Positions 1-64,000 of a DNA stretch of 64,000 nucleotides are shown here, piece after piece; the stretch's first letter is position 1, and every line of letters starts with the position of its first letter. The stretch comes from a virus. The stretch is taken from the IMG/VR virus record IMGVR_UViG_3300025009_000068, positions 25,433 through 89,432 of that record, one strand, 5' to 3'. Under the pieces are notes generated by a model that worked only from the letters and a program-made list of their open reading frames with translations, did no database searches and was not told where the DNA came from. A program made the translations under genes and the position numbers.

Positions 1-218
1 GCGTTGTAGTTCTTCTGCTCCTCGAGCCCTTCCATCTTGAGCCCACGCTCGGCCTGAACCAGCGGTTCATTCGCCTTCTGCTGGTCGATCTCGCTTTGCA
101 GCCCCTGGTTTACGAGGCCCGCCCGCTGCTGGCCAAGCTCCTGCGTTTGTGCGTCCTGGTAGCCTTTATACATCAAACTTGGAGCCGTACCGGATACGAT
201 GCCTCCCCATCCAGCCAT
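1..218 (-). CDS. Partial virion-associated protein (N-terminal 72 residues)
   Basis: The 3' end lies beyond the window. The ATG at 218 is preceded by a clear AAGGAG ribosome site. The N-terminus (MAGWGGIVSGTAPSLMYKG) is followed by a Gln/Glu/Ala-rich, probably helical stretch. The start resembles that of the next upstream gene (MAFDWGGAISGAA), so the two may be related internal-virion or tail proteins of a short-tailed phage. This is inferred from composition and position at the promoter-distal end of the late operon. No specific family is recognised. Confidence 0.6.
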   Translation of the reverse strand, partial: MAGWGGIVSGTAPSLMYKGYQDAQTQELGQQRAGLVNQGLQSEIDQQKANEPLVQAERGLKMEGLEEQKNYN

Positions 219-264
219 GGACTTTCTCCTTATTGCGATTCACGGTTATTGTGAGTGGTCATTT

Positions 265-301
265 TATTTCATAGTTCAATAATTAGGGTAAAAATGAAAT
301 A
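265..301 (-). terminator. Inverted repeat after the 321-1595 gene, weak terminator candidate
   Basis: TATTTCAT and ATGAAATA are perfect 8-bp arms separated by 21 bp in an AT-rich gap between two leftward genes. There is no long T-run, so this may only be an mRNA-stabilising or attenuating hairpin. Confidence 0.3.
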
Positions 302-320
302 GCATTGCTCGATTCAATTC

Positions 321-1595
321 CTACCCCTGCCGCAAAACAATCTCCCCGGAAAGCGGAGCACCATTCCCCATCAAGGACTTCCCCCCGGAAAGCTCGACCA
401 GCTTTCTCAGCAATTCCGAAATCTCTCCAGCCTGCATCATGTCCATGGGAGGATCTTCACGATTAGCCGTTCTGCAGGGCACGTTTTTCGGGAATCCGCC
501 TTGAAGGGGAGGGGCTTGCCTGTTCCCTGCGCCATAACCGCCTTCGCCATATCCTTCACCGTCGGCACTCATGAGGCCCCTGCCCCTTCCAGGCATCATG
601 CCGCCGCCGCCATCCATTATTCCGCCGCCGCCCCCTCCCCCGCCCTTCCACCGCCCCATCTGCTCCATGGTCGCAGGATTTGGAACGATCATCCCGTCAG
701 CGGGCGCAACGAACTCTTCCGGCCCGGCTTCACCGACAATATACCGCTCTCCTTCCCGAACCGGCCCGCCGTATTCCTTGAACAGCCCTGAAATGTTATT
801 CCACATTCCCTGAAGCGACCCGCTCCCGCTCCCCGTGAGCTGATTCAATCCCTGCCCGAGCCCGTACATGCTCTGCGCTCCGTATCCGGCCGCCGTATTT
901 CCGAGGCTCGCGTACTGGCTCGCGGCATTTCCGGCGCCGGCCAGTGCCTGACCTTGAGTGTTCATGGCCATGTTCCCGACGTTACCGCTTGGAGAGGGAT
1001 AGGCCAGCCCGCGCTTGATCCCGGCTGCCTGGATGCGCCTCCCCCAACTCACCTCATCCGCCTTATCCCGAGCCGTCGTTCTCGCCCCGGCGGTCATGGC
1101 TGATTGCGCGAGGTCCTGCTGTCTTTGCGCGTCGGCAAACCTCCCGGAATTCGGGTTGATGCCATACCGGCCAAGGGCGCGCCCGGATTGCTCCCGGGTG
1201 TTGTCGAAGCCCTGTGCAACATCGGCCGCGGCCTGGCCCATGAGTGTGTCATACTTCGGCTCTTCCTGCGCCTGCACCATGATCTTGTGCTCCAGCGGAA
1301 GCTGGTCGCGCATGTATGCCCTGGCCACTTGCTTTTGCATGGGAAGGTAGGTATTCAAATAGTCTTTCGAGAGCTGCCTTTGAATGGGAAGCTCGAATTT
1401 CTTCCAGTAATCCCATTGCTCCCCGGACTGCTCCATCATTTGCATGATCAGGGCTGCCTGGGCCTCAGTAAGCTCCTGCGACGCCCCGTACATATCATCG
1501 GCCATTCCCATAGCCTTCTTGCCGTTGAGATAGCTGAAAACCGAGCTTCCTATGGTTGCCGCGCCACTTATTGCTCCACCCCAGTCAAAGGCCAT
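321..1595 (-). CDS. Internal virion or tail protein, tape-measure-like motif
   Basis: 424 aa. The N-terminal 130 residues are Gln/Met/Ala-rich and helical. Residues around 280-305 hold GEAGPEEFVAPADG, the VGEAGPE-type motif often seen near the C-terminus of phage tape-measure and internal virion proteins. A poly-Gly run and a Gly/Met-rich linker follow. It lies downstream of the tail nozzle gene in the same leftward operon, which fits a DNA-ejection or tail role. The exact function is inferred. A copy of the dispersed 17-bp motif (498-514) encodes PPLQGG here. Confidence 0.65.
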   Translation of the reverse strand: MAFDWGGAISGAATIGSSVFSYLNGKKAMGMADDMYGASQELTEAQAALIMQMMEQSGEQWDYWKKFELPIQRQLSKDYLNTYLPMQKQVARAYMRDQLPLEHKIMVQAQEEPKYDTLMGQAAADVAQGFDNTREQSGRALGRYGINPNSGRFADAQRQQDLAQSAMTAGARTTARDKADEVSWGRRIQAAGIKRGLAYPSPSGNVGNMAMNTQGQALAGAGNAASQYASLGNTAAGYGAQSMYGLGQGLNQLTGSGSGSLQGMWNNISGLFKEYGGPVREGERYIVGEAGPEEFVAPADGMIVPNPATMEQMGRWKGGGGGGGGIMDGGGGMMPGRGRGLMSADGEGYGEGGYGAGNRQAPPLQGGFPKNVPCRTANREDPPMDMMQAGEISELLRKLVELSGGKSLMGNGAPLSGEIVLRQG

Positions 1596-1661
1596 GAGCT
1601 TTCTCCCTTTTTATTCAAATAATGAGTCGGTCCGGTCAAGAATTGTTACCAGAAGGCTTTC

Positions 1662-2543
1662 TTACCAAGTAGATCCGCCATCACCCTCGTCACCGGCCCC
1701 CTGGCTGTTTCCAGCACCTATGCTTCCTTCCCCGAACCCACCCATGTCTCCGCTGAGTCCGCCATATCCCTCTCCATAACTCCCTCCACCGCCAAACCCG
1801 CTCACACCGGCAACGCCGGCCGCCCCGCCAAATCCTTCGCCAAGTCCGTACCCCCCGAGGTCCTCGCCGGCAATCGCGGGATCGAAACCAAATCCCATCT
1901 TATCGGCAAGCATCCCGACCATTCCAAGTATCCCCGAAACAGGGGTTCCTCCGAACACGCCGAAGCCCATTGGATCCATTGCGGCAATCGTGCTCGGCTT
2001 ATCGACGTTGGTTTTATCAAAGTCTTTTTGCTGCGAATATGAAGCGGCTTGGGATAATGCGCCAAAGCCTCCGAGGTTGGATAAGGCCCCGAACGCCCCC
2101 TGAAGCCCTGAATGAATGTCGCCAATAACCCCACCATAATCTTCCGCGCTATGATGCCCCGGAATCCCGGCATCAAGGTCCCCGTCAAGATCACCGGTTG
2201 CACCCGGCCCGGAAAGCCCTCCGCCAACCCCGGCACTAAAAGATAAGGGATCTATTTGCGCCCTACTTTGAGAAGCCACACCTCCGGAAGTGCCAACTCC
2301 ACCTCCAGATCCACCTCCAACTCCACCATCAGTACCCACTCCGCTCCACTGAGAAGCAGACCGATTCTGCACCAGCCCGATCCCGCCAGTCCTTCCGCCA
2401 CCCCCACCCGCCGCACCACCCGCCGCACCACCCGCCGCACCACCCTGCCCGGTCAGTCCGCCCATGAGCCCCGGCATTGGAGGAACCTCACTCGTGTACC
2501 GATTCATGAAGTCTGCTTGGAGATTCGGAATCGTAGTCGCCAT
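1662..2543 (-). CDS. Gly-rich putative structural protein
   Basis: 293 aa. Very Gly/Ser-rich, with GGAAGGAAGGAAGG-type runs near residues 30-50 and repeated G-F-G/G-Y-G segments in the C-terminal half. It starts MATTIPNLQADFMNRY. No family is recognised. Its place between the 315-aa fibre-like gene and the internal-virion-like gene suggests a virion component. Such composition is common in low-complexity linkers of phage tail proteins. Confidence 0.55.
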   Translation of the reverse strand: MATTIPNLQADFMNRYTSEVPPMPGLMGGLTGQGGAAGGAAGGAAGGGGGRTGGIGLVQNRSASQWSGVGTDGGVGGGSGGGVGTSGGVASQSRAQIDPLSFSAGVGGGLSGPGATGDLDGDLDAGIPGHHSAEDYGGVIGDIHSGLQGAFGALSNLGGFGALSQAASYSQQKDFDKTNVDKPSTIAAMDPMGFGVFGGTPVSGILGMVGMLADKMGFGFDPAIAGEDLGGYGLGEGFGGAAGVAGVSGFGGGGSYGEGYGGLSGDMGGFGEGSIGAGNSQGAGDEGDGGSTW

Positions 2544-2597
2544 GAAGGGGAATCCTTTCTTTTGTGGTGAAACTATAAAATTCAGGTCTCTTGAGCC

Positions 2598-3545
2598 TTA
2601 TTTAGCATCCGCAGTCTTCATCCCAAATCCGTCAACCTGGATCGTGAATCCAACATCGAGAAGCACGGCATCGCTTCCGTAAGTGTCGTCGCCATCCAGA
2701 GAATCCCGGAAGACCCTGAAAACTATCTTGGACCTGACCAGTATGCCGCTCCCGGAGACGGCGGCGAATGCTGCCCGCTCTGGCTGCCATGCGGTTCCGG
2801 ATGATGAAGAAACGACATCGATAGTCGTTGGAGCCGCGAAAGCCTCTCCGTCATTCTGCCAGGAATACTCGAGCTGCCATTTAACATCCCCGGCCCCGGC
2901 AACCGCCGGCATCCAGGAAACAAACGGGATGACATCCGACCCTTCCAAATATCTTCCGGGAAGGAGGATTTCTCCGTGAAGCTCCTCTAGCGCGCCGGCC
3001 CCGTCGAAGCCGACCCCTATGCAGCTCCCGGCCGCAAACACCGGAACGAGCCCGGCCGCTACCGCTGGTGCTATCGGGCCGGAAAGGGAAAGGCCGGACA
3101 CGGAAATGTCCTCGAAAGCTACGGCGCCCTCGGAGAGCTCCACGTTCCCTTCCTCGCCAATCATTACCCCTGGGATCACGTCAACGGCCCCGCTCTCCCT
3201 GTTTACGAAGAGGATCTTTCCGGCATTCTCGGTCCCGGTTTCAAACTCAACATCCTCTAAATCCAAGATCCTCATCTCGGACAATCTCTTGTCCGTGGAT
3301 TCCTTGGTGTAATACGTTTCTTCGTGGCCGTGATCGGTTTCGGCTTTCCCAGACAGTGCCTGGTTGACGGATTCAAGCGATTCAACAAACTCGGCATAGC
3401 TCTGGTACTTTTCACCGGAATCGGAGGCGCGGTCTCCAAACAGGATCTCGGCCCTCTCCTTCAAGGCTGTGAGGATGCGGCGAACATCGGGATCTATATT
3501 GAGCGGGATGTTTCCGATTGATTTTATCTTGGTGATTTTTGCCAT
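2598..3545 (-). CDS. Putative tail fibre or receptor-type virion protein
   Basis: 315 aa. Residues 1-60 look like an adaptor helix. Around residues 70-90 is a D-H-G-H-E-E-T-Y-Y-T-K segment of the kind seen in phage fibres (D-H...H..Y.T.. before a coiled coil). The C-terminal 160 residues are beta-rich (G..LLPGRYLEGSDVIPFVSW, WQLEYSWQNDGEAF), resembling beta-sandwich domains at the ends of virion proteins. It sits immediately downstream of the tail nozzle gene. Fibre or receptor binding is inferred, not shown. Confidence 0.55.
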   Translation of the reverse strand: MAKITKIKSIGNIPLNIDPDVRRILTALKERAEILFGDRASDSGEKYQSYAEFVESLESVNQALSGKAETDHGHEETYYTKESTDKRLSEMRILDLEDVEFETGTENAGKILFVNRESGAVDVIPGVMIGEEGNVELSEGAVAFEDISVSGLSLSGPIAPAVAAGLVPVFAAGSCIGVGFDGAGALEELHGEILLPGRYLEGSDVIPFVSWMPAVAGAGDVKWQLEYSWQNDGEAFAAPTTIDVVSSSSGTAWQPERAAFAAVSGSGILVRSKIVFRVFRDSLDGDDTYGSDAVLLDVGFTIQVDGFGMKTADAK

Positions 3546-3593
3546 GATTTATCGTTCTTCCCCTTCATCACTCCACTCCACTCCACTCCACTC

Positions 3594-6032
3594 CTACCCT
3601 CCAACCTGCACAAGCTCCTCGATGCTGGTAGCAAGACGAACTTCATCGACGTCGATATCGCTCACAATACTGATCTTCCCTTTCCTCCCCCGATACTTTC
3701 CGGGAAGGCGGAAGGGCGTGTTCGCTGAAACCATCTTCTGATACTTGAGCTTGAGCACGCTCCCGCCACGATCTGCCACAAACAGCCTGAAAAGCAACGT
3801 CGGGTCATCGGCCATCTCGACCGGAACATCTTTCAGCTTATCATCATTCACGGCCACGTCATTCATATCAAAAGCGTCTATGGACCCGCCCACCCCCTCA
3901 TCACTATCCATGAGCGCCTCATTCGCGGCAATGACGGCATCCCGGTACGCATCATAAGCGGCCCGCTTCGCCGCCGGCACCGGATCTCCATAGTCTGCAA
4001 CCACCTTCGCGGCCCCGAAGTTTACGAGCCCAGGAAACTCATGAACCTTACTTGTCCAAGTGCAGAGCATGTTTTGCGTCTCGTGGCCGTCGAGCTTCCG
4101 GATCACATAATTCCCCGAGATCTTCTGAACCACGTAAAGGAGACCTTCTTCATGGCTCAAGTATCCTGCAAGGGAATGATCAAGACGAATGAGCGTTCCC
4201 TCAGAGATTCCACCTCCAATAAGGAAACCTTCCCCGCTGTCTCCGCTGTCTCCGCTGCCAAGCCCGCCGGTCCCGCTCTGTATCATGTCAATATACACGG
4301 ATTTTATCAGGCTCGACCCGATGGCACGCATCCCTATCCCGTGGCTTCCAATCGATCCGGAGATCTCTCCTTCACCGAAATAGACCTCAATATTATCCGC
4401 TCTCCTGGCTTCCTGGTCGGCCATGAAATTCAGATCGAAATCATAATCATGGTATGCCACATAGTTCTGATTCAAAAAGAACGAAAGCATGGTCTCTGGC
4501 TGCATCATGCGCCACTCGCGCTCCCTGAAAATATCATTCGTTGCAACCCTTGCTCCCCCGGGCCCCACTACCAGAACCCCGTCAACCGTAGGGAAGAACA
4601 CCCCGCTTTCCGTTGTCACCATCCCGCGCTTCGAAAGGCACGGCTTCTGAATGGAGTTGTCGTCAAAGGCCATGGATGCCGGATCGAGACCGGTGTAGAG
4701 CAGGGTCTCCTTGTCGGTTCCGATCACGATGGTGTTTCCCGATGACCCGATTGCAACAATGGATGAATTGACCGTCTCCCGGTATCCGGACGGCCAAGCG
4801 TAGCACTTGTACGGCACGCACAGGCACAGCTCGTTCGAGTTTTCTCCCTGCCTGAATCCGGCCATGCCTCCTCCTGGAAGGGGGATGATGCCTATCAAGT
4901 CTTCGGGCGGAGGAAGGTAAGTGGACGTGGCAAGGACCTCCCCGAGGTCGGCCGACAAGATCACGTCCCTGTATGTGGTGTCAGCGACGTCGATTTCATC
5001 AACAAACTGATAGACCGCTGCCGACGACCCCGTGTTTACCCGATAGATCCTTCGCTTCGTTATGTGATGCTCTGCGCTCAGCGCAACGGATTCCTCGGCG
5101 TCGTTCTCGTAGGTGTCAACGAACCCCGAAACATCAACATACCGCTGCCATCCAGCTTCGATATCGTCGTCTTCCAGGTTGTTGGGATCCGGGTCGGACT
5201 CAGCCAGGCGGATAATGATGGAAGTCCCGGTCCATGCCCACTCGCCAACACGAAGCTCGCCGGCGACTCCATTCCGAAGATAAGCCGCCCCCTTCACGGA
5301 AACAGATGACGGAATGAGGTCGAGGGACCCGACAAACCGCCACTCATCAGTCCCGCTGGCAGTGGCCGCCCATAGCCCCGTTGTGGCATTCAGGCTTTCT
5401 TTTCTGTCTGTACCGGCCCAATGATCGATTATCCTCGAAGGAGGGGATTCCGCCCCTTCCTCGCCCCAACTGTTGACGTTGGTATAGACGTAGGCGATGG
5501 ATTGTTGCTCATCGGTAACGCGCTCTATTTTCTCGGGCTCTCCTCCAAGGCATATGGCGTGATATCCGACAGCCGACATGCCGATCCCGCCCTTAACGGA
5601 ATTCTTGTCTATCTTGTAGAGCATTTCCCGCTCGACGATGGGGGCCTTGTCCGGGCGCGGGACTCCAAGCCGGTAGGATGTGAGGCTTGTTGATGCCGCG
5701 GTGTGCCCCGTGATCATGGTGGAATCGAAAATGCGGGGAACGTCCATCCCGGTGACGTAGGTTCTATCGTCCACGTCGGCTAACGGGCTCTTCACCACGT
5801 TCACATCGGAAGTCCAATAGAGCCAGTACGGAGCGGAGCCGAATTTGTAAATGGAGAGCGGTGGAGAAGCAAGGGTGCCAAGGTTCAGGATATCGACATA
5901 GTTCCGGAGCGGCATGATCTTCCCGGAGTAAAGCTTGCAGTTCTTCGCATAGGTCGCCTGATTGTTGGCAAGGTCTTTCGGGGAGAGGCGCGGGACCTCG
6001 CCCGAGAATCCCTTGAACACGAGAGTTGCCAT
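3594..6032 (-). CDS. Tail nozzle / tail tubular protein B-like
   Basis: 812 aa. I start at the ATG at 6032 (MATLVFKGFSGEVPRL), which has AAGGAG upstream; an ATG further upstream has no good ribosome site. The N-terminal pattern FSGEVPRLSPK...N...A.NCKLYSGK..PLR is typical of podovirus nozzle proteins (T7 gp12-like group), which form the end of the short tail below the adaptor ring. The size fits the family. The gene follows two adaptor-type genes in the late operon, as expected for tail assembly order. Confidence 0.7.
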   Translation of the reverse strand: MATLVFKGFSGEVPRLSPKDLANNQATYAKNCKLYSGKIMPLRNYVDILNLGTLASPPLSIYKFGSAPYWLYWTSDVNVVKSPLADVDDRTYVTGMDVPRIFDSTMITGHTAASTSLTSYRLGVPRPDKAPIVEREMLYKIDKNSVKGGIGMSAVGYHAICLGGEPEKIERVTDEQQSIAYVYTNVNSWGEEGAESPPSRIIDHWAGTDRKESLNATTGLWAATASGTDEWRFVGSLDLIPSSVSVKGAAYLRNGVAGELRVGEWAWTGTSIIIRLAESDPDPNNLEDDDIEAGWQRYVDVSGFVDTYENDAEESVALSAEHHITKRRIYRVNTGSSAAVYQFVDEIDVADTTYRDVILSADLGEVLATSTYLPPPEDLIGIIPLPGGGMAGFRQGENSNELCLCVPYKCYAWPSGYRETVNSSIVAIGSSGNTIVIGTDKETLLYTGLDPASMAFDDNSIQKPCLSKRGMVTTESGVFFPTVDGVLVVGPGGARVATNDIFREREWRMMQPETMLSFFLNQNYVAYHDYDFDLNFMADQEARRADNIEVYFGEGEISGSIGSHGIGMRAIGSSLIKSVYIDMIQSGTGGLGSGDSGDSGEGFLIGGGISEGTLIRLDHSLAGYLSHEEGLLYVVQKISGNYVIRKLDGHETQNMLCTWTSKVHEFPGLVNFGAAKVVADYGDPVPAAKRAAYDAYRDAVIAANEALMDSDEGVGGSIDAFDMNDVAVNDDKLKDVPVEMADDPTLLFRLFVADRGGSVLKLKYQKMVSANTPFRLPGKYRGRKGKISIVSDIDVDEVRLATSIEELVQVGG

Positions 6033-6059
6033 GAAGGTGGGTGCTCCTTCCTTCCAAGG

Positions 6060-6107
6060 ATTGATCCAGTCAAGAATTGATCCAGTCAAGAATTGATCGA
6101 TCAAGGA
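6060..6107 (-). repeat. Three tandem 16-bp repeats ahead of the tail nozzle gene
   Basis: The unit ATTGATCCAGTCAAGA occurs exactly twice (6060-6075, 6076-6091) and once degenerately (6092-6107), just upstream of the nozzle start. A related GTCAAGAATTG word occurs near 1637. Slippage or a protein-binding site are both possible. Confidence 0.7.
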
Positions 6108-6138
6108 TTTATTGCGCTGAACTACCTCTTGCCTCGAG

Positions 6139-6699
6139 CTACTTCTTGATCACCCGAACATAGATGGTGAATGTCCCAAGGGTAATGGGCGCCCCGGTGT
6201 CGTTCCGCAGAATGTAATGAGCGGTGTTGGCCGATTCTATGTAGTAGCTCGGCTTCATGCCCTGAAGATCGACGCTTGCCGATGCGATCACGAAATCACC
6301 AAGCTCGGCCTCTGCTACTGCAATATCAACTCCGAGCTCGGCACCGCTTGCAATGGCTCCAGGCGTCCAGGACTTCGTTTCCACTTCAAGGCCCTGCAGG
6401 ATCGTGTCGAGGTCGGAAGCCGTGAGCCTGCCTTCGATCAATACGCCGGCCGCCCATGCCCTGGCTTCCGTGCCCTGCTGGCCCCTGGAAACCGTAAAGG
6501 TGTTGCTCGTCCTTGCGGTGCATTTCATGATCTCCCTGTTGCCATCCTCGTCTTCCAGGGTGATCCACATGATTTCGCCCGAGCCTATGGCATAGAACTT
6601 ACTTGCGTCTCCGGACTGGCATTGAAGGCTTGCCGCCGATCTCGTTATGGCGTTCAGAAGGGTGGATACCGCAAAGTTTTTGAATCGTGTCTTTGGCAT
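6139..6699 (-). CDS. Putative neck or tail structural protein
   Basis: 186 aa. Residues 45-90 contain ITLEDEDGNREIMKCTART..TFTVSRGQQGTEARAW, a pattern (T.SRGQ.GT..) recurrent in small phage tail and baseplate or fibre-adaptor proteins. The C-terminus is beta-rich and ends LGTFTIYVRVIKK. It lies between the SU10-type adaptor and the nozzle gene in the same operon. Function is inferred from position and motif. Confidence 0.55.
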   Translation of the reverse strand: MPKTRFKNFAVSTLLNAITRSAASLQCQSGDASKFYAIGSGEIMWITLEDEDGNREIMKCTARTSNTFTVSRGQQGTEARAWAAGVLIEGRLTASDLDTILQGLEVETKSWTPGAIASGAELGVDIAVAEAELGDFVIASASVDLQGMKPSYYIESANTAHYILRNDTGAPITLGTFTIYVRVIKK

Positions 6700-6791
6700 T
6701 GAATGTTGTCCTTTGCTTTGAAGGGAGGGGCAGTAGTGGTTGTGGTGATGGTGTTGATGGTGAAATTAAAAATGATGGATCATGGTTTTCG

Positions 6792-7469
6792 TTACCACCG
6801 CATCATCTTGGCCTGCCTGGATCGCTTGACATGGCCCACATCGACGGTATGTCTCGCCATGGCTACCCCGTCTTGAAAGATCGTTTCGTAGTACACGGCA
6901 AGCTTGATGTCGCTCCAGTCTGCCTTTGGGATTTTCATGAGGCGTGAGATGGCTCCTGCTGCGATGGTTTCTAGCCAGTCATTGTAAACGACGTCTCCAA
7001 CCGCCGTGGCAACAGCCGACGGCTTGAGTGCGGCCTCAACCTCGATAATGTCTGCCGTCGCTTCGTCGGGAGGAACATAAAGCCTGATGGTTCCTTGAGT
7101 CTCGACAAGGTATTGCGTGGGTGTCCCGCTCTCCGCTGATTCCCAGTTCGGAAGGAGATGATCGAGGACCTCTCTAGCCGCGGCATCTATGTCGTTCCCG
7201 TCATACCTTACCTTCGTTGGAACCACGACCTCCGTTCCGGCATCCACGAGAAGCGTGTACGTCGGCTGATCCACGACCGAGGTGAGGGGGCCGAGCCAGT
7301 CACGCCATATCGTTGACATGCGGCAAAACTCACGACATGCGTTCCTTATGGCATTTAGAGCTATAACCACCGGACACCCAGGGACGTGCGGCAAGACTTC
7401 CGGAAGGAAGAGATCGAAGGATACCGACCCTATCGGAGTTACTGATGTTCCCGACCCTGTTCCGCCCAT
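6792..7469 (-). CDS. Head-tail adaptor, SU10-adaptor-like
   Basis: 225 aa. Starts at the ATG at 7469. The region PEVLPHVPGCPVVIALNAIR followed by NACREFCRMSTIWR matches the signature start of phage SU10-type adaptor proteins (tail tubular protein A-like), which sit between portal and nozzle. C-terminal helices (W.ETIAAGAISRLMKIP..DWSD..LA..Y...F..G.A.A) are also typical. A second adaptor-type gene (DUF6682) lies at 13364-14044, giving the two-adaptor arrangement known for several podoviruses. Confidence 0.7.
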   Translation of the reverse strand: MGGTGSGTSVTPIGSVSFDLFLPEVLPHVPGCPVVIALNAIRNACREFCRMSTIWRDWLGPLTSVVDQPTYTLLVDAGTEVVVPTKVRYDGNDIDAAAREVLDHLLPNWESAESGTPTQYLVETQGTIRLYVPPDEATADIIEVEAALKPSAVATAVGDVVYNDWLETIAAGAISRLMKIPKADWSDIKLAVYYETIFQDGVAMARHTVDVGHVKRSRQAKMMRW

Positions 7470-7512
7470 TTATATACTATCCTCCATCTGCACTGGTTCA
7501 CATCCTCCCATT

Positions 7513-8109
7513 CTAAGAAACAACCTCGGTATCGGGATTCGGAGCGAAGTTGTACCCGCTCTTCTGCCGCCACACATAGACCGTTCCCGCGTCCAGGTTG
7601 AATGTAATTGTCCCGGTTTGGTCGGTTCTTCCGGATGCGACTACGTTGTTCCCGGCCTCGTCCGTTGAAATCCATACATCCACGTCTGCGATGGGAGCCC
7701 CGGAAACAGAGTTCGTGATGGTGTACGGCCAGGAGATAGCGCCGGACCCGGAGAGGTTTCCTCCGGTCGCCGCAAGGTTGAGCTTGGCGGCAACTGTCCC
7801 GGCTGTCGCACTCACACTCACGGCTGTCGTCAGTAGAGTTTGAGCCGCGAGAGCTACGTCCCCGGTGCCGATTGGCTTGTATGCTTCATCTGCCGCATCC
7901 GTGCCGGCGTAGCAATAGCCGACGTATTCCTTGGAGAGGTCGTATCCGGCATAGGTGTAGACGTACCACCCCGATCCCTTCTCGGTCATTGCCGCCGCAT
8001 TCACGACCACGGAGCCGTCGGAGATATCTCGCAGGGTGATTGTTGGAGACAGTCCCTCTAGGGGGACACCGGAACTTGTAAAGTATGCTCGGAAATCGTT
8101 GTATGCCAT
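7513..8109 (-). CDS. Putative virion protein with Ig/prealbumin-like C-terminal domain
   Basis: 198 aa. The N-terminal half (FRAYFTSSGVPLEGLSPTITLRD...GWYVYTYAGYD) and the C-terminal half (SGAPIADVDVWISTDEAGN...TDQTGTITFNLDAGTVYVWRQKSG) both look like small beta-sandwiches. The latter resembles carboxypeptidase-regulatory or prealbumin-like folds found on phage tails. It lies between the exported receptor-type genes and the adaptor. The role is inferred. Confidence 0.5.
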   Translation of the reverse strand: MAYNDFRAYFTSSGVPLEGLSPTITLRDISDGSVVVNAAAMTEKGSGWYVYTYAGYDLSKEYVGYCYAGTDAADEAYKPIGTGDVALAAQTLLTTAVSVSATAGTVAAKLNLAATGGNLSGSGAISWPYTITNSVSGAPIADVDVWISTDEAGNNVVASGRTDQTGTITFNLDAGTVYVWRQKSGYNFAPNPDTEVVS

Positions 8110-8139
8110 AGTAGGTGCTTCCCCTCTCTTCCTCTATTT

Positions 8140-8859
8140 CTATTTATCCACTGCGCCAGACAACAAAACATCCACCGCTTTTCGCTCTCCGCTATCCCGC
8201 AAATGCACTGGCGCCCACATAGCCACACCCGCGCACCCGAGAGCCGTCACTCGCCTGATCTGAGCGGCCAAGTGCGGCAGCCAGCCGGTCTCGGTAATCC
8301 TGTAATCTTTGTGGACTGCAAGCCCGACCATAGTGCGCGACAAGTCCACCTGTGTTCTGTATCGCCGCAAAAATACCTGCATGGTGATTGGATCGCCCTC
8401 CTTAATGTAGAGTTCAGGGCTCACCCAATCGAACAGGTTGTAAAGCAATTTCACCGTCGGCGCATCCGTGAAGTCATGCAGGCAATATCCCGCCCAGGCG
8501 TGGAGCAGCATGTGAGGATATCTCTCCCGGTAGGCCGTGATTGCGGTCTTGATGGCCGTTCGTTGAACAGGAGTATACTTTCCAAGGCAGAATTCATCCA
8601 GGCTCAGACCGTCCACGGGATGCCCCTCCGTGGCCTCGATCATAGCTGCCAGGAGTGCGCCGTCAGTAGCCAGGAGGGTCGATACTTCTGGGACTGTGTG
8701 CAGGATGATCTTTCCTTTGTCGCGAAAGTGCTGCTTCTGCTCGGGCGTGGCATGAGCGATGCGAGAGCAGATGATCCCAGGAGAATCCATCTCAAGCTCG
8801 GTGCAGTCTGCCGGTAACATCCAGTGAGTCACCGGCCATGAATATGAAAGAATTGGCAT
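8140..8859 (-). CDS. Unknown protein, possible TIM-barrel glycosidase-like
   Basis: 239 aa from the ATG at 8859, which has AAAGGA six bases upstream; upstream in-frame ATGs lie in the neighbouring gene. Alternating strand-helix segments (GKIILHTVP, HPVDGLSLDEFC, YPHMLLHAWAGYC, FDWVSPELYI, GCAGVAMWAPVHL) with acidic residues at strand ends (DGLSLDE, SPELYIKEGD) suggest a TIM-barrel hydrolase. It follows the exported DNRLRE-type gene by 13 bp. A polysaccharide role near the tailspike is plausible but unproven. Confidence 0.5.
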   Translation of the reverse strand: MPILSYSWPVTHWMLPADCTELEMDSPGIICSRIAHATPEQKQHFRDKGKIILHTVPEVSTLLATDGALLAAMIEATEGHPVDGLSLDEFCLGKYTPVQRTAIKTAITAYRERYPHMLLHAWAGYCLHDFTDAPTVKLLYNLFDWVSPELYIKEGDPITMQVFLRRYRTQVDLSRTMVGLAVHKDYRITETGWLPHLAAQIRRVTALGCAGVAMWAPVHLRDSGERKAVDVLLSGAVDK

Positions 8860-8872
8860 GGAATATCCTTTC

Positions 8873-10165
8873 TTAAAACATAATGACCGCATTGAGTAGC
8901 CGGTATGTGATCTCCAGCTTGGGGCGATTCGTGGGCGTGGCATCACCCGAAGCATAGAAAATGTATTGATCATCCGTCTCTGTATCCATCTTCAATAGCC
9001 ACCCGTTTCCTAAATCCATGCCGCCCGTAGTATTCGGAGTGATATTGATAATGACTACGCTGCCGACAGCCTGAGTCGCCGTCACTGACGCAGTTCCAAT
9101 GTCTGTTTGCTCACAATCGTTAGCACCGAAACCACCTGCTGTTTGCCAGTTATTTGCAGTGGAATATACGGTCCATGTCACCTGATTAAATACGACTACT
9201 CTTTTTAGGCGAAACAACCTCAATGTCCGGGCATTGCTAGAATAGTCACCCGAAACCGTAAGTTTCAATGACGATGACACTATCTTAATGCTTTTAGGAA
9301 CACCAGAAAGATCAAGTTTTATTGCACTTCTAGCGGCTCCAGATCCGGCATTAATCTCTCCGGCCTGAATGCCTCCTTGGTAGTTGCTAGAAACATCGGA
9401 ATCGCGGAACATCGCTTCATGCAATGTGGAATTGTCGGGCTGTAAGGTGAAGGTAGGATCAACCACCGGCCTCGACATCCCCGCAAGATCCGGCAAGAGA
9501 AACAAGATGTAACTCTGACCATCAACACTCACAAACTGCGACTGGATCTCCCTCACGTCTACCGGATTGGCGGCGTCATAGGCCACGGGCCTTCGTAGCA
9601 CCATCACGACTTTCTCGCCGTCGAGGATCTGGTTACCTGAACGAGTCAATCCCTGAATACCAACTGGGAAGGCGAACTTCCCAGTTGGGGGCACGTAGCC
9701 TCCCTTGAGCTCAATGTCCAGTTTCAGATAGTGTCCGGCATGGGTAATACTCATGTCCGCTTCGGGCCTGGTCCAGGTCATCCGGTTCCCGCTTCGTTGC
9801 GCCCCCGACCACGGGACTTTCACCCAATTGGCAGCAGGCTTGACGTAGGGACATCCGATTTCTATGTACTTATTCAGATCCCTCGTAGGATGAATCCGCC
9901 TCATTCCGTCGTCGGCGATGGTCGTCATGAGCTTCGACTTCGTTACGGCATGTGGTCTTGCACCGTCGCCCGAGTCTTTCCAATTCGTCTCGATCCGATT
10001 CCACTTCCCGGCTTCCTCGTAGGCTATGGGCGCAGAGTGGATCGTCATCTTGCGGAGTCCGCCGCCAAGATTCTCGGTCTCGGCGAATTCGCCCACAACG
10101 TCGGCGGCATGAACCGGCAAGGCGAGAAGCAATATCCAAAATGCTATTCTCAGAAACATGATCAT
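8873..10165 (-). CDS. Exported protein with DNRLRE-like C-terminal domain
   Basis: 430 aa. The ATG at 10165 has GGGAG six bases upstream; the open frame extends further but lacks a better start. Residues 1-20 form a signal peptide (MIMFLRIAFWILLLALPVHA|AD). The C-terminal ~180 residues (IKLDLSGVP, SLKLTVSGDYSSNARTL, FNQVTWTVYSTANNWQTAGG) match the DNRLRE-type beta-sandwich seen on bacterial surface proteins. A signal peptide is unusual on a gene inside a phage tail module. It may be a moron-like surface protein or a receptor-binding protein with borrowed domains. Confidence 0.65.
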   Translation of the reverse strand: MIMFLRIAFWILLLALPVHAADVVGEFAETENLGGGLRKMTIHSAPIAYEEAGKWNRIETNWKDSGDGARPHAVTKSKLMTTIADDGMRRIHPTRDLNKYIEIGCPYVKPAANWVKVPWSGAQRSGNRMTWTRPEADMSITHAGHYLKLDIELKGGYVPPTGKFAFPVGIQGLTRSGNQILDGEKVVMVLRRPVAYDAANPVDVREIQSQFVSVDGQSYILFLLPDLAGMSRPVVDPTFTLQPDNSTLHEAMFRDSDVSSNYQGGIQAGEINAGSGAARSAIKLDLSGVPKSIKIVSSSLKLTVSGDYSSNARTLRLFRLKRVVVFNQVTWTVYSTANNWQTAGGFGANDCEQTDIGTASVTATQAVGSVVIINITPNTTGGMDLGNGWLLKMDTETDDQYIFYASGDATPTNRPKLEITYRLLNAVIMF

Positions 10166-10176
10166 TATCTTCTCCC

Positions 10177-13100
10177 TTACGGCAACCTGAATCCCAACGT
10201 CACGGCTCCACCTTCTGTCCCGGTCCCCGCTTCGGTTACGCATGACGCCGTGATCGTGTCTCCGGTCGCAACGGTTGCGGCCCCGGCCACGGCAGAGATC
10301 ACAGCGGGCGTGGTGGCATCCTTGCTGTCGTATTCCGTAGCGTCAATGGTAAGATTGGTGGAAAGCATTTGTACCGCTGCATCTCTTGTGGCTGCCGCTG
10401 AAAGTCTGAATTTCTCAACCTTGAAAGTCGGGTTGTTCGCGCTGGAGACCGTCCCGACTTGAACCGCAGCGGACACCAGAACCATCCCGTTCATCTCGGC
10501 AGGAACTCGGAACATCCCGCTCGTATCGGCAATGACCAGTGCGGCATCGTCGGCGGTCACGAGAAGGTGAACCATGCGCGTCCCGATGTTGCTGCCAGCC
10601 AGGGCGTCGGGGGTTACGGCTGTCGTCGTGCTGGTTCCTGTGTTGACGTCATTCACGCTTGCTGCGGTCAACCACGCCGGGACATCAAACGTAGGAGCGG
10701 CGGCGGCCCCGTTGCTACGGAGATATGTCCCGTCAGCACCAAGAGCCAATTCCGTCGTGTCTCCGCTACCGTTGGAATAGAACACTCGCCAAGCGGTTTG
10801 ATTGTCGAAGTCCGTAAGGTTAGAAACCAGCGGAACACCCATGAATCGAATCCCACCGGCCCCCGTTGCCGCTTGCATGAATTCAAGGGCGAGATACTGA
10901 CTCGCCGCAATACTCGACGGAGCCCCGGCCCTATATGCCGTTCCGTAGGTGATGCTGCGCGGAGTCGCATCAGCATACAGAACTACAATAAACCTGGTTC
11001 CCACTAGCCCGTTCGTTGGGTTGGATAGTTCTATGTCCCCAGTCAATTCTCCTACCTGGACCACACCGCCGAGAGAAAGATCAATCGACCGAGGCGTTGC
11101 ATAGGCCAAGGACTGAGAAGTGTTGTCCTCGCCCTCGAGCACGAAAACGGGAGCATGATAGGCGACTGCTCCCGCAGTGATATTGGCATCAAGGGCCGGG
11201 TACACCGAACAAGCCAGCGTGTCATAGTTGCACGTCCCAATGGTAGCCGTATGCGTCGAGGCATCGTCCATCGTGAGATCCACGACCATGCCTGGAAATG
11301 CGTCCGTAGCCGAACTGAGTACCAGCGATGTGGCTCCATTTGTTCCGGTAGCCGTAGTTAAGCTCGTATTGAGTGTTCCGAGCGTCCCAGACTCTTTCAC
11401 GGTCCAGTAAAACGCAGGATTGACGGTCCACATCACCCTAGTTCCCTGCTTCCACGTACCATAAGCCGTGTTGGGCGCGTTGGCCGCCGACTTCCAGGAC
11501 TGACCGTTGTAGCGGACAGCGTGATTCATGCCCACCGTCAAATGAGCCGTGGGAGCTATCCCTAGATGCCATGCGTTTGAGTCGTCGTACTCTATTCCTT
11601 GAATGTATTTAGGGCTACTGGTACTTAATACGCGGAAAGAGTAGTCCGGATTCGGGGCGAGTCCTGACGCCGGGTAACTATTGGTCCACGCATTTCCTGT
11701 GAGAGTTAGTCCTTTTACTCCATCGCGAACCTCAACCCCCAGGGCATTCCAAAACTTTACACCAGAGATCACTATCCCGGTAGACCAGTCCCGGATATCA
11801 GCCAAGTCACCATCAGGATCACCTCTGACCAAGATGGAACGAGCACCACTGAACGTCTCGATGTCTCCGCCGCTGATTGTCACTCCGGATGATGCCGTGA
11901 TGATGAATCCTGGGGAAGCTCCGCCCGCTTCGACATTGGCCCCAAGAAAACTCACACCCTTTGACTTGTAGAGCGACCATCCCCATCCATCGAGTGGAGT
12001 AGCCGTGTAGTAACAGCCATAGGCGCCAGAGTCTGAAATGACCCAGTTGTTACTATTGTTTCCGAGCGTGAATCCACGCTTACAGTACACGGCCTTGCAG
12101 TTGATAACCTGATTGAAGATTGAACTGTAAACGTTGGGAGCAACAACATTCGCGTCAAGATTCATACCTTCGGTGAATTCCCTGAAATACAGATTCTCAA
12201 ACTTGCTGTTGATGCAATGCTTCAACTGAATGGCTGTCGCCGGATGCCAAGATACCCCGGCAGAATATGCAATGGTGTTCTTGAATTGGAAGTTCCTGAA
12301 CTCGTAACTTCGGCCAAGGTTACCGGTATCGTCGTCCTTGAAAAGGTATGTAGCCGAATCATTATACAGCGTGATGTATGTAGTCCTCCACGCCTCGCCT
12401 TCAAAGATTATGGTCCTGTACCCTCCGCTCAAGCTGGCGTCGGTCAAATCGAATCCATCATCAACCACATAATTTCCGGCCTTGAACTTGACCTTCGATG
12501 CACCTATGAAATAAGCTCCTGTAGTATTTGACAGTGCCTTGTACGCACAAAAAATGGCGTTTTGGTTAGCGGCCGCATAGGTATAGGTCGTAGTGTCGTA
12601 TGTTACTATAGCTCCCCACCACTCAGGGCGAACTTCCAAGGCAGATGGCATCAAAACTTCGCCGGGCAGGCTGCTGAACATCTGCCCGCCATTGTCTTCA
12701 ATTACGGAGCCCGCCGCGAAGGTGAGAGTATTTGCTGCCGATGTGGTGAGTATTGCGCCGGGAAGAACAGTGAACGTCATCCCAGAAGGGATAACCACCG
12801 GACCACCAAGCGTCTCAGCTTCGCTCTGCACCAACTTCACATTCGGCGAAAGCCCCAGCGCATCCACGGCTTCCACCAAGGAAACAAACCATCCCGAGTA
12901 CACGGTGGAGCCATCAGGAAAGGAAACTTCACTCCCTGTAGCGAATCGCTGCTGGTTCGGTGGATGTTCTCCGTCGTTATGGATGGTGAGCAAGAGCCCA
13001 TTCGTATCTATGACAGCACCGGGGGCTTGCGAGAAAACCTTCGTTACGGGGATCTCCATGCTGTCGGTAAGAGTGAAACTCTTCCCAGTCAATATTCCGT

Positions 13101-13287
13101 AGTTGGCATCCGTGGTTGCCGCAGTCAGCTCACCTAACGTTCGAACAATGGTGGTGTTCGGAGTTATCCTGCCAGGGCCGGCCGTCGTGGATGTCTGAGC
13201 AAGACAGAAAGAAGGCAACAGAAATGCGGCCACCAGAACAAAGGAAAGGATTCTTGGAGTTGAGCTTTTCATTTTCATCGTCATCAT
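10177..13287 (-). CDS. Tailspike-like beta-helix protein with N-terminal signal peptide
   Basis: About 1036 aa. The region upstream of the signal peptide has several Mets; 13287 is preceded by a modest ribosome site (13284, 13278 or 13320 are alternatives). The signal peptide is PRILSFVLVAAFLLPSFCLA|Q. Residues ~230-240 read EVRPEWWGA, followed by repeated short strands (FEGEAWRTTYITLYND, FENLYFREFTEG, VISDSGAYGCY, FLGANVEAGG, VTISGGDIETF) typical of pectate-lyase-type right-handed beta-helices. The C-terminal 300 residues form a separate phage-type beta domain. Role: capsule or LPS recognition or degradation (inferred). Confidence 0.7.
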   Translation of the reverse strand: MMTMKMKSSTPRILSFVLVAAFLLPSFCLAQTSTTAGPGRITPNTTIVRTLGELTAATTDANYGILTGKSFTLTDSMEIPVTKVFSQAPGAVIDTNGLLLTIHNDGEHPPNQQRFATGSEVSFPDGSTVYSGWFVSLVEAVDALGLSPNVKLVQSEAETLGGPVVIPSGMTFTVLPGAILTTSAANTLTFAAGSVIEDNGGQMFSSLPGEVLMPSALEVRPEWWGAIVTYDTTTYTYAAANQNAIFCAYKALSNTTGAYFIGASKVKFKAGNYVVDDGFDLTDASLSGGYRTIIFEGEAWRTTYITLYNDSATYLFKDDDTGNLGRSYEFRNFQFKNTIAYSAGVSWHPATAIQLKHCINSKFENLYFREFTEGMNLDANVVAPNVYSSIFNQVINCKAVYCKRGFTLGNNSNNWVISDSGAYGCYYTATPLDGWGWSLYKSKGVSFLGANVEAGGASPGFIITASSGVTISGGDIETFSGARSILVRGDPDGDLADIRDWSTGIVISGVKFWNALGVEVRDGVKGLTLTGNAWTNSYPASGLAPNPDYSFRVLSTSSPKYIQGIEYDDSNAWHLGIAPTAHLTVGMNHAVRYNGQSWKSAANAPNTAYGTWKQGTRVMWTVNPAFYWTVKESGTLGTLNTSLTTATGTNGATSLVLSSATDAFPGMVVDLTMDDASTHTATIGTCNYDTLACSVYPALDANITAGAVAYHAPVFVLEGEDNTSQSLAYATPRSIDLSLGGVVQVGELTGDIELSNPTNGLVGTRFIVVLYADATPRSITYGTAYRAGAPSSIAASQYLALEFMQAATGAGGIRFMGVPLVSNLTDFDNQTAWRVFYSNGSGDTTELALGADGTYLRSNGAAAAPTFDVPAWLTAASVNDVNTGTSTTTAVTPDALAGSNIGTRMVHLLVTADDAALVIADTSGMFRVPAEMNGMVLVSAAVQVGTVSSANNPTFKVEKFRLSAAATRDAAVQMLSTNLTIDATEYDSKDATTPAVISAVAGAATVATGDTITASCVTEAGTGTEGGAVTLGFRLP

Positions 13288-13363
13288 TGCACCTATCTCT
13301 GTTTTCATTCCCGTCATCACACCGCTGGCCTTTCTCTACACCACTAGCCCCACACCACTGGTC

Positions 13364-14044
13364 CTACGCCGCCGGCCTCCGCACTCGAGGATTCGCCCAG
13401 CTATCAGCCTGCATCTTGACACCAAGCACCTGATACAGATGCTGCAAATGAAACGCCGCCCTTGCCTGATTCGCGGCGCTGTCTATATCCATGGAGAATG
13501 CCATCCAAAGAATGGCTTCGTTCAGCGCGGTCTGGTAAATATCCGGAATCCCGATCTCGCTCGTCTCTCCAGTGCAATCAACCGGGGCCGCGGCAACTAC
13601 GATCTCGGCATAGGCGGGGGTCGCGGCGTGAACCGGAGGCGTCACATAAAAATGCCTTGGAAACCTTTCGTCAAAGACATACTCCCGAATCACGGTAGAA
13701 GCGGCCTCGGTGTGCCAGCTCAAAGCGTAGCTGTACCTGTCGAGCGTCGCCTTGTCGGTCTTTATGATGGGACGTCCTGGTGTCAAGCCGTCGCTCCCCA
13801 TGTTCCTGATCACTTCGATGAGTCGAACGTCCCCAGTGGGGATGACCTGCTTGGTTCCGGGGGCACATTGCATGCTCTTGGGTGTTGCCGTGGCGTCGGG
13901 GCGCAGAGATACTATGAAGCGCTGGGATTCATTCAGATACCGCAAGAGCATAGGTTGGGTATAACGAACTCGATCTGTCTCTTCCTGAAGCTCGTCAACA
14001 ATCCTGGACTCCTGGGATATGAAATCGTATGCGGTCAGCGCCAC
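13364..14044 (-). CDS. DUF6682-type phage adaptor / head-completion protein
   Basis: 226 aa. A GTG start at 14044 is supported by AAAGGAG seven bases upstream. The N-terminus (DFISQESRIVDELQEETDRVRYTQPMLL, then RYLNESQRFIVSLRPDA) fits DUF6682 proteins, which act at the head-tail junction of podoviruses: a DNA-facing helical bundle with a conserved W/Y-L-N-E-Q-R motif. The C-terminus has the usual long helix (ALNEAILWMAFSMDIDSAANQARA). It lies downstream of capsid and decoration genes. Confidence 0.75.
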   Translation of the reverse strand: MALTAYDFISQESRIVDELQEETDRVRYTQPMLLRYLNESQRFIVSLRPDATATPKSMQCAPGTKQVIPTGDVRLIEVIRNMGSDGLTPGRPIIKTDKATLDRYSYALSWHTEAASTVIREYVFDERFPRHFYVTPPVHAATPAYAEIVVAAAPVDCTGETSEIGIPDIYQTALNEAILWMAFSMDIDSAANQARAAFHLQHLYQVLGVKMQADSWANPRVRRPAA

Positions 14045-14092
14045 GGCAATGCTCCTTTGAAGGGTGGAGGGAATACTAAATTGAGATGCTCT

Positions 14093-14764
14093 TTATTCCT
14101 GCGGGTCAACGGGGCCGTCAAGCTCGATGGTTTCCATGGGACCTGCGGCCTCCATAAGAACAAGCTCCTTGAAAATCACATCCATGGTCGTGCTCGGGGG
14201 AAACTTCACGTTGAAATTCTCCCGGCCGTACTCGCGGAGCTTTGACATATCGCCTTCGATGGTTTTCAGGTATTCCATGCCTCGTTTGGAAGAGGTGACT
14301 TGCTCCGCGAAATCTACATCATCCAGTGCCTGTTGCTCCAAAAGAAAATCACCCTTGGCAAGCATCACTGGAGGTGATTGTTCATCAGTCTCCACGATGA
14401 CCCCGGAAGAAAGGAGCCCGCCCTTCGAGGATAAAGGAGGTATTGCCTCGGGAGGCCCGAGTGCCCCGGCCGGCAAGAGGTCCGCGAAGGGGGGAGACAT
14501 TTCAACAGGCGGGGCAGGATCTGCGGACTGAGTGACCGGCTGAGTGAGCCCAACCCCGACGGCCGCGGCATTTCTCTTCCTGGCCCTGTCCAGCCGGATC
14601 CGCTCATTTGCTGCATTCGCCTCTTCCTGGGTTCCCCAAAACGGAACCATGTCGGTTCGGTATTGTTCGAGCTCCGCGGTGTACGGGAAAACTCTCCCGG
14701 TGGTTTTTTGCTGCAAAAAGAGTGGCTTGTTTCTCGGCTTCGGCTTCATGGGTTTCGACTTCAT
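14093..14764 (-). CDS. Unknown virion-region protein, Pro-rich centre
   Basis: 223 aa. A basic start (MKSKPMKPKPRNKPLF) is followed by a Pro-rich linker (residues ~85-115) and an acidic C-terminal helical half ending ELDGPVDPQE. It lies between the decoration protein and the DUF6682 adaptor. No family is recognised. Position suggests a minor head component or assembly factor. Confidence 0.55.
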   Translation of the reverse strand: MKSKPMKPKPRNKPLFLQQKTTGRVFPYTAELEQYRTDMVPFWGTQEEANAANERIRLDRARKRNAAAVGVGLTQPVTQSADPAPPVEMSPPFADLLPAGALGPPEAIPPLSSKGGLLSSGVIVETDEQSPPVMLAKGDFLLEQQALDDVDFAEQVTSSKRGMEYLKTIEGDMSKLREYGRENFNVKFPPSTTMDVIFKELVLMEAAGPMETIELDGPVDPQE

Positions 14765-14937
14765 GGTTGTGCTGTCCTGCCTTTCTCCCGCATTTTACGC
14801 TTCGATGTGGGGTGGTAGAAATGGTAGTGATGACGGTGAATGTGATGAATGCCTGGAAGAAAAGTGGCCACGTTTAGGTGGGGCCTGCCATCTCCCCTTC
14901 CAGGCCAATGCTTCGTCATGTCCTGAAATGCTGAATC

Positions 14938-15432
14938 TTAATCGCCTTCCTCGTCGTAATACTTGGTGATGTCAATCCAGATATCCACGACTGCCGTATT
15001 GTACGTGAGGTTGTCGGGACAGGTGATGGCCATATAGGCTTCGGCGGCATAAAACTTCCCGCCTGCCGCTCCGTAGGCTTCCGTATTTCCGCCCGTACCA
15101 CCACCAGTTCCGGCCACGCCATTGATGGAGACGGCTTTCAGCCAGCCATCAGCATCTACGGCTGAGCCCACGAGGTCGGAATAGTCTCCAATGTGAATGG
15201 TGGACGCTTCTCCTTCCGGGGTCACCACGACGAGGTTTGCGCTATGAACCCGGCTCTTGGCCTGGATGGTCATGAAAACGACAACATCATTTTGCACCGG
15301 GGCCGTAACGAGGTCCGCAAAGCTGAATCTCTTGTACGCCACCGAGCGCAAGGAATTGCCGTAGGCCGGGACACTAAAGGAAGTGCCTCCAAGCCCATTC
15401 AAGGCGGTTGCTCTTACATCGTAATTGGACAT
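14938..15432 (-). CDS. Putative capsid decoration/stabilisation protein
   Basis: 164 aa. Strong AAGGAGG upstream of the ATG at 15432. Beta-rich small protein with a Gly/Thr-rich turn (GVAGTGGGTGGNTEAYG) and a final strand pair AYMAITCPDNLTYNTAVVDI. Its place directly after the major capsid gene and its size fit head-decoration proteins. The hairpin at 15497-15545 separates it from the capsid gene and could set relative expression. Confidence 0.6.
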   Translation of the reverse strand: MSNYDVRATALNGLGGTSFSVPAYGNSLRSVAYKRFSFADLVTAPVQNDVVVFMTIQAKSRVHSANLVVVTPEGEASTIHIGDYSDLVGSAVDADGWLKAVSINGVAGTGGGTGGNTEAYGAAGGKFYAAEAYMAITCPDNLTYNTAVVDIWIDITKYYDEEGD

Positions 15433-15496
15433 GATTGATATACCTCCTTAAAGGTAGTTGGATGGTAGGATGGTGAAAATGATGAAAAATGAAGTA

Positions 15497-15545
15497 TGCC
15501 TTGAATGGGAGGGGCACGGGTTGCTGCCTCCTCTCCTTCAAGGCA
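15497..15545 (-). terminator. Hairpin between capsid and decoration genes
   Basis: Arms TGCCTTGAATGGGAGGGGCA (15497-15516) and the nearly complementary 15525-15545 enclose a short loop. On the leftward transcript the hairpin is followed by a T-rich stretch. It is built from two opposed copies of the dispersed GCCTTGAAGGGGAGGGG motif. Partial termination after the capsid gene is likely. Confidence 0.6.
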
Positions 15546-15569
15546 TACTGTTCTCGATCCTGCGATCTC

Positions 15570-16505
15570 CTACGTCAACACCGCATTGGCGTACAGGAGC
15601 GAAATGGCCTCGGGCCGCACCACCTCGAAGCCGTACACGGCGTAACCGCGCATGAGCTTGCCGAATGTGGTGGGGCTGGGGATGGCCTCTGACTTCTCCA
15701 CCTGCATGGCGAAGGTGAGTCCCATCTTGTGGCCGGCCATGATGTAGTAGGCCGTGACACCGGAGCCGTCCGCGACGTAGGGGACGTTGTTGGTTTTGAA
15801 AAGAGAAAAGCGATCTATCTTGCCCACGCGGCCGCCGTTTCGGAGGGTGGACATGGAGTCGCCGGTAAGGGAAGCGTCCTTTATGTCCGATCGCTTCAGC
15901 ATGTTCTCGAAAATGGGCGGAAGAAGGACCCACCACCCGCCGTCATCCGGGATGTTCTGCTCATCGAGGACCGTTCCCATGTGGATGATGTGGTCCAGGA
16001 TGTTGGTCTTGTCGATGGCGATGGGCGCCCCGCTGGTACCCAGGTTGAACGCTCCACTCTTTACGCCGGCCGTCGTGCCCTGGTTGTCCGCGTGGATGTC
16101 GGCATACATGGCACCGAACACCTGAGTTTCAATCGCCCGCTTCTTGTTTTCGACCGCCACCACCGACCAGCGGTCGATGATGTTGATGTCGCTCTGGGCC
16201 TTGTCGAAATCGTGGACCAAGAAGTTCCAGCCCTTGGCCCGGTCGATGGTCAGGGTTTCCGTGTCGGTATCCGGCTTCTGAACGGGGAGCTCGGCGCCGG
16301 GCACGGTGTCGAAGATGTTGATGTCGGGGTCTTTCCTGATGATGACCTGGCTGCCAAAGCCGGTGATCTCGCCTTGATAATCTGTGTTCGAGATAAAGGG
16401 AAGACAAAGTGCATCATACAGTCTGACCAGCACTTTTTGACTGAACAGGTAGGGGATGAAAGTCCCCTGGTAATTGGGATGTCCCGCTGCGGGAATGAAA
16501 GCCAT
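15570..16505 (-). CDS. Major capsid protein
   Basis: 311 aa from the ATG at 16505, with AAGGAG eight bases upstream. Sequence features of podovirus HK97-fold coat proteins: IPYLFSQKVLVRLYDALCL, SNTDYQGEITGFGSQVIIRK (N-arm/E-loop region), then VHDFDKAQSDINIIDRWSVV (spine helix) and NKKRAIETQ. The C-terminal domain reads AYYIMAGHKMGLTFAMQ...RGYAVYGFEVVRPEAI. It follows the scaffold gene directly, as usual for head genes. Confidence 0.85.
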   Translation of the reverse strand: MAFIPAAGHPNYQGTFIPYLFSQKVLVRLYDALCLPFISNTDYQGEITGFGSQVIIRKDPDINIFDTVPGAELPVQKPDTDTETLTIDRAKGWNFLVHDFDKAQSDINIIDRWSVVAVENKKRAIETQVFGAMYADIHADNQGTTAGVKSGAFNLGTSGAPIAIDKTNILDHIIHMGTVLDEQNIPDDGGWWVLLPPIFENMLKRSDIKDASLTGDSMSTLRNGGRVGKIDRFSLFKTNNVPYVADGSGVTAYYIMAGHKMGLTFAMQVEKSEAIPSPTTFGKLMRGYAVYGFEVVRPEAISLLYANAVLT

Positions 16506-16663
16506 GAGAATATCTCCTTCTTGGGAAATGCGAAGCGTGCCATGCATGCTCTGCGGGAATGCTTTGCATGCTGGCGCGCTTGGATTATATGGAAGGACAG
16601 CGGCTCATCCTCTCGGGTTTATGAATTAGGTTGGCCTTGAAGGTGAGTGTGGTGAAACTGAAT

Positions 16664-18373
16664 CTACACCCCCTGCACGAACCGAGCTTCTCCCGACTGC
16701 AAGCGCATGTCCGGGAGTTGCCCTTTAACCCTTCCTTCGAGGACGGCGATGTCCATGTCTCTTTTGATGGCCGCCCAGGTTGGATCTCTCAGCAATGCTG
16801 GATTCTTGGTCATCTTGGTGCTGTGGTCATTAATTTCCTGAATTGTGTACTCCCATTTCACGGGAGGGGCCTGCGGGGGGTTCCCGGCCATTGGCGACGG
16901 TTCAACCATGTACTCCAGGGGGTTATGGGGCTGACCCTGCTGATAATTTTGGCCTTGCTGCTGCCCGTGATTCCCTTGCTGGAACTGCTGTCCCTGCTGG
17001 ACCTGCTGGTTGACCTGGGGCCCTATGTAGATGGGCTGCCCAAATTCATCGAACTGCATGAATGTCTGCTGTTGAGACTGAGGATTCCCTTGCTGACCCT
17101 GCTGCACGATCTGCTGCTGCTGACCACTGTTTCCTTGTTGACCTTGCTGGACCTGCTGCTGGTTCTGCTGGCCCTGCTGCTGACCCTGCCCTTGCTGCCA
17201 TGATCCATCGGGCGGCTGTTGATTGTTGTGGGGCTGCTGGCTTCCAGGATTCTGCACATTTCCTTGCTGCTGCCCATTCTGCCGCTGCCCCTGGTTTGAT
17301 AAAAAGTCCGACCTGAAGGCGTTGTAGCACTCCGCGACGGCCACGGCGTCACCAGCCCCCCATGCCTCTTCGGCATCCTGCCGGTATGTTCTGACCGACA
17401 TGGGTTTCCGTTGATCCAGCCAGTTGTGAAAATCGGGCATGTTGTCGATCTGCTGCCATTCGGGACAAATCCTTCCAAGCTCGGCATGAAAAGCTCGCTG
17501 GGCATTGCCGGCACGCTCGGCGTTGACCTGCTCCACATTGGTCACAACCTTTCGCATTCCCTCGGTTGTCGCCGCGAGTTGCTGTTGCAGGTTCGCTATG
17601 ACACCTTCCTGGGACTGCATGTGCTGAACCATCTGCGGCATGATCCTGATCATGGGGGCGAGATCATCCGGGTAAGTGGCCGCGAGAGTTTCGAAGTCCA
17701 CTCCGGATAGGTCTATCGGGAATCCCCCGTTTGCACCGGATGCGCCTTGCTGTGTTGCCTGCCCTGCCTTGCCTTGCTGGCCTTGCTGGTTGAATTGTCC
17801 CTGCTGGCCCTGACTTCCTTGCCCTGTCTGGCTGGCCTGCACTGCTCCGCCTTGCCCTGCCTGCATCGCCTGTTCAAGCTGCACCATACGCTGCTCGAGT
17901 GTAGAAGCCTTGGCCTCGAAGGTGGAAGCCCTCTGCTCGGTCTCGCGGAGCTGGTGTTGCAGCCGCGGGACCTCTGCGTTGTACTTTCCCTGGAGGACCT
18001 GGAACTTCTGCTCTGCCGTGCGGTACATGCTTTCCCATTTCCGGTCTTCAGTCGTGATCTGCTGCTGTGTCTGCTGCTGCGGAGCAAGCTGACCCGGTTG
18101 AGGCTGATCCTGCTGAGCCTGGAAGGGAAGGGACTGTTGCTGTTGGGGCTGCTGTGCGGGCTGGCCTGGCTGCTGCTGCCCTTGCTGACCGGGTTGCGCT
18201 GGTTGTGGCGCCGTGGCACCGCCGCCTTCTCCGCCTTGAGCGCCCATGGGAGCCGTGTTCGCCTGGCCCGGGGGCGATCCCTCGCCGGGCGTCTGCTGCG
18301 GTATTCCCAAAGCGTGTTCAATGGCATCGATTTGCTGCTGTGCCTGTTTCACTACGTCGTTCAAGCCGGACAT
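16664..18373 (-). CDS. Gln-rich capsid scaffolding protein
   Basis: 569 aa from the ATG at 18373, with AAAAGGAG five bases upstream. The order is: short helix; Pro/Gln/Gly-rich segment (residues ~20-105); coiled-coil core (~105-170, LQHQLRETEQRASTFEAKAS, LEQRMVQLEQAMQ); more helices (~230-330); a long QQGQQ-type tract; and a basic helical tail. Charged or Gln-rich coiled coils just upstream of the coat gene are typical of scaffolds. The tail (VKWEYTIQEINDH...GRVKGQLPDMRLQ) probably contacts coat. The Q tract is encoded by CTG/TTG-rich repeats on the plus strand. Confidence 0.7.
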   Translation of the reverse strand: MSGLNDVVKQAQQQIDAIEHALGIPQQTPGEGSPPGQANTAPMGAQGGEGGGATAPQPAQPGQQGQQQPGQPAQQPQQQQSLPFQAQQDQPQPGQLAPQQQTQQQITTEDRKWESMYRTAEQKFQVLQGKYNAEVPRLQHQLRETEQRASTFEAKASTLEQRMVQLEQAMQAGQGGAVQASQTGQGSQGQQGQFNQQGQQGKAGQATQQGASGANGGFPIDLSGVDFETLAATYPDDLAPMIRIMPQMVQHMQSQEGVIANLQQQLAATTEGMRKVVTNVEQVNAERAGNAQRAFHAELGRICPEWQQIDNMPDFHNWLDQRKPMSVRTYRQDAEEAWGAGDAVAVAECYNAFRSDFLSNQGQRQNGQQQGNVQNPGSQQPHNNQQPPDGSWQQGQGQQQGQQNQQQVQQGQQGNSGQQQQIVQQGQQGNPQSQQQTFMQFDEFGQPIYIGPQVNQQVQQGQQFQQGNHGQQQGQNYQQGQPHNPLEYMVEPSPMAGNPPQAPPVKWEYTIQEINDHSTKMTKNPALLRDPTWAAIKRDMDIAVLEGRVKGQLPDMRLQSGEARFVQGV

Positions 18374-18730
18374 ACTTTCTCCTTTTGAGAGCCTTGAAGG
18401 GTGGGGCGGGGAGCAAGGCCGCGCGCTAAGGGTGTTCACCGTGGCGTGGATGATCCACAACCAACATGGCGAGCCCGGAACCGCGAGCCTGTCCCACTCC
18501 CTCCCTTCGAGGTATTCTCTGGTTGTGCCTGGCGGAGCCGAGAAGGGATGGATCTAAGCCACTTCCTCCACGGTGTTCCGCTCAAGGCAATGCGTTGAGG
18601 TGTGTGGTGGTTGATGTGAATGATGGTGCTGATTGTAATGTGATGGTTGATGATTATTTGGAGCCTAGACAGCGCCGATAGTCGCCACCGACGTGTTGCC
18701 ACGGCTCCCGTGGATGGAAGTGAAGATATG
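18374..18730. other. Non-coding gap between exported-repeat gene and scaffold
   Basis: No convincing gene: frames are broken or lack ribosome sites. It contains one dispersed motif copy (GCCTTGAAGGGTGGGG at 18391) directly before the scaffold ribosome site, a CCCTTCGAGG variant near 18497 and a TGATGG-rich stretch (18605-18655). It may hold the promoter for head genes, but no clear -35/-10 pair is visible. Confidence 0.5.
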
Positions 18731-18806
18731 AAAAAAAGTAGATCGCGCGGCCAGGCCCATGCGGGAGTATGGGCTCTTCGGGGATCTCTCCCTAGACCGC
18801 GCGATC
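18731..18806 (-). terminator. Three-way-junction hairpin plus T-run, terminator or structured RNA
   Basis: Perfect 10-bp outer stem GATCGCGCGG (18741-18750) with CCGCGCGATC (18797-18806). Inside are a 7-bp hairpin (18754-18760 with 18769-18775, 8-nt loop) and a 4-bp hairpin (18781-18792). On the leftward strand the outer stem is followed by TACTTTTTTT. This follows the exported-repeat gene (stop at 18849), so it terminates or attenuates transcription before the scaffold/capsid genes. The branched shape is more elaborate than a simple terminator. Confidence 0.65.
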
Positions 18807-18848
18807 ATTGTATTATCAGTACGCAATCAGCGCAAGGCCAACCTTTGC

Positions 18849-20507
18849 TTAATTATCCCCTAAATTTATCCAAGTAACCGTGATGGTCCCATTGGCGGTC
18901 AAAGAGTCTGCCGCACCGGTCGTGATGTCGGCATCATCCACTTCCACGTTTAGATACAGATCGATGGCCGTTGTGTGACCGTCGTGATAAACCTGCTCGG
19001 TGACGGTGCTTTGGAAATCAGCGGCAGCAACACTTGCTACCGCCTGAGTGGTTGCCACCGTGGGGACCCAGTCGTCTTCCGTGGTCGGATTATGCAGGGT
19101 AGGGGTAGCCTCTGCTGCCGTAGTGCCGAGCGAGATATCGCCGTCAAAAGCAGCGTCTATCGTTCCTGACGCCTCGGTCAGAGTGAGGTCGGCCACGACA
19201 CCCATGGCGAGCAATCTGCCCTCGGGGAAGTCGTAGATTTTCAGCCCGCCGTAAGCAGCGGCCCCGCCCGGATCGGTGATTGCAATGGTTGCATTGGTCA
19301 ACGTGAAGACGGTTTGGCATATCGCCCCAACACATCTTTCCGCAGCCACGACACCGGCACCGGCTCCAGCTTCTACGCCGGGTGTACCAGCTATAATCAC
19401 ATCATCAAGAGCTGAACCGATGGTGATGGTGTCCTTTACCGAATTGTCCGTTCCGATGTTGTAAGTGGCTCCCAAGGTTCCGTTTACAGCAAAGATGCCC
19501 CCTGCGCTCTCCATGGATACCGTAAGATCGTCGGCAACCGCGAAGTCCATATCATCGGCTGTATCGAGGGTAATGTCCTCGCCTTCGATATCCACATCAT
19601 CCAGGGCCGAACCTATGTCTATATCGTCAGCAACCGAATTGTCCGTTCCTATGCTATAAACTGCCCCAAGGGTCCCGTCGAACGAAGCGATACCGCCTGC
19701 GGTCTCCATTCGGACAGTGTAATCATCGGCTACGTTGAATTCCAGGTCGTCCGCTGAGTCCAAGATCAGGTCATTACCGTAGATGGTGGTGGCATCCTTT
19801 GCCGAGCCTATATTAATGGTGTCCGCCGTGGTGTCGTCGGTGCCGATATTGATGGTAAAACCGGACGTACCGGTAACAGCAAAAATGCCTCCGGCTGATT
19901 CCATGGTAAAGGTCCAGTCATCGGCTACCGTTGCATTGCCATCATCGGCTGTATCGAGGGTAATGTCCTCTCCTTCAATGTCAACGTCATCCTTTGCAGA
20001 CCCGATATCGATGTTGTCGGCCGTGGTGTCATCCTCTGCAATGGAGTAAACCAGCCCGGCCGTGCCATCAATGTCGATCAACCCAGATGCCGTAGTGCTG
20101 GTGATCTGAATGTTGTCCACGGAGCTTACGATGATGTCGCCGCCATTGGTTAGCGTCTCCACCTTTACGGAATCGGCCCCTGACCCTTCGCTTGAAATGA
20201 GAATGGAAGCGTTTTGGTTTCCGTTGAGATCGAAAATCATGTCCTCGCCGGCAGCACTGGCTGTCACCGTAAAGATCATGTCACCTGTAGTGTCCACGTC
20301 GAGACTGTCCATGGATACAATTTTCCCGCCGCGGGTAATCTCGAGCTTGTTTACGGTGAGGACTTCGTAGCGAGCCGCCTCCGCGATTGTGATCCCGAGA
20401 AAACAAATAATCCCCAGGAAGAGAGTGAGGACCTTGCCGAGGGTTTCCTTTTTGCTGCTTTTGGTGATGGTGGTGCTTTGGGTAATTCTTTTGTCAATTC
20501 TTTCCAT
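18849..20507 (-). CDS. Exported repeat protein with phage virion-type C-terminal domain
   Basis: 552 aa; AAAAGGAG upstream of the ATG at 20507. The signal peptide is LTLFLGIICFLGITIAEA|A around residues 28-46. The centre holds about three and a half tandem ~65-aa repeats (G-T-x-G...I-G-T-D-x-x-x-x-D-x-I-x-I-G-S-A...E-G-E-D-I-T-L-D-T-A-D-D...M-E-S-A-G-G-I), probably a beta-solenoid. The C-terminal 150 residues (LKIYDFPEGRLLAMGVVADL ... TITVTWINLGD) resemble decoration/fibre domains. An exported, repeat-built, virion-like protein between portal and scaffold is unusual. Confidence 0.6.
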   Translation of the reverse strand: MERIDKRITQSTTITKSSKKETLGKVLTLFLGIICFLGITIAEAARYEVLTVNKLEITRGGKIVSMDSLDVDTTGDMIFTVTASAAGEDMIFDLNGNQNASILISSEGSGADSVKVETLTNGGDIIVSSVDNIQITSTTASGLIDIDGTAGLVYSIAEDDTTADNIDIGSAKDDVDIEGEDITLDTADDGNATVADDWTFTMESAGGIFAVTGTSGFTINIGTDDTTADTINIGSAKDATTIYGNDLILDSADDLEFNVADDYTVRMETAGGIASFDGTLGAVYSIGTDNSVADDIDIGSALDDVDIEGEDITLDTADDMDFAVADDLTVSMESAGGIFAVNGTLGATYNIGTDNSVKDTITIGSALDDVIIAGTPGVEAGAGAGVVAAERCVGAICQTVFTLTNATIAITDPGGAAAYGGLKIYDFPEGRLLAMGVVADLTLTEASGTIDAAFDGDISLGTTAAEATPTLHNPTTEDDWVPTVATTQAVASVAAADFQSTVTEQVYHDGHTTAIDLYLNVEVDDADITTGAADSLTANGTITVTWINLGDN

Positions 20508-20567
20508 TTCGTGGTTCTCCTTTTCTTTTTTTCGTTGTTATGGCTGTAGCATGGTGCATGGTGCATA

Positions 20568-20867
20568 TTATTTTCGTTGGGGTTTAACCCAAACCCCATG
20601 GGTGGTATTCCACGCCTTGCCATGGGCGTTATAGCTCATGATCCGAAACATCAAGAGCCCCTTATCGGGAGCGCCACGCCAAACGTACTCGGTCTTGGCG
20701 CTCCCCGTGTCCCGAATCTCTCCCCATGACCGGCCCCTAGTCGTTGAGATCTGGAGCTTGTAGCCGGTCGCTCCGGCTGAGGCGTCCCACTCCAACGGGA
20801 TGTCTGCCGCGAAGGAATAGGACGCAAGAATGATGGTGATAGCTATCGTAAGCAGTATTCTCCCCAT
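20568..20867 (-). CDS. Small exported fibronectin-III-like protein
   Basis: 99 aa from the ATG at 20867 with AAGGA upstream. Signal peptide MGRILLTIAITIILASYSFA|AD, then one Fn3-like domain (IPLEWDASAGATGYKLQIST, YVWRGAPDKGLLMFRIMSYN). Fn3 domains are common on phage tails and on bacterial surface proteins. The signal peptide favours display at or beyond the host envelope. It is second from last in a run of four exported genes. Confidence 0.6.
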   Translation of the reverse strand: MGRILLTIAITIILASYSFAADIPLEWDASAGATGYKLQISTTRGRSWGEIRDTGSAKTEYVWRGAPDKGLLMFRIMSYNAHGKAWNTTHGVWVKPQRK

Positions 20868-20918
20868 CAATCCTTCTCCGCTCCAACAAAATATCAACGC
20901 ACCCACCCAACCGTCTCC

Positions 20919-21887
20919 TTAGCTGGCCCCGCCGTCCTCCCATTGGTTTCTATAATTGAGTCCATCTGCTACCGTGGAGGATCGGTTGTGAAGGCACATA
21001 TAACTCCCTGCCGTCGCTGGTGAATCTATGCAGTCCCCGGCCCCAATACCCGCCGAGTATGACCCGCCCACATCACCGTTGAATTGCATCGCGTCAGACA
21101 CCATATCAACGGTCAACACGGCAGCAGCATCAGTCCGGTAACACGCAAAATAGTTCGCAGTTGCAGGATGCCGAATCGTGCCGGCAACGGAAGCATGGAA
21201 AACCGAACCGGACTGAGCAGGTCCAGGCCCGAACTGATAGACGTCGTTGATGTCCCAGTTGTTGTCGGTCCCACCTGCAAGAGTGCAGGTTGCTCCGGTG
21301 GCTGTCGAGGCTGTAACCGTGCAGCTTGATGTATCTGTGACGTTGTAGAGCATCATACCAACTTTTGCAGAGGTGGCGCTTGAATCGTCGGCATGGATCA
21401 GCGTCGCACTGTCATCGGTTGTGGTGTGAACGCCGGATGGTGCGGTCAGAATAATGGTATCCATGAGGCGCGGAGCCTTGGTCTCCACCGCAGTCTCAAG
21501 ATCCTGAAACGCTTCCGGGAGCTTGGGGTCATCTCTGACTGTTGACCCCGTGAATGTCCCGTAAGTGTTACCAGGAACTAAAGCCACGGATGTGCTTGAA
21601 GCTGCCGCAGCCTCAGCATTTGTGGCGGTCTCGATCTTCCCTGCCACTGTCGAGGATGCGGCAGGGACACCAGCGACCACATCTATAGACCCAACCCCGC
21701 CAGTCTCACTCAACGCTCCATTGGAAACCTGAATTTCATAAACAGGCTTCTTGCTGGGACTTCCATCAGGCTCGGAAACAAGAATGCGGCCTCGCGCGGC
21801 ATGGGAGCAAGGAAGATGAAATGATACGACAAAAAAGCATGCGATAAAAAATGTAAACAGCAAATATTTATATGATTTCATGCCCAT
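20919..21887 (-). CDS. Exported protein of unknown function
   Basis: 322 aa from the ATG at 21887 with AAAGGAG upstream. Signal peptide YLLFTFFIACFFVVSFHLPC..HA|A. The mature part is Ala/Ser/Thr-rich and beta-like. Residues ~45-95 (EIQVSNGALSETGGVGSIDV...VAGKIETATNAEAAA) resemble fibre-shaft segments, and several Cys residues in the C-terminal half (SCTVTASTATGATCTL, FACYRTD, GDCIDSP, YMCLHN) suit disulphides formed outside the cytoplasm. Fibre or surface protein is an inference. Confidence 0.55.
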   Translation of the reverse strand: MGMKSYKYLLFTFFIACFFVVSFHLPCSHAARGRILVSEPDGSPSKKPVYEIQVSNGALSETGGVGSIDVVAGVPAASSTVAGKIETATNAEAAAASSTSVALVPGNTYGTFTGSTVRDDPKLPEAFQDLETAVETKAPRLMDTIILTAPSGVHTTTDDSATLIHADDSSATSAKVGMMLYNVTDTSSCTVTASTATGATCTLAGGTDNNWDINDVYQFGPGPAQSGSVFHASVAGTIRHPATANYFACYRTDAAAVLTVDMVSDAMQFNGDVGGSYSAGIGAGDCIDSPATAGSYMCLHNRSSTVADGLNYRNQWEDGGAS

Positions 21888-21912
21888 GCAACTCCTTTGA
21901 TGACTTCTATTC

Positions 21913-22425
21913 CTATGGCCTCTCAATATCAATGTAGATCACTCCGCCGTTCGCTGCCCCGGCAGCACTAACAGCCACCGTGACCTTCTCAAAAATCCAC
22001 AACTCTCCCAGCACGGGGAGCGCGGGCTCGGTCACAGTGGCGCTGCGATTGTCCAAACTCCCGCCATCCAGATCGATTCCCGTAGCTGCCCCAGAGAGAG
22101 AAATGTCGTAAGCTGCATCCGGAGCGAGAGCACCCCCCGACGGATCGGTGATAAACTGGTCAATGCGGCCAAGAAGTGGAATGGCGGTGGTGCATGCGTA
22201 GGCCCCGGCTCCATCCGATGTCCAGGCTATTGCATAGCGCGTGGTATGGCCATGGGTCGAGGGAGTGAGGGAGCAATCCACGGCATGAGAGACTGACGGG
22301 AACGAAAGGAGTGCCATAAAAATGAGAATGGAGGCCACAGCCATGGTAGCGGCCGCTGTCAGGATTGCCTTGAAGGGTGGAATCCCTCTCCTCTTCGCCG
22401 TATTTACCTTTATCACTCTCTTCAT
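21913..22425 (-). CDS. Exported small protein of unknown function
   Basis: 170 aa from the ATG at 22425. Signal peptide with basic start and hydrophobic core (AILTAAATMAVASILIFMAL) ending SVSHA|VDC. The mature domain has two Cys (VDCSL, AYACTTA) likely paired, and beta strands (RYAIAWTSDGAGAYAC, ELWIFEKVTVAVSAAG, GVIYIDIERP). It starts four bases after the preceding gene and overlaps nothing important. No family is recognised. Confidence 0.55.
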   Translation of the reverse strand: MKRVIKVNTAKRRGIPPFKAILTAAATMAVASILIFMALLSFPSVSHAVDCSLTPSTHGHTTRYAIAWTSDGAGAYACTTAIPLLGRIDQFITDPSGGALAPDAAYDISLSGAATGIDLDGGSLDNRSATVTEPALPVLGELWIFEKVTVAVSAAGAANGGVIYIDIERP

Positions 22426-22429
22426 GGCC

Positions 22430-22723
22430 TTATCTCCCTTTCCCTTGGAGCACGTCAAGTGCCGTAAGTTTCGCCGTCAAAATATCCGAAAGAATGCGAG
22501 CGGCCCCCTGGGACCTCACCAGGGCGTCCCCGCTGCACTCCACGCATTGCATTGCCATTTCCCGGTAAAGCCGCTGCTCCCATTGAAGGATGGTTTTGAA
22601 TTGCTGGTCTTGGGATAGCTTGGAGATCGCCAGCAGCACGCGCCGGTCTTCTTCCTTCTCGGGATTGAGTTGCTCGAGAAAATAAAGAGAGGGGGTTATC
22701 GTTGCTGCATTTGCCATGGTCAT
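22430..22723 (-). CDS. Small conserved-type protein next to portal
   Basis: 97 aa. Its ATG overlaps the stop of the portal gene (TAATG), so translation is probably coupled. Mostly helical (LYFLEQLNPEKEEDRRVLLA, QFKTILQWEQRLYREMAMQC). Possibly a head-assembly or portal-associated factor. No family is recognised. Confidence 0.6.
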   Translation of the reverse strand: MTMANAATITPSLYFLEQLNPEKEEDRRVLLAISKLSQDQQFKTILQWEQRLYREMAMQCVECSGDALVRSQGAARILSDILTAKLTALDVLQGKGR

Positions 22724-25185
22724 TATTGCACCCCCCCACCATTTCCGGCACGGGCCATCATTGCCTGGAAGTCAGCCCCGCCTCCACGAACACCAGCCTG
22801 ATTCATCTGCTGCGGTGCGATTATTGGTGGGCCGGCCGCTCCGTTTCCGCCTTGAAGGGGAGGGGACTGTCTGACGTTGCCACCGCCCGCGCCACCTTGT
22901 CCGCCGCCCTGCCCCTGCCCGGCCTCCATCAGCGCCTGAGCCATGACCTCCATGGGAATCCCGAGCCGCTCAGAAAGCACGCCCAGCATGGCCACCACTT
23001 TTTGCTGCTCCTGCTCTGCCGCCACGGCATCTTCATCCGGAATCAACCCGGAAAGATCGATATCCAAGCTCTCGACAGCGCTCCTCACAAGCTCGGCCAT
23101 TGCGGGCTTCCCGAGGATTTCGAGGATGATCGGAGATCGCAATGCCAACGACATGAACTCGTTCAGCCGGATCTGCCGCTGCTCCTCGACTATGAGTGCC
23201 GTGCTCCCGCGCGGAACAACAAACACATCCCCCTTCAAGGCATGATCCGAATCGTAAAGCATGACATGGTATGCGTGCTGCCTGACCGACGGCACCGTAA
23301 TCCCGTCGTCGATGTGGAAGATCACGGACTTTATCCCCTTGCCGGCGGCATTCATAAGCATGCTGAGTCCCGTGGCAGTGCGCGCGGCCCCGGAGCTCTC
23401 CGACATGCCGTACACGTAATTCGGTATCCCCGTGCTCTCTCCCGCCTGCTTGGCCCAGTAGTCGTAAACTTTTAAGAGCATGTCGGTCATGGGGTTTGGC
23501 GAGAAGAACTGAATAGGGATGGCGCTTCCCCCATTTGGGTCCCGCTTGAACTGCCACACCTTCCAGGGGGAAAACTCGTCTGATTTCTCGCCGGGCATGA
23601 GCCGTGACGCATCGGTTATGGCAACCTGCGGTCCCGAAGCCATTCCCATATTATTGACCACCGACCGCGCCGCGGCGTTGCACATATACTGCTCTGGAGC
23701 CATGACTTCCGGGAGGGCTTTCCCCCAAATCGAGCCAGGAACGTTTTCGAAGCTGGCGGAATAGTAAGGGCGATTCCCAAGCGGGTCGGGATTCACTATG
23801 GCCTTGATGACATATTGACCAACGGCCCGCGCACAGACCTGATATTCCCTTTCAGGCTCAATCGGCTCGACCTTCGTGACCATGGCGCCCGGCCGGCGCT
23901 CGGCACTTACATGCTCCCTCATTCCCCATTCGATGAGCAAGCTTCCCTGGACGGAGCCCCAGAAGATCAAAGAGTCCATTTTCCCTTCAGGATCCGAAGT
24001 GTATTCCTCTTCCCGGCTCTCTAATCGAGCGCGCTCCTGATCCTGGTAATCCCACTCGCGGTAACCGGTGCGCCCGTAGTGCTGCAAGCAAAGCCGAATC
24101 TGCTCGGAGTGATAGCCTGGAGTCCCGGCGAGGGATGCAAGCTCGGACCTGGAAATGGAATCCCGCTCCAGGAGATACCCATCCTGCAAGGTCCGGGCCC
24201 CTGGTGAAGGGAAGATGTCGAAAGGGGAAACGCGGTCATATTCCTTCACGAGCTTCTTTTCGACACGCATTTCCGGGTTCATCAAGTCTTGTGAGTGGTC
24301 CCAGACAATCCTGGCCTTCCTGCGGATCGTCGGGCCTTTAAGGAAAGCCGTTGGGAATGTGGCGATGTCGTAGAGCAGAGAATCGAGCGCGGAATACCAC
24401 CCGCCTTCCTTGAAGTCGTCATCAACCTTTTCCTCGAGCTTGTCCGACCGCTTCTTTCCTTCCTCGTCATAAGTCGCGGAAAGCTTCTCCTTCATTTTCT
24501 CGATGCGAGTCCGCAACTCTTCGGATGATATCGGGGCACCGGCCTCGAGGATTTCACGCTGAGCCTCGACAACCAGACGCTGCTCGAGCTGCGGTGAAAG
24601 CGTGGGGATCGGAGTTGCATTGAGAGAAAAAGGCTTCCCGCCGGGCGGGCGAAGAATGTCACGGCACCAGCTTTCGAGCGCACGACATTTGATGTTGGTG
24701 ATCATAATAAAGACTTCCGAGCCACCACGGGACTGAATGAGGGTAAGCTCGTCGGCCTCGTATTCCCCGAGGCGCTGCCGCAAGCATTTAAGCAGGCGCG
24801 GCTGAATGGATTGCTGCTTGGCGTTTCGCGCGGCCTCGAAGCATGTGCGAATGTGGGTTCCAATGGAGAGAATCTGCTGCTGGTTTTGGAGCTTCTCTGC
24901 CTCGGCCTGCTGGACTTGCATGCGTGAGTGGTAATCCAGCTCATCGTTTGAGATGAGGCGCATGTAGGGCTGAGGAGGAAGAGAAGACGGCGGAGGCGGT
25001 TGGTAAGGCGGATAGGGCTGGGAAGGAGAGAGAAGCCTTGAAGGTGGAAGGCCTTGCTGCGGCGCTGCTTGTGATGCCTGGCCGGTAGGCATTTGCTGTG
25101 CCTGCCCCACCTGGAATACCGGCACGGCTTGCTGTCTCATCCATCCCTGTTGGAGCCCGCCGCCACCACCCATGCCGCCTACCAT
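22723..25185 (-). CDS. Portal protein
   Basis: 820 aa from the ATG at 25185 with GGAG eight bases upstream; an in-frame TTG 39 bases upstream is less likely. The first ~80 residues are Gly/Gln/Pro-rich. The core has portal hallmarks: WCRDILRPPGGKPF, RIEKMKEKLSATYDEEGKKR, FKEGGWYSALDSLLYDIATF, VDKEYDRVSPFDI-like segment, and AARSVVNNMGMASGPQVAI plus PNYVYGMSESSGAARTATGL in the stem/crown. It directly follows terminase, the standard packaging order. The C-terminus is a Gly-rich tail (dispersed motif copy at 22849 encodes PPLQGG). Confidence 0.8.
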   Translation of the reverse strand: MVGGMGGGGGLQQGWMRQQAVPVFQVGQAQQMPTGQASQAAPQQGLPPSRLLSPSQPYPPYQPPPPSSLPPQPYMRLISNDELDYHSRMQVQQAEAEKLQNQQQILSIGTHIRTCFEAARNAKQQSIQPRLLKCLRQRLGEYEADELTLIQSRGGSEVFIMITNIKCRALESWCRDILRPPGGKPFSLNATPIPTLSPQLEQRLVVEAQREILEAGAPISSEELRTRIEKMKEKLSATYDEEGKKRSDKLEEKVDDDFKEGGWYSALDSLLYDIATFPTAFLKGPTIRRKARIVWDHSQDLMNPEMRVEKKLVKEYDRVSPFDIFPSPGARTLQDGYLLERDSISRSELASLAGTPGYHSEQIRLCLQHYGRTGYREWDYQDQERARLESREEEYTSDPEGKMDSLIFWGSVQGSLLIEWGMREHVSAERRPGAMVTKVEPIEPEREYQVCARAVGQYVIKAIVNPDPLGNRPYYSASFENVPGSIWGKALPEVMAPEQYMCNAAARSVVNNMGMASGPQVAITDASRLMPGEKSDEFSPWKVWQFKRDPNGGSAIPIQFFSPNPMTDMLLKVYDYWAKQAGESTGIPNYVYGMSESSGAARTATGLSMLMNAAGKGIKSVIFHIDDGITVPSVRQHAYHVMLYDSDHALKGDVFVVPRGSTALIVEEQRQIRLNEFMSLALRSPIILEILGKPAMAELVRSAVESLDIDLSGLIPDEDAVAAEQEQQKVVAMLGVLSERLGIPMEVMAQALMEAGQGQGGGQGGAGGGNVRQSPPLQGGNGAAGPPIIAPQQMNQAGVRGGGADFQAMMARAGNGGGVQ

Positions 25186-25296
25186 ATTGATTTCTCCGTG
25201 GAGGTTGGATTTTTTGTGCACCAATTGGATATTGTTGACATTTTTGAATCAATTCCACCTTCAAGGTTATATTTCTGGTTATATTTCTCTGCCATT

Positions 25297-26958
25297 TTAC
25301 ATCTTCCCAACCTTGAAAGCCTTGAAAGCCCCGGCGTGCGTCTCCACCCCGCTCCCGCCGAGCGCCACGTCAAACCGATGCCCCATGGCGAGCTGCTGAA
25401 AAGCGTCGGCCCCATGCGCGTGCTCATCTTCAACGGGACTGCTGCTATATTGCTGCATGGCCTCGTTCCACTTTCGCCGGTAGTTTTCCAGGTGGATGAT
25501 GCCCCTCTCGCACTTCTGCTCATCGAACCAGCAAAGGGGAAGAATTACCCGGGCGGCCTCGATGGAGTCAGCCTTGGCCTGCACTCTCGGAATGGTCTGG
25601 AAGTGGATACCGAGGCCGGCCGCGATTGCCTTCCGGCTCCTGCCCTGCTCATCTAGCACTCGAGTCTCGATATCGTGAGGGGCGTAGTGAGTGCCATACC
25701 TGTAGCCACTCTGCTGCATGCCTTGCGCGCCGTTCGCGCCGTTCGCGCCGTTCGCTCCTTGCAAGCCCCGCAAACCCTGCCCTTGCTGCCGCTTAACCAG
25801 TTCGTCCCGATAGTAAGCAAATCCTTCTCCGGAGAACTCGAAATACTCAATGACGTGGATCTCTTTCACCACGCTCTGCGTGAACCAAATCGCCATGTAT
25901 CCGTCGAGCCCAAGGTCCCACCAGGTGTCCACCAGCAAATTCGGCTGATAGGGCACCCGGCAGATCCTGCCATCCGACCGAACTTTTGCCATCTCGGACG
26001 CCCAGAAGGCGCCCTCGATCTGCTGCTCAAAAGCCTCCTCGGGGGTGGAAGGATACTCGGACTTGATCTTGTCCCCGAGGTCCTCTTTCTTCTTGATGTA
26101 CCATGCTTTCTGATTGTGCGTGAGGCGAAGGCCAGGGCACGCCATCTCGGTCAGGGCGAAATACTGGATCATGGTCTGTGGAATGGGAACGATGCGAGCA
26201 TCCTCGTCCGAGAGCACATTCTTGGGATCGTCGGGCCATCCAAAGAAGTGCATCTTCCAGTCGAGTTGAGTAAGGCGATTTCCTTGACGCTGGTTGTTCA
26301 GGGCCTTTTGAGAGTAATCGTAGAAATATCCGGCCCGGCCCTCGGCTGTAGATTCGATGATGGTAACTTCGCCAACATGAACTGTATTCAGGGCTCCGGT
26401 TACAATTTCCTGCGCTTTGTCGGGATGCTTCGCACAGATTTTCCCAAACTCAGAAACGAGAAGGTATTGAAGAGTGCCGGACCGCATTGACCGACCAACG
26501 CGAATGCACGAGTCGTTTTCAAAGTGGAGCTCGTTCTTGGCCTCCGTCTTCGAGGGCTTAATCGCCTTCCGGAATTGATCCGGCAAATTGTCATAGGCGA
26601 AGCGGACCTTGTTCACGAAGATCTTGATAACGTCCGCATCGGTGTGAGCAATGATCCCAGCTTCAACGCATGAGTTGAAGAGGCAGCAATCAAGGAAGAA
26701 AATGCAGACGGCGGTTGTTATGCCGTGCTGCCTGGATTTCAGGACAATGTTTTTGTGCCAAAGCCCTTTCAGGAGACGGAATTGCCGCTGATTCAGGCGG
26801 AACCGCACCTTCTTCCCGGATTCGTTTTTCACAAAGTAAAGGTGATTCAGCCGCCAGTATTGGCTTGAGACAAGGGCCTCCTCTTCTTGGAAGGGATAGT
26901 CCTCGTTGGGAAGGGATTGCGTTTCAATCGCCGAAGATCCCGCCTGTCCAGCCTGCAT
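25297..26958 (-). CDS. terL: Terminase large subunit
   Basis: 553 aa (ATG at 26958; a GTG one codon upstream is possible). The N-terminal packaging ATPase has a Walker-A-like NIVLKSRQHGITT near residues 70-82 and a Walker-B segment YLLVSEFGKI near 165, then VTIIESTAEG. The C-terminal RNase-H-like nuclease begins LVDTWWDLGLDGYMAIWF, with further acidic sites (APHDIETR). Length and domain order fit TerL. It pumps DNA through the portal, encoded next door. Confidence 0.85.
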   Translation of the reverse strand: MQAGQAGSSAIETQSLPNEDYPFQEEEALVSSQYWRLNHLYFVKNESGKKVRFRLNQRQFRLLKGLWHKNIVLKSRQHGITTAVCIFFLDCCLFNSCVEAGIIAHTDADVIKIFVNKVRFAYDNLPDQFRKAIKPSKTEAKNELHFENDSCIRVGRSMRSGTLQYLLVSEFGKICAKHPDKAQEIVTGALNTVHVGEVTIIESTAEGRAGYFYDYSQKALNNQRQGNRLTQLDWKMHFFGWPDDPKNVLSDEDARIVPIPQTMIQYFALTEMACPGLRLTHNQKAWYIKKKEDLGDKIKSEYPSTPEEAFEQQIEGAFWASEMAKVRSDGRICRVPYQPNLLVDTWWDLGLDGYMAIWFTQSVVKEIHVIEYFEFSGEGFAYYRDELVKRQQGQGLRGLQGANGANGANGAQGMQQSGYRYGTHYAPHDIETRVLDEQGRSRKAIAAGLGIHFQTIPRVQAKADSIEAARVILPLCWFDEQKCERGIIHLENYRRKWNEAMQQYSSSPVEDEHAHGADAFQQLAMGHRFDVALGGSGVETHAGAFKAFKVGKM

Positions 26959-26964
26959 CACCCC

Positions 26965-27402
26965 TTACCGCCCTTTCTTTCTTTCCTTGTAGAACCGGTG
27001 CCGATTGATTTTGACGATGAACTCCATCTTCTCGGCATCGTCCACCCAGCTTGGATCACACCCGACGGCACAGTAATGCGTGGCCCCCTTCACCGGATCA
27101 ACAGTAGCCCCGGCAAGCGCAAGTTGAGCCACGGCCAAGCACGCAGGATCATAGTAGCCCTGAATCACCATGCGCTCCAGCCCCGGAAGGTTGGGATCGC
27201 CAGGGTTGAAGCAAGAGAACTGTTTTGGTTTCAGGATCACGGATTTGACGGAGTTTCCCCACCAGGAGGGGTGGAGGGCGCGATTCAGGACGACATGAGC
27301 AACGGCGAGCTTCCCGATGGGAGGTTCCCCGCGAGCCTCGCCCCACAGGAGAAGGGTTAAAAGCTCGGGAGCAGAAAGATCGTCAAAGTCCATTGTCGCC
27401 AT
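26965..27402 (-). CDS. SleB-type cell wall hydrolase (endolysin)
   Basis: 145 aa; AAGGAG upstream of the ATG at 27402. Matches the Hydrolase_2/SleB catalytic domain: LTLLLWGEARGEPPIGKLAV (catalytic Glu in W/Y-G-E-A), AHVVLNRALHP, then KPKQFSCFNPGDPN. The single-domain size is typical of phage endolysins that cut peptidoglycan at the end of infection. No signal peptide is seen, so release would depend on the holin-like gene at 28522-28893. Confidence 0.8.
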   Translation of the reverse strand: MATMDFDDLSAPELLTLLLWGEARGEPPIGKLAVAHVVLNRALHPSWWGNSVKSVILKPKQFSCFNPGDPNLPGLERMVIQGYYDPACLAVAQLALAGATVDPVKGATHYCAVGCDPSWVDDAEKMEFIVKINRHRFYKERKKGR

Positions 27403-27431
27403 GGATTTCTCCTTCTTGGTGGAGTTGCCAG

Positions 27432-27523
27432 ATCGCGCTTCACCGTCAGCCGTTATCGCGCTTCACCGTCAGCCGTTATCGCGCTTCACCGTCAGCCGTT
27501 ATCGCGCTTCACCGTCAGCCATT
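27432..27523. repeat. Four tandem 23-bp repeats upstream of the endolysin gene
   Basis: Units start at 27432, 27455, 27478 and 27501 (ATCGCGCTTCACCGTCAGCC + 3 bp). The first three are identical and the fourth has one change; a decayed fifth follows. The period is not a multiple of three and the block is intergenic, so it is not coding. Position ahead of endolysin and terminase suggests an operator array, packaging site or promoter region. Confidence 0.85.
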
Positions 27524-27531
27524 CTCACGCT

Positions 27532-28131
27532 TCACTCTCGGCCGCGCTCGGCCTCATAGACATGCTCATCCGGCCATCCACCCCTCTCGGCCGGCAGTCC
27601 CCGGGTCTTTCCGTCGATCTTTGCAATCAAGGCCTTCAATCCCAACTCGCCCGACATCTCTACCTTTTCGCTCCGAGGCATCCTGGAAAGGATGAAATCC
27701 CTGTCATGGTGAGAAAGCTTCCCGCCGAGCGCCGCAAGGAAGAGGTTCGCCATTTCCATCCCGGCCGCGATCTCTCGCACGGTGTTGATGGCCCAGTCTC
27801 GCGTGTAGTTGCCCTGGGGCTGCTCGATGCAGTAGAGGATCCTGAACGCGAGCACGACATCCGGGGATGCCTGGAAGAGGAGTTGCTTGAGATTGTCGGC
27901 GGCCGTGTTGTTCCTGGCTATGGACGCAGGGATATCAACCGGCGGCTGCTCCGGTGCGGGCGGAATGCCGTAGGGGTAAATCGAGTCGGGAGGAATTGCG
28001 GCGCCGCCTACGCTGGCACCACCCTCCATAGAAGAGGAGGGGAGCGACAAAGCGAATGGATCATGCAGGTTACCCGGACTCGGTATCCCTGGAAGGGGAG
28101 GGGCTGGTGGCTTAGCTCTGGACGCTGACAT
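27532..28131 (-). CDS. Unknown packaging-region protein, possible small terminase
   Basis: 199 aa; GAGGAG upstream of the ATG at 28131. The Pro-rich N-terminal third is followed by a helical domain (NNTAADNLKQLLFQASPDVV, LAFRILYCIEQPQGNYTRDW, INTVREIAAGMEMANLFLAA). Its place before endolysin and TerL makes a small-terminase role possible, but no helix-turn-helix family is recognised. Confidence 0.5.
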   Translation of the reverse strand: MSASRAKPPAPPLPGIPSPGNLHDPFALSLPSSSMEGGASVGGAAIPPDSIYPYGIPPAPEQPPVDIPASIARNNTAADNLKQLLFQASPDVVLAFRILYCIEQPQGNYTRDWAINTVREIAAGMEMANLFLAALGGKLSHHDRDFILSRMPRSEKVEMSGELGLKALIAKIDGKTRGLPAERGGWPDEHVYEAERGRE

Positions 28132-28146
28132 CGTATGCTCTCCTCG

Positions 28147-28440
28147 TTACCCTCTCCCCATCTGCCCCGTGAAAATCTTGGGATGCGCGATCATGATCTG
28201 GCTCCCGGCATCCTTCCCTTCCCGGCACTGCTGCATGTAGTGCTTCACCACGGCACGGTTGATGTCCGCCATAAGTTGGAAGAATGCGTTGGGGTCGTTG
28301 GGAAAGCCCGTGACGGAGATCTGGCCGTCCGTGAAAAGCTTTGCCTGGAGGTGAAAGACCGCCTTGGGCTCGGAGTTTGGTGCCGAGCTGCCATAATTCT
28401 CGTTGTTGCCATTGCTACCGCTACCCTCTTGACTGGCCAT
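28147..28440 (-). CDS. Small unknown protein
   Basis: 97 aa; GGGAG upstream of the ATG at 28440. A low-complexity Ser/Asn/Gly N-terminus is followed by an alpha/beta segment (AVFHLQAKLFTDGQISVTGF, FFQLMADINRAVVKHYMQQC). No family is recognised. It lies in the late operon between the holin-like and packaging genes. Confidence 0.5.
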   Translation of the reverse strand: MASQEGSGSNGNNENYGSSAPNSEPKAVFHLQAKLFTDGQISVTGFPNDPNAFFQLMADINRAVVKHYMQQCREGKDAGSQIMIAHPKIFTGQMGRG

Positions 28441-28521
28441 GTCGTATTTTCTCCCGCAAGAAAATTTGTTGAATGGATAAAATATCTTGTAACTGGAATC
28501 AGAATTCCCCTTCCCGTGCCA

Positions 28522-28893
28522 TCACCCGTCTCCCTGCTGCTCGGCATCGCAACTCTCGACCTTTCGCTCAGCCACGATCTCGGCAACCTTTGCGGCCTCA
28601 ACCGTGCCGGTAATGGCCCCGCTGGTTCGCAACCGAATCCAGATGGCGGCTACTCCGTCACAAAGCGTCAACACGGCCGGAATGGCAACAGCAAGCGCCG
28701 TGCTGATGGTCTGCATGTCCTCCGCGCTCATCGCACTATAAAGGCCCAGCGCGGAAAGCAGCGTGACTCCGGTCTTGATGAGTTGGTAAAGGATCGATTG
28801 AGACTTGTACCAGTCCTTATTCCCCTCGACCGTTGCAACCGTGCCCTTGACTTCGGGCGCCGCCTTGAGTAGTTGCCACCAGGAGACATTCAT
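28522..28893 (-). CDS. Holin-like two-TM membrane protein
   Basis: 123 aa; GGAG upstream of the ATG at 28893. Residues 33-57 (LYQLIKTGVTLLSALGLYSA) and 64-87 (TISTALAVAIPAVLTLCDGV) are hydrophobic helices with a short M-S-A-E-D turn, followed by a charged tail (IWIRLRTSGAITG...). This K-S...GLYS-x-S-x-x-D...P-x-x-x-x-x-x-D-G-x pattern is common in phage holin-like proteins. Neighbours are an endolysin and a lipoprotein, supporting a lysis role. Confidence 0.6.
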   Translation of the reverse strand: MNVSWWQLLKAAPEVKGTVATVEGNKDWYKSQSILYQLIKTGVTLLSALGLYSAMSAEDMQTISTALAVAIPAVLTLCDGVAAIWIRLRTSGAITGTVEAAKVAEIVAERKVESCDAEQQGDG

Positions 28894-28918
28894 CGCTTCA
28901 CTCCGCCTCTCACTTTCG

Positions 28919-29401
28919 TCACTTCACCTTCGAAGCCAGGTCCACTCCGCCACAGAACGCATCCAGGAATCCAAGCCACTTCGCCACATGCTCCATCGTG
29001 GGCGCCTTTTCACTCTTGAGCCCCATGACGCGCACCATGTCATTAAGCAGAAGCGCCACGAAAACCTTGTCGGTCTTGGTGCTCGCCACCCAGATCTGGC
29101 CGATCTGCTCTTCGATTAGCCCCTGAATGACAAGCGGGTCGTCTCCAGTCTGGATCACATCCTTTACGGTGCAGGTCGTCAACGTGACGTGCCGATACTC
29201 GGGAAGGTAGGCATAGGCCGCGAACCCAGCCTTCTCTGCAATGCTTTCAACGGTGTCCTGCACGGACATGCCTGCGCATCCTCCAAGAATGGAAAGCGAT
29301 ACCATGAAGGTGGAGGTGAGCGCCATGAAGGCGAAGATTCCTACCATGATGTTCCAGAAATGACTATGCTTGATGATTCTTTCCGTGTTCATGCTGTTCA
29401 T
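28919..29401 (-). CDS. Putative lipoprotein of the lysis region
   Basis: 160 aa from the ATG at 29401 (GGGGGAAA upstream; 29416 and 29392 are alternatives). One hydrophobic segment (FWNIMVGIFAFMALTSTFMV) leads into SILGGCAGMS, a plausible lipobox with Cys as the lipidated residue. The soluble domain is mixed alpha/beta. With holin and endolysin next to it, a spanin-like outer-membrane role is possible, but the domain is longer than most o-spanins. Function is uncertain. Confidence 0.5.
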   Translation of the reverse strand: MNSMNTERIIKHSHFWNIMVGIFAFMALTSTFMVSLSILGGCAGMSVQDTVESIAEKAGFAAYAYLPEYRHVTLTTCTVKDVIQTGDDPLVIQGLIEEQIGQIWVASTKTDKVFVALLLNDMVRVMGLKSEKAPTMEHVAKWLGFLDAFCGGVDLASKVK

Positions 29402-29447
29402 GATGATTTCCCCCATTTTTGATTTTTCCACGTTTTTAATTCGGTTC

Positions 29448-29822
29448 TCACTTATCCCCTTTCCAAATCTTCTCAATGCTCGCCCGGATCTGCCGGCGAT
29501 CGTCTTTACTCTCTCCATCCGCGACTTTCAGCGCCGCGATCTCCCGAGTGTTGACCTCCGTCGCAATCCTCATGTGCTGCAACTGCTCATTTATGCTCAT
29601 GATTTGAGGGTATAACACCGACCAGATTGTGAGCAGAAATGAACCGGTGACGCACAGGATGCCATAGCCCGTCCAGCGAATCCATTTGAGGTCGGTCATG
29701 GCTGTTGTGAGTAAGGCCGCGAACTCCGGATGAAAATCACATGTTTCACACTCGGTTTGGTTACCATTATGACTCGACCTCTGCATTGCAGTTTCATCCT
29801 CGTGGATTGCTCTGTCTCTCAT
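29448..29822 (-). CDS. Single-TM, coiled-coil lysis-region protein
   Basis: 124 aa. An N-terminal hydrophilic segment with CETC is followed by one TM helix (WTGYGILCVTGSFLLTIWSV) and a C-terminal coiled coil (QLQHMRIATEVNTREIAALK...RRQIRASIEKI). This topology is shared by i-spanins and by several phage proteins ahead of holin genes. Its 3' end overlaps the 5' extension of the lipoprotein frame. Confidence 0.5.
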   Translation of the reverse strand: MRDRAIHEDETAMQRSSHNGNQTECETCDFHPEFAALLTTAMTDLKWIRWTGYGILCVTGSFLLTIWSVLYPQIMSINEQLQHMRIATEVNTREIAALKVADGESKDDRRQIRASIEKIWKGDK

Positions 29823-29828
29823 TGAAGT

Positions 29829-31238
29829 CTATGCTCCCGCTGCCATCGCATCGACCGCCACTACATGCCGCTGCCATCGCTGGAGCTCCATAGCCAAAAT
29901 AGCCTCGACCGCCGGGCCACGAACCGCCGCATGATCCTCTAAGCTTGGAAGAGGGAGGAGAACTGACTCGGGCTCGAAAGACCGCTCTTCGGAATCTGCC
30001 GTTGCCGCTTCTGCCTTTAATGCTTCCACCTTTATCGCCTCTTCCTTCATTCTCCTATCCATGTCCGCTAATCTCATTCCACCACTCAAGATCCCGCGCA
30101 AATCCAGCTCAGCATCCAGCGTCATCGAAGCGCGGTTGGAGGCCGAAAAAACCAAGGGAAGAATGGAGGCAACGTCAACAGTAACGCCGCCACGCTCCTC
30201 ACTTCCCTCACCCTTCAAGGCCTCTCTCCACTCTTCGCTCTCCAACTCAACACTCGCATACATGGCCTCCGCTACTCTCCCGCGCAACACGTCAGGATCA
30301 ATCCGCGCATGTCGGCAGCACCAGGCCAGTGTGAACGGGATTTGATCTTGCTGGATACCCTCTTCCACTTCTTCGCCTGTTGCACCCCCAGCCCTGCCAA
30401 TCCCACCGCCAGCCCTGCCGGTCCCGTGAAAAACCTCGAAGGGAGGAATCCCGGGGGCCCGGGGCGAAAACCACTCTTCCGATGGAAGCGCGATCCAATC
30501 GTCCCCGAACAAATCACCCGGCCGCCGCCCGGCAATCTCGGCCATGGCTACCTGCCGCGCCCGGAGAAACGTGGTCCGAATCGCTGTCTGAATAATGCGC
30601 TGCGCCGTGAGCCTGAGAATCGTGGCGGGCTCCATGTCGAGAGCATCGCTGCAAAACAGGATGGAGATTTTCGGGCCATAGTTACGCTGTAGGAACTGCC
30701 TTGAAAGAGGGGACGGTGTAGTATAGTGATCCGAGGATGGCATCCTGCGAACCGGAGGGACGTATGCTTCCGGGCCGCCTGGACAAGCTTCACGCTCAGC
30801 CTCGACGGCATTGCGCTCGGTCCATGTCCCCCACACAGCGCCATACTGCTTATTCTTCATCCTTTTCCAGCTCACCGCATGAGCTTGTGCTCGGCTATGG
30901 ACCACGCCGACCAGCGTCTGCCATATCCCGCCGCCAAACCACTCGGCCCCGTCCTCGCCATCGAGGAACCAGGCTCCAAGCTCGAGCCAAAGGTCCCGCT
31001 CCAAGGTCTCGTGGACTATTCCGCTCACCGGCCAGAGCGCCACGACCGTCGCATCCTCCACGGCTTGGGCGAGTACGGCAGCCGCCAGGGACCTCGTTGA
31101 GTCATAGATGAGCGAGCATGGCGACGCAAAGCCCATGATGTCTTCGTGGTAGTTTACAAAGCTGCCCGCGCTTCCCGCTCGCTTGGCTTGCGCCGATGAT
31201 GCTGGCGACGCCGGTGACGCTGGACGATCTCCCCCCAT
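29829..31238 (-). CDS. Unknown first gene of the late operon
   Basis: 469 aa; ATG at 31238 with GAGG upstream. Ala/Glu-rich, with an N-terminal domain (EDIMGFASPCSLIYDSTRSL, AAAVLAQAVEDATVVALWPV), a middle helical segment and a C-terminal coiled-coil stretch (RMKEEAIKVEALKAEAATAD). It precedes the lysis genes and follows the control region. No family is recognised. A dispersed motif copy (31250-31267) lies just upstream and overlaps its ribosome-binding neighbourhood. Confidence 0.6.
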   Translation of the reverse strand: MGGDRPASPASPASSAQAKRAGSAGSFVNYHEDIMGFASPCSLIYDSTRSLAAAVLAQAVEDATVVALWPVSGIVHETLERDLWLELGAWFLDGEDGAEWFGGGIWQTLVGVVHSRAQAHAVSWKRMKNKQYGAVWGTWTERNAVEAEREACPGGPEAYVPPVRRMPSSDHYTTPSPLSRQFLQRNYGPKISILFCSDALDMEPATILRLTAQRIIQTAIRTTFLRARQVAMAEIAGRRPGDLFGDDWIALPSEEWFSPRAPGIPPFEVFHGTGRAGGGIGRAGGATGEEVEEGIQQDQIPFTLAWCCRHARIDPDVLRGRVAEAMYASVELESEEWREALKGEGSEERGGVTVDVASILPLVFSASNRASMTLDAELDLRGILSGGMRLADMDRRMKEEAIKVEALKAEAATADSEERSFEPESVLLPLPSLEDHAAVRGPAVEAILAMELQRWQRHVVAVDAMAAGA

Positions 31239-31930
31239 TTTCCTCTAAGCCCTCCTCCCCTTCAAGGCTTGCTGTGTCTGTATTTCTCACCGTTCTCGAC
31301 CCATTCCCCGGCAAAATACTGTTCTTGGAGCATTATCATACAGGTGAGGATGACATACGGCCAGAAAAACCTTGAAGGAATGAATTTGTGTTGGGATAGA
31401 TGGGCATGTCAGGGCGGGGTGGTGCAGAATCGGTGCAGAAACGAAGAAAAGGCGGGGCGAGTGGCTCCGAACCGGTGGGTAAGGCCGATTTGTGAGCGGA
31501 GCACTCGCCCCTGGAGGAAGAGGGGGTTGAAGGGTGAAGCCTTGAAACTTTCGTCGGGAACCATTCCGGTAAGCTCAGTAAGTCCTTGAAAGGAGGAGGG
31601 AAACAAGGGCTTACTCCTCTTCCCGGAAAAAGGACAGATCTCCCCATCGTAGCATGGGTGGGACCTCTCCTGCGGCGTCCCCGTGGCGGCCGTGGTCCGA
31701 CCCCACGCGCGGACGATTGCACATTTGCCTCGAAGATGTCAAGTCCTTGTCAAGTCCTCGGAAATTCCCTCTCTTCAAGGTCATACCATTAAATGGTCAT
31801 ACCAACAAAAGGTCGGACAACCTTACCAATAAAAACTATGTTACTGGAATTGCTTGTGTTTTTTTCTATTTTTTCCTTACCAATTTTATATTCCGTGAAA
31901 TTATTGGGGAATTGTTTCCGCAAAAAATAA
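31239..31930. other. Non-coding divergent control region, left part
   Basis: No supported gene. Frames here are rich in Arg/Pro and lack ribosome sites. It contains dispersed-motif relatives at 31250, ~31374, ~31541, ~31583 and ~31770. A tandem GACTTGACA-type repeat (31735-31756, read leftward) offers two -35-like boxes. Twin GGTCATACCA words occur at about 31780 and 31795. From ~31780 the DNA becomes AT-rich. Both the leftward late operon and the rightward early cluster probably start from this region. Confidence 0.5.
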
Positions 31931-31933
31931 TTC

Positions 31934-31959
31934 TTGACTTCCGAAAACGGAAGTATTAA
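31934..31959 (+). promoter_or_regulatory. Operator-like palindrome overlapping a promoter candidate
   Basis: ACTTCCGAAAACGGAAGT (31937-31954) is a perfect 7-4-7 palindrome. It overlaps a TTGACT -35-like box (31934-31939) and abuts TATTAA (31954-31959); the spacing of 14 bp is short, so the true -10 may lie a few bases on. It is about 125 bp ahead of the first rightward early gene and is probably a repressor site. Confidence 0.55.
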
Positions 31960-32082
31960 GGTGTTTTTGACGGTTAATTTTCACGGAAAAAAAGAAAAAA
32001 GTTGAAAAAGATGTTTTTTTCTGTGTAAGTTTGGTGAAGGTTGGAAGGAATTACAAGTCGTTACTGTAAAGGAGAAACGGAC

Positions 32083-32301
32083 ATGCTGAAATGCGAGAAC
32101 CCAAAAATGGAAAAGAAGACTCTGGCTGCGTTTCGTGCGTTGCACCCAGGCCGCAGCGTCAAGTGGAGTGCATGGTTTGAGCATGGACAACTTTGGATCT
32201 GCGGAACCAACGGCGCACAGTACAGCGTGGTGGATGCTGAAGGACCTGGAAGTGTGGATGGGTTTGACTTTGAGCTTGTGACCGAGCCCGATGAAGATTA
32301 G
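32083..32301 (+). CDS. Small early protein, unknown
   Basis: 72 aa from the ATG at 32083, which has AAAGGAG eight bases upstream. Contains KTLAAFRALHPGRSVKWSAW followed by LWICGTNGAQYSVVDAEG, a small alpha+beta fold also seen in phage early proteins of unknown role. The C-terminus is acidic. It is the first gene of the rightward cluster. Confidence 0.6.
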   Translation: MLKCENPKMEKKTLAAFRALHPGRSVKWSAWFEHGQLWICGTNGAQYSVVDAEGPGSVDGFDFELVTEPDED

Positions 32302-32392
32302 CCATGATTCCTTTTAGCGCGCCCGGCCCACCCGGAGCCGATGATCCGGGCATAACCAGCAACACCAACAACCAAGAAATGGAGAAATGACC

Positions 32393-32719
32393 ATGACCGA
32401 GTACAGCAACCCCAGGATGAGCGCAACAATCGAGAATTGGCCGAGCGGATCAAGGAAAGTGACAGCGGTCTTCGCAATCGAAAAACACCCGAAGAAAGGC
32501 GAGCGAGCTACCCGGCAGACTACCGGGGCCGTCAAGAAGCTCACATATTCCACGAAGGCCCGCATCGTGGACGGCTCCGACGGGCGCACCTACATCGCCG
32601 CGCTTTCCTCCACTTACAGGATCATCACGATTATGAATGGAGACATGAAATACCATCACGAATCGTTCCACCATGACGACCCGAGATATCCTGATCTCCT
32701 CTTGGCATTGTTTTCCTGA
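32393..32719 (+). CDS. Small early protein, unknown
   Basis: 108 aa; GGAG eight bases before the ATG at 32393 (an ATG two codons upstream is too close to it). Basic N-terminal half (KKGERATRQTTGAVKKLTYS), then beta-like YIAALSSTYRIITIMNGDMK and a His/Asp-rich tail. No family is recognised. Confidence 0.55.
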   Translation: MTEYSNPRMSATIENWPSGSRKVTAVFAIEKHPKKGERATRQTTGAVKKLTYSTKARIVDGSDGRTYIAALSSTYRIITIMNGDMKYHHESFHHDDPRYPDLLLALFS

Positions 32720-32822
32720 TTTCCCCCTACGCTCTCGACCTGGACACCGGGAGCGCGGGGAGAAGGCAGGGGAAGCAGTAACGATGACCAATCACACCAC
32801 AAACGAAAGGGAGAGAGCCACA

Positions 32823-32999
32823 ATGACCACAAGCAAAGCCAAAAAACTTTACCGAAACTTGATAGAGAACTGGAGCATGGCCATTGAGGATGGATTCCCG
32901 ACTCTCGCAACTGATTATTCCGAGGAAGCCAAGAAGCTCAGGGCACGGTATCCTGAGTGTGATGAGCCCTACAACGAAGAGGAGGAGGTAAACCATTAG
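32823..32999 (+). CDS. Small early protein, unknown
   Basis: 58 aa from the ATG at 32823 (GGGAGAGAG upstream; an ATG at 32784 is possible). Helical, starting MTTSKAKKLYRNLIENW and ending in an acidic EEEE tail. The next gene begins three bases after its stop. Confidence 0.5.
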   Translation: MTTSKAKKLYRNLIENWSMAIEDGFPTLATDYSEEAKKLRARYPECDEPYNEEEEVNH

Positions 33000-33001
33000 C
33001 C

Positions 33002-33226
33002 ATGCCACCCATAGAAGATGAATCCAGCCCCACCCAGTACACTCCACAATGGCGCTCGGCACCCTACGCCCTGCGCCTGATCGGCAGGCTCCACGATCTG
33101 AAGCGCAACGACCCGAAGCCGAGCGAGCCAACGCCTTCCCGTGAAGGGTCAATGCCTACTCTTGGGGCAGAAGCCTCGGCACCGACCCGAAAGCTGACCA
33201 TCATTAGAAAAAAGAACAAACCATAG
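33002..33226 (+). CDS. Small early protein, unknown
   Basis: 74 aa. It begins immediately after the previous stop, relying on GAGGAGG inside that gene's end, so coupling is likely. Pro/Arg-rich with a basic C-terminus (RKLTIIRKKNKP). No family is recognised. Confidence 0.45.
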   Translation: MPPIEDESSPTQYTPQWRSAPYALRLIGRLHDLKRNDPKPSEPTPSREGSMPTLGAEASAPTRKLTIIRKKNKP

Positions 33227-33241
33227 AAAAGGAGATCCATT

Positions 33242-33661
33242 ATGGCTCACTACAAAAGAAATAAAAAACTCGTTACCCGTCACCTCATGGCAGAGCGGGC
33301 GCTCGGTTCAGAAATCGAAAGTTCTGGTATCGTCACGGCATTTGACGACACCGATTTTGAGGCCGGAAAATGTTGTAATGGGGGCCATTACAGATTCTGG
33401 ATAGAGTATCAATTTATTGGCAATTCCACATGGAAGCTGGTTTTCGGAAACAGTTCCGATTTTGAAAGTTGTTCGAATTGTGGTGATTTTGCTCGCGACC
33501 GCCATGAAGGGCTGACAGAAGATGGCGACGGATGGGAAAGTTACTGCCCAGTCAAGACAATCTCCACCATGGAACTTGTTCACGAACTGAAGAGAATAGA
33601 CTCCTCCACTCGTGCATGCAACTACTACCCTGAAGAAAAAGCCGAATACTGGAGACTCTAA
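33242..33661 (+). CDS. Early protein with Cys pairs, unknown
   Basis: 139 aa; AAAAGGAG before the ATG at 33242. Cys-rich centre: KCCNGGHYRF, SCSNCGDF and ESYCPV could bind zinc. Beta strands (YRFWIEYQFIGNSTWKLVFG) dominate. Its lower GC and clean ribosome site support a real gene. No family is recognised. Confidence 0.6.
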   Translation: MAHYKRNKKLVTRHLMAERALGSEIESSGIVTAFDDTDFEAGKCCNGGHYRFWIEYQFIGNSTWKLVFGNSSDFESCSNCGDFARDRHEGLTEDGDGWESYCPVKTISTMELVHELKRIDSSTRACNYYPEEKAEYWRL

Positions 33662-33703
33662 GCGATTACTAAATGCACTAAAAGAGGAAGGACAAAAAAC
33701 AAC

Positions 33704-33910
33704 ATGGACTTGAATGACGACATCGCTTATTGGGAACAGATTAGGATGAGGTGGGAAGCCGAATTGAGGGACTACCCGGAGACGACACTCCTAACGAAAA
33801 AGAAAATAAATGGGTTGACTCGCAGGATAAACCGGATGATGTCATTGCGTGAGGAGGTGGACGCACTCAGAAAAGACACAAAAAAATTCATCGATGAGTT
33901 TTTCTCCTGA
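33704..33910 (+). CDS. Small helical early protein
   Basis: 68 aa; GAGGAAGGA upstream. Entirely helical and charged (MRWEAELRDYPETTLLTKKK, LREEVDALRKDTKKFIDEFF), with coiled-coil character. A GC-rich imperfect hairpin (about 33918-33943) follows its stop. Confidence 0.5.
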   Translation: MDLNDDIAYWEQIRMRWEAELRDYPETTLLTKKKINGLTRRINRMMSLREEVDALRKDTKKFIDEFFS

Positions 33911-33993
33911 TTAAGGCCGAGCCCCCAACCTTCGTGGGCGGGGCTGAGCGCAAACGAACAATAATAATACGGAGGAAGAAAGGATAATCAACC

Positions 33994-34311
33994 ATGCCAC
34001 TCTACAACGCAAAAGGCGAACAAATCCTCTCCCCGGCCGCCGCCGCCCGAGCAACCGGAATGACCGACCGATGGATCCGGATGATGATGACCGAGGAGAA
34101 GGTCAGGTCCTCCCTGGAAGGGGGGAGGCGATTCGTGGTGGTGAGCAGCTTGCGGGAGCGGCTGCTTGAAATGCGAGGGAAGCGGGAAGAAATTGTCGCG
34201 AAGAATGGAGGGTACGGAGAAGAAGGGAGAAAGGCGTTGAGGAGGAGGAGGGAAGACAGGTACTGGGAAGGGAAAATGAAGAAGTTTTTGGAGAATGAGA
34301 TTGTTGACTGA
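33994..34311 (+). CDS. Putative DNA-binding helix-turn-helix protein
   Basis: 105 aa; AAAGGA upstream. Residues 11-45 (ILSPAAAARATGMTDRWIRM, then EEKVRSSLEGGRRFVVVSSL) resemble winged helix-turn-helix modules of the excisionase/MerR type, followed by a basic helical tail. Overlaps nothing; last but one of the rightward early cluster. A regulatory role is likely. Confidence 0.5.
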   Translation: MPLYNAKGEQILSPAAAARATGMTDRWIRMMMTEEKVRSSLEGGRRFVVVSSLRERLLEMRGKREEIVAKNGGYGEEGRKALRRRREDRYWEGKMKKFLENEIVD

Positions 34312-34339
34312 GCACATTACCTTGAAAAGGAGAAATGCC

Positions 34340-34834
34340 ATGACGACCACTACCATGACGACCATTGCCGAGAAACATAGCACTCAACTCTCCACGCAGA
34401 TTGCAACCCAGCCAGCTACGCAGCCAGAAATTCCCCCCTTCTCGGCCCCGCTCCACCTGCCCCTTGCGAACGCCTATTGGCATCAGGGCGTGAGGTCCTG
34501 GACGCGATGTCGTCACCTTGCCGTTGAGCACATGATGCCCATACTCGCCGCGAGGGGAAAGAGGAATGAGGATTCATCCGTTTCCTCTGCCTCCTTCGCT
34601 CTTGGCGCCATTCCCCACTTCTCCCCGGAGTACCCGGCCTTCCTGCGACGCGAAATCTTCCGTAAGGACCACGCCGCAGACCCCGGCAACAACCCTTTCC
34701 CGGTTGACGGAGGAGACCTGGCATGCATTTTCGAGGATGTAACTTACGTTGCAATCCGGCCTGAGTGGGATCGGGTGACCATCATGGGTGGAATGGGGAG
34801 GGGCGGAGTTAAGAGCGAGAGCGCGCGGAGGTGA
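34340..34834 (+). CDS. Unknown early protein
   Basis: 164 aa from the ATG at 34340 (AAAGGAG seven bases upstream; the frame is open further 5'). Thr/Gln/Pro-rich N-terminus, then a domain with SWTRCRHLAVEHMMPILAAR and DVTYVAIRPEWDRVTIMGGM. No family is recognised. It is the last gene before the terminator at 34865-34921. Confidence 0.5.
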   Translation: MTTTTMTTIAEKHSTQLSTQIATQPATQPEIPPFSAPLHLPLANAYWHQGVRSWTRCRHLAVEHMMPILAARGKRNEDSSVSSASFALGAIPHFSPEYPAFLRREIFRKDHAADPGNNPFPVDGGDLACIFEDVTYVAIRPEWDRVTIMGGMGRGGVKSESARR

Positions 34835-34864
34835 GAGAGCGAGGATAAAACGTCGAAAGCAGAC

Positions 34865-34921
34865 AAAAGCCTTAAGGGAAAGGGGCCTTACTTTCTTGAC
34901 CTCCTCACCTTCAAGGCTTTT
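34865..34921. terminator. Bidirectional terminator between convergent clusters
   Basis: AAAAGCCTT (34865-34873) pairs with AAGGCTTTT (34913-34921). Further inner pairing (AAGG with CCTT) and a long loop follow; a T-rich run lies to the right and A-rich DNA to the left, suiting both directions. The right arm is a dispersed-motif copy and overlaps the last codons of the leftward gene at 34911. Confidence 0.75.
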
Positions 34922-35387
34922 TCTTTTTATTTTCCCCGTCATGTCTCTCGCCCTCCCGCGCCATATACTCCTCGATCCAAGTTTCAATATCCTCATCCCT
35001 AACCGCCCACCACCCTTTCCCGGGAAGCTGCTTCGCCGGCAGCCCGGCCTGGGCCACGAGCTTTTTTACGGTCTCGGGACAAAACGGCCTCGAAGGAGAG
35101 AGCCTGCGCCCAATGGAGCGGAGCGTGCGGTGCGTGTGGTCCGGCACAGGAGGGAGCGATGCGATGTTTGGCCGCGGGATCTCATGGCGGAGAGCGTCCG
35201 TGATCTCCGAATGGCAGGCCGAGGCGGTGAATTTCAGGAGGCGGGATACTGTTTTTTCTATTGAGGATGGCGGGGAGGGTTGCACTGCGGGTGGTTGTGT
35301 GAGTGGTTTCGCTGCTGGTTTCGCCGCCGCCGCTTCCCCTCGAAGGGTGGTGATTGGCTTTCCTTGAGGTGATGGTCTTCGCGCCAT
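34911..35387 (-). CDS. Putative excisionase-like DNA-binding protein
   Basis: 158 aa; AAAGGA before the ATG at 35387. A long Ala/Pro/Ser-rich N-terminus leads to a C-terminal module (CPETVKKLVAQAGLPAKQLP, GKGWWAVRDEDIETWIEEYM) with the layout of MerR/excisionase helix-turn-helix domains (helix, turn, helix, wing WWAVR, helix). It ends in a Lys run. Last gene of the leftward 42-35 kb cluster. Confidence 0.5.
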   Translation of the reverse strand: MARRPSPQGKPITTLRGEAAAAKPAAKPLTQPPAVQPSPPSSIEKTVSRLLKFTASACHSEITDALRHEIPRPNIASLPPVPDHTHRTLRSIGRRLSPSRPFCPETVKKLVAQAGLPAKQLPGKGWWAVRDEDIETWIEEYMAREGERHDGENKKKKP

Positions 35388-35390
35388 GGC

Positions 35391-35630
35391 TTATCCTTTC
35401 TTCTGCTCTTTGAGAAGCTTGGCCAACACCACGCATGCGGCCACCGTACTATGATAGCTCCCACGATTTCGATATTCCTCTCTGGCCACCCGCTGCAAAC
35501 CCAGAAGATCCTCCCTCCCCTTCCCGGCATAAAGCTCATGTGCTTTTCTGAGCGCCATCGCAAAATTGAAATCGTGGATGCTGTTTTCTGCGTCTGAGGC
35601 CTCGACGCGAATCAGTGCTTCAATGTCCAT
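35391..35630 (-). CDS. Small helical protein, unknown
   Basis: 79 aa; GGAGGGA before the ATG at 35630. Helical (MALRKAHELYAGKGREDLLG, HSTVAACVVLAKLLKEQKKG). Lies four bases from both neighbours, so it is co-translated with them. No family is recognised. Confidence 0.55.
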   Translation of the reverse strand: MDIEALIRVEASDAENSIHDFNFAMALRKAHELYAGKGREDLLGLQRVAREEYRNRGSYHSTVAACVVLAKLLKEQKKG

Positions 35631-35633
35631 GGC

Positions 35634-36326
35634 TTATCCCTCCCTATCCTTGATTTCCTCTCTCTTCAAGGCCTTCATCTCCCGCTCCCGCTTCCTCCAC
35701 TCGACATTGAGCGCGGTCCATGCCAGGTCGAGCCGGGCCTGTATTCCACTTGAAGATGGAGAGCGGGACCCGCCACCTACGTCTTCGCTTTCTTTCCTTC
35801 CACCGTTCCCACCCCCATCTTCTCCCCCTTCCAAGCCATCCTTGTCCTTCCCTCCTCCCCCGCAAATCTCCCCGAAAAACCTCCGCCTCTCCCCGTCCCC
35901 CGAGAATATCATGAGCTGCTCGACAATTTCAAATCCGTCGAAATGGTCAACCAGGATCAGCACCTGGTGCCGGGTATCGAGCGCGCGGAAAGCAAATCCG
36001 AACTCCTCGACAATGCGGTGCTCCTTCTTTGCCGTCGAGGGAATGTAACAGGGCCCCTCGGATACGACGTGGACGCCTCCCGTGTGAACATCATAGCGCA
36101 GGCACTGCATGGACGGCGGAAGGGAAAAGGCCCGCCCGGCGATGCGGATGGACTCGTACTCGGCCCAGCGGGAAACTAGAGAGCCGAGATAGACTAGGCG
36201 GTCAGGGGAGACTGCATCGCTGGCGCTGGAGACTTGGCGGTCGTTGTCGCTGCTTCCGCTATTTTGGCCCAAGGCCGATTCCCCCTTCCCGGCATTCACC
36301 TCTCTTGTGACCATCCAAAACCCCAT
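35634..36326 (-). CDS. Unknown protein with Gly/acidic linker
   Basis: 230 aa (ATG 36326 or 36314). The N-terminal domain (YESIRIAGRAFSLPPSMQCL, RYDVHTGGVHVVSEGPCYIP, HQVLILVDHFDGFEIVEQLM) looks globular and mixed alpha/beta. A Gly/Asp/Lys-rich linker and a basic helical C-terminus (LDLAWTALNVEWRKREREMK) follow. Its 5' end overlaps the upstream gene. Confidence 0.5.
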   Translation of the reverse strand: MGFWMVTREVNAGKGESALGQNSGSSDNDRQVSSASDAVSPDRLVYLGSLVSRWAEYESIRIAGRAFSLPPSMQCLRYDVHTGGVHVVSEGPCYIPSTAKKEHRIVEEFGFAFRALDTRHQVLILVDHFDGFEIVEQLMIFSGDGERRRFFGEICGGGGKDKDGLEGGEDGGGNGGRKESEDVGGGSRSPSSSGIQARLDLAWTALNVEWRKREREMKALKREEIKDREG

Positions 36327-36639
36327 AAAAAACCATTTTCCACCCGGCCTCGATCCATTGCGCCCGCTGGTAACCGTCCATGGCTATCTCCAGATCGTGG
36401 ATCTTCCTCATCTGCCGAATGCGCCGGTCTATCTCTTCCTGGCGCTCGGTGCTGGTGTCTGAATCCGGGTGGGCAACGTCATAACACCACGAACACAGGC
36501 CCGGCGTGGGTTGCTCGCGCTCCGTGTTGTTGCAGCGGCGACAGGGAAGGGTGATGGTTGTCTTTGCTTGATTTGATTGCAATTTTTCAACCGCAATCTC
36601 CGAGGTAGTCTCTGGGGTGGCCTCTAAAACAGTGTCCAT
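36259..36639 (-). CDS. Putative zinc-finger protein
   Basis: 126 aa; GGAGG before the ATG at 36639. CRRCNN...GLCSWC gives two CxxC pairs 13-16 residues apart, a probable zinc ribbon. It is followed by a charged helix (ERQEEIDRRIRQMRKIHDLE). Function unknown. It lies directly after the DenV-like gene. Confidence 0.5.
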   Translation of the reverse strand: MDTVLEATPETTSEIAVEKLQSNQAKTTITLPCRRCNNTEREQPTPGLCSWCYDVAHPDSDTSTERQEEIDRRIRQMRKIHDLEIAMDGYQRAQWIEAGWKMVFYGVLDGHKRGECREGGIGLGPK

Positions 36640-37011
36640 CTATGCCTCCATCATCGACAAAAAGTCCACGCGATGCAAAACCATGGTCCTGCACTCCCAA
36701 CACCGATCCATGAGCGCAAGCCTGGCGGCCTCCGGGTCTGCCTTCCACTCGCGCTCCTCGTCGGTCAAATAGCTAAAATCCGGCTGCTCAATCGGAGAGT
36801 TGTGGTTCCCTCCCCTTCGCAGCATTTCCGCCACGAGCTCGTCATGCCTCGCTTTGTAGTTGGCTGGCTCGAAACAGTTGTTGGTGAGGTATTTTCCGGG
36901 GCGCATCTTCTTGATGGTCCACTTCTTCTCGTGCTTATGGTGCTCGAAATGCGCGCCGTTGAGATGCTGTTGGCAGAGGTATCTTGGATCGATTGTTGGC
37001 CTTGCGTTCAT
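36640..37011 (-). CDS. DenV-like pyrimidine dimer DNA glycosylase
   Basis: 123 aa; GGAGGG before the ATG at 37011. Aligns by eye with T4 endonuclease V and its bacterial relatives: IDPRYLCQQHLNGAHFEHHK matches the N-terminal helix with His16 and the catalytic Glu at exactly position 23, and ARHDELVAEMLRRGGNHNSP matches the R-H-D-x-L-V-x-E-M-x-x-R-G-x-x-H-x-S-P block. These enzymes cut the glycosyl bond of UV dimers and nick the abasic site. The N-terminal nucleophile (Thr2 in T4) is not obvious. A CxxC-type segment (CWEC) near the end is extra. Confidence 0.75.
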   Translation of the reverse strand: MNARPTIDPRYLCQQHLNGAHFEHHKHEKKWTIKKMRPGKYLTNNCFEPANYKARHDELVAEMLRRGGNHNSPIEQPDFSYLTDEEREWKADPEAARLALMDRCWECRTMVLHRVDFLSMMEA

Positions 37012-37040
37012 GGTTTTCTATCCCTCCTTCTCGCCATCCC

Positions 37041-37559
37041 TCACCCCTCCCTAACCACAACAACGCACCGGCTCTTCCCCTCCCCGACCCGCACCGACTC
37101 CATGACCACGCGCCGAACGAACCGCGGCGAATCCCCGGCCAAGATTTTCACGGTGACAAGCCCGTCAATGATCATTTTCAGCGTTGCCGACAAATTGTCC
37201 GCGTCGTACATTCTGGCACCCTTGGCAAAGCAGCCGAAGCATTCTACTGTGACCGGATATCGCCCACCCCACCGAGCAAGCCTTTGCTTCCTGGCCTCGC
37301 GCGCTATGAGGTGCTGCCATTTGATTTTAAGCTTGATCCTATCTTTTGTGGTGAGCTTTCCGTGGAATTCGTTGGTTGACGGGGCTATGGCCGGGACATG
37401 GAAGTGGAAGAAGAAGGGGGAGACTGGTTGAGGGGCGAGTTGAGAATGATGGGATGAAGCAGGTTGAGAAGGCGGAGTAGGGACATGGATGTATGGAGTA
37501 ATCAGCGATTCCGATAGGGTGGTGATGGTGGAAGATATGGTAGCAGGCGATTTGATCAC
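37041..37559 (-). CDS. rusA: RusA-family Holliday junction resolvase
   Basis: 172 aa. A GTG start at 37559 is favoured by AAAGGGAG eight bases upstream; no in-frame ATG exists. After an unusual Ser/Pro-rich N-terminal extension, the RusA domain begins FHVPAIAPSTNEFHG and contains RMYDADNLSATLKMIIDGLV followed by ILAGDSPRFVRRVVMESV. The D-A-D-N pair and the later Asp match the metal-binding aspartates of RusA. It resolves branched DNA before packaging. Confidence 0.8.
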   Translation of the reverse strand: MIKSPATISSTITTLSESLITPYIHVPTPPSQPASSHHSQLAPQPVSPFFFHFHVPAIAPSTNEFHGKLTTKDRIKLKIKWQHLIAREARKQRLARWGGRYPVTVECFGCFAKGARMYDADNLSATLKMIIDGLVTVKILAGDSPRFVRRVVMESVRVGEGKSRCVVVVREG

Positions 37560-37609
37560 GGCGTTTTCTCCCTTTAAGGATTGCACTTCTGCTCGCTCCT
37601 ACTCAGGCA

Positions 37610-37882
37610 CTACTCAACGAACTTCGGATCTGTCTCCTTCAAGGCATATCCAGATGAAATATACGTGCATTCCACCCACTCAATCTCTTTTTCCTTCAAC
37701 ATTTCGTCAAGCAGTTTTACGGCGTCTTCAGACTCCATGCCATGACGTTTGTGGAGTTGATATTGAAGCTCGTCCAGCGGGGCCGGGGCCATGTAAGCCG
37801 CCGTGTGCCACCAGATGTAATGCAGCGCCGTTTCTTTTGGCGTTCTTTGAACGTCCTTCTTTGTCGATTTCGATCCAGTCAA
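37610..37882 (-). CDS. Small protein, possible winged-helix
   Basis: 90 aa. Start is a TTG at 37882 overlapping the upstream stop (TTGA), with a very strong GGGAGGGGG ribosome site. Helical N-terminus (ALHYIWWHTAAYMAPAPLDE), then LQYQLHKRHGMESEDAVKLL and EWVECTYISSGYALKE, a layout like a small winged helix. Unknown role, between two nuclease genes. Confidence 0.55.
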   Translation of the reverse strand: MTGSKSTKKDVQRTPKETALHYIWWHTAAYMAPAPLDELQYQLHKRHGMESEDAVKLLDEMLKEKEIEWVECTYISSGYALKETDPKFVE

Positions 37883-38358
37883 GGTTCCCCCTCCCTTCCA
37901 AGCAATCCCTCAATCCAAGCCTTCACCTCTTCCAAGCTTCTCGCCACCTTAACATGATGGCCGAGCGCACTCAAATGCTGAATCGTTTCCTTTTGCTCCT
38001 TCGTCGGGTACTCATTTTTCTTTTTTAACTCGAGCCAGGCGGTGACGGCTCTTGGAAGCGCGACAACCAAGTCAAGGAAGCCAGGGACGTTTGCTCGCTT
38101 CGATCTATCATGGTGGTAGTACCAGTGCCGCTCATCAAGCCAATCCTCCACCTCTTTTTGGAGATCCGATTCCTTGCCCTCTGTTGCCTCGAAGAGAGGG
38201 GGCTCTTTGATGTCGTTTTTGGCCTCTTCAGCGCATTCATGCTTCTTCCCACCCATTCCCCTGCACCGAGGGCAGATCGACTGAGATGCAGCATAATTCG
38301 CACCGCAGCGTTGGCAGGAAATGACAGTGAGGTCCGCGAGGAAGGATGGGGGCGTCAT
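37879..38358 (-). CDS. VRR-NUC domain nuclease with N-terminal zinc ribbon
   Basis: 159 aa from the ATG at 38358. Zinc ribbon: CQRCGANY...CPRCRG. The nuclease domain shows ESDLQKEVEDWLDERHWYYH, then the active-site run NVPGFLDLVVALP...AWLELKKKNEYPTKEQ (G-x-x-D, E-x-K, Q motifs), and ends with a helix (VKVARSLEEVKAWIEGLL). This is the VRR-NUC (PD-D/E-x-K) fold common in phage recombination modules. Confidence 0.75.
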   Translation of the reverse strand: MTPPSFLADLTVISCQRCGANYAASQSICPRCRGMGGKKHECAEEAKNDIKEPPLFEATEGKESDLQKEVEDWLDERHWYYHHDRSKRANVPGFLDLVVALPRAVTAWLELKKKNEYPTKEQKETIQHLSALGHHVKVARSLEEVKAWIEGLLGREGEP

Positions 38359-38666
38359 GGCTTCGTGCTCTCCCACTCTTCAAGGGCGTCAAACTCATCC
38401 CGCCTCATCGCCTTCCTTGTGATCTTGAGCGCGGGCTCGTGGTCATTATTGCCGCCCACCGCACCTCCACCGCTGCCGGCCCCTCCCGCCCCGCCGCCGG
38501 CCCGCAAAAACTTATCCACCATGCCCCGGACCTCCTCGACGTCGTCACATAGTACACTCACCCGCTTGGTGCCGGAGGCGTAGGTCACCTCGTGGACGGT
38601 AATGATGGTGGCTGTGGTGATAGTGGCTGTGGTAATGGACTCATTGTCTTTCTGTGATACCGCCAT
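38355..38666 (-). CDS. Unknown small protein
   Basis: 103 aa from the ATG at 38666 (GAAGGAG upstream; a TTG at 38687 is possible). Beta-like N-terminus with Thr/Ile repeats (ESITTATITTATIITVHEVT), a helix (EEVRGMVDKFLRA), a Gly/Ala linker and an acidic helical end. Its stop overlaps the VRR-NUC start. No family is recognised. Confidence 0.5.
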   Translation of the reverse strand: MAVSQKDNESITTATITTATIITVHEVTYASGTKRVSVLCDDVEEVRGMVDKFLRAGGGAGGAGSGGGAVGGNNDHEPALKITRKAMRRDEFDALEEWESTKP

Positions 38667-38683
38667 ACAAGGTTGGTTCTCCT

Positions 38684-39124
38684 TCAAAACGGCAAGAAAT
38701 CACTCACAATCACTTTAACCAGCTCATCCAGATTCAAGCATATCCTGTTCACCATGGCATACATGAGCTCCGGTTCGGAAGGCTCCTCGATGAGCACATA
38801 GGTTGCCTTCAACTCCCCGATGGCATACCCAAGCTCGAGATGAGCGCTTCGACCGCAAGGAAGCACGAGAACGCAGGCATCGCAATCGTCCAGAGCTTTC
38901 TTGTCGCTCTCAAATCCTATCCTTGCAATGGGATCTTTAAGAGCTTCCCTGAACTGTCCCGGCGTCCAGCTCTTCCAGTCCTGGTCAATCTCGGACCAAT
39001 GGAAGCCGTTATCTCCTTCCCTGGGATTCTTGAAGTCGTAAACATCAAAACCCTCGGCCCTGAGTGCCTTGACCACTTCAGGCTGTCTCGTGTTTCTCCA
39101 TGAAGACGCCACATAGATTTTCAT
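38684..39124 (-). CDS. Nucleoside 2-deoxyribosyltransferase-like protein
   Basis: 146 aa; GGGG-type site before the ATG at 39124. Starts MKIYVASSWRNTRQPEVVKA and continues with YDFKNPREGDNGFHWSEIDQ and DACVLVLPCGRSAHLELGYA, the hallmark of deoxyribosyltransferase-like (DUF4406-type) phage proteins. The S-A-H-L-E-L-G motif carries the catalytic Glu of the family. Possible nucleotide salvage or modification; substrate unknown. Confidence 0.7.
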   Translation of the reverse strand: MKIYVASSWRNTRQPEVVKALRAEGFDVYDFKNPREGDNGFHWSEIDQDWKSWTPGQFREALKDPIARIGFESDKKALDDCDACVLVLPCGRSAHLELGYAIGELKATYVLIEEPSEPELMYAMVNRICLNLDELVKVIVSDFLPF

Positions 39125-39139
39125 ACTTTTCCCCTTCTC

Positions 39140-40414
39140 TCACCTTCCTTCATCCCTACCGCCCCCCCCACCATTCCCACCAACCCCAGCCACCAACTCG
39201 ACAAACCACCACCGATCCGCGATCTTACGGAAGTCTATCACGTTCACATGCGCCAGCACAAACCGCCGAACATCCTCCCGCTTGATCCTCCAAATATCCC
39301 CGTGCTGCGCCTCGGTTCTCGCGGTCCCCATCCGCTCGGCAATGAGCAACCCCCGATCGATCCACCGCACAACAGCTTGACTGTCCACCCCGAACAGCCT
39401 ACCCAGTCCCCGAGAAGTGAAGCTCTCCCCGTTCAGCACCACTTCCTTCCCGCCAAGCCTCGTCATTTTGATTTTGATCGCCGTAGCGCTCCGCTGGAAT
39501 CCAGCCTTCCGCATGTTCCTTGCGATCACCACGGGGGACCAGTGGGCGTTTTCCTTGAGGCAGGCAAGCTCTTCCTCGCTCCACGGGGCTTCGGCCCTTG
39601 GTGAAAACAGGACCCCGAGCGCCGACGCCCGTCGGGAAACCTTCCAAGGAGGAACGCCGAGCTGCTCGGCCAGGGCCTTGACGTGGCTTTTGCGATCCAT
39701 CCCCACCTTCTCGGCATAGAGCTGCTTTATAAGCTCGTCGCCTTCCGGGGTGATTGTGTATTTTTCCGGTTTGCCTCCATTTTTTTCGCCACCACTGCCA
39801 TCCCCTGGCCAGCCGAAGTTTGGCTTGAAATGTCTGCGCTTGCATTCCGCGTTGTAATATTTCCTGCTCTCCCAGTACCCACCGATCACCCTGGCGAAGG
39901 CCTTGCCACACCCGCAGGCGCAATACACTTTCTCTCGGGGCTTTTTGTTTGGCGGAGGCTTGCGAGTGCTGGTTCCGGATCCAGCGCGGGCCTGCTCCCA
40001 CTTTTCTTGGGCTTCGAGGGAGATTCCGGTTAAGGGGCGGGGCGGGGCAGTGGATGTGGCGATGGATGGTTCGGATTGAATTGGAAGGTTCTGCAATGAT
40101 GCTGGCCTTGAAGGAGAAGGTATTGGCCTTGAAGGGGATGGAGTTTTTGCCTTGTGAGCCTTCTCTCTCTTTGGGGCCTCATTCTTTAGGGCATCATTCT
40201 TTGGTGGCATCAGCATTGTCCCGCATGCTCCACCCTTGCACATCCCTACATCGCACATCCCCGCTTCAAACGTCACGTCCTCCCCTTCCCCGCGACACGT
40301 CGGGCAGGTCCTGAGCCCAGGGGTTGCCTCGCGCTCATGGCAGAGCTTGCAGGGGTTTTCGAGCGTTGCCGACACTACTATTGCCGATGATGGCATGGAC
40401 ACCCGGGTTATCAT
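39140..40414 (-). CDS. Putative DNA-binding regulator with Cys clusters and HTH
   Basis: 424 aa; GGAG before the ATG at 40414, which overlaps the upstream stop (ATGA). Order: zinc ribbon (CKLCHERE...CPTCRG, then a Cys/Met cluster); low-complexity Pro/Ser linker; second Cys motif (VYCACGCGKAF...CKRRHF); SANT/Myb-like helices (DRKSHVKALAEQLGVPPWKV, APWSEEELACLKENAHWSPV); and a C-terminal MerR/excisionase-like wing (SRGLGRLFGVDSQAVVRWID, WRIKREDVRRFVLAHV). Probably a transcription or recombination regulator. Two dispersed-motif copies (40104, 40125) encode the SPSRPIPSPSRP repeat. Confidence 0.55.
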   Translation of the reverse strand: MITRVSMPSSAIVVSATLENPCKLCHEREATPGLRTCPTCRGEGEDVTFEAGMCDVGMCKGGACGTMLMPPKNDALKNEAPKREKAHKAKTPSPSRPIPSPSRPASLQNLPIQSEPSIATSTAPPRPLTGISLEAQEKWEQARAGSGTSTRKPPPNKKPREKVYCACGCGKAFARVIGGYWESRKYYNAECKRRHFKPNFGWPGDGSGGEKNGGKPEKYTITPEGDELIKQLYAEKVGMDRKSHVKALAEQLGVPPWKVSRRASALGVLFSPRAEAPWSEEELACLKENAHWSPVVIARNMRKAGFQRSATAIKIKMTRLGGKEVVLNGESFTSRGLGRLFGVDSQAVVRWIDRGLLIAERMGTARTEAQHGDIWRIKREDVRRFVLAHVNVIDFRKIADRWWFVELVAGVGGNGGGGGRDEGR

Positions 40415-40662
40415 GACCGCTCCCCTTGTGGCTCTTCATTTCGAGGCCCTCCTCCAGGATACCTCTTCTCGGCCTCCATCTCGGCAATATCCCTGTCGCT
40501 CGACCACATCGTGCCCGAGTTGCTGTGAAATTCCCACCATGCGGCGCCGGCCACGAAAGCTCGGCGCAAGTCGTCATGGCAATATGATCCATGGATGTCG
40601 TGATAGCCCGGAGGGCAGGCGCATGTCGGGAGAGTTGGGTATTTCACTTCGATGTCTTTCAC
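40411..40662 (-). CDS. Small Cys/His protein, unknown
   Basis: 83 aa. GTG start at 40662 overlaps the upstream stop (GTGA). CACPPGYHDIHGSYCHDDLR may bind a metal. The middle AFVAGAAWWEFHSNSGTMWS resembles a short motif common in phage early proteins. Function unknown. Confidence 0.55.
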   Translation of the reverse strand: MKDIEVKYPTLPTCACPPGYHDIHGSYCHDDLRRAFVAGAAWWEFHSNSGTMWSSDRDIAEMEAEKRYPGGGPRNEEPQGERS

Positions 40663-40916
40663 TTCAATGGCCTCCTTCGAAATCTTGTCAGGGCTCGTGC
40701 GAGATCCATGCTTGCACGCTTGGCGGCCGCCAGAGATGAAGTCATCCCCTTAACGTGAATTTTCTTATCGTCGCGCACTCCGTCCCCGAACTTTTCTCTC
40801 ACGGAAATGCACTGCATGTTTTCATGGTGCTTCTCAAGCGCCAACTTCGCGGCACTGACAAACCTGCGGCACTCGACCAACGCGGATTGGAGATCTCTTT
40901 CTTGTTGCTCTGTCAT
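40659..40916 (-). CDS. Small helical protein, unknown
   Basis: 85 aa. Helical (LVECRRFVSAAKLALEKHHE, AAKRASMDLARALTRFRRRP), basic at its end. Start overlaps the end of the upstream gene; part of a run of overlapping genes from the 42.2 kb promoter. Confidence 0.5.
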   Translation of the reverse strand: MTEQQERDLQSALVECRRFVSAAKLALEKHHENMQCISVREKFGDGVRDDKKIHVKGMTSSLAAAKRASMDLARALTRFRRRPLK

Positions 40917-41344
40917 GGCTTATTTTCCCCGCCTCCATCATCCATCGCAGCATCAATCCTGTCCTGAATTTCCATGGCCGTGCATTCGATTTCAAACAAC
41001 AAATCAAACATTTCATCAGGGATCTTTTGATCCGGTATATCCTCTATGACAATCTTTCTCCAGTCGATCCGCGATGCAAGCTCCTCGGCCGTCCTTATTG
41101 CATCGTCAATGCGCTGATACTCACCGCTCAGCTTCATCCCGCTTTCGTCATGCGTTAAGGACCAAAATCCGCAACCCTCGTAGGTAATCGAAAGCCCGGG
41201 CATCATGGCCGTCCTGAATGCGATGGTATCCCGCTTTCCATGTGCGGTGACAATTTCGCCAAGGCCTTCCACCCATTTGTGCTTGCCATGATAGTAGTTA
41301 TGAATGCTCGCCATTATGCCGCCTGTTCCAACCATACCGCTCAT
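40913..41344 (-). CDS. Unknown early protein
   Basis: 143 aa. The ATG at 41344 overlaps the upstream stop (ATGA) and has GGAAGGAG upstream; the frame is open much further but without a better site. Compact alpha/beta domain (GLSITYEGCGFWSLTHDESG), acidic helical tail (DEMFDLLFEIECTAMEIQDR). No family is recognised. Confidence 0.55.
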   Translation of the reverse strand: MSGMVGTGGIMASIHNYYHGKHKWVEGLGEIVTAHGKRDTIAFRTAMMPGLSITYEGCGFWSLTHDESGMKLSGEYQRIDDAIRTAEELASRIDWRKIVIEDIPDQKIPDEMFDLLFEIECTAMEIQDRIDAAMDDGGGENKP

Positions 41345-41994
41345 ACCGCCTTCTCTCCTTCCTGGCCCTGAAGAGATGATCCTTCTTTTCCTTCCTCGCT
41401 CCACACCCACCATCGCACATACTTCACGAGCCAAGCGCACCCGGCCCGCACATTCCCGGCCGCCGCCGCCTTGCCCTTGTGGTCCGTGACGCCCGTGACG
41501 CCCGCGGCCTTCCTTTCCGATCCGTCTGACGCCACCCCCTTCCCATTCACGGCATCCTGGAAGGAACGGAATTCCCGGGCGATGGCCTCCTCGGCATTCA
41601 CTACCTTCTCGGATTTCAGGACGGCGTTGAGGCGCGCTCTCAGCTCCGCCGCGCGCTCCGGGGTCAATTCCCCCTCCGCTTCCTTTGCCTTGATTGTAAG
41701 GTAAACCCCGTGGATCTGCTGGTAGGCGGCGTTGATGACGCGGTTCAGCGGGGCTCCGGATGTGTCGGGGGCGGGGAAGGTCCAGCCTGGAGGGAGGGTG
41801 AAGCCTGGTGGTGGTGTGGGGGTGGGTGGGGGAACAGAAGATGCGGCCTGATCAATTGTGGTGGCCTGGCCGGTCACGCCTTGAAGAGCTGGATTGGTGT
41901 CTTGCCCTAAAGATGGAAGCCCTTCCTCTTCGAGGGGTTGTTGCTTGGCTTGTGGCGCCCGCTCCTTCTCGGGTAGCAGTTCATCCCAATCCAT
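41341..41994 (-). CDS. Unknown protein, Pro-rich N-terminus and helical C-terminus
   Basis: 217 aa from the ATG at 41994 with GAGGAG upstream. Acidic/Pro-rich first half (PPPTPTPPPGFTLPPGWTF), then a helical domain (INAAYQQIHGVYLTIKAKEA, RAAELRARLNAVLKSEKVVN). A W-rich patch (AWLVKYVRWWVW) lies near the end. No family is recognised. Confidence 0.5.
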   Translation of the reverse strand: MDWDELLPEKERAPQAKQQPLEEEGLPSLGQDTNPALQGVTGQATTIDQAASSVPPPTPTPPPGFTLPPGWTFPAPDTSGAPLNRVINAAYQQIHGVYLTIKAKEAEGELTPERAAELRARLNAVLKSEKVVNAEEAIAREFRSFQDAVNGKGVASDGSERKAAGVTGVTDHKGKAAAAGNVRAGCAWLVKYVRWWVWSEEGKEGSSLQGQEGEKAV

Positions 41995-42208
41995 GGCTTT
42001 TCTCCTCTGTCTCCCGGTCCGCCTTCTCTCCGGTGCCCTCTTCACGGTCGGCCCCAACCCCCTCCATCTCCGCGAGTCTCCGGACGGCGATCTCCCACAC
42101 GGCGGACTTTGAAATGCCGAGTTTGCTGGCGATTTTGTCCCGAAGCCGCTTGGCCTCAAGGGACATTACGATGCTTGTTGGTTGGCGAGATTGACTATTT
42201 TCTTTCAT
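41981..42208 (-). CDS. Ribbon-helix-helix-like regulator
   Basis: 75 aa. Start ATG at 42208, three bases from the likely transcription start. PTSIVMSLEAKRLRDKIASK and LGISKSAVWEIAVRRLAEME give a beta strand plus two helices, as in small RHH/Arc repressors. A charged tail follows. First gene after the promoter at 42218-42245, so autoregulation is likely. It also sits next to the candidate origin. Confidence 0.6.
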   Translation of the reverse strand: MKENSQSRQPTSIVMSLEAKRLRDKIASKLGISKSAVWEIAVRRLAEMEGVGADREEGTGEKADRETEEKSHGLG

Positions 42209-42217
42209 AGTGCCTTT

Positions 42218-42245
42218 ATCATAGTGTGTTTTTGATTATTGTCAA
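42218..42245 (-). promoter_or_regulatory. Near-consensus sigma-70-type promoter for the leftward cluster
   Basis: Reading leftward: TTGACA (42245-42240), 16-bp spacer, TATGAT (42223-42218). The -35 is perfect and the -10 matches five of six. It drives the RHH gene and the repair/recombination cluster to 34.9 kb. The short leader leaves little room for other control. Confidence 0.8.
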
Positions 42246-42329
42246 CGGTTTTTTGGGTATCAAAACCTGTCAAGTAACACACGAAAACTTAGAATCCATG
42301 CCGATCTATAGACTTTTATCCATCATTTT

Positions 42330-42710
42330 TACTTCAACTGTTACCGAGATGTTACCGCGCTGTTACCACACAAAATGAAAAGCCCCCTTATATTATATTA
42401 TTGTATTTATTAATAAAATATATATATAGGGGGCCATCAAATCCCTGTCGCAAAGGCCTCGGTAACAGCAAAATGCCAGGTAACAGCAAAAATCATATCA
42501 TCCAAAATTTTTGGAGCTCCACGCAAAGAAAAAATCCAAACCGACCTTCTTTGAATTTTTCTTCTTGATCTGGATTCTTTTGGTAAGGGTGTTTTTCGGG
42601 AATCGCTGTTACTCTGTTACTGATGGATTTAACTATATGTTTTTGCTTTGTTTTTTTCGGTAACAGATCGGTAACAGTAAGGTAACAGTAGTCCCCCTGC
42701 TGTTACCAGC
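42330..42710. other. Candidate replication origin with opposed iteron arrays
   Basis: CTGTTACC-type words at 42338, 42349 and 42360 (exact 11-bp period), GGTAACAG at 42461 and 42479, CTGTTACT at 42606 and 42614, GGTAACAG at 42659, 42670 and 42681 (again 11-bp period), and CTGTTACC at 42700. A very AT-rich core (about 42388-42429) flanked by CCCCC/GGGGG lies between the arrays. Eleven copies, helical phasing, opposed orientation and the adjoining primase-helicase gene all fit an initiator-bound origin. Confidence 0.8.
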
Positions 42711-42752
42711 GGATTTATGTCGCTTGATAACTAATCATAAGTATTCAATTTT

Positions 42753-45671
42753 CTAAGAGGTTTTCTCTTTATTTTTCCATCCTGCATTAAAAACCTCCTG
42801 GATGTCAATCGGAATTTTATCCCATGCAAAAACAAGGGATCTCCTTGGTATCAGATTGATCTTTTTGAGCTTGGAATCCTCGACAAAATATGGCTCTTCC
42901 CTGAAATATTTCTGGAGATCCTGATATGACCATACCGATTCTCCACGTCTCTTCCTGTCTTCCGCCCAGATGTTGTAAACAGCCTTGAGCCAAATAAACA
43001 CGAGGCTGGGAGTCATGTATCCATCAACCACTTTCCTCTCAATCTCAACATGCGATCCATTCAATATTCCACGGGCCCTGAGCACCTCCATGTCATACAG
43101 AAATTCATGCGTGAGGAGCTTCTCTTCCTTCTCTGCCTTCATGACATGGGCTTCTTTGAGAATCCAGTCCCTGAATAATTCGGCCTCGCCTCTGTCAATC
43201 TCCGGATAATAGGTCTGCAAGAATGACGTGCTGAGCGTGGCATATACACTGGAAAGCCTAGGGTCCATGCCCTTCCCTTCAAGCCACTTCTTTGATTTTT
43301 CGATCTGCTCCAAGAGTTTCTTGGCCTTGCCCGGCGTTTTGCTTCTTAGAAAAGAGAGAAACACGGCACTCAGGTTCGGCATGTAATCCCTGATGTCACT
43401 ATAAAGGTCGTCCTTCCTCCGTATCTCGCTGAGCTGGATCATGGCACACCGGGAAGTCAGCGCGGAGTCCGACGGGAACCCCTCTCCAGTGACGATAAGC
43501 GGAGCCCGCACCTTCGGGCTCAATACCCCTGGTCCCAACGTTCCCTTGCTCCCGCCCACCCGGTCGTATGCGGATCTCAGCAGTGAATCCTTTTCCTGGC
43601 ACTTGGGATCTCCGGACCTGTACTCATCCACCCACACGGGGATGTTGCTATAGTACGCCAGCTTGCGCGAGAGCGCGGCCTTGGTGATCGATACCACGTT
43701 ATCACTCGACCATTCTCCGAGTCCCCAATGAGACATGAGCGTGTTGGCCAGGGTGTTCTTTCCGCACTGGCGCCGACCGAAGATGAAGAGGATGGGAAAC
43801 TTGTACTCCCGGAAAATCTCATCCAGGTACGCGCAGCCGGCCACGAACCCAAGGGCAAGATACGCCTCGAACCCCCCAAGGTTCTGCTTGAGCTTTTCAA
43901 CTATCCCCTTCCTGGCCTTTTCGGATACCTCCGCGGACACCCTCCACTCAAGGGATGGGACAGAACTGCAAATCTCTTCCTTTGTCTCGGAAAGATCGAT
44001 TGCCATGGGCTGATACCCGGATTCATCCACCCAATAGATGCCGTCCGTATCCGGCTCAAATACGTCTCCATCCTTCACGGCGCAGTCCCCGAACAACCAC
44101 AGGCCCTGTCTTGGCACCCACCCGATATGGTCCGGCCGATAAATGATCTTCCCGTCATTGGCGTCGAGCTCAAGCTCCCACATCTTCTCGAGGTCGGCTT
44201 GCGTCCCCTTGAAGAGGAAGTTCCCTTGCCCGAGAATCCACGCGGCGAATGTCTGCCGGGACACCATGATCGTGGAGGACACCTCCGATTCAGCCGAGAA
44301 TCCGTTTTCGTGGGTGATTTTGATGAGGCGGGTCATCCCGGAGGGGGAAGAAAAGTTGCGAAGGATGGAGAGGGTAAAATTCGATATCTTCTTTGGGGCT
44401 GGGCCGGTCGCAGTGTACTCTGTTTTCCAGTAGGCCCCATCTTTTTTTGTGATGCTAATTGCTTCCTCGCGCTGGGACGGGTCTTTCTTTGCCTTTTCCG
44501 TCGGCGGCGCCTTTACCTCGGCTTCAAGCCTGTCCAAAACAATGAGGTCCTTGTCGCGGTCATCCTCTTTCTTATATTCTTTATGGAGTATTTTCTGTCT
44601 TGCCCGATCCACGAGAGACAGCAACCTTGCCTTTAAGCCGTCTTCATCCCTGCTCCCCGTGGCCCCCTTTACCATCCTAAGGATGACATCTCCCTTGCCA
44701 GCCTTCCATAAATCATTGGTGTCTTTTGCTGCCCTGCGGTACGTTGCTCCATCCTCACCGCCACTCCCACTATCCTTCTCGGCAAGACTCCAGTCAACGG
44801 ACTTCCCCCTTCCAGGACCAAGCATTCGTAGCGCCCGAACCGTGTTGGTGATGCCGCTTGGATCGTCATCCAAAAAGAAAATAGGAACGCTTCCAGGGAT
44901 CAACTTGACCTTTTGAAATGTTCCGGAAGAATAGATGGAAACAGAATCGAGAAATATCTGGCTTCTACATGCGGCGTATATTGAAAGGGAATCAATCACG
45001 GCTTCTGAAATAACACAGTAGTCTCCTCCGTTCCCATGCTTGAAGAATCCGTCTTTTGGGGATGCGCCCTTGACAAACTTCTTATCTCCACCACCAACAG
45101 GAACATGCTGAATAGACAGAAGTGTTTTCTTGTGCCAGTCAAGAACTGGAAACTCGATGGCTCCATGCTCTCCAAAACTTGGCTGAAATCCAATAAGATA
45201 GTTCTTGTTCAACTCATCAATGATATCTCTGGGTATGCCACGTTCTTTTTCAAGGTATTCCCTGGCTTTCTCGGAGAGTGGAGTTTCCCAGAACTTTGTC
45301 CAACGGTTCTTGAGGGTGGCTGATGTTGGTGGGGATGATGTTCTGCTTGCAGCGTGTCCGGGAGTCGGAGTTTTGTCGTAATCTGGAAAGCCAAGCTCCC
45401 GCGCCATCTCCTTGACCAACTCCATCAATTCTTTCTTGGAGCATCCCGTCTTTCCATGATGCTCCTGATACAAATCAATGGCGCTCCACGACTTTTGACA
45501 AGCTCCGTGGCAAACGGCAAATTCCTTTTTGATCGACATGGACGGGCCGGAATCGCCATGAAAGGGACACTTGATATTTCCGACTTCCTTGAAATGATCG
45601 GGCCAAAAGCGGCGGATCAATTCTCGACAATCCGAAGCAGCCTTCACTTCATCGAAGAGCTTGTGAGCCAT
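42753..45671 (-). CDS. Primase-helicase (CHC2 zinc, TOPRIM-like, P-loop ATPase)
   Basis: 972 aa. N-terminus: CHC2-type zinc finger KCPFHGDSGPSM...CHGACQKSW. Middle (~210-290): TOPRIM-like segment CVISEAVIDSLSIYAACRSQ and VPIFFLDDDPSG, carrying the acidic Glu and D-D-D. C-terminal half: superfamily-3-like ATPase with Walker A FIFGRRQCGKNTLANTLMSH and Walker B IPVWVDEYRSGDP. Large size reflects the fusion. It follows the Cro-like gene by 18 bp and borders the iteron array, consistent with the replication initiator or primase-helicase role. Confidence 0.8.
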   Translation of the reverse strand: MAHKLFDEVKAASDCRELIRRFWPDHFKEVGNIKCPFHGDSGPSMSIKKEFAVCHGACQKSWSAIDLYQEHHGKTGCSKKELMELVKEMARELGFPDYDKTPTPGHAASRTSSPPTSATLKNRWTKFWETPLSEKAREYLEKERGIPRDIIDELNKNYLIGFQPSFGEHGAIEFPVLDWHKKTLLSIQHVPVGGGDKKFVKGASPKDGFFKHGNGGDYCVISEAVIDSLSIYAACRSQIFLDSVSIYSSGTFQKVKLIPGSVPIFFLDDDPSGITNTVRALRMLGPGRGKSVDWSLAEKDSGSGGEDGATYRRAAKDTNDLWKAGKGDVILRMVKGATGSRDEDGLKARLLSLVDRARQKILHKEYKKEDDRDKDLIVLDRLEAEVKAPPTEKAKKDPSQREEAISITKKDGAYWKTEYTATGPAPKKISNFTLSILRNFSSPSGMTRLIKITHENGFSAESEVSSTIMVSRQTFAAWILGQGNFLFKGTQADLEKMWELELDANDGKIIYRPDHIGWVPRQGLWLFGDCAVKDGDVFEPDTDGIYWVDESGYQPMAIDLSETKEEICSSVPSLEWRVSAEVSEKARKGIVEKLKQNLGGFEAYLALGFVAGCAYLDEIFREYKFPILFIFGRRQCGKNTLANTLMSHWGLGEWSSDNVVSITKAALSRKLAYYSNIPVWVDEYRSGDPKCQEKDSLLRSAYDRVGGSKGTLGPGVLSPKVRAPLIVTGEGFPSDSALTSRCAMIQLSEIRRKDDLYSDIRDYMPNLSAVFLSFLRSKTPGKAKKLLEQIEKSKKWLEGKGMDPRLSSVYATLSTSFLQTYYPEIDRGEAELFRDWILKEAHVMKAEKEEKLLTHEFLYDMEVLRARGILNGSHVEIERKVVDGYMTPSLVFIWLKAVYNIWAEDRKRRGESVWSYQDLQKYFREEPYFVEDSKLKKINLIPRRSLVFAWDKIPIDIQEVFNAGWKNKEKTS

Positions 45672-45689
45672 AATGGAATGCTCCCGTGC

Positions 45690-45875
45690 TTAGCGGCCAA
45701 GAAATGCGTTAATTTGCTCTATAACCGAAACAGGAGCTTTCCTTTTTGCCAGATAAACATAGATAGATCTGCGATTCTTACCCAGTACGGCAGCCAGGGC
45801 CACGAGACTCCCGGCCTTCGTTACTGCCGCTCGTATGGTTTTCTTTGGAATCATCTTCATTGGGACTTTTGGCAT
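45690..45875 (-). CDS. Cro/YdaS-like helix-turn-helix regulator
   Basis: 61 aa; GGAGG ten bases before the ATG at 45875. IRAAVTKAGSLVALAAVLGK followed by NRRSIYVYLAKRKAPVSVIE is a Cro-type HTH (A-V...G-S-L...A-x-x-L-G...I-x-x-Y-L). Transcribed from the promoter at 45896-45924 ahead of the primase, and probably controls it. Confidence 0.65.
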   Translation of the reverse strand: MPKVPMKMIPKKTIRAAVTKAGSLVALAAVLGKNRRSIYVYLAKRKAPVSVIEQINAFLGR

Positions 45876-45895
45876 GATATTTTAACCTCCATCGC

Positions 45896-45924
45896 AATTC
45901 TAGCGACTTCAACCAGCTTGTCAA
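45896..45924 (-). promoter_or_regulatory. Promoter for the Cro-like/primase operon
   Basis: Reading leftward: TTGACA (45924-45919), 17-bp spacer, AGAATT (45901-45896), then GGAGG and the ATG at 45875. A perfect -35 and ideal spacing compensate for a moderate -10. Confidence 0.65.
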
Positions 45925-45973
45925 ATCATTTCTCATTGGGAATTATTTTTTTGTTGCCCATGTGAAAATTTCC

Positions 45974-46002
45974 TTGCATTCTCTTTTGAGCCATGTTTCA
46001 AT
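45974..46002 (+). promoter_or_regulatory. Candidate promoter for the rightward 46-55.7 kb operon
   Basis: TTGCAT (45974-45979), 17-bp spacer, TTCAAT (45997-46002), followed by the AAAAGGAG ribosome site of the HNH gene. Back-to-back with the leftward promoter, so one regulator could act on both. Confidence 0.5.
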
Positions 46003-46035
46003 GAAGAAACTTTTTAGAGAAAAGGAGAAATCGGG

Positions 46036-46608
46036 ATGACGCTTGATGAATTGATTCAAATGGGCAGGGAAGAAAGTCCACACGAAAAGAAGGTCCATGA
46101 CGATTATGATTTCATAAAATGTCTGGAAGAAAATAAAAGATCCAGGGAAAGAGATGCGTGGATTTCTGTTATCGACAATAATCTCAATGAGATAACACAT
46201 TATATTAATGAATCAGAGATAACCGAAGGCCAGTGGGAAGATCTTGTTGGTACGTTATTCGGCTGGTCTCAATACGTAATTTTGGGGGCAAGGAACAAAA
46301 TTATTATTTCTCAATCCGCCCCGCAGTCTTTGTCGCAGCCTCCTCCGCCCAAGACCAGACGCCAAATCTACCATGAATACCTCATGTCCCCCGAGTGGTC
46401 CGCGGTAAGAGGCGCAAAGCTCGAGGAGGCCGAGTATCGATGCCAAGTCTGCAACGCTCAAAATCTAGCGGGCGGGAAGGGTTTGAATGTTCATCACCGA
46501 ACCTATGAGCGGATTTTTCATGAGTTACTCACCGACTTGGTGGTTTTGTGCTCTGACTGCCATGAGATCTTTCACGCCGCCGGAAAGCTGGCAAAGTTCA
46601 AGGAGTGA
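46036..46608 (+). CDS. HNH endonuclease-domain protein
   Basis: 190 aa; AAAAGGAG before the ATG. The N-terminal 100 residues are acidic and helical. The C-terminus is an HNH module: YRCQVCNAQNLAGGKGLNVH (CxxC, then V-H-H), and LLTDLVVLCSDCHEIFHAAG (second CxxC and H). First gene of the rightward operon. It could be a replication or recombination nuclease rather than a homing enzyme, because the module is fused to a separate domain and sits in an operon head. Confidence 0.7.
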   Translation: MTLDELIQMGREESPHEKKVHDDYDFIKCLEENKRSRERDAWISVIDNNLNEITHYINESEITEGQWEDLVGTLFGWSQYVILGARNKIIISQSAPQSLSQPPPPKTRRQIYHEYLMSPEWSAVRGAKLEEAEYRCQVCNAQNLAGGKGLNVHHRTYERIFHELLTDLVVLCSDCHEIFHAAGKLAKFKE

Positions 46609-46744
46609 GATGTCATGAAGTCGTTTTCAAGTTGTAGCCATGCGGGTTTGTGGATTGTTTGAAAATGGAGGGGAAAGTCAGAGGGAAAAGTTAATGAATT
46701 TTTGTGGAATTGGATTTTAAGTCTAAAAAAGAAGGAGTCAAGCC

Positions 46745-47077
46745 ATGCCACCCATTAAGACGAGCATAATGCCACCGCCACGCCTCACCCCCGACCCCAT
46801 CACCATAATCGCCACCCTCCACGGCAACCTCGTCCACCTTGGAAGGGAGAATGCCGCGAAGAGTGTTGCTGGCTATGGGGCAAAATACGACCCGATGCGT
46901 CATCCGGACAATCAGCCCGACCCTACAGAAGACTTCGTAGCCCTCCACGAAGACTCCTTCGCTGATCTCTTCGGCATGGAGATCTACCACGAGCTCAAAC
47001 GCAAGCTAAACCGGCTGAGCGTTCGGAACGGCGAGGCGCGGGCAAGGGTGAGGTTGCGGGTGGAGTTGGAGGAGTAG
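46745..47077 (+). CDS. Small early protein, unknown
   Basis: 110 aa; GAAGGAG before the ATG. Pro-rich start, then TIIATLHGNLVHLGRENAAK and a helical, Arg-rich end (LKRKLNRLSVRNGEARARVR). No family is recognised. About 135 bp upstream show nothing notable. Confidence 0.5.
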   Translation: MPPIKTSIMPPPRLTPDPITIIATLHGNLVHLGRENAAKSVAGYGAKYDPMRHPDNQPDPTEDFVALHEDSFADLFGMEIYHELKRKLNRLSVRNGEARARVRLRVELEE

Positions 47078-47149
47078 CGCGAAGCATTGGAATTGCAATT
47101 CTGCGAAACACGAAAAAATACAATCTTATGAAAGGAGGAGCTTATCACC

Positions 47150-47416
47150 ATGGCACAATCACTCTGGACCTGCCCCTTCAAAGCCCACAAGGGCAAGCCC
47201 GTCGAGGACATCCCGCGTAGCTACCTCGAGTGGCTCCTGGAGCAATCGTGGTTCTGCGACCCGGCCAACGGCAACGACCGCGCCATCAAGGCCATCCAGA
47301 CGGAGCTTGCCTACCGGGAGAGGCATGGGGAGTTGGATGAGGATAAGGGGAAGTGGAAGGGCGGGAACGGAAGGGATGGAAACAACGACAATAACGAAGA
47401 TGATGATTGGCAATAA
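47150..47416 (+). CDS. DUF3820-like small protein
   Basis: 88 aa; AAAGGAGG before the ATG. LWTCPFKAHKGKPVEDIPRS, then YLEWLLEQSWF...AIKAIQTELAYRERHG, matches the G-K-x-K-G-x-x-x-x-x-x-P-x-x-Y-L-x-W-L signature of DUF3820, a module also fused to exonuclease-X-type DnaQ proteins. A DnaQ-like exonuclease is encoded further along (50667). Acidic Asn/Asp tail. Confidence 0.65.
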   Translation: MAQSLWTCPFKAHKGKPVEDIPRSYLEWLLEQSWFCDPANGNDRAIKAIQTELAYRERHGELDEDKGKWKGGNGRDGNNDNNEDDDWQ

Positions 47417-47431
47417 AGAGGAGAATGCTCA

Positions 47432-48211
47432 ATGAAGGTATTGACACAGATCAAATCTTGGTTTGATGCTTCCGTGCTTTTCGAGACAGAAGTAGATGTA
47501 AGCAATGAGCGTTATGCCTTAAAAGCCGCGCTTGAACTGGCTGTAAGATTAAAAGTCAATCTCAACAGGGCATCCCTCAACGGGGCATTCCTCGACGGGG
47601 CATCCCTCAACGGGGCATTCCTCGACGGGGCATCCCTCAACGGGGCATTCCTCAACGGGGCATCCCTCAACAGGGCATCCCTCAACAGGGCATCCCTCGT
47701 CGGGGGATGCCTCGTCGGGGCATCCCTCGTCGGGGCATCCCTCAACGGGGCATCCCTCGTCGGGGCATCCCTCGTCGGGGCATCCCTCAACAGGGCATCC
47801 CTCAACGGGGCATTCCTCAACGGGGCATTCCTCAACAGGGCATCCCTCAACGGGGCATCCCTCAACGGGGCATCCCTCAACGGGGCATTCCTCGACGGGG
47901 CATCCCTCGACGGGGCATCCCTCAACGGGGCAAAAATAGGCGACTTAATGTGTCTTTCAGACCTATCCGATGCGATAGACTTGGCTCCCATGGTCTTTCG
48001 GGAGTGGAAGACTAATGGCATTGAATCAGCTAGAAATCGCTTTGGTATGTACAAAATATCAAGCGAGAATCGAGCGTTGATTTTCATGTGTCCTTTCTTG
48101 TCTGGTGGCTATTGTCTTGTTTTGGAGCGCAGAGAAATCTGGTGGTGGTCGTTTCGATGTCCCAACCCTGATACGGTGCCTGTTTTGTGGAGAGAAGGGC
48201 AAGGGTCATGA
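47432..48211 (+). CDS. Pentapeptide-repeat protein
   Basis: 259 aa; GAGGAG before the ATG. Residues 45-169 are 25 consecutive pentapeptides of the A(S/F)L(N/D/V)(G/R) type, predicted to form a right-handed quadrilateral beta-helix. The C-terminal 90 residues form a separate domain (DLAPMVFREWKTNGIESARN ... CPFLSGGYCLVLERREIWWW) seen in other pentapeptide-repeat proteins. Some relatives mimic DNA and bind gyrase; whether this one does is unknown. Its stop overlaps the next ATG. Confidence 0.85.
   Translation: MKVLTQIKSWFDASVLFETEVDVSNERYALKAALELAVRLKVNLNRASLNGAFLDGASLNGAFLDGASLNGAFLNGASLNRASLNRASLVGGCLVGASLVGASLNGASLVGASLVGASLNRASLNGAFLNGAFLNRASLNGASLNGASLNGAFLDGASLDGASLNGAKIGDLMCLSDLSDAIDLAPMVFREWKTNGIESARNRFGMYKISSENRALIFMCPFLSGGYCLVLERREIWWWSFRCPNPDTVPVLWREGQGS
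47564..47938 (+). repeat. 25-copy 15-bp coding minisatellite
   Basis: Near-identical units of the form CTCAACGGGGCATCC, differing mainly at two sites (AAC/GAC/GTC and CATCC/CATTC, GGGG/AGGG). DNA identity is far higher than the protein requires, suggesting recent expansion by slippage or unequal exchange. Confidence 0.9.
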
Positions 48212-48453
48212 TGGATGCGGACGACTACGACATCAAACCTTCAACACGTTCCATTAAGAAAGGCCAGCCATGGACCGACAAGGAAGACATGGAATTGACC
48301 GTCGCCTTCCTCGCCTTTCTGGATGATGCAGTGGGAAAGCATGGCCGCACGGAGTATGCCATCATCTCCAGGCTGGAGCGGCTCATGTCTTCCAAGGTCT
48401 ACGGATTCATCAAGACGCGACTTGAAGAAAGGAAAACCGAAAATGCCAAATAA
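48208..48453 (+). CDS. Small early protein, unknown
   Basis: 81 aa. The ATG at 48208 overlaps the pentapeptide gene's stop (ATGA). Helical (TDKEDMELTVAFLAFLDDAV, YAIISRLERLMSSKVYGFIK), recalling small SANT/HTH-like domains. Its 3' end overlaps the start of the ATPase gene. Confidence 0.55.
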   Translation: MMDADDYDIKPSTRSIKKGQPWTDKEDMELTVAFLAFLDDAVGKHGRTEYAIISRLERLMSSKVYGFIKTRLEERKTENAK

Positions 48454-50278
48454 GACACAAGACAATGAAGAAATGAAAGACAATCCTGCTTCAACCACCA
48501 CCACCGCGCCCCTCCCCACCCCTCTCCGCGTAGTCCAGATCTACGCCGAGAACTTCAAGAAGCTCAAGGTCGTGGACATCCGCCCCGATCCCTCCGACCC
48601 CATAGTCTTGCTCACGGGCAAAAACCGCCAAGGCAAAAGCTCCCTCCTCGAGTGCCTGTGGGGAATGCTGCTTGGCGAGAAACACATCTCCGCTGACATC
48701 ATCCGGGACGGCACCGACCGGGCCGAGGGGTTGATCGACTTCGGGGATTATCTGGTGAAGCGCGTGATCAATCGCAAGGAAGGGAAAGACGGATCTCCAT
48801 CCGGAGGATATACCACCACGCTTTCCATTATCGGCAAGGGCGGCTTCATCGCTCCGTCGCCGCAGGAGTTCCTCTCCTCAAGGCTCGGTGAGAACGTCCA
48901 GGACCCCATCGCCTTCAACCGCCTGAGTGAGTCCGAGAAGATAGAGACCCTCCAGCGCCTCATCACCTTTCGCCCGGATCCCGATGAATTCATGAAGCGA
49001 TCCGGATTTACCGGCGTCAAGGCCGAGCACCTGCGTGATTCCGTGGGAGCCTTCGACCGGGCACACAAGAAGCTCTTCGAGCTCAGGAAGGAAGTGAATG
49101 CCGAAGTGAAGCGCCTTGAAGGGGTGAAGGCCAGCTTTACGCCGCCTGAAGGGTGGGAGAGCGTCGAGGAGGTCAAGGTCAAGGATTTGTTTGAAGAGCG
49201 GAAGGCGCTGGAAGAGAGGAGGACGGCGCAGGACGATGAGCGGAAGAAGGCCAGAGACTACCAGACATTGATTATAGCGCAAGAACGCAGAATTAATGAG
49301 CGTGAATTTAGTATGCAAGACATCGCAGAGCAAATTGCAGATCTACAACGAGCGTTGGATGTCATGAAAACAGAACAAGAAGCGCATCGTATCGAAGTTA
49401 CCAATATGCTAAATGAGCATGCGGCCATGGAACAGCACCTCACCACCCTCGAAGACCTCACTCCACTCTTCCAGGACGTCGACACCCGCATATCCACGGC
49501 CGACGCCACCAACAAGACCTTCAACGCCATTACTTCATGGAAAGCGTCGACGACCTCCCTCGAAACGCAGCGCGCCGTTTCGCAATCCTACACCGACCGC
49601 ATGGCAGCACTCAAAAACTACAAGGGTGAGCTGATCGAGGCCGCCGGCATGCCGGTTCTCGGGCTGGGCTTTGACGAGGGTGTCGTCACGTACAATGGTC
49701 ATCCTCTCTCCCTGGCATCCGGCGCCGAGCAGATCCACGTGGGTTGCGCCGTGTGCATGGCGTCCCACCCTGACATTGGATTGCTGACCATCGACAAGGC
49801 GTGGGCCGAGCTGGACCTGGATAGCCAGCGAGTGCTCCGGGAGTGGGCCGCGAAGATCGGGGCACATATCATTGTGACGAAGGTCGCCGAGCAGCCGGAA
49901 GAGAACGGATGGCACTTGGTGGAGGGGGAAGTGGTCGCCGTGAATGGCGTGCCGGTCGAGGGAAGGCCGGAAAAGCCGGAGGCGCTGGAGGATAAGCGTA
50001 AGAAGCGGGGGAAGGGTGGAAGCAAAAAGAAGGGCGGGGAGGAAGGTGGGGCCGGGAATGGAAAGACTGACGAGGAAGAAGGCGGATGGGAAGAGGGGGC
50101 CAGCGATCCATTCAGCGAAGAAATGGTTGCCGCATCGCTGAAAACTTCGTCTGATAATGATCTGTCGTCCCCTGCTTTTCTGGGTTCAACGGACAAGAAA
50201 ACACCCCCTTCCCTTCAAGGCTCCGAGCTTCCCCCGAGGTTGAGCCGGAAGACTGCTGATTCCGAGAAAGGAGAGTAG
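48443..50278 (+). CDS. RecF/SbcC-like ATPase
   Basis: 611 aa from the ATG at 48443. N-terminus: IYAENFKKLKVVDI and Walker A VLLTGKNRQGKSSLLECLWG, as in RecF/SbcC/Rad50 proteins. A coiled coil (residues ~190-380) separates the halves. C-terminus: signature-like HPLSLASGAEQIHVGCAVCM, Walker B GLLTIDKAWAELDLDSQRVL, then a Lys/Gly/Glu-rich tail. Short compared with SbcC, as in many phage recombination ATPases. Located with an exonuclease, putative SSB and RecD2; it likely works in replication-coupled recombination. Confidence 0.75.
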   Translation: MPNKTQDNEEMKDNPASTTTTAPLPTPLRVVQIYAENFKKLKVVDIRPDPSDPIVLLTGKNRQGKSSLLECLWGMLLGEKHISADIIRDGTDRAEGLIDFGDYLVKRVINRKEGKDGSPSGGYTTTLSIIGKGGFIAPSPQEFLSSRLGENVQDPIAFNRLSESEKIETLQRLITFRPDPDEFMKRSGFTGVKAEHLRDSVGAFDRAHKKLFELRKEVNAEVKRLEGVKASFTPPEGWESVEEVKVKDLFEERKALEERRTAQDDERKKARDYQTLIIAQERRINEREFSMQDIAEQIADLQRALDVMKTEQEAHRIEVTNMLNEHAAMEQHLTTLEDLTPLFQDVDTRISTADATNKTFNAITSWKASTTSLETQRAVSQSYTDRMAALKNYKGELIEAAGMPVLGLGFDEGVVTYNGHPLSLASGAEQIHVGCAVCMASHPDIGLLTIDKAWAELDLDSQRVLREWAAKIGAHIIVTKVAEQPEENGWHLVEGEVVAVNGVPVEGRPEKPEALEDKRKKRGKGGSKKKGGEEGGAGNGKTDEEEGGWEEGASDPFSEEMVAASLKTSSDNDLSSPAFLGSTDKKTPPSLQGSELPPRLSRKTADSEKGE

Positions 50279-50283
50279 CCGCA

Positions 50284-50661
50284 ATGAAAGTAAAAACGCT
50301 TTTCATGAGTCCAGTTCCGATTTACTTGCTTTGGATTTCAGCGTTGTCATTCTTTGTGTCGATGAGTCTCTCCACATGGATGATCATGGCGGACCACGAG
50401 GAGGAACTTTCCACCCTCACGTCAAAACATGCCGCAGCCATGGAGTCATCTCGACATGAAGCATACGGTGCCGGTTTTGGTGCGTGCTTCACGGCGATGG
50501 GCGCGACAGGCGGAGAAGACAAGAAGATCACATTTCAGCTTGATCCGCATAAAATCATCACCGTCCTGGACGGGTATGTTTTGACTTTTGAAAAGCAGGG
50601 ATGGGCCGTGCTGGAGCGCGAGAAAGATGGTACGAAAAAGAATTCCGAGAAAGGAGAATAA
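50284..50661 (+). CDS. Single-TM small protein, unknown
   Basis: 125 aa. One N-terminal TM helix (PIYLLWISALSFFVSMSLST), then a soluble region with GAGFGACFTAMGATG and a beta segment. It lies five bases after the ATPase gene in the operon. Function unknown. Confidence 0.55.
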   Translation: MKVKTLFMSPVPIYLLWISALSFFVSMSLSTWMIMADHEEELSTLTSKHAAAMESSRHEAYGAGFGACFTAMGATGGEDKKITFQLDPHKIITVLDGYVLTFEKQGWAVLEREKDGTKKNSEKGE

Positions 50662-50666
50662 TCAAA

Positions 50667-51386
50667 ATGTCAGACCTCATGCACATTCGCAGTTTTGATG
50701 CGGAAACGATTCCAGCGGATAACATCCCCGAGGAATGTCTCCCCGTGTTCGACCCGGCAGAGGTGGCCATCCCCGCCAATTGGGGACCCGATGCTGCGCA
50801 AAAAAAGATCAACGCCGAGCGCGACAAGTTCAGGGAGAAGTCCAAGAAGGACCTGGGGGTCAAGCCCGAGTTCTGCCGGCCCTGCTCTTTCGTGGGGTAT
50901 GATTCGAAGAGCGAGGAGTACCTGGAGCTTTTTGCCACGAACGAGGAAGAAGAAAAGAAGCTCCTCATTGCGGCGTGGGACTGGATGCGCGAGGCTATGC
51001 AATCTGGGATCACGCTTGTTTCCTACAATGGCAAAACGTTTGATTGCCAGGTCATGCACCGGCGCTCCATGATGCTCGACGTCGCGGCAGTCAAGCCGTC
51101 CATGTACCAAAAGCTCGTGGACACTCGCCTCGAAAACAAGGCGCATGTTGATGTCGAGCTTTCCCTGGGAATGAAAACTCCCTTTTCAAACAAGCCCATC
51201 TTAAAGAAAATGGAATACTGGTGCGCCTACTTCGGGGTGGGAGCAAAACCGACTGGGTGGGATGGGAGCAAGGTTTACCCGGCATACCTTGAGGGAATGT
51301 ATGAAGATATCCTTCTTTACAATAAGTGGGATGTCGATCTACTGACCGGGCTTTTCAGGAGGGTGGAGCCCTGGATCGTGGATTGA
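50667..51386 (+). CDS. DnaQ-like 3'-5' exonuclease (DEDD)
   Basis: 239 aa from the ATG at 50667 with AAAGGAG upstream. Exo I: IRSFDAETIPADN (D-x-E). Exo II: LVSYNGKTFDCQVMHRRSMM. Exo III: EDILLYNKWDVDLLTGLFRR (Y..x..D). This is the RNase-H-like exonuclease of PolB-type proofreaders, encoded as a stand-alone protein. Neighbours suggest a role in recombination or replication end-processing. Confidence 0.75.
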   Translation: MSDLMHIRSFDAETIPADNIPEECLPVFDPAEVAIPANWGPDAAQKKINAERDKFREKSKKDLGVKPEFCRPCSFVGYDSKSEEYLELFATNEEEEKKLLIAAWDWMREAMQSGITLVSYNGKTFDCQVMHRRSMMLDVAAVKPSMYQKLVDTRLENKAHVDVELSLGMKTPFSNKPILKKMEYWCAYFGVGAKPTGWDGSKVYPAYLEGMYEDILLYNKWDVDLLTGLFRRVEPWIVD

Positions 51387-51411
51387 ACGATCTTTTTGAA
51401 AGGACCGCGCT

Positions 51412-52554
51412 ATGGTTGATTTTGCAAAACTCAGAGAACAGCGTAAACATGGAAAGGAAAACATCATGTCCGACAAAGACCAGTCCCAAGTGCAGTCTCA
51501 GGCACAAGTCCCCGCCGTCCACTCCCACGCCGGCACCATAGCCATCCCGGAAAGCCTCCAGGGCTACACCGGATGGGAGGCCTTCGATTCATCCGATCTG
51601 GTAATCCCGCGATACCGGGTCATCCAGCCGACCAGCAAGACAGGCACGGAAGGAAACTTTCTTTGCAACCTTACCGGCGAAGAGGTGGAAACCCTGAACG
51701 TGGTGATCGTGAAGGCCGACAAAGGCCGTAGCTTCTGGTCGCAGCAGGACCGCTCCAAAAACTCCCCCGAAGTCAACGCCTACATACAGGACCTGATTTC
51801 CGAAACCGGCAAGAACAGTGAATGGCTCGCTTCCGGAGACGGCGGTGACTTGCTCTGTCGCTCGTACAACTACTGGGAGCCCGATCCGCGCCATCCGCTT
51901 CCTCCTTCAAAGGTCTGCGCCGTAATGGGGCCTGGGAATCGCCCCAAGCAGGTTTGTCCCTTCGGTGCCTGGGATGAGGACGGGAAAACCAAGCCTCCGT
52001 GCGGCATGTCCTACAATCTCCTCTGCATCGGGCTGGAAGACTCTATCCCATTTTGGTTGACGCTCCACGGCGTAAGCATCAAGCCCACCAAGGGTTTTAT
52101 TTCGGGAGTCATGCTCCGCCGCAAGCCCTTCTTCATGTTCCAGACCGAGATATCCCTGGAAAAAAGGCTCGAGCCTCAGAAGCACTATCGCGCGAAGTTC
52201 ACCATGCCGAAGCCGGTTGACGAGGTGCTGCTGAACGAGATCATCATCCCGACGGTCGAGTCCCTGAAGGATGCCAGCGTTCAGACTACGTTCGAGGCGG
52301 AAGAGGCTGCGGAAGCTACCGCGGCCAGGATGGGCGGGGAAGGTGGCGCTGGTGGAGGATATGGCGGAGCAGGCGAGGGTGCTGGCGGCACAGAAAGCAG
52401 GCCCGGAGAGCCCGAGTTTATGAAGCCTGCTGGAGGGGCCAGCGCGAGCCAAGTTAAGGATGCTGGCGCCAAGGATTCCAGCGCGGGCCAGGCCAAGAAG
52501 GGTGGGGCTGCTGGTGGAACCGGAAGCGGAGCGGGAGAGAAGTCACCGTTTTAG
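51412..52554 (+). CDS. Putative ssDNA-binding protein with Cys cluster
   Basis: 380 aa (ATG 51412 with GAAAGGA; 51466 is also possible). Core: DLVIPRYRVIQPTSKTGTEG (OB-like strand pattern), a zinc-like cluster (KVCAVMGPG...KQVCPFG...KPPCGMSYNLLC) and FWLTLHGVSIKPTKGFISGV. A long Gly/Ala/Glu-rich flexible tail ends G-E-K-S-P-F, loosely resembling the C-terminal tip of SSBs. Its place between exonuclease and RecD2 supports the call, which is inferred. Confidence 0.5.
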   Translation: MVDFAKLREQRKHGKENIMSDKDQSQVQSQAQVPAVHSHAGTIAIPESLQGYTGWEAFDSSDLVIPRYRVIQPTSKTGTEGNFLCNLTGEEVETLNVVIVKADKGRSFWSQQDRSKNSPEVNAYIQDLISETGKNSEWLASGDGGDLLCRSYNYWEPDPRHPLPPSKVCAVMGPGNRPKQVCPFGAWDEDGKTKPPCGMSYNLLCIGLEDSIPFWLTLHGVSIKPTKGFISGVMLRRKPFFMFQTEISLEKRLEPQKHYRAKFTMPKPVDEVLLNEIIIPTVESLKDASVQTTFEAEEAAEATAARMGGEGGAGGGYGGAGEGAGGTESRPGEPEFMKPAGGASASQVKDAGAKDSSAGQAKKGGAAGGTGSGAGEKSPF

Positions 52555-52572
52555 CGAAAAGTGTAATCACAA

Positions 52573-52612
52573 GCCTTGGGGGGAGGGTCCTCCAGATTCC
52601 ACCCTTCAAGGC
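52573..52612 (+). terminator. Hairpin after the putative SSB gene
   Basis: GCCTTGGGGGGAGGG (52573-52587) pairs with the arm ending ACCCTTCAAGGC (52601-52612). The right arm is a dispersed-motif copy. No T-run follows; partial termination or mRNA protection is likely. Confidence 0.5.
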
Positions 52613-52646
52613 AACCATGCTTTCCATTAAGAGTGGGGGTTTCGCT

Positions 52647-53084
52647 ATGGCTCAATATGAATTTCTGCTCCACGTTTGGGGTGAAGTAATGAATGAGGAC
52701 CTCATTGAAAGAGACTTGGGAATAAAAGGTCAGGACTTCTGGTTCTCTACCAAGCAAGAGCGCGAAGAATTCAAGCGAAGACTTTATGATTTTGCAAGGG
52801 AGCGTGGCGCAATCATTGCCTTTGCAGAACATGAAGGTTTGGACGTTCGCAAAAAGACTATAGCCAAAATAGTTTTCGAATATGAAGACAAGGAATACTG
52901 CCTGGATTATGATTTTGGTTATGGCTACCCACCTGATTCGGCCGAGTATCTGTTCACTGATGGAAACTATGAATGCGATTGTAACCGAAGCACATTTCTG
53001 CATAAGAAGTATCCTGATTTTCCAGAAATGGAAGAGTGCGGAGAGAGAATAAAAATGGTCAAATTTGAAGTGATTTTAGTTTAA
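52647..53084 (+). CDS. Unknown protein, AT-richer than neighbours
   Basis: 145 aa from the ATG at 52647 (an upstream ATG at 52617 lies inside the hairpin region). Domain rich in Tyr/Phe/Asp (IVFEYEDKEYCLDYDFGYGY, YLFTDGNYECDCNRSTFLHK). Cys pair CDC. Base composition is more AT than flanking genes, hinting at separate acquisition. No family is recognised. Confidence 0.55.
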   Translation: MAQYEFLLHVWGEVMNEDLIERDLGIKGQDFWFSTKQEREEFKRRLYDFARERGAIIAFAEHEGLDVRKKTIAKIVFEYEDKEYCLDYDFGYGYPPDSAEYLFTDGNYECDCNRSTFLHKKYPDFPEMEECGERIKMVKFEVILV

Positions 53085-53129
53085 CATTACTTCAATACCC
53101 AACATCCCAAAAAAGTAAGGAATCATATC

Positions 53130-53411
53130 ATGGGAGTAAGAGTGAAAGACAAGGAAACCGGAGAATGGCGTGAAGTAGAACTTGACAAACGTCCTTCATG
53201 GCGAAGCATGAGCATGAGCCGCGCAACAAGCGGAACCAATAGCGACGGCTCACCAAAACAGGGAACAATGTATTCTATGGCCGTGTGGGTGCCCATAGAC
53301 AGGCATGGCGAAGAAAGCGGCCTGGACCTCAAAATCCACCACGCCATGGTGAAAGCCATTGGTGAAGTCTTGGCCGATGCCGGGAAGATAGATCGGAACG
53401 ATATCGCATAG
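53130..53411 (+). CDS. Small early protein, unknown
   Basis: 93 aa; AAGGA before the ATG. KDKETGEWREVELDKRPSW, Ser/Met repeats and a helical end (IHHAMVKAIGEVLADAGKID). No family is recognised. It lies 13 bp ahead of recD2 and is probably co-transcribed. Confidence 0.5.
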   Translation: MGVRVKDKETGEWREVELDKRPSWRSMSMSRATSGTNSDGSPKQGTMYSMAVWVPIDRHGEESGLDLKIHHAMVKAIGEVLADAGKIDRNDIA

Positions 53412-53424
53412 CGAGGAGAGTGTC

Positions 53425-55701
53425 ATGTCTAAGCTGGCCAGGAAGACGCCATCACCTTGCAACGCATCTCAATCTTCCGCTCCCACCACCATCAACGCCG
53501 TAGAAACCATATCCGGGACCATAAAGGACATGAGCCGCCCCTTCACGGGAGGTTGGAGAATTATCCGGATCAGTGGCATTCCAGAAAAGGCTACCGGTGT
53601 TCTTCCGCTGGACTTCGAGGTCGGGGATTGCGTAACCCTGGAAGGGAAGTACGAAGAGACGGGGTACGGCCGGCAATTCAAATTCTCCAACGCCACCCGC
53701 GAGCTTCCCAGGGATACCATGGGAATCATCCACTACCTCGACCGCCTGCGCTGGGTCGGACCTACTCTTGCGCGTCGTCTCGTGGAGGCCTTCGGCCCAG
53801 CCCTCTTCGAAGTGATTGAGCACTCTCCCGGGAAGCTCTCCGAGGTCAATGGCATCACCCCGGCCCGAGCCCAGGAGATCCACGAGAAATACATCTCCAT
53901 CATGTCGGATCGCACGATTGACGTGTACTTCAGCACCCACGGGATAACGCCCTCCCTTCTGAACCGCCTCATGGACACTTACGGCACCAAGGAGAAAGCC
54001 AAGAAGCAGATCGAGGCCAACGTGTACCTTCTGGCCGACGATGTGTGGGGGATAGGCTTCAAGAAAGCCGACGCCATTGCCGTGTCCACCGGGATAAAAA
54101 AGGAAAGCAGGCGTCGTCTGACGGCCGGAATCAGGTATGTTCTGCAGGAAGCATCCGGTAGAGAAGGGCACACCTGTCTCCCCTTCGAGGAACTGGTCAA
54201 GCGCGCCGTGGAGATCCTCGAGGCCGGGAAGGAGAAGGTTGTTGAGGTGCTAAGCGAGATGATCGCCGCGGGGAAGCTGGTGGATTTTACGCCGGGGAGG
54301 GAAATGATGGGAATGGAGGCGCAGAAAAAGAGCGATGCCTTGAAGGAAGAAGCCCTTCCCTTCGAGGGTGATGCAGGCAAAGTCGATGCAACCACTCCCG
54401 CCCCCGTCACCTACATCTACACGGCAGAAATGTGGACCGCTGAAATCGACGTGGCACAGTCCCTCCTAAAGTTCGTCTCAACCCCCCATGCAGCCATGAT
54501 AAGCGAGCTCTCCTCGGATGAAATCAACTCCCTCGACCAAGACCAGCTTCGAGGCCTGGACCTCGCCATGACGTCAAAAATCATGGTTCTAGCGGGTGGG
54601 CCCGGAGTTGGCAAAACCCACTTGATCAACTTCATCATCCGAGCCATGGGTCGAGATTTGAATATTGCCCTGGCCGCCCCCACGGGAAAGGCGGCCAAAC
54701 GCATGTCCGAGGCAACCGGCGGTCGTGCGGCCATGACCATTCACCGCCTGCTCGCCTTTCATCCCGAGGTGGGATTCCGCCACAACCAGGACAACCCCCT
54801 CGACGTGGACGTGCTCGTGATCGATGAGACCTCCATGGTGGATGTGCAACTCATGGCGAGCCTGTTATCCGCGGTCAACCCGGAGAAGACGCAGCTTATC
54901 CTCGTTGGGGACCCGGCCCAGTTGCCGTCGGTGAGTGCCGGGAGGGTGTTGGGAGACATCATCGAATCGTGGATAATCCCCACAGTGCATCTCACCACCC
55001 TTCATCGCCAGGCCGCGAAGAGTTACATCAACCGGAACGCTCAGCGAATCAATCGCGGCGAGAAGGTTGAGCTCAAAAATGATGGCGACTCGGATTTCTT
55101 CTTTGTGACCGAGGAGGACAAGCACGGCATCGCCCCCATGATAGAGAAGGTGTGCGTGAAATTCTCCGCGCACTATGGGTTTGACCTGAAGGATATCCAG
55201 GTGTTGTGTCCCATGAAGAAGGGGCCGGCCGGGACGATAGAACTGAATAGGCGATTGAGGCCCGTGATCAACGTCGAAGGGGTGGCTATAGGCGGGACGC
55301 CTTTTTTGACAGGGGATAGGGTCATCCAGACGAGGAACGATTACAAGAAGATGGTGTTCAACGGGGACATGGGGATTGTGCTTGGAGGGGATGCGAGTGC
55401 CGTTGTGGTCATGATCGATGATCGGGAAGTCGAGTATGCTTCCAAGGATTTTGAGCAACTACAGATGGCTTATGCGCTTACTGTTCACCGATCACAAGGG
55501 AGTGAATTTCCCGTTGTTGTGATCCCGGTACACACCACAAATTATATTCAACTCCGGAGAAATCTCTTGTATACTGCCATCACTCGTGCTAAAAGGTATG
55601 TTGTCTTGGTAGGCCAACAAAAGGCAATAAACCTTTGCATAAGGACGACAGATGCAAGCAATAGATTTACAAATCTTGCAAGAAGGCTCAGAGGTCAATA
55701 A
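53425..55701 (+). CDS. recD2: RecD2-like superfamily 1B helicase
   Basis: 758 aa. An N-terminal OB-like region and helix-hairpin-helix repeats (LRWVGPTLARRLVEAFGPAL, SEVNGITPARAQEIHEKYIS) precede the motor: Walker A LAGGPGVGKTHLINFIIRAM (~residue 390), motif Ia APTGKAAKRM, Walker B DVLVIDETSMVDVQLM (~461), motif III LILVGDPAQLPSVSAGRV, and the UvrD_C_2 end AYALTVHRSQGSEFPVVVIP. Unwinds DNA 5'-3' in repair or replication. The last ~85 codons are visibly AT-richer and run into the homing endonuclease, which starts inside this gene. Confidence 0.85.
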   Translation: MSKLARKTPSPCNASQSSAPTTINAVETISGTIKDMSRPFTGGWRIIRISGIPEKATGVLPLDFEVGDCVTLEGKYEETGYGRQFKFSNATRELPRDTMGIIHYLDRLRWVGPTLARRLVEAFGPALFEVIEHSPGKLSEVNGITPARAQEIHEKYISIMSDRTIDVYFSTHGITPSLLNRLMDTYGTKEKAKKQIEANVYLLADDVWGIGFKKADAIAVSTGIKKESRRRLTAGIRYVLQEASGREGHTCLPFEELVKRAVEILEAGKEKVVEVLSEMIAAGKLVDFTPGREMMGMEAQKKSDALKEEALPFEGDAGKVDATTPAPVTYIYTAEMWTAEIDVAQSLLKFVSTPHAAMISELSSDEINSLDQDQLRGLDLAMTSKIMVLAGGPGVGKTHLINFIIRAMGRDLNIALAAPTGKAAKRMSEATGGRAAMTIHRLLAFHPEVGFRHNQDNPLDVDVLVIDETSMVDVQLMASLLSAVNPEKTQLILVGDPAQLPSVSAGRVLGDIIESWIIPTVHLTTLHRQAAKSYINRNAQRINRGEKVELKNDGDSDFFFVTEEDKHGIAPMIEKVCVKFSAHYGFDLKDIQVLCPMKKGPAGTIELNRRLRPVINVEGVAIGGTPFLTGDRVIQTRNDYKKMVFNGDMGIVLGGDASAVVVMIDDREVEYASKDFEQLQMAYALTVHRSQGSEFPVVVIPVHTTNYIQLRRNLLYTAITRAKRYVVLVGQQKAINLCIRTTDASNRFTNLARRLRGQ

Positions 55702-56413
55702 AGAGACCTGGATTCCAGTGTGGTGGTGCCAGGATTATGATGTATCGAATTTTGGAAGGGTGAGATCGAGAAAAAGGAAATTACCAATAATACTTTCTGC
55801 ATGTCCAAACCAGTGGGGCTATTTGCAAGTTGCCCTGTGTCAGAATGGCAAGGTAAAATGTTGCAGAATTCATGTTTTGGTTTTGGAAGCATTTGTATGC
55901 AAGCGACCCAGTGGCAAAAATGCTAATCATAAAGATGGAAATAAGAATAACAATTTTGATTTTAATCTTGAATGGGTAACTCATCAAGAAAATGTAATCC
56001 ATTCATATAAAACTGAGTTAAAGCATGGTCTGCGTGGAGAGAAAAGCGGAAGGAGTAAACTAAAAGATGGTGAAGTGTGGCTTATTAAGAAGCTATGGCT
56101 TTCTGGAATACCGTCAATACTAATAGGCAAGATGTTCAAAGTAACTCCTCATCATACGGCTAGAATAGGAAGAGATGAGTTGTGGGGAGACATTGACATA
56201 TCTTATGATGAAGTTTCGCCAGTTAAATACAAAACAGATGATTATGGAGAGCGTCACTTCAAGTCCAAATGGAAAGATGGTGAAGTTTGGCTCATAAAGA
56301 AACTGCTTAACGCCAATATTGATAGAAAGATTATACAAAAGATGTTTAATATGAAAAAATCCAATCTTTCTCACATAGCTGTTGGTATGACGTGGCGTCA
56401 TATTGAAGTGTGA
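55652..56413 (+). CDS. NUMOD4-HNH homing endonuclease
   Basis: 253 aa; AAGGA seven bases before the ATG at 55652, inside the recD2 end (50-bp overlap in another frame). NUMOD4: ETWIPVWWCQDYDVSNFGRV, then HNH: IHVLVLEAFVCKRPSGKNAN-HKDGNKNNN and NLEWVTHQENVIHS. The C-terminus has a duplicated DNA-binding module (LKDGEVWLIKKLWLSG and WKDGEVWLIKKLLNAN). Strongly AT-rich against the ~55% GC phage background, so it is a recent mobile insert. It is free-standing, not in an intron. Confidence 0.85.
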   Translation: MQAIDLQILQEGSEVNKETWIPVWWCQDYDVSNFGRVRSRKRKLPIILSACPNQWGYLQVALCQNGKVKCCRIHVLVLEAFVCKRPSGKNANHKDGNKNNNFDFNLEWVTHQENVIHSYKTELKHGLRGEKSGRSKLKDGEVWLIKKLWLSGIPSILIGKMFKVTPHHTARIGRDELWGDIDISYDEVSPVKYKTDDYGERHFKSKWKDGEVWLIKKLLNANIDRKIIQKMFNMKKSNLSHIAVGMTWRHIEV

Positions 56414-56459
56414 TGTTGGGCTCGGTGAGTAGACAACCCAGCGATTCGGGAAAGATCCA

Positions 56460-56708
56460 ATGGGCTGGAAGTTTGTGTGCCCCTCCTGTGGCTACGTTGC
56501 CAGCGTTAAGGATTGGAAGGATGCCGGGGCATCAGACCGGGAAGCGGCTTTCTCCTGTGTGGGACGAGCGATGAATTCTGATAAGCAGATTTTCGATAAA
56601 ACGGGCGGGCCATGCAATTACGCCGGCGGGGGGCTCTTTGGGCTCAACCCGGTCACGGTTGATTTTGACGGAAAGGCCATTAAGGTTTTCGCGTTTGCGG
56701 AAGCCTAA
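56460..56708 (+). CDS. Cassette 1: VVA0879-family-like protein, 5'-truncated
   Basis: 82 aa. WKFVCPSCGYVASVKDWKDA, FSCVGRAMN and GPCNYAGGGLFGLNPVTVDF match the VVA0879 family of small Cys-rich proteins. In-frame codons before the ATG still encode family-like T-T-Q-R-F-G-K-D-P but run into a stop, so the natural N-terminus is missing. The ribosome site is weak. The stop lies inside the attC1 R'' box, as usual for cassette genes. Confidence 0.65.
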   Translation: MGWKFVCPSCGYVASVKDWKDAGASDREAAFSCVGRAMNSDKQIFDKTGGPCNYAGGGLFGLNPVTVDFDGKAIKVFAFAEA

Positions 56709-56795
56709 CCCAGTAATGAACCAGACGGGTACCACGCCTTGGTTTTATGCAGTCGGCGGTGCTAGGGTGCCCGCTGGTTATCGCCAAAGTTAGGC
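56703..56795 (+). repeat. attC1 recombination site
   Basis: 93 bp from GCCTAAC (56703-56709) to GTTAGGC (56789-56795). Arms pair around AACCAG/CTGGTT and GGGTACC/GGGTGCCC. Crossover is expected at G|TTAGGC. Confidence 0.85.
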
Positions 56796-56813
56796 CGCGC
56801 GAGAGTAAAGTCA

Positions 56814-57665
56814 ATGCCAAGAGCACAGCAAATGTCGGTAGTACCATTGCAAAACGTGGTCGCTGAGTCCGTGGGTTTTATGCAGGCTCATGAACCATCT
56901 GAGGGGTATATGGTTTGCAATAGTTTCGGCAAAGACTCAGTTGTGCTCATGGAGTTGGTGAAAATGGCTGGAGTTAAATGCTTTCCGGTCCACAGCTTCA
57001 CCGGCATTGATCCACCTGAGGCGATCAAGTTCGGGCTCAAGACATACCCTGATACTCGTATTTACCGTCCCGTCATGTCTATGTGGGAAGGCATCAGAGC
57101 TAAGTTTCCTCCCGTTTTTAATAAGCGCTGGTGTTGCGACGTACTAAAGAAAGACCCAACGAAAGCTATCCCCTTGAAACACAAACTGGTTGGCATACGG
57201 GCCGAAGAGTCTCCAGGGAGGAAAGAGCGTGGGAGGATTTCAAGGTTTCGCGGCAAATGGCAGTATTCTCCCATTTTCGAGTGGCACGAATGGCACGTCT
57301 GGGAGTTCATCGAAGGTCTTGGCCTGCCATTTTGCGAACTGTATGACCAGGGCTTTGACCGGATCGGCTGAATGGTGTGCCCTTTAATCGTCTCGGTCGG
57401 GATGGGTAAGGTGAAGCAGCACAGGCAAAGGTGGCCCGGATGTTATCGGGTTTTTGAGCATGCGGTCACATGGTGGTTCTGGAACAAGGCTGGCGAAGAC
57501 AAGACTCGCTGGCCCACACCCAAAGCATACCTGGACGCATGGTACCGTGGATTCAAATCATCTAACAAGCGCATGCAGCCGGACACCGACCACGCGGGGG
57601 CAATTCAGTTGCGTCTCTTCGAGTCCTCGGCCCGCGTGATCGGTGCCGCTGATGCGCAGCGTTAG
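56814..57665 (+). CDS. Cassette 2: PAPS-reductase-family protein with in-frame UGA (likely selenocysteine)
   Basis: 283 aa if the UGA at 57369-57371 is read through (185 + 1 + 97). Adenylylsulfate/PAPS reductase superfamily features: P-loop-like YMVCNSFGKDSVVLMELVKM, then FTGIDPPEAIKF, FNKRWCCDVLKKDP and LVGIRAEESPGRK. The family continues G-F-D/K-R-I-G-C-x-x-C-P. Here it reads GFDRIG-[UGA]-MVCPL and then RWPGCYRVFEHAVTWW, so the UGA replaces the first Cys of CxxC. Elsewhere UGA is a normal stop. The frame stays open and family-like downstream. The last ~35 residues are encoded by attC2. Alternatives: nonsense mutation or base error. Confidence 0.75.
57369..57413 (+). promoter_or_regulatory. 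Candidate bacterial SECIS element
   Basis: Directly after the UGA: CCUU and AUC on the 5' side can pair with GAU and AAGG on the 3' side, enclosing CUCGGUCGG. The apical loop holds GGU with its two G residues 24-25 nt after the UGA, within the spacing typical of bacterial SECIS hairpins (E. coli fdhF also has GGU in the loop). Folding was done by eye, so this is suggestive only. Confidence 0.5.
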
Positions 57666-57667
57666 AC
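57560..57667 (+). repeat. attC2 recombination site
   Basis: 108 bp from ATCTAAC (57560-57566) to GTTAGAC (57661-57667). Strongly paired arms: GCGCATGCAGCCGGACACCGA against TCGGTGCCGCTGATGCGC, with extrahelical bases as in typical attC sites. Confidence 0.9.
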
Positions 57668-57682
57668 GGCGAGGAGGTGGTG

Positions 57683-57883
57683 ATGGTAACAGTGAGTTTC
57701 CCGGCGGGCGACAGAGGTATCTCGTGCTGCGCCTGCGGCGGAAAGGTTATCGTGACGCGCACCACATTGAGGTGCCGCAAGTGCGGAACAACCGCACCCA
57801 ACGCTTGGGTGCCAAAGGGGTCTAACCCAGCAATGAACCCGACGCCGGCCACGCGCGTGAGTCGTGCTACGGAAACCCGTTAA
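57683..57883 (+). CDS. Cassette 3: small zinc-ribbon protein
   Basis: 66 aa; GGAGG five bases before the ATG. CCACGGKV...CRKCGTT gives two CxxC pairs (zinc ribbon). The reading frame continues through the left half of attC3. A short cassette protein of unknown role, comparable to rubredoxin-like knuckles. Confidence 0.65.
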   Translation: MVTVSFPAGDRGISCCACGGKVIVTRTTLRCRKCGTTAPNAWVPKGSNPAMNPTPATRVSRATETR

Positions 57884-57912
57884 GGCCGGCGCGGGTTATC
57901 GCCACGTTAGGC
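57820..57912 (+). repeat. attC3 recombination site
   Basis: 93 bp from GTCTAAC (57820-57826) to GTTAGGC (57906-57912). Arms AACCCGACGCCGGCC and GGCCGGCGCGGGTT pair with one extrahelical base. R'' is the exact complement of the GTTAGAC that opens cassette 3. Confidence 0.9.
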
Positions 57913-57933
57913 CGCGAGGCCCGAGGAGACGGA

Positions 57934-58110
57934 ATGAAAATGAAAGCGTGGGGCTATGCCCATCTCTTGGTCGAGGCGGAATTCGAAGTAGATGAGACTG
58001 GATGCGAGCATACGGAGGCAATGAAAGCTTTGAACGAGGCGGCCAGGAAAGAATACGGCATATATCCGTCGCAATTCGAGTTTTCGGATGGGATTAATAT
58101 CACGGAGTAA
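57934..58110 (+). CDS. Cassette 4: 58-aa protein, unknown
   Basis: 58 aa; GAGGAG five bases before the ATG. Reads MKMKAWGYAHLLVEAEFEVD, then a helix (HTEAMKALNEAARKEYGIYP) and SQFEFSDGINITE. Compact alpha/beta cassette protein, no family recognised. Stop at 58108-58110, four bases before attC4. Confidence 0.7.
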   Translation: MKMKAWGYAHLLVEAEFEVDETGCEHTEAMKALNEAARKEYGIYPSQFEFSDGINITE

Positions 58111-58113
58111 ATG

Positions 58114-58206
58114 GCCTAACCCAGGGCTGGAGCCGAAGCGGGCCACGCGTGGTGCTACGGAAGTCCGTGGTACTACGGCCCGCTCGGCTCAGCCCCAATG
58201 TTATGC
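58114..58206 (+). repeat. attC4 recombination site
   Basis: 93 bp from GCCTAAC (58114-58120) to GTTATGC (58200-58206; one base off the GTTRRRY consensus). Arms GGGCTGGAGCCGAAGCGGGCC and GGCCCGCTCGGCTCAGCCC pair with two extrahelical bases. R'' complements the GTTAGGC opening cassette 4. Confidence 0.9.
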
Positions 58207-58223
58207 GGCGAAAGGGGGAGGTG

Positions 58224-58433
58224 ATGAAGTGTGGAGCTGTCAACGAGACGTTCCCGCACGTGGCCTGTGAGTTGGAGCCAGGGCACTCGGGGAGACACGG
58301 GGCTATTAGGCCCATGCGTGGCGGTGGTGAGGGGGTGTATTTATGGCATAACCCAGGGCTGCAGGCGACGGCGGAGGAAGCCCGAGACGTTGGTTCAGAG
58401 TCCTTGGCCGCCGCGCCTGAGCCCCAATGTTAG
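58224..58433 (+). CDS. Cassette 5: small Cys/His protein
   Basis: 69 aa; GGGGGAGG directly before the ATG. MKCGAVNETFPHVACELEPG followed by HSGRHGAIR gives a C...C...GH.G.H arrangement likely to hold zinc. The frame runs through attC5 to a TAG in its right end, so the last ~30 residues are attC-encoded. Role unknown. Confidence 0.6.
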   Translation: MKCGAVNETFPHVACELEPGHSGRHGAIRPMRGGGEGVYLWHNPGLQATAEEARDVGSESLAAAPEPQC

Positions 58434-58435
58434 GC
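58346..58435 (+). repeat. attC5 recombination site
   Basis: 90 bp from GCATAAC (58346-58352) to GTTAGGC (58429-58435). Arms GGGCTGCAGGCGACGGCGG and CCGCCGCGCCTGAGCCC pair with extrahelical bases. GCATAAC is the exact complement of attC4's unusual GTTATGC, showing that this cassette inserted as an intact circle. Confidence 0.9.
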
Positions 58436-58458
58436 CACTTGGGACAGGAGCTGGAAGA

Positions 58459-58842
58459 ATGACGAAAAATGAACGGGTGGATATGGTCAATCAGGCATTG
58501 GAGGCAATCGCTTCCAACGGCAGGCGGTTTTTTTATCATGAAAACCGAGTGTCCAAGATGGAGGTGGACGCTAGAGGGCGAGTCTGGTTTGTGGATTCGT
58601 ACTCACAACGGCGCATTTTCACGCATTGCCCATTCAGCCGATGGAGAGGATTCACAAATGGCGGCACACTCAAGGCTCTTGTTTGTCATTTTAGGGACTT
58701 CATCACAAAAGCAAAGCCGGTACCGGCCCATTGCTTTGGACCGTGGCCGGAATGGTATTGCGATGGGGATCTGTGGGGTTATGGTGAAGATATGGCGTTG
58801 GTTCGGAGTGCAGCCGTGAAGATTGGTATTGTGGCGTCGTGA
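58459..58842 (+). CDS. Cassette 6: 127-aa protein, unknown
   Basis: 127 aa; AGGAG eight bases before the ATG. NQALEAIASNGRRFFYHENR, then VSKMEVDARGRVWFVDSYSQ, FSRWRGFTNGGTLKALVCHF and FGPWPEWYCDGDLWGYGEDM. Looks like a single globular domain rich in Trp/Phe. Size and arrangement are typical of cassette hypotheticals. Last gene of the array. Confidence 0.7.
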   Translation: MTKNERVDMVNQALEAIASNGRRFFYHENRVSKMEVDARGRVWFVDSYSQRRIFTHCPFSRWRGFTNGGTLKALVCHFRDFITKAKPVPAHCFGPWPEWYCDGDLWGYGEDMALVRSAAVKIGIVAS

Positions 58843-58899
58843 CCCTGTGTGGTGGAGCCGAAGCTGGCAACTTGAGAGTGCTACAATGATCCGTGGAAT
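58838..58899 (+). repeat. attC6 remnant
   Basis: CCTGTGTGGTGGAGCCGAAGC and the following GTGCTAC...TCCGTGG align with the left half of attC4 (GGAGCCGAAGC, GTGCTACGGAAGTCCGTGG), but the right arm and GTTRRRY box are missing. The element is cut off at the palindrome starting at 58900, marking the eroded right edge of the array. Confidence 0.65.
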
Positions 58900-58962
58900 G
58901 CCTTGAAGGGAAGGGCTTGCTTTTTTACGCCACCAACGCAAGCCCTCCCATCCCTTCAAGGC
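58900..58962. terminator. Long palindrome between convergent genes
   Basis: GCCTTGAAGGGAAGGGCTTGC (start 58900) pairs with the arm 58938-58962 ending CCCTTCAAGGC, with a 4-base bulge and a T6-containing loop. It lies between the last cassette and a leftward phage gene. It is formed by two opposed dispersed-motif copies and is probably a bidirectional terminator. Confidence 0.65.
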
Positions 58963-58988
58963 CGCATCAAATTCTTCCTTCTTAACCG

Positions 58989-59417
58989 TCAAACCACTCC
59001 CCACTCCACCAACTCTCTCTTGTACTTCTCCCCCTCGGCATGGATCAGCGCATGCATCCTGATCGCCCCGTCATTTCCTTCACCGAGCACACCCCGGTCG
59101 ATAACGAACTCATCGCCCTCATCGAGAATGCACACACTCCCCGTTCCACTGCTGTTCCTTTTCCGCCTATCCACAAATCTCCAGTCCTTCAAGCGAAGCC
59201 GGCAGCGCGCCCGAGCTGGAGCGATGAGTGTGCCGTCCGGATTCTTTTCCTCTTCGAAGTCGAGGTAGAGGTCTACGTGGCGTGGGAGGGGGTTGGAGTA
59301 GAGATTGAGGGGAGGGTTTGAGTTGGGGAGAGGGTTGGAGTTGGAATGTGAGGCAAGAGATGACGTGGATTGCCTTGAAGGGGAAGGGCTGTCTTTGGTG
59401 TTGCCGTAATCAGTCAT
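58989..59417 (-). CDS. Unknown protein with Ser/Asn-rich N-terminus
   Basis: 142 aa; AAAGGAG before the ATG at 59417. Low-complexity Ser/Pro/Asn start (part of it encoded by a dispersed-motif copy at 59372), then a domain (VDLYLDFEEEKNPDGTLIAP, RCRLRLKDWRFVDRRKRNSS, FVIDRGVLGEGNDGAIRMHA). No family is recognised. Last gene of the leftward 64-59 kb cluster. Confidence 0.5.
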   Translation of the reverse strand: MTDYGNTKDSPSPSRQSTSSLASHSNSNPLPNSNPPLNLYSNPLPRHVDLYLDFEEEKNPDGTLIAPARARCRLRLKDWRFVDRRKRNSSGTGSVCILDEGDEFVIDRGVLGEGNDGAIRMHALIHAEGEKYKRELVEWGVV

Positions 59418-59433
59418 GGATGCCTTTCTCCTT

Positions 59434-60162
59434 TCAAGGTTTCTTGTATTTCAACAGATCCTGTTTGATGACATAAGCTTTTCCGTGTTGCTCGCATAAG
59501 GCCACGGCATCTTCAAGAAACTTCCCCCAATCAATGGCGGCCGCCCGTTTGTCGTGGTTCCATTTTCCGATTTTGAACGTATCCACGTAGAGCATGGCGG
59601 CCTCCATAATCATCAGCGACTCGCTCGGCACAATGACTGGCTCGATACTGGCCCACGTCCGGATGTTTCTGGATTGAGCTCGGTAAAGCATTTCGATGCG
59701 ATTCATCGGAAGCGCGGCATTGGGCTCCCATTTCAGCGACAAGGCGCTACTGTAAAACGTGAGGGTAGCTCCAATCTGAGAGTTGGATGCCGACAAAAGA
59801 TCAAAATCGCGGCATGCTTCCATTCCTCCCTTGGTCAGAATGTTGACAGAGTTTCCATGGTCTGTGATGATTTTGATTGCGTCCCTTGTCCTCCAGTGCT
59901 CCGTGCCGATACAGTAGGGGTCGCACGAGAAGCACAAGAACACGGGTTCGGAAAGCTGGCCGACTCGCGTCATGTCCCGCTTCAATCGTTCAAGGACATC
60001 GGGGGCCGGGGTCACTTTCGAATGGAACTCTTTCCGACTCACGTAAAATGGAGCGTAGCAGTAGAGACAGCCATGAGTGCAGCCCTTGTAGAGATTAGCT
60101 GCATATCCATGGTCGGCATACTCACCGGCCCGGCCGGATGGCGTGTAAATTAAAGGCCTCAT
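59434..60162 (-). CDS. Radical SAM protein, spore-photoproduct-lyase-like
   Basis: 242 aa; GGAGG ten bases before the ATG at 60162. The N-terminus NLYKGCTHGCLYCYAPFYVS carries CxxxCxxC for a 4Fe-4S cluster. FLCFSCDPYCIGTEHWRTRD, VNILTKGGMEACRDFDLLSA and TWASIEPVIVPSESLMIMEA fit the SplB-like branch (partial TIM barrel). In the family these repair dimers or act on nucleic acid or peptides; the substrate here is unknown. Together with the DenV-like enzyme it suggests UV-damage handling. Confidence 0.75.
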   Translation of the reverse strand: MRPLIYTPSGRAGEYADHGYAANLYKGCTHGCLYCYAPFYVSRKEFHSKVTPAPDVLERLKRDMTRVGQLSEPVFLCFSCDPYCIGTEHWRTRDAIKIITDHGNSVNILTKGGMEACRDFDLLSASNSQIGATLTFYSSALSLKWEPNAALPMNRIEMLYRAQSRNIRTWASIEPVIVPSESLMIMEAAMLYVDTFKIGKWNHDKRAAAIDWGKFLEDAVALCEQHGKAYVIKQDLLKYKKP

Positions 60163-60165
60163 GAT

Positions 60166-60318
60166 TTATTTTCCTCCCCTCACCTCCACCCTAATCCTCT
60201 GCAACCATCCACACACTCGAGCGGTCCACTTCCATCGATGCTCATGATGCTTGAAGTCGCTACATGTCCACGCCATTTTGAGGCGATGCTTTTTTGTCGG
60301 CATGATCGTGCCCCCCAT
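60166..60318 (-). CDS. 50-aa basic protein
   Basis: 50 aa; AAGGA before the ATG at 60318, and its end supplies the GGAGG of the radical SAM gene, so translation is probably coupled. Reads MGGTIMPTKKHRLKMAWTCS, then H/W/K-rich and Arg/Val-rich. Located between DUF1643 and radical SAM genes with 3-6 bp gaps. Function unknown. Confidence 0.6.
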   Translation of the reverse strand: MGGTIMPTKKHRLKMAWTCSDFKHHEHRWKWTARVCGWLQRIRVEVRGGK

Positions 60319-60324
60319 TTTCCT

Positions 60325-60810
60325 TCAAGGATATTTCAAAAGCTTGGCGTCTCCCTTAACATACAATGGGTGCCATGGTGCTCCGTCTTTCGTGAGCTTC
60401 AAACATTTGATCTTTCCTTGTTCGCTCTCACGCCTCAATAATTCCATTACTTCCATGTCCCTATGCATATGTCTTCCGTGAGTGCCCCACGCAGCCACAA
60501 TCAACGCAACCTCTCTGGAATAAGCATCAACCCATGTATCATTTTCGGGGCCGACAGGGATGGGATGAGCTAACATGACCTTGGGGTCGGTAGCTCGAAC
60601 CGCAAACAGATTGCACATGACTATTCCGCCATATCCCCAGGATGCGGCAAACCGCATGCATCGCCTTATGGTGGGGTCGTCCTCGGTCTCGGTTGCAGTG
60701 GATGGATTAAGACCGATCCAAAGCATGCCAGGAAGACTGGTATTCCAAACCCTGGAAAGGGAATAGCGATACGTGCGGCATTTCGAGAATATGGCTGATT
60801 TTGTTATCAT
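60325..60810 (-). CDS. DUF1643 family protein
   Basis: 161 aa; GAAGGG before the ATG at 60810. YRYSLSRVWNTSLPGMLWIG, LNPSTATETEDDPTIRRCMR and FAASWGYGGIVMCNLFAVRA match DUF1643 throughout, with the family's L-N-P-S-T-A core and N-L-F-A motif. The biochemical role is not known. DUF1643 is frequent in phages and mobile DNA. Confidence 0.8.
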   Translation of the reverse strand: MITKSAIFSKCRTYRYSLSRVWNTSLPGMLWIGLNPSTATETEDDPTIRRCMRFAASWGYGGIVMCNLFAVRATDPKVMLAHPIPVGPENDTWVDAYSREVALIVAAWGTHGRHMHRDMEVMELLRRESEQGKIKCLKLTKDGAPWHPLYVKGDAKLLKYP

Positions 60811-60816
60811 GTTGTT

Positions 60817-61536
60817 TTACCCTTCTTTTATATTACCTCTTTTCCCTTCTTCGCCACAATCCCGAAACCCGCTCCACCCCATTTTACAAGCATAATTTAT
60901 GCATGCACTATACGAATGACACTCTTCCGCGATGCTGTTTCCCAGGCACTTATGCCGCTTCGTCCCCTCCTTTGCTTTGATCGGAAAGCACACCTTCACA
61001 TCCCCTTCTTCCTTCTCGCCCACTTCCTTCCCACCGCCACCCTTCCTCCGAACCTCCTTCCTCTCATACCGAGGCAACATCTTCTCCGCCATCTCCCGTG
61101 CAAGCTCCCGTTTCTCCCGGTGTGAGATTTCGGCGCAGCTCTGGCAGTACCCGGTAAACCTTCTGCTGTCGCTCCCGGTCCTGGCGATGGTGTACTCTTT
61201 CCCGCAGGTTCCCTTGCAGAGATACGTGATCGTGGCCTGTCCCGAAAAGAGCGAGCAGGACGGCCAGGTGATGCGGTGATTGTATTTCTGGTAGTTGGCA
61301 AGGTAGAATTTCGGGTTTTGCCTGGCTATTTCGTGGATGGCATCGATGTAGCCATTGGAGGTTGGGGATTCGGATTCTGATCCGGAAGCTATCTTACAGA
61401 AGAACCTGTTGAACTTGCCGCCATCCTTTCCATGAAGGTCGGAATCTACGTGGTTGCAGTGCCGGCATAGTGTTCCGTCGGGACCCGGGCCGTGGAGTGC
61501 TACCATGGGGTTTCTATGGCGTGGCTGGTATGACAT
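60817..61536 (-). CDS. Cys-rich (multiple zinc knuckle) protein
   Basis: 239 aa; AAAGGAG upstream. Cys/His pairs: LCRHCNHVDSDLH...FFCKIA; YLCKGTCGKEY...YCQSCAEISH; HKCLGNSIAEECHSYSACIN and YACKMGW. At least three metal sites are likely. A Lys/Gly/Glu linker separates the last. No family is recognised; DNA or RNA binding is plausible. Confidence 0.55.
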   Translation of the reverse strand: MSYQPRHRNPMVALHGPGPDGTLCRHCNHVDSDLHGKDGGKFNRFFCKIASGSESESPTSNGYIDAIHEIARQNPKFYLANYQKYNHRITWPSCSLFSGQATITYLCKGTCGKEYTIARTGSDSRRFTGYCQSCAEISHREKRELAREMAEKMLPRYERKEVRRKGGGGKEVGEKEEGDVKVCFPIKAKEGTKRHKCLGNSIAEECHSYSACINYACKMGWSGFRDCGEEGKRGNIKEG

Positions 61537-61603
61537 GGCTGGGAAGGTTCTCCTTTCTTGGTGTCTTGGTGTCTTGGTGATTTATGTTTCGTGGCTCATC
61601 GCT

Positions 61604-61774
61604 TTATCGCTTCACTACTCGAGGCGCCGGGTTGGGTGCATGGCTGGGCTCAACGCGCCCTTCCGCCCTTGAAGCTCTCGCCGCGGCTTGGCAAAGCCCC
61701 ATGGCGAACATGCCGACAAACACTCCGACAAACAGGCCAAGAAGAAAAATGCTGATACTTGACAATGAAATCAT
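61604..61774 (-). CDS. Small one-TM protein
   Basis: 56 aa; GAAGGGG before the ATG at 61774, which overlaps the stop of the methyltransferase remnant (ATGA). A single TM helix rich in Gly/Val/Phe (ISIFLLGLFVGVFVGMFAMG) followed by a basic tail. Resembles DUF3789-type small membrane proteins of phages. Function unknown. Confidence 0.6.
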   Translation of the reverse strand: MISLSSISIFLLGLFVGVFVGMFAMGLCQAAARASRAEGRVEPSHAPNPAPRVVKR

Positions 61775-61950
61775 TTATCCCCTTCCCTTTTCCCCTCCCT
61801 CAATTCCATGATTGCCGCCATGAATTCCTCGATAAACACCGCTGCCGTCCTGGGGTTGATCGCATTTCCCGCAAGCCTCAAGAGTCCGACTCGGCTACCT
61901 TGCCACGCTTCTTTGGGGCTGAGCGGGAAAGTGGAGACTTGTCCTATGTT
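61771..61950 (-). pseudogene. C-terminal remnant of a C5 DNA methyltransferase
   Basis: 59 open codons ending at a TGA, with no start. GSRVGLLRLAGNAINPRTAA followed by VFIEEFMAAIMEL is the conserved motif X end (G-N-A-I/V-x-P-x-x-A) of phage cytosine-5 methyltransferases. The HNH gene ends exactly one codon upstream (stops at 61954-61956 and 61951-61953), and no methyltransferase N-terminus lies on its other side. The gene was probably destroyed by HNH insertion plus deletion. Confidence 0.7.
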
Positions 61951-61953
61951 CTA

Positions 61954-62475
61954 TCAGTCAGCAACCCGAACCAGGTGTCCCTTGGCTCCAGGTGCATCTC
62001 CCGGTAATCGCTTTACTACAAGAAATGGATCACCGTGCTTTTTGACTCTTTGATAGTGCTTCATGCACAAGCCAAGACCCTTGACTGGAGAATCGCAATA
62101 CTCACAAGTCCTGTTTGCGTTCTTGGATAGCCATTCTGCATGATGAGCCTTTACGTGACATGACATGCAAAGGGTAATCAAATTTCTGATGTCGTTGTTT
62201 AGTGGATCGTGGTCTTTGTGGTGGACTTGGAGGTACTCATTCCCGCCGCATTGTTCACATTCTGTTTTGGCAAATTTTGCAGATCGTGCTCGGCTTGTTT
62301 GTTCATTCAAAACCCTTATGCCTCTTATGGATAATCCAGAGCATGTCAGGTCACAAAATCGTCTTGCCATGAATCGCGTGAAATCTTCACGCCTTCCATT
62401 GTAATACTTTCTCTCCATTTTCTTTCCGCATTGCTCACAATATTTCGACGGACCTTCCTTGACGTGCTGAGGCAT
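61954..62475 (-). CDS. HNH endonuclease, probable homing enzyme
   Basis: 173 aa from the ATG at 62475 (GGGGG five bases upstream; the open frame extends 53 codons over the structured element). Order: zinc ribbon (KYCEQCGKKMERKYYNG...RRFCDLTC), HNH core (CEQCGGNEYLQVHHKDHDPL, NNDIRNLITLCMSCHVKAHH), C-terminal Cys knuckle (CEYCDSPVKGLGLCMKHYQR). Its position against a methyltransferase fragment suggests homing into that gene. Confidence 0.75.
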   Translation of the reverse strand: MPQHVKEGPSKYCEQCGKKMERKYYNGRREDFTRFMARRFCDLTCSGLSIRGIRVLNEQTSRARSAKFAKTECEQCGGNEYLQVHHKDHDPLNNDIRNLITLCMSCHVKAHHAEWLSKNANRTCEYCDSPVKGLGLCMKHYQRVKKHGDPFLVVKRLPGDAPGAKGHLVRVAD

Positions 62476-62488
62476 GGTATCCCCCAAT

Positions 62489-62559
62489 AAAAAAGCGCCA
62501 GGGGGTACCGGACCAACAACGGCCCCCGCATACCTTACGATATGCGGTTCCCTGACGCT
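62489..62559 (-). ncRNA. Three-way-junction RNA element with T-run upstream of HNH gene
   Basis: On the leftward strand: outer 10-bp stem AGCGTCAGGG with CCCTGGCGCT (one G-U), inner hairpin CCGCATA/TATGCGG (7 bp, 8-nt loop), second hairpin GGGCC/GGTCC (5 bp with one G-U, 6-nt loop), then TTTTTT. It ends 14 bp before the HNH start. May be an attenuator/terminator controlling HNH expression, or a small structured RNA. No known class is recognised. Confidence 0.55.
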
Positions 62560-62748
62560 AACTGAATGTCTTGAAACAAAAATAGCCATTACGGAGGCTC
62601 CCGGTTGTTGTTTGGTTTGGAGAGTATGCCTCAAATCAAGTATGAATGCAAGAAAAACACTTCGGTGGTTGACCTGTCATCGGCTACCTTGGTTTCGTCA
62701 ACAACATCCTTGGACGTCCTCATCCTCGTTCCCTCCGCCATTCCCCAT

Positions 62749-62895
62749 TTATCCACGTCCCTCCTCTCCACCCAAAGCCTCCCATCCCCAATTCACAAGA
62801 GCCATAAGCCCCGCCATTGCCCCGCCGCAGATTATGCCGACCGCCGCACAGGTCCAAAAGAGTTGCCATCCTTGAAGATCGAGAAGTGATTGCAT
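62749..62895 (-). CDS. 48-aa membrane protein
   Basis: 48 aa; GAAGGG nine bases before the ATG at 62895. MQSLLDLQGWQLFWTCAAVG followed by IICGGAMAGLMALVNWGW is one or two short hydrophobic segments with Gly/Ala packing, then an acidic end. Function unknown. Two further tiny frames follow before the structured element and are not called. Confidence 0.55.
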   Translation of the reverse strand: MQSLLDLQGWQLFWTCAAVGIICGGAMAGLMALVNWGWEALGGEEGRG

Positions 62896-62913
62896 GGTTT
62901 GTATCCCTTCCTA

Positions 62914-63234
62914 CTAGATATCCATCTCTACTAGACATCCCTCCCTGCCGGATAAAGAGAAAGAAGAGAAATGATTAAAGCGGCTCCAGCATTCGGCGCG
63001 GTACACGACACCCTTCAGACCTATGCGCCGGTCGCTCTTGCGGAGTGGTGCTCTCGGAGCCGCTGATTGGATTGCTGCGTCATGCCGATCGGTTCCGCCG
63101 CCGGGACTCACGACCGATGTCTCGAAGGCGACGGCGCTTCGTGATGGCGTTGGCTTGTCTGCCACGGTTGGCGTCGGCGCGGGATACTCCCCGATTACTA
63201 AACCAACTCCGCTGCTCGGGGCGCACCGACCCAT
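62914..63234 (-). CDS. Doubtful 106-aa frame overlapping the next gene
   Basis: Open frame with plausible codon use and the end G-V-V-Y-R-A-E-C-W-S-R-F-N-H-F-S-S-F, spaced normally from the membrane-protein gene. It lacks a ribosome site and overlaps the GTG-started frame at 63080-63364 by 155 bp. Either this is a spurious frame, or the two are one gene joined by a frameshift near 63230. Confidence 0.3.
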   Translation of the reverse strand: MGRCAPSSGVGLVIGEYPAPTPTVADKPTPSRSAVAFETSVVSPGGGTDRHDAAIQSAAPRAPLRKSDRRIGLKGVVYRAECWSRFNHFSSFSLSGREGCLVEMDI

Positions 63235-63364
63235 GAAACATATTGAATATGCTCATAACGGAGCTACGCAACAATGATCCATGTTCTCTTCTAACCAAGG
63301 TTGGCGAGTCATAGAATATCTTTTCTTTGGTATCAAGTGCTGCTTGGTGAGTCGGTCGATTCAC
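63080..63364 (-). CDS. 94-aa protein, GTG start, possible frameshifted gene
   Basis: GTG at 63364 preceded by GGAAGGGG at good distance. First 48 residues look normal (MNRPTHQAALDTKEKIFYDS...SVMSIFNMFHGSVRP); the rest is Arg-rich and less protein-like (ITKRRRLRDIGRESRRRNRS), which hints that the true frame shifts to 62914-63234. No family is recognised. Confidence 0.45.
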   Translation of the reverse strand: MNRPTHQAALDTKEKIFYDSPTLVRREHGSLLRSSVMSIFNMFHGSVRPEQRSWFSNRGVSRADANRGRQANAITKRRRLRDIGRESRRRNRSA

Positions 63365-63407
63365 GATTCTACCCCTTCCTTGTTCTTCTCGTTACTTGCT
63401 CTTCTCG

Positions 63408-63986
63408 TTACTTGCCATCATCGCCGCCCATCGCCTCCCCATCCATCGGCACCTTCCCACCCTCCACCACCTTCTTCCGTCTTCTCTCCTCCTGAAACGC
63501 CTTCAGATTCTCAGGCACACCCCTCGCTTTCGCAGCCTCGGACCTCGCCGCGGACAACGACTTGGCCATGAGGGAAGTTTTCAGCCTCATCCCGTGCTTC
63601 TGCTTGTACTCTTTGGGAGAGAGGCCGTGAAGAAAGAGGTGCTTCTGCGTGAGCTGCTTGAACTCTTTCCCGCATTCCAGGCAGATTACCTTGTCTTCCT
63701 GGATGGAGTCGGCAGGGGAGATAGTTGGGGAGATGGCGGGGAAAGCAGAGTTGGGAGTGGAGAGAGAGGCGTCAAAATCTTCCCCTTCAAGGCCTTCTTT
63801 TCCGAGCTTGTCCTTGAAGGATGGATGGAAGCCGGGAAAGAAAAGAGAGATCCCGCCACCATCTCTTCTGCTCACGGAAAGTTCTTCCATCTCCCTCTTC
63901 CTCATTCCGAGAAGGGTGGAGAACGCCCCTTCGAGATAGCCCTGGATCTCCTCGACCGTCATCCCGCGCTGCACCGCCTGGCTCAT
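63408..63986 (-). CDS. MucR/Ros-type zinc-finger regulator
   Basis: 192 aa, ATG at 63986 (window edge close). DKVICLECGKEFKQLTQKHL, then FLHGLSPKEYKQKHGMRLKT and SLMAKSLSAARSEAAKARG is the Ros/MucR Cys2-His2 domain with its basic flank. The N-terminal 90 residues are low-complexity and unlike host MucR. Likely a transcription regulator of phage or host genes. A dispersed-motif copy (63781) lies within it. Confidence 0.75.
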   Translation of the reverse strand: MSQAVQRGMTVEEIQGYLEGAFSTLLGMRKREMEELSVSRRDGGGISLFFPGFHPSFKDKLGKEGLEGEDFDASLSTPNSAFPAISPTISPADSIQEDKVICLECGKEFKQLTQKHLFLHGLSPKEYKQKHGMRLKTSLMAKSLSAARSEAAKARGVPENLKAFQEERRRKKVVEGGKVPMDGEAMGGDDGK

Positions 63987-64000
63987 GGTGAGTTGTGCCA

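Follow-up and report, generated by a model that had tools for sequence, protein, structure and literature searches.

A cassette array of five attC sites in a circular phage genome in which no integrase was found, and different cassettes at the same two loci of a sister phage

What is a row of small genes, separated by attC-like repeats, doing in the genome of a phage, and how did it get there? The window analyzed here is a stretch of 64,000 nucleotides (positions 25,433 to 89,432 of the IMG/VR record IMGVR_UViG_3300025009_000068, designated G000), and coordinates refer to this window unless otherwise indicated. The phage genome is circular and about 89.3 kb long; the record has 89,432 bases, with 126 bp common to both ends, and circularity is also backed by a second IMG/VR record, G006, whose array is identical. 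A sister phage, G001, is collinear with G000 and displays 78-99% identity in most pieces, the two genomes being mosaic with numerous indels. The carrier of the array is probably a virulent tailed phage.

The sites in question are the following, with the scores of covariance model R2.

56703..56795, plus strand: attC1 (65.0 bits, E 6.6e-15)
57560..57667, plus strand: attC2, an outlier type of 108 bp that overlaps the 3' end of the PAPS-reductase-like gene (28.7 bits, E 9e-5)
57820..57912, plus strand: attC3 (78.9 bits, E 8.6e-19)
58114..58206, plus strand: attC4 (57.3 bits, E 9.2e-13)
58346..58435, plus strand: attC5 (50.3 bits, E 8.7e-11)
58845..58900, plus strand: possible half-attC remnant, seen by eye only

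R2 was trained on three attC sites lying outside the window, one in the same record and two in the sister phage, which are related to the window sites and not independent of them by descent; it recovered five out of five, with E values from 9e-5 to 9e-19. All five sites that an earlier note on this DNA had proposed are thus present; the remnant which it placed at the right end can be discerned by eye, but gave no match to covariance model R1 at E values up to 10. R''/R' inverted boxes of the GTTRRRY type were found in all five sites, with a GTTATGC variant in attC4 and attC5. As for the fold, 93.5% of 200 cells were paired and compensated changes on both sides were seen in 14 of 25 base pairs, a covariation score matched by none of 500 shuffles; in the consensus the L''/L' stem is imperfect, and one of its arms has a pair of single-base bulges separated by 6 bp. 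Moreover, a scan of the record for boxes plus fold, using thresholds chosen after the attC sites had already been seen, yielded 10 strand-sites (6 distinct), whereas 20 simulated genomes gave 0.1 on average. Covariation and simulated genomes together rule out chance hairpins, and from these sequence features we conclude that the five attC sites are real. An Rfam scan of the window returned no family at its gathering score.

The cassettes delimited by these sites, the genes that they carry and their flanks are listed below.

53425..55701, plus strand: RecD2-like helicase gene (Pfam HHH_RecD2 2e-28, AAA_19 4.3e-40)
55652..56413, plus strand: HNH endonuclease gene (phrog_59 E 2e-32, Pfam HNH_3 6.3e-7)
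56415..56789, plus strand: cassette 1, start box GTTGGGC
56460-56708, plus strand: cassette 1 gene, encoding a VVA0879-family CxxC protein (NCBIfam NF041591, 78 bits, cut-off 37)
56790..57661, plus strand: cassette 2, with a PAPS-reductase-like gene at 56814-57665 if a TGA is read through
57662..57906, plus strand: cassette 3, R'' matching its own start at 7/7 positions
57683-57883, plus strand: cassette 3 gene, encoding a small CxxC protein with weak zinc-ribbon-type matches; the frame extends into attC3
57907..58200, plus strand: cassette 4, R'' matching its own start at 7/7 positions
57934-58110, plus strand: cassette 4 gene, 58 aa, no family match
58201..58429, plus strand: cassette 5, GTTATGC/GCATAAC pair matching at 7/7 positions
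58224-58433, plus strand: cassette 5 gene, no family match; the frame passes through attC5
58430..58842, plus strand: last cassette, with a gene at 58459-58842 encoding a phage-type protein (phrog_23101 E 4.8e-27)
58900..58962, unstranded: inverted repeat with 23-nt arms, 83% complementary, between two convergent gene blocks

The helicase is the conserved left flank of this locus (locus A), with 83% amino acid identity in the sister phage, while the HNH gene is missing at the corresponding place there. At 58900-58916 a scan matched a sequence resembling a terminator, T run included (0.2 expected), and the inverted repeat at 58900..58962 is possibly a terminator.

The R'' boxes match the start of their own cassette at 7/7 positions for attC3, attC4 and attC5, at 6/7 for attC1 and at 5/7 for attC2. 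The exact matches described in the earlier note, including the GCATAAC/GTTATGC pair, were therefore confirmed; its proposal that the cassettes had been captured as circles is supported by the three out of five with exact circle-type ends, but fits less well with attC1 and attC2. Reading the left junctions by eye, we recognized no attI, and these junctions are not uniformly canonical: in three of four arrays the first cassette is preceded by A or T and not by G.

Neither the tyrosine recombinase family PF00589 nor the serine recombinase family PF00239 was detected in any of the three records analyzed, a search in which 14/14 and 13/14 control genomes scored positive. The lack of an integrase noted for the window thus extends to the whole 89,432-base record, and a phage-encoded integrase was rejected. 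The intI gene that a complete integron would have was found in 0/3 records; with five attC in succession, where two suffice, and no PF00589 in the record, the array is a CALIN (cluster of attC sites lacking integron integrases). The description of this region as an integron gene-cassette array embedded in a phage genome, with six same-strand cassette genes flanked by phage genes, is supported in this form.

Cassette 2 carries the most unusual gene of the array, and two of its features are important here.

57369..57371, plus strand: in-frame TGA, candidate selenocysteine codon, interrupting the cassette 2 gene; absent from the earlier note
57388..57405, plus strand: SECIS-like hairpin, 7 bp with a GGUC loop, 16 nt past the TGA

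When the TGA is read through, the protein matches PF01507 (E 2e-24) and phrog_424 (E 2.4e-29), and a cysteine stands opposite the TGA position in 8/8 homologues examined (seven of the 18 phage matches, plus L069). A homologue in the sister phage, located at a different place in the genome and with 52% protein identity, has a TGA at the same codon. The pN/pS values calculated against L069 were 0.395 before the TGA and 0.371 after it. A simple gene caller predicted 73 genes, 22 of which stop at TGA; reassignment of this codon was therefore rejected as an explanation. These comparisons indicate that cassette 2 probably makes a selenocysteine-containing PAPS-reductase-like protein. We think it unlikely that the TGA is a nonsense mutation, or that it acts as a stop after which translation starts again to yield a split PAPS-reductase-like protein: a start codon directly follows the TGA in both genes (ATG in G000, GTG in G001), making termination and re-initiation possible, and the hairpins that follow both TGAs are not beyond shuffles (z -0.54 and -1.26; 57388..57405, with z -0.54, is weak, as 58/200 shuffles fold equally well), while the Cys homologue is without a comparable one; however, the shared codon in two such divergent genes, the cysteine in all homologues examined and the similar constraint on either side of the TGA all speak against such a reading. 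No tRNA genes were found in G000 or G001, a scan of both for further TGA/Cys pairs was swamped by shadow frames and yields no count, and a structural model of the PAPS-like protein, predicted with three sequences as input, reached a mean pLDDT of only 42.7 and was set aside.

A second cassette locus (locus B) lies about 10 kb from the array in the same phage, and consists of a lone cassette whose attC occupies record positions 5029-5121, outside the window; the match of this attC to its own cassette start is incomplete, and the protein of this cassette had no match among phages. A consensus scan gave no terminator at locus B, where a perfect 14-nt inverted repeat is present. The comparison with the sister phage is the most informative: at locus A there are five attC in G000 and one in G001, this one being the counterpart of attC5 at the same position, and the same last gene then follows in both phages (96% amino acid identity); at locus B, G000 has one cassette where G001 has two other ones, between flanks that are 93% and 90% identical. 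Different cassettes at both orthologous loci within conserved flanks favour repeated gain and exchange in phages over one excised chromosomal fragment, and they weaken the earlier view that the array was cut out of a larger chromosomal integron. Phages may thus gain and swap such cassette genes, although with a single close and informative relative gain cannot be polarised against loss. What is new here is the existence of locus B and of a sister phage in which the cassettes differ at both loci.

We consider it likely that this phage CALIN is cargo, to which cassettes were added stepwise by the IntI of a host, one of them with a probable selenocysteine codon. According to this model an integron-bearing host would be infected and its IntI would act on free cassette circles, recombining them into phage DNA, presumably at first at secondary sites just past a gene end, beside an inverted repeat. 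The resident attC could then serve as targets for further cassettes and for exchange, and selection would retain those useful to the phage, as might be expected from the several that encode phage-type proteins; the TGA of the PAPS-reductase-like gene would probably be decoded as selenocysteine by the host machinery. A wider reading, for which the odds seem to us even, is that the lineage behaves as an integron without integrase, in which two post-gene sites gain, lose and swap cassettes by means of the host integrase, a phage PAPS-reductase-like selenoprotein among them.

Homologous recombination between phages, with mosaic exchange and no role for an integrase after the first import, is a possible though rather doubtful alternative. 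The mosaic, indel-rich genomes would agree with it, the last attC and last gene common to the siblings offer one-sided homology, and the adjoining HNH gene could drive local conversion; but the changes are located near cassette boundaries, the attC alignment has a mean column identity of only 65%, which is poor homology, and the exact R''/start matches in 3/5 cassettes are against it. We find it unlikely that illegitimate recombination captured, in a single event, part of an integron in a host chromosome and that this part is now decaying. Seven of the eight attC appear to be of one sequence type, as a chromosomal array would show, and the ends are ragged, with the HNH gene at the left edge; against this stand the fact that both phages have two separate loci, whose cassettes differ between conserved flanks, the three exact circle-type ends, and a donor array not found when two exact attC patterns were searched in genome_contigs (0 matches each). 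Finally, an artificial joining of phage and bacterial DNA, conceivable given the metagenomic origin, is highly improbable, since G006 (which may or may not stem from an independent sample) is identical to G000 across a 12,274-bp stretch that includes the whole array, evidence against a chimera, and the sister phage, a separate record, carries attC at the same loci.

Stepwise addition by a host integrase has to be placed among known systems. The earlier note held that cassette arrays of lytic-type phages were rarely or not described, a claim that is not supported: in the part of Qi et al. 2023 (PMC9892861) used here, 17 CALINs are reported among 10,705 phage genomes, virulent phages included, and 5/6 tested attC recombined with IntI1, so the phenomenon was already known. 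The CALINs of the virulent phages TJE1, P12002L, PH101 and others in that same part of the paper likewise consist of attC and small genes without an integron integrase; the array described here differs from those of the three named phages in that cassette content varies between sister phages at two orthologous loci, and in that one cassette is a candidate selenoprotein gene. Sedentary chromosomal integrons share with it the same-strand row of small cassettes with mostly one attC type, whereas the phage array has neither intI nor a recognizable attI. Compared with bacterial selenoproteins as judged by the deep-Sep criteria, to the extent that these are given in the portion of PMC12013277 used, the TGA/Cys pair and the second TGA homologue find a match here, as perhaps does a weak downstream stem-loop; our candidate is phage-encoded and belongs to the PAPS-reductase family; the words "phage" and "phosphosulfate" are absent from the main text of two reviews, a marine survey and the deep-Sep paper (PMC12013277).

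Phage CALINs have so far come mainly from single genomes, and two near siblings whose cassettes differ at the same two sites suggest turnover. This opens to experiment the question of whether cassettes travel from one bacterium to another in lytic phages, and of which integrase acts on them. If true, a cassette-borne phage selenoprotein would tie cassette use to selenocysteine-decoding hosts, and would be a clue to the host.

In viral_contigs the same two exact attC patterns match G001 and G006 only, a sign that attC of this kind have a narrow distribution in that collection. Among 37 distant-relative loci, R1 gave one match of 17 bits (E 0.11), judged to be chance; it found no attC at three of seven VVA0879 plasmid loci (two of Variovorax, one of Nostoc), nor at the relative of the last gene in Vibrio phage Rostov 7. 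Four records of published integron phages were also searched with R1, which is narrow, with one strong match among these four, so that an empty result elsewhere means little. With E up to 1 nothing was found in the first 50,000 of 131,903 bases of PH101 or the first 40,000 of 41,427 bases of Vibrio p16, and TJE1 gave weak matches (E 0.44 and 0.97), one of which, at 1462-1519, falls where orf3 ends and could correspond to a published site; as judged by R1, and for PH101 by its first 50 kb, our attC type differs from those of TJE1 and PH101. The strong match is a single site in the Shewanella prophage M16-3, at 14967-15078 (R1 E 2.3e-8, R2 E 1.8e-7), which is like ours and lies amid hypothetical genes between tail genes; unlike the phage under study, M16-3 is an inactive prophage with an IntI of its own, according to the part of PMC9892861 used. 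The position of this site agrees with the CALIN placement given there.

The five attC sites that the earlier note had placed at 56703, 57560, 57820, 58114 and 58346 of the window were confirmed. Aligned with one site of the same record (G000) lying outside the window and two from a sister phage record, G001 (IMGVR_UViG_3300002097_000027, 85,285 bases), they share one stem fold, with 93.5% of 200 cells paired and compensated changes on both sides in 14 of 25 stem pairs. The covariation score was reached by none of 500 shuffles and was lost when the partner was slid by 1 to 3 columns; the consensus carries two single-base bulges 6 bp apart on one arm, two such bulges being the usual attC layout. 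Moreover, a covariance model built only from 3 sites outside the window recovered all five window sites and, in the 242 kb searched (the window plus four control records), just one further site, among hypothetical genes flanked by tail genes in Shewanella prophage M16-3. This position fits a cluster of attC sites lacking an integron integrase (CALIN) reported between phage genes by Qi et al. (PMC9892861). A second model, R1, yielded just two weak matches (E 0.44 and 0.97) in TJE1, whose attC sites have been shown experimentally to be active (PMC9892861), and none in the scanned portions of PH101 and Vibrio p16, thus the attC model is narrow. The window attC sites are real.

The IMG/VR virus record G000 (89,432 bases), of which the window makes up positions 25,433-89,432, repeats its first 126 bases at its end, and record G006 (IMGVR_UViG_3300025154_000083, 67,213 bases) spans its end-to-start junction, therefore the genome is circular, of ~89.3 kb. 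It belongs to a tailed phage, encoding large terminase, head-tail adaptor/portal and internal virion protein families together with a DNA primase, an exonuclease and a RecD2-like helicase. As claimed for the window, no integrase was found, here over the entire record: PF00589 (tyrosine) and PF00239 (serine recombinase) were each found in none of G000, G001 (maybe a fragment) and G006 (a fragment); the lifestyle is probably virulent.

The locus is thus a genuine cassette array in a genuine phage, of an already known kind. Such arrays had been thought rarely or not described; 17 CALINs, some of them in virulent phages, were nevertheless reported from a screen of 10,705 phage genomes (Qi et al. 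2023, PMC9892861), so the phenomenon was already published. In the same study, five of six phage attC sites tested recombined with IntI1, illegitimate or off-target recombination was suggested as a route, and two Vibrio anguillarum temperate phages carry different portions of the host integron. What is worth following here is the comparison of sibling phages and a candidate selenoprotein.

Cassettes of the window array (locus A) and of a second site (locus B), with PHROG family matches at E < 1e-4 (4 of 10 distinct cassette genes in both phages)
Cassette 1: 374 bp, phrog_32023
Cassette 2: 872 bp, phrog_424, PAPS reductase
Cassette 3: 245 bp
Cassette 4: 294 bp
Cassette 5: 229 bp
Last cassette gene: phrog_23101
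Second gene of G001 locus B: phrog_15583

The exact complementarity claimed between R'' boxes and their own cassette starts stands for cassettes 3, 4 and 5 (7/7, including the unusual GTTATGC pair), with 6/7 in cassette 1 and 5/7 in cassette 2. The half-attC remnant past the last gene was seen by eye but went unreported by R1 at E up to 10. Locus B, ~10 kb from the array end over the circular junction, holds a solo cassette (record positions 4,647-5,121) with a 118-aa gene and an attC at 5,029-5,121.

G001 is collinear with G000, with a DNA identity of 78-99% in most pieces. At locus A, which is bounded by the helicase gene and, on the right, by the convergent gene block, the alignment stops at record position 80,993 and resumes at 83,781. 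The gap comprises 2,787 bp in G000 (diverged helicase end, HNH gene and cassettes through attC5) and 325 bp in G001 (its own helicase end, one different small gene and the beginning of one attC), the same last gene following in both phages (96% protein identity). At locus B the flanks are 93% and 90% identical, while the interior has 522 bp with the solo cassette in G000 and 605 bp with two different cassettes in G001, the second ending in an apparent half attC (by eye). As the two sites are shared by the siblings but filled with different cassettes in each, comparison of these two genomes, which gives no direction or order, argues for cassettes being gained and exchanged within phage genomes rather than a single excision, and is opposed to the earlier picture of the array as a piece excised from a chromosomal integron. 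Alternatively, cassettes may have been exchanged between phages by homologous recombination. No sibling phages compared at one orthologous site appear in the excerpts of PMC9892861, our literature searches being confined to open PMC papers.

Both G000 loci lie directly past a gene stop and directly before an inverted repeat, whose arms at locus A are 23 nt long and 83% complementary and at locus B 14 nt long and perfect; a terminator-like T run was found at the locus A repeat only. Of the four arrays in G000 and G001, three have a base other than G ahead of their first cassette, hence the first insertion sites are non-canonical or have since mutated. An HNH endonuclease gene (window 55562-56413) sits between helicase and array, overlapping the helicase gene end; DNA-level alignment with G001 is lost over the final ~140 bp of the helicase gene, which might reflect co-conversion by a homing endonuclease.

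The PAPS-reductase-like frame of cassette 2 (56,814-57,665) is broken by an in-frame TGA at 57,369-57,371. The only such gene of G001 (67,425-68,246; locus L046, 9490-10308, minus strand) lies elsewhere in its genome, encodes a protein 52% identical to that of cassette 2 and has TGA at the identical codon (68040-68042). L069, the closest homologue found (58% identical), has TGC there, and Cys occupies the position in all 7 phage homologues examined, of 18 matched. With synonymous sites near or at saturation, pN/pS was 0.395 upstream and 0.371 downstream of the TGA against L069, and 0.46 and 0.464 against the G001 homologue, suggesting about equal constraint on both sides. TGA is a normal stop in this phage, since 22 of 73 genes predicted by our simple caller end in it. 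A short hairpin with GUC in its loop lies 3' of the TGA, 16 nt away in the window and 11 nt in G001, with no comparable hairpin in the Cys homologue; compared with shuffles both are ordinary, 58/200 (window) and 23/200 (G001) folding as well. From this sequence evidence the cassette 2 protein is likely a selenoprotein with selenocysteine at the conserved Cys position. The main rival is TGA acting as stop followed by re-initiation of translation, given the start codon directly behind the TGA in both genes. For the selenoprotein reading the machinery would need to be supplied by the host, as the search for tRNA genes, among them tRNA-Sec, gave none in G000 or G001.

By eye, several PAPS-like homologues have C-terminal Q-x-x-L/M-F-like motifs, which we take to resemble sliding-clamp binding motifs; the C-terminal part of the window gene is encoded within attC2. 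A parallel is offered by Basilisk-like phages, which are reported to encode tRNA-Sec and, in some, a PAPS reductase (PMC6145125). The words "phage" and "phosphosulfate" are absent from the main text of two reviews (PMC13188914, PMC9312934), a marine survey (PMC2398784) and deep-Sep (PMC12013277).

Among the cassette genes, several are of phage or plasmid type, judging by their PHROG, plasmid and phage relatives. The cassette 1 product is a VVA0879-family protein with seven plasmid relatives; the three loci examined (two Variovorax, one Nostoc) are ordinary gene rows where R1 detects no attC. The last gene product is 37% identical to a Vibrio phage Rostov 7 protein annotated as similar to SPbeta prophage YoqU.

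Elsewhere in G000, the nonamer CCTTCAAGG is strongly over-represented with 17 copies (13 in G001), as is its reverse complement CCTTGAAGG with 20 (19 in G001), less than 1 being expected of each in G000 by our own estimate. Record positions 9001-22731 form a single open reading frame for a 4,576-aa polyvalent protein with Strawberry-notch-type helicase, ADP-ribosyltransferase (ART-PolyVal) and LPD38 domains in the 3,332 aa scanned.
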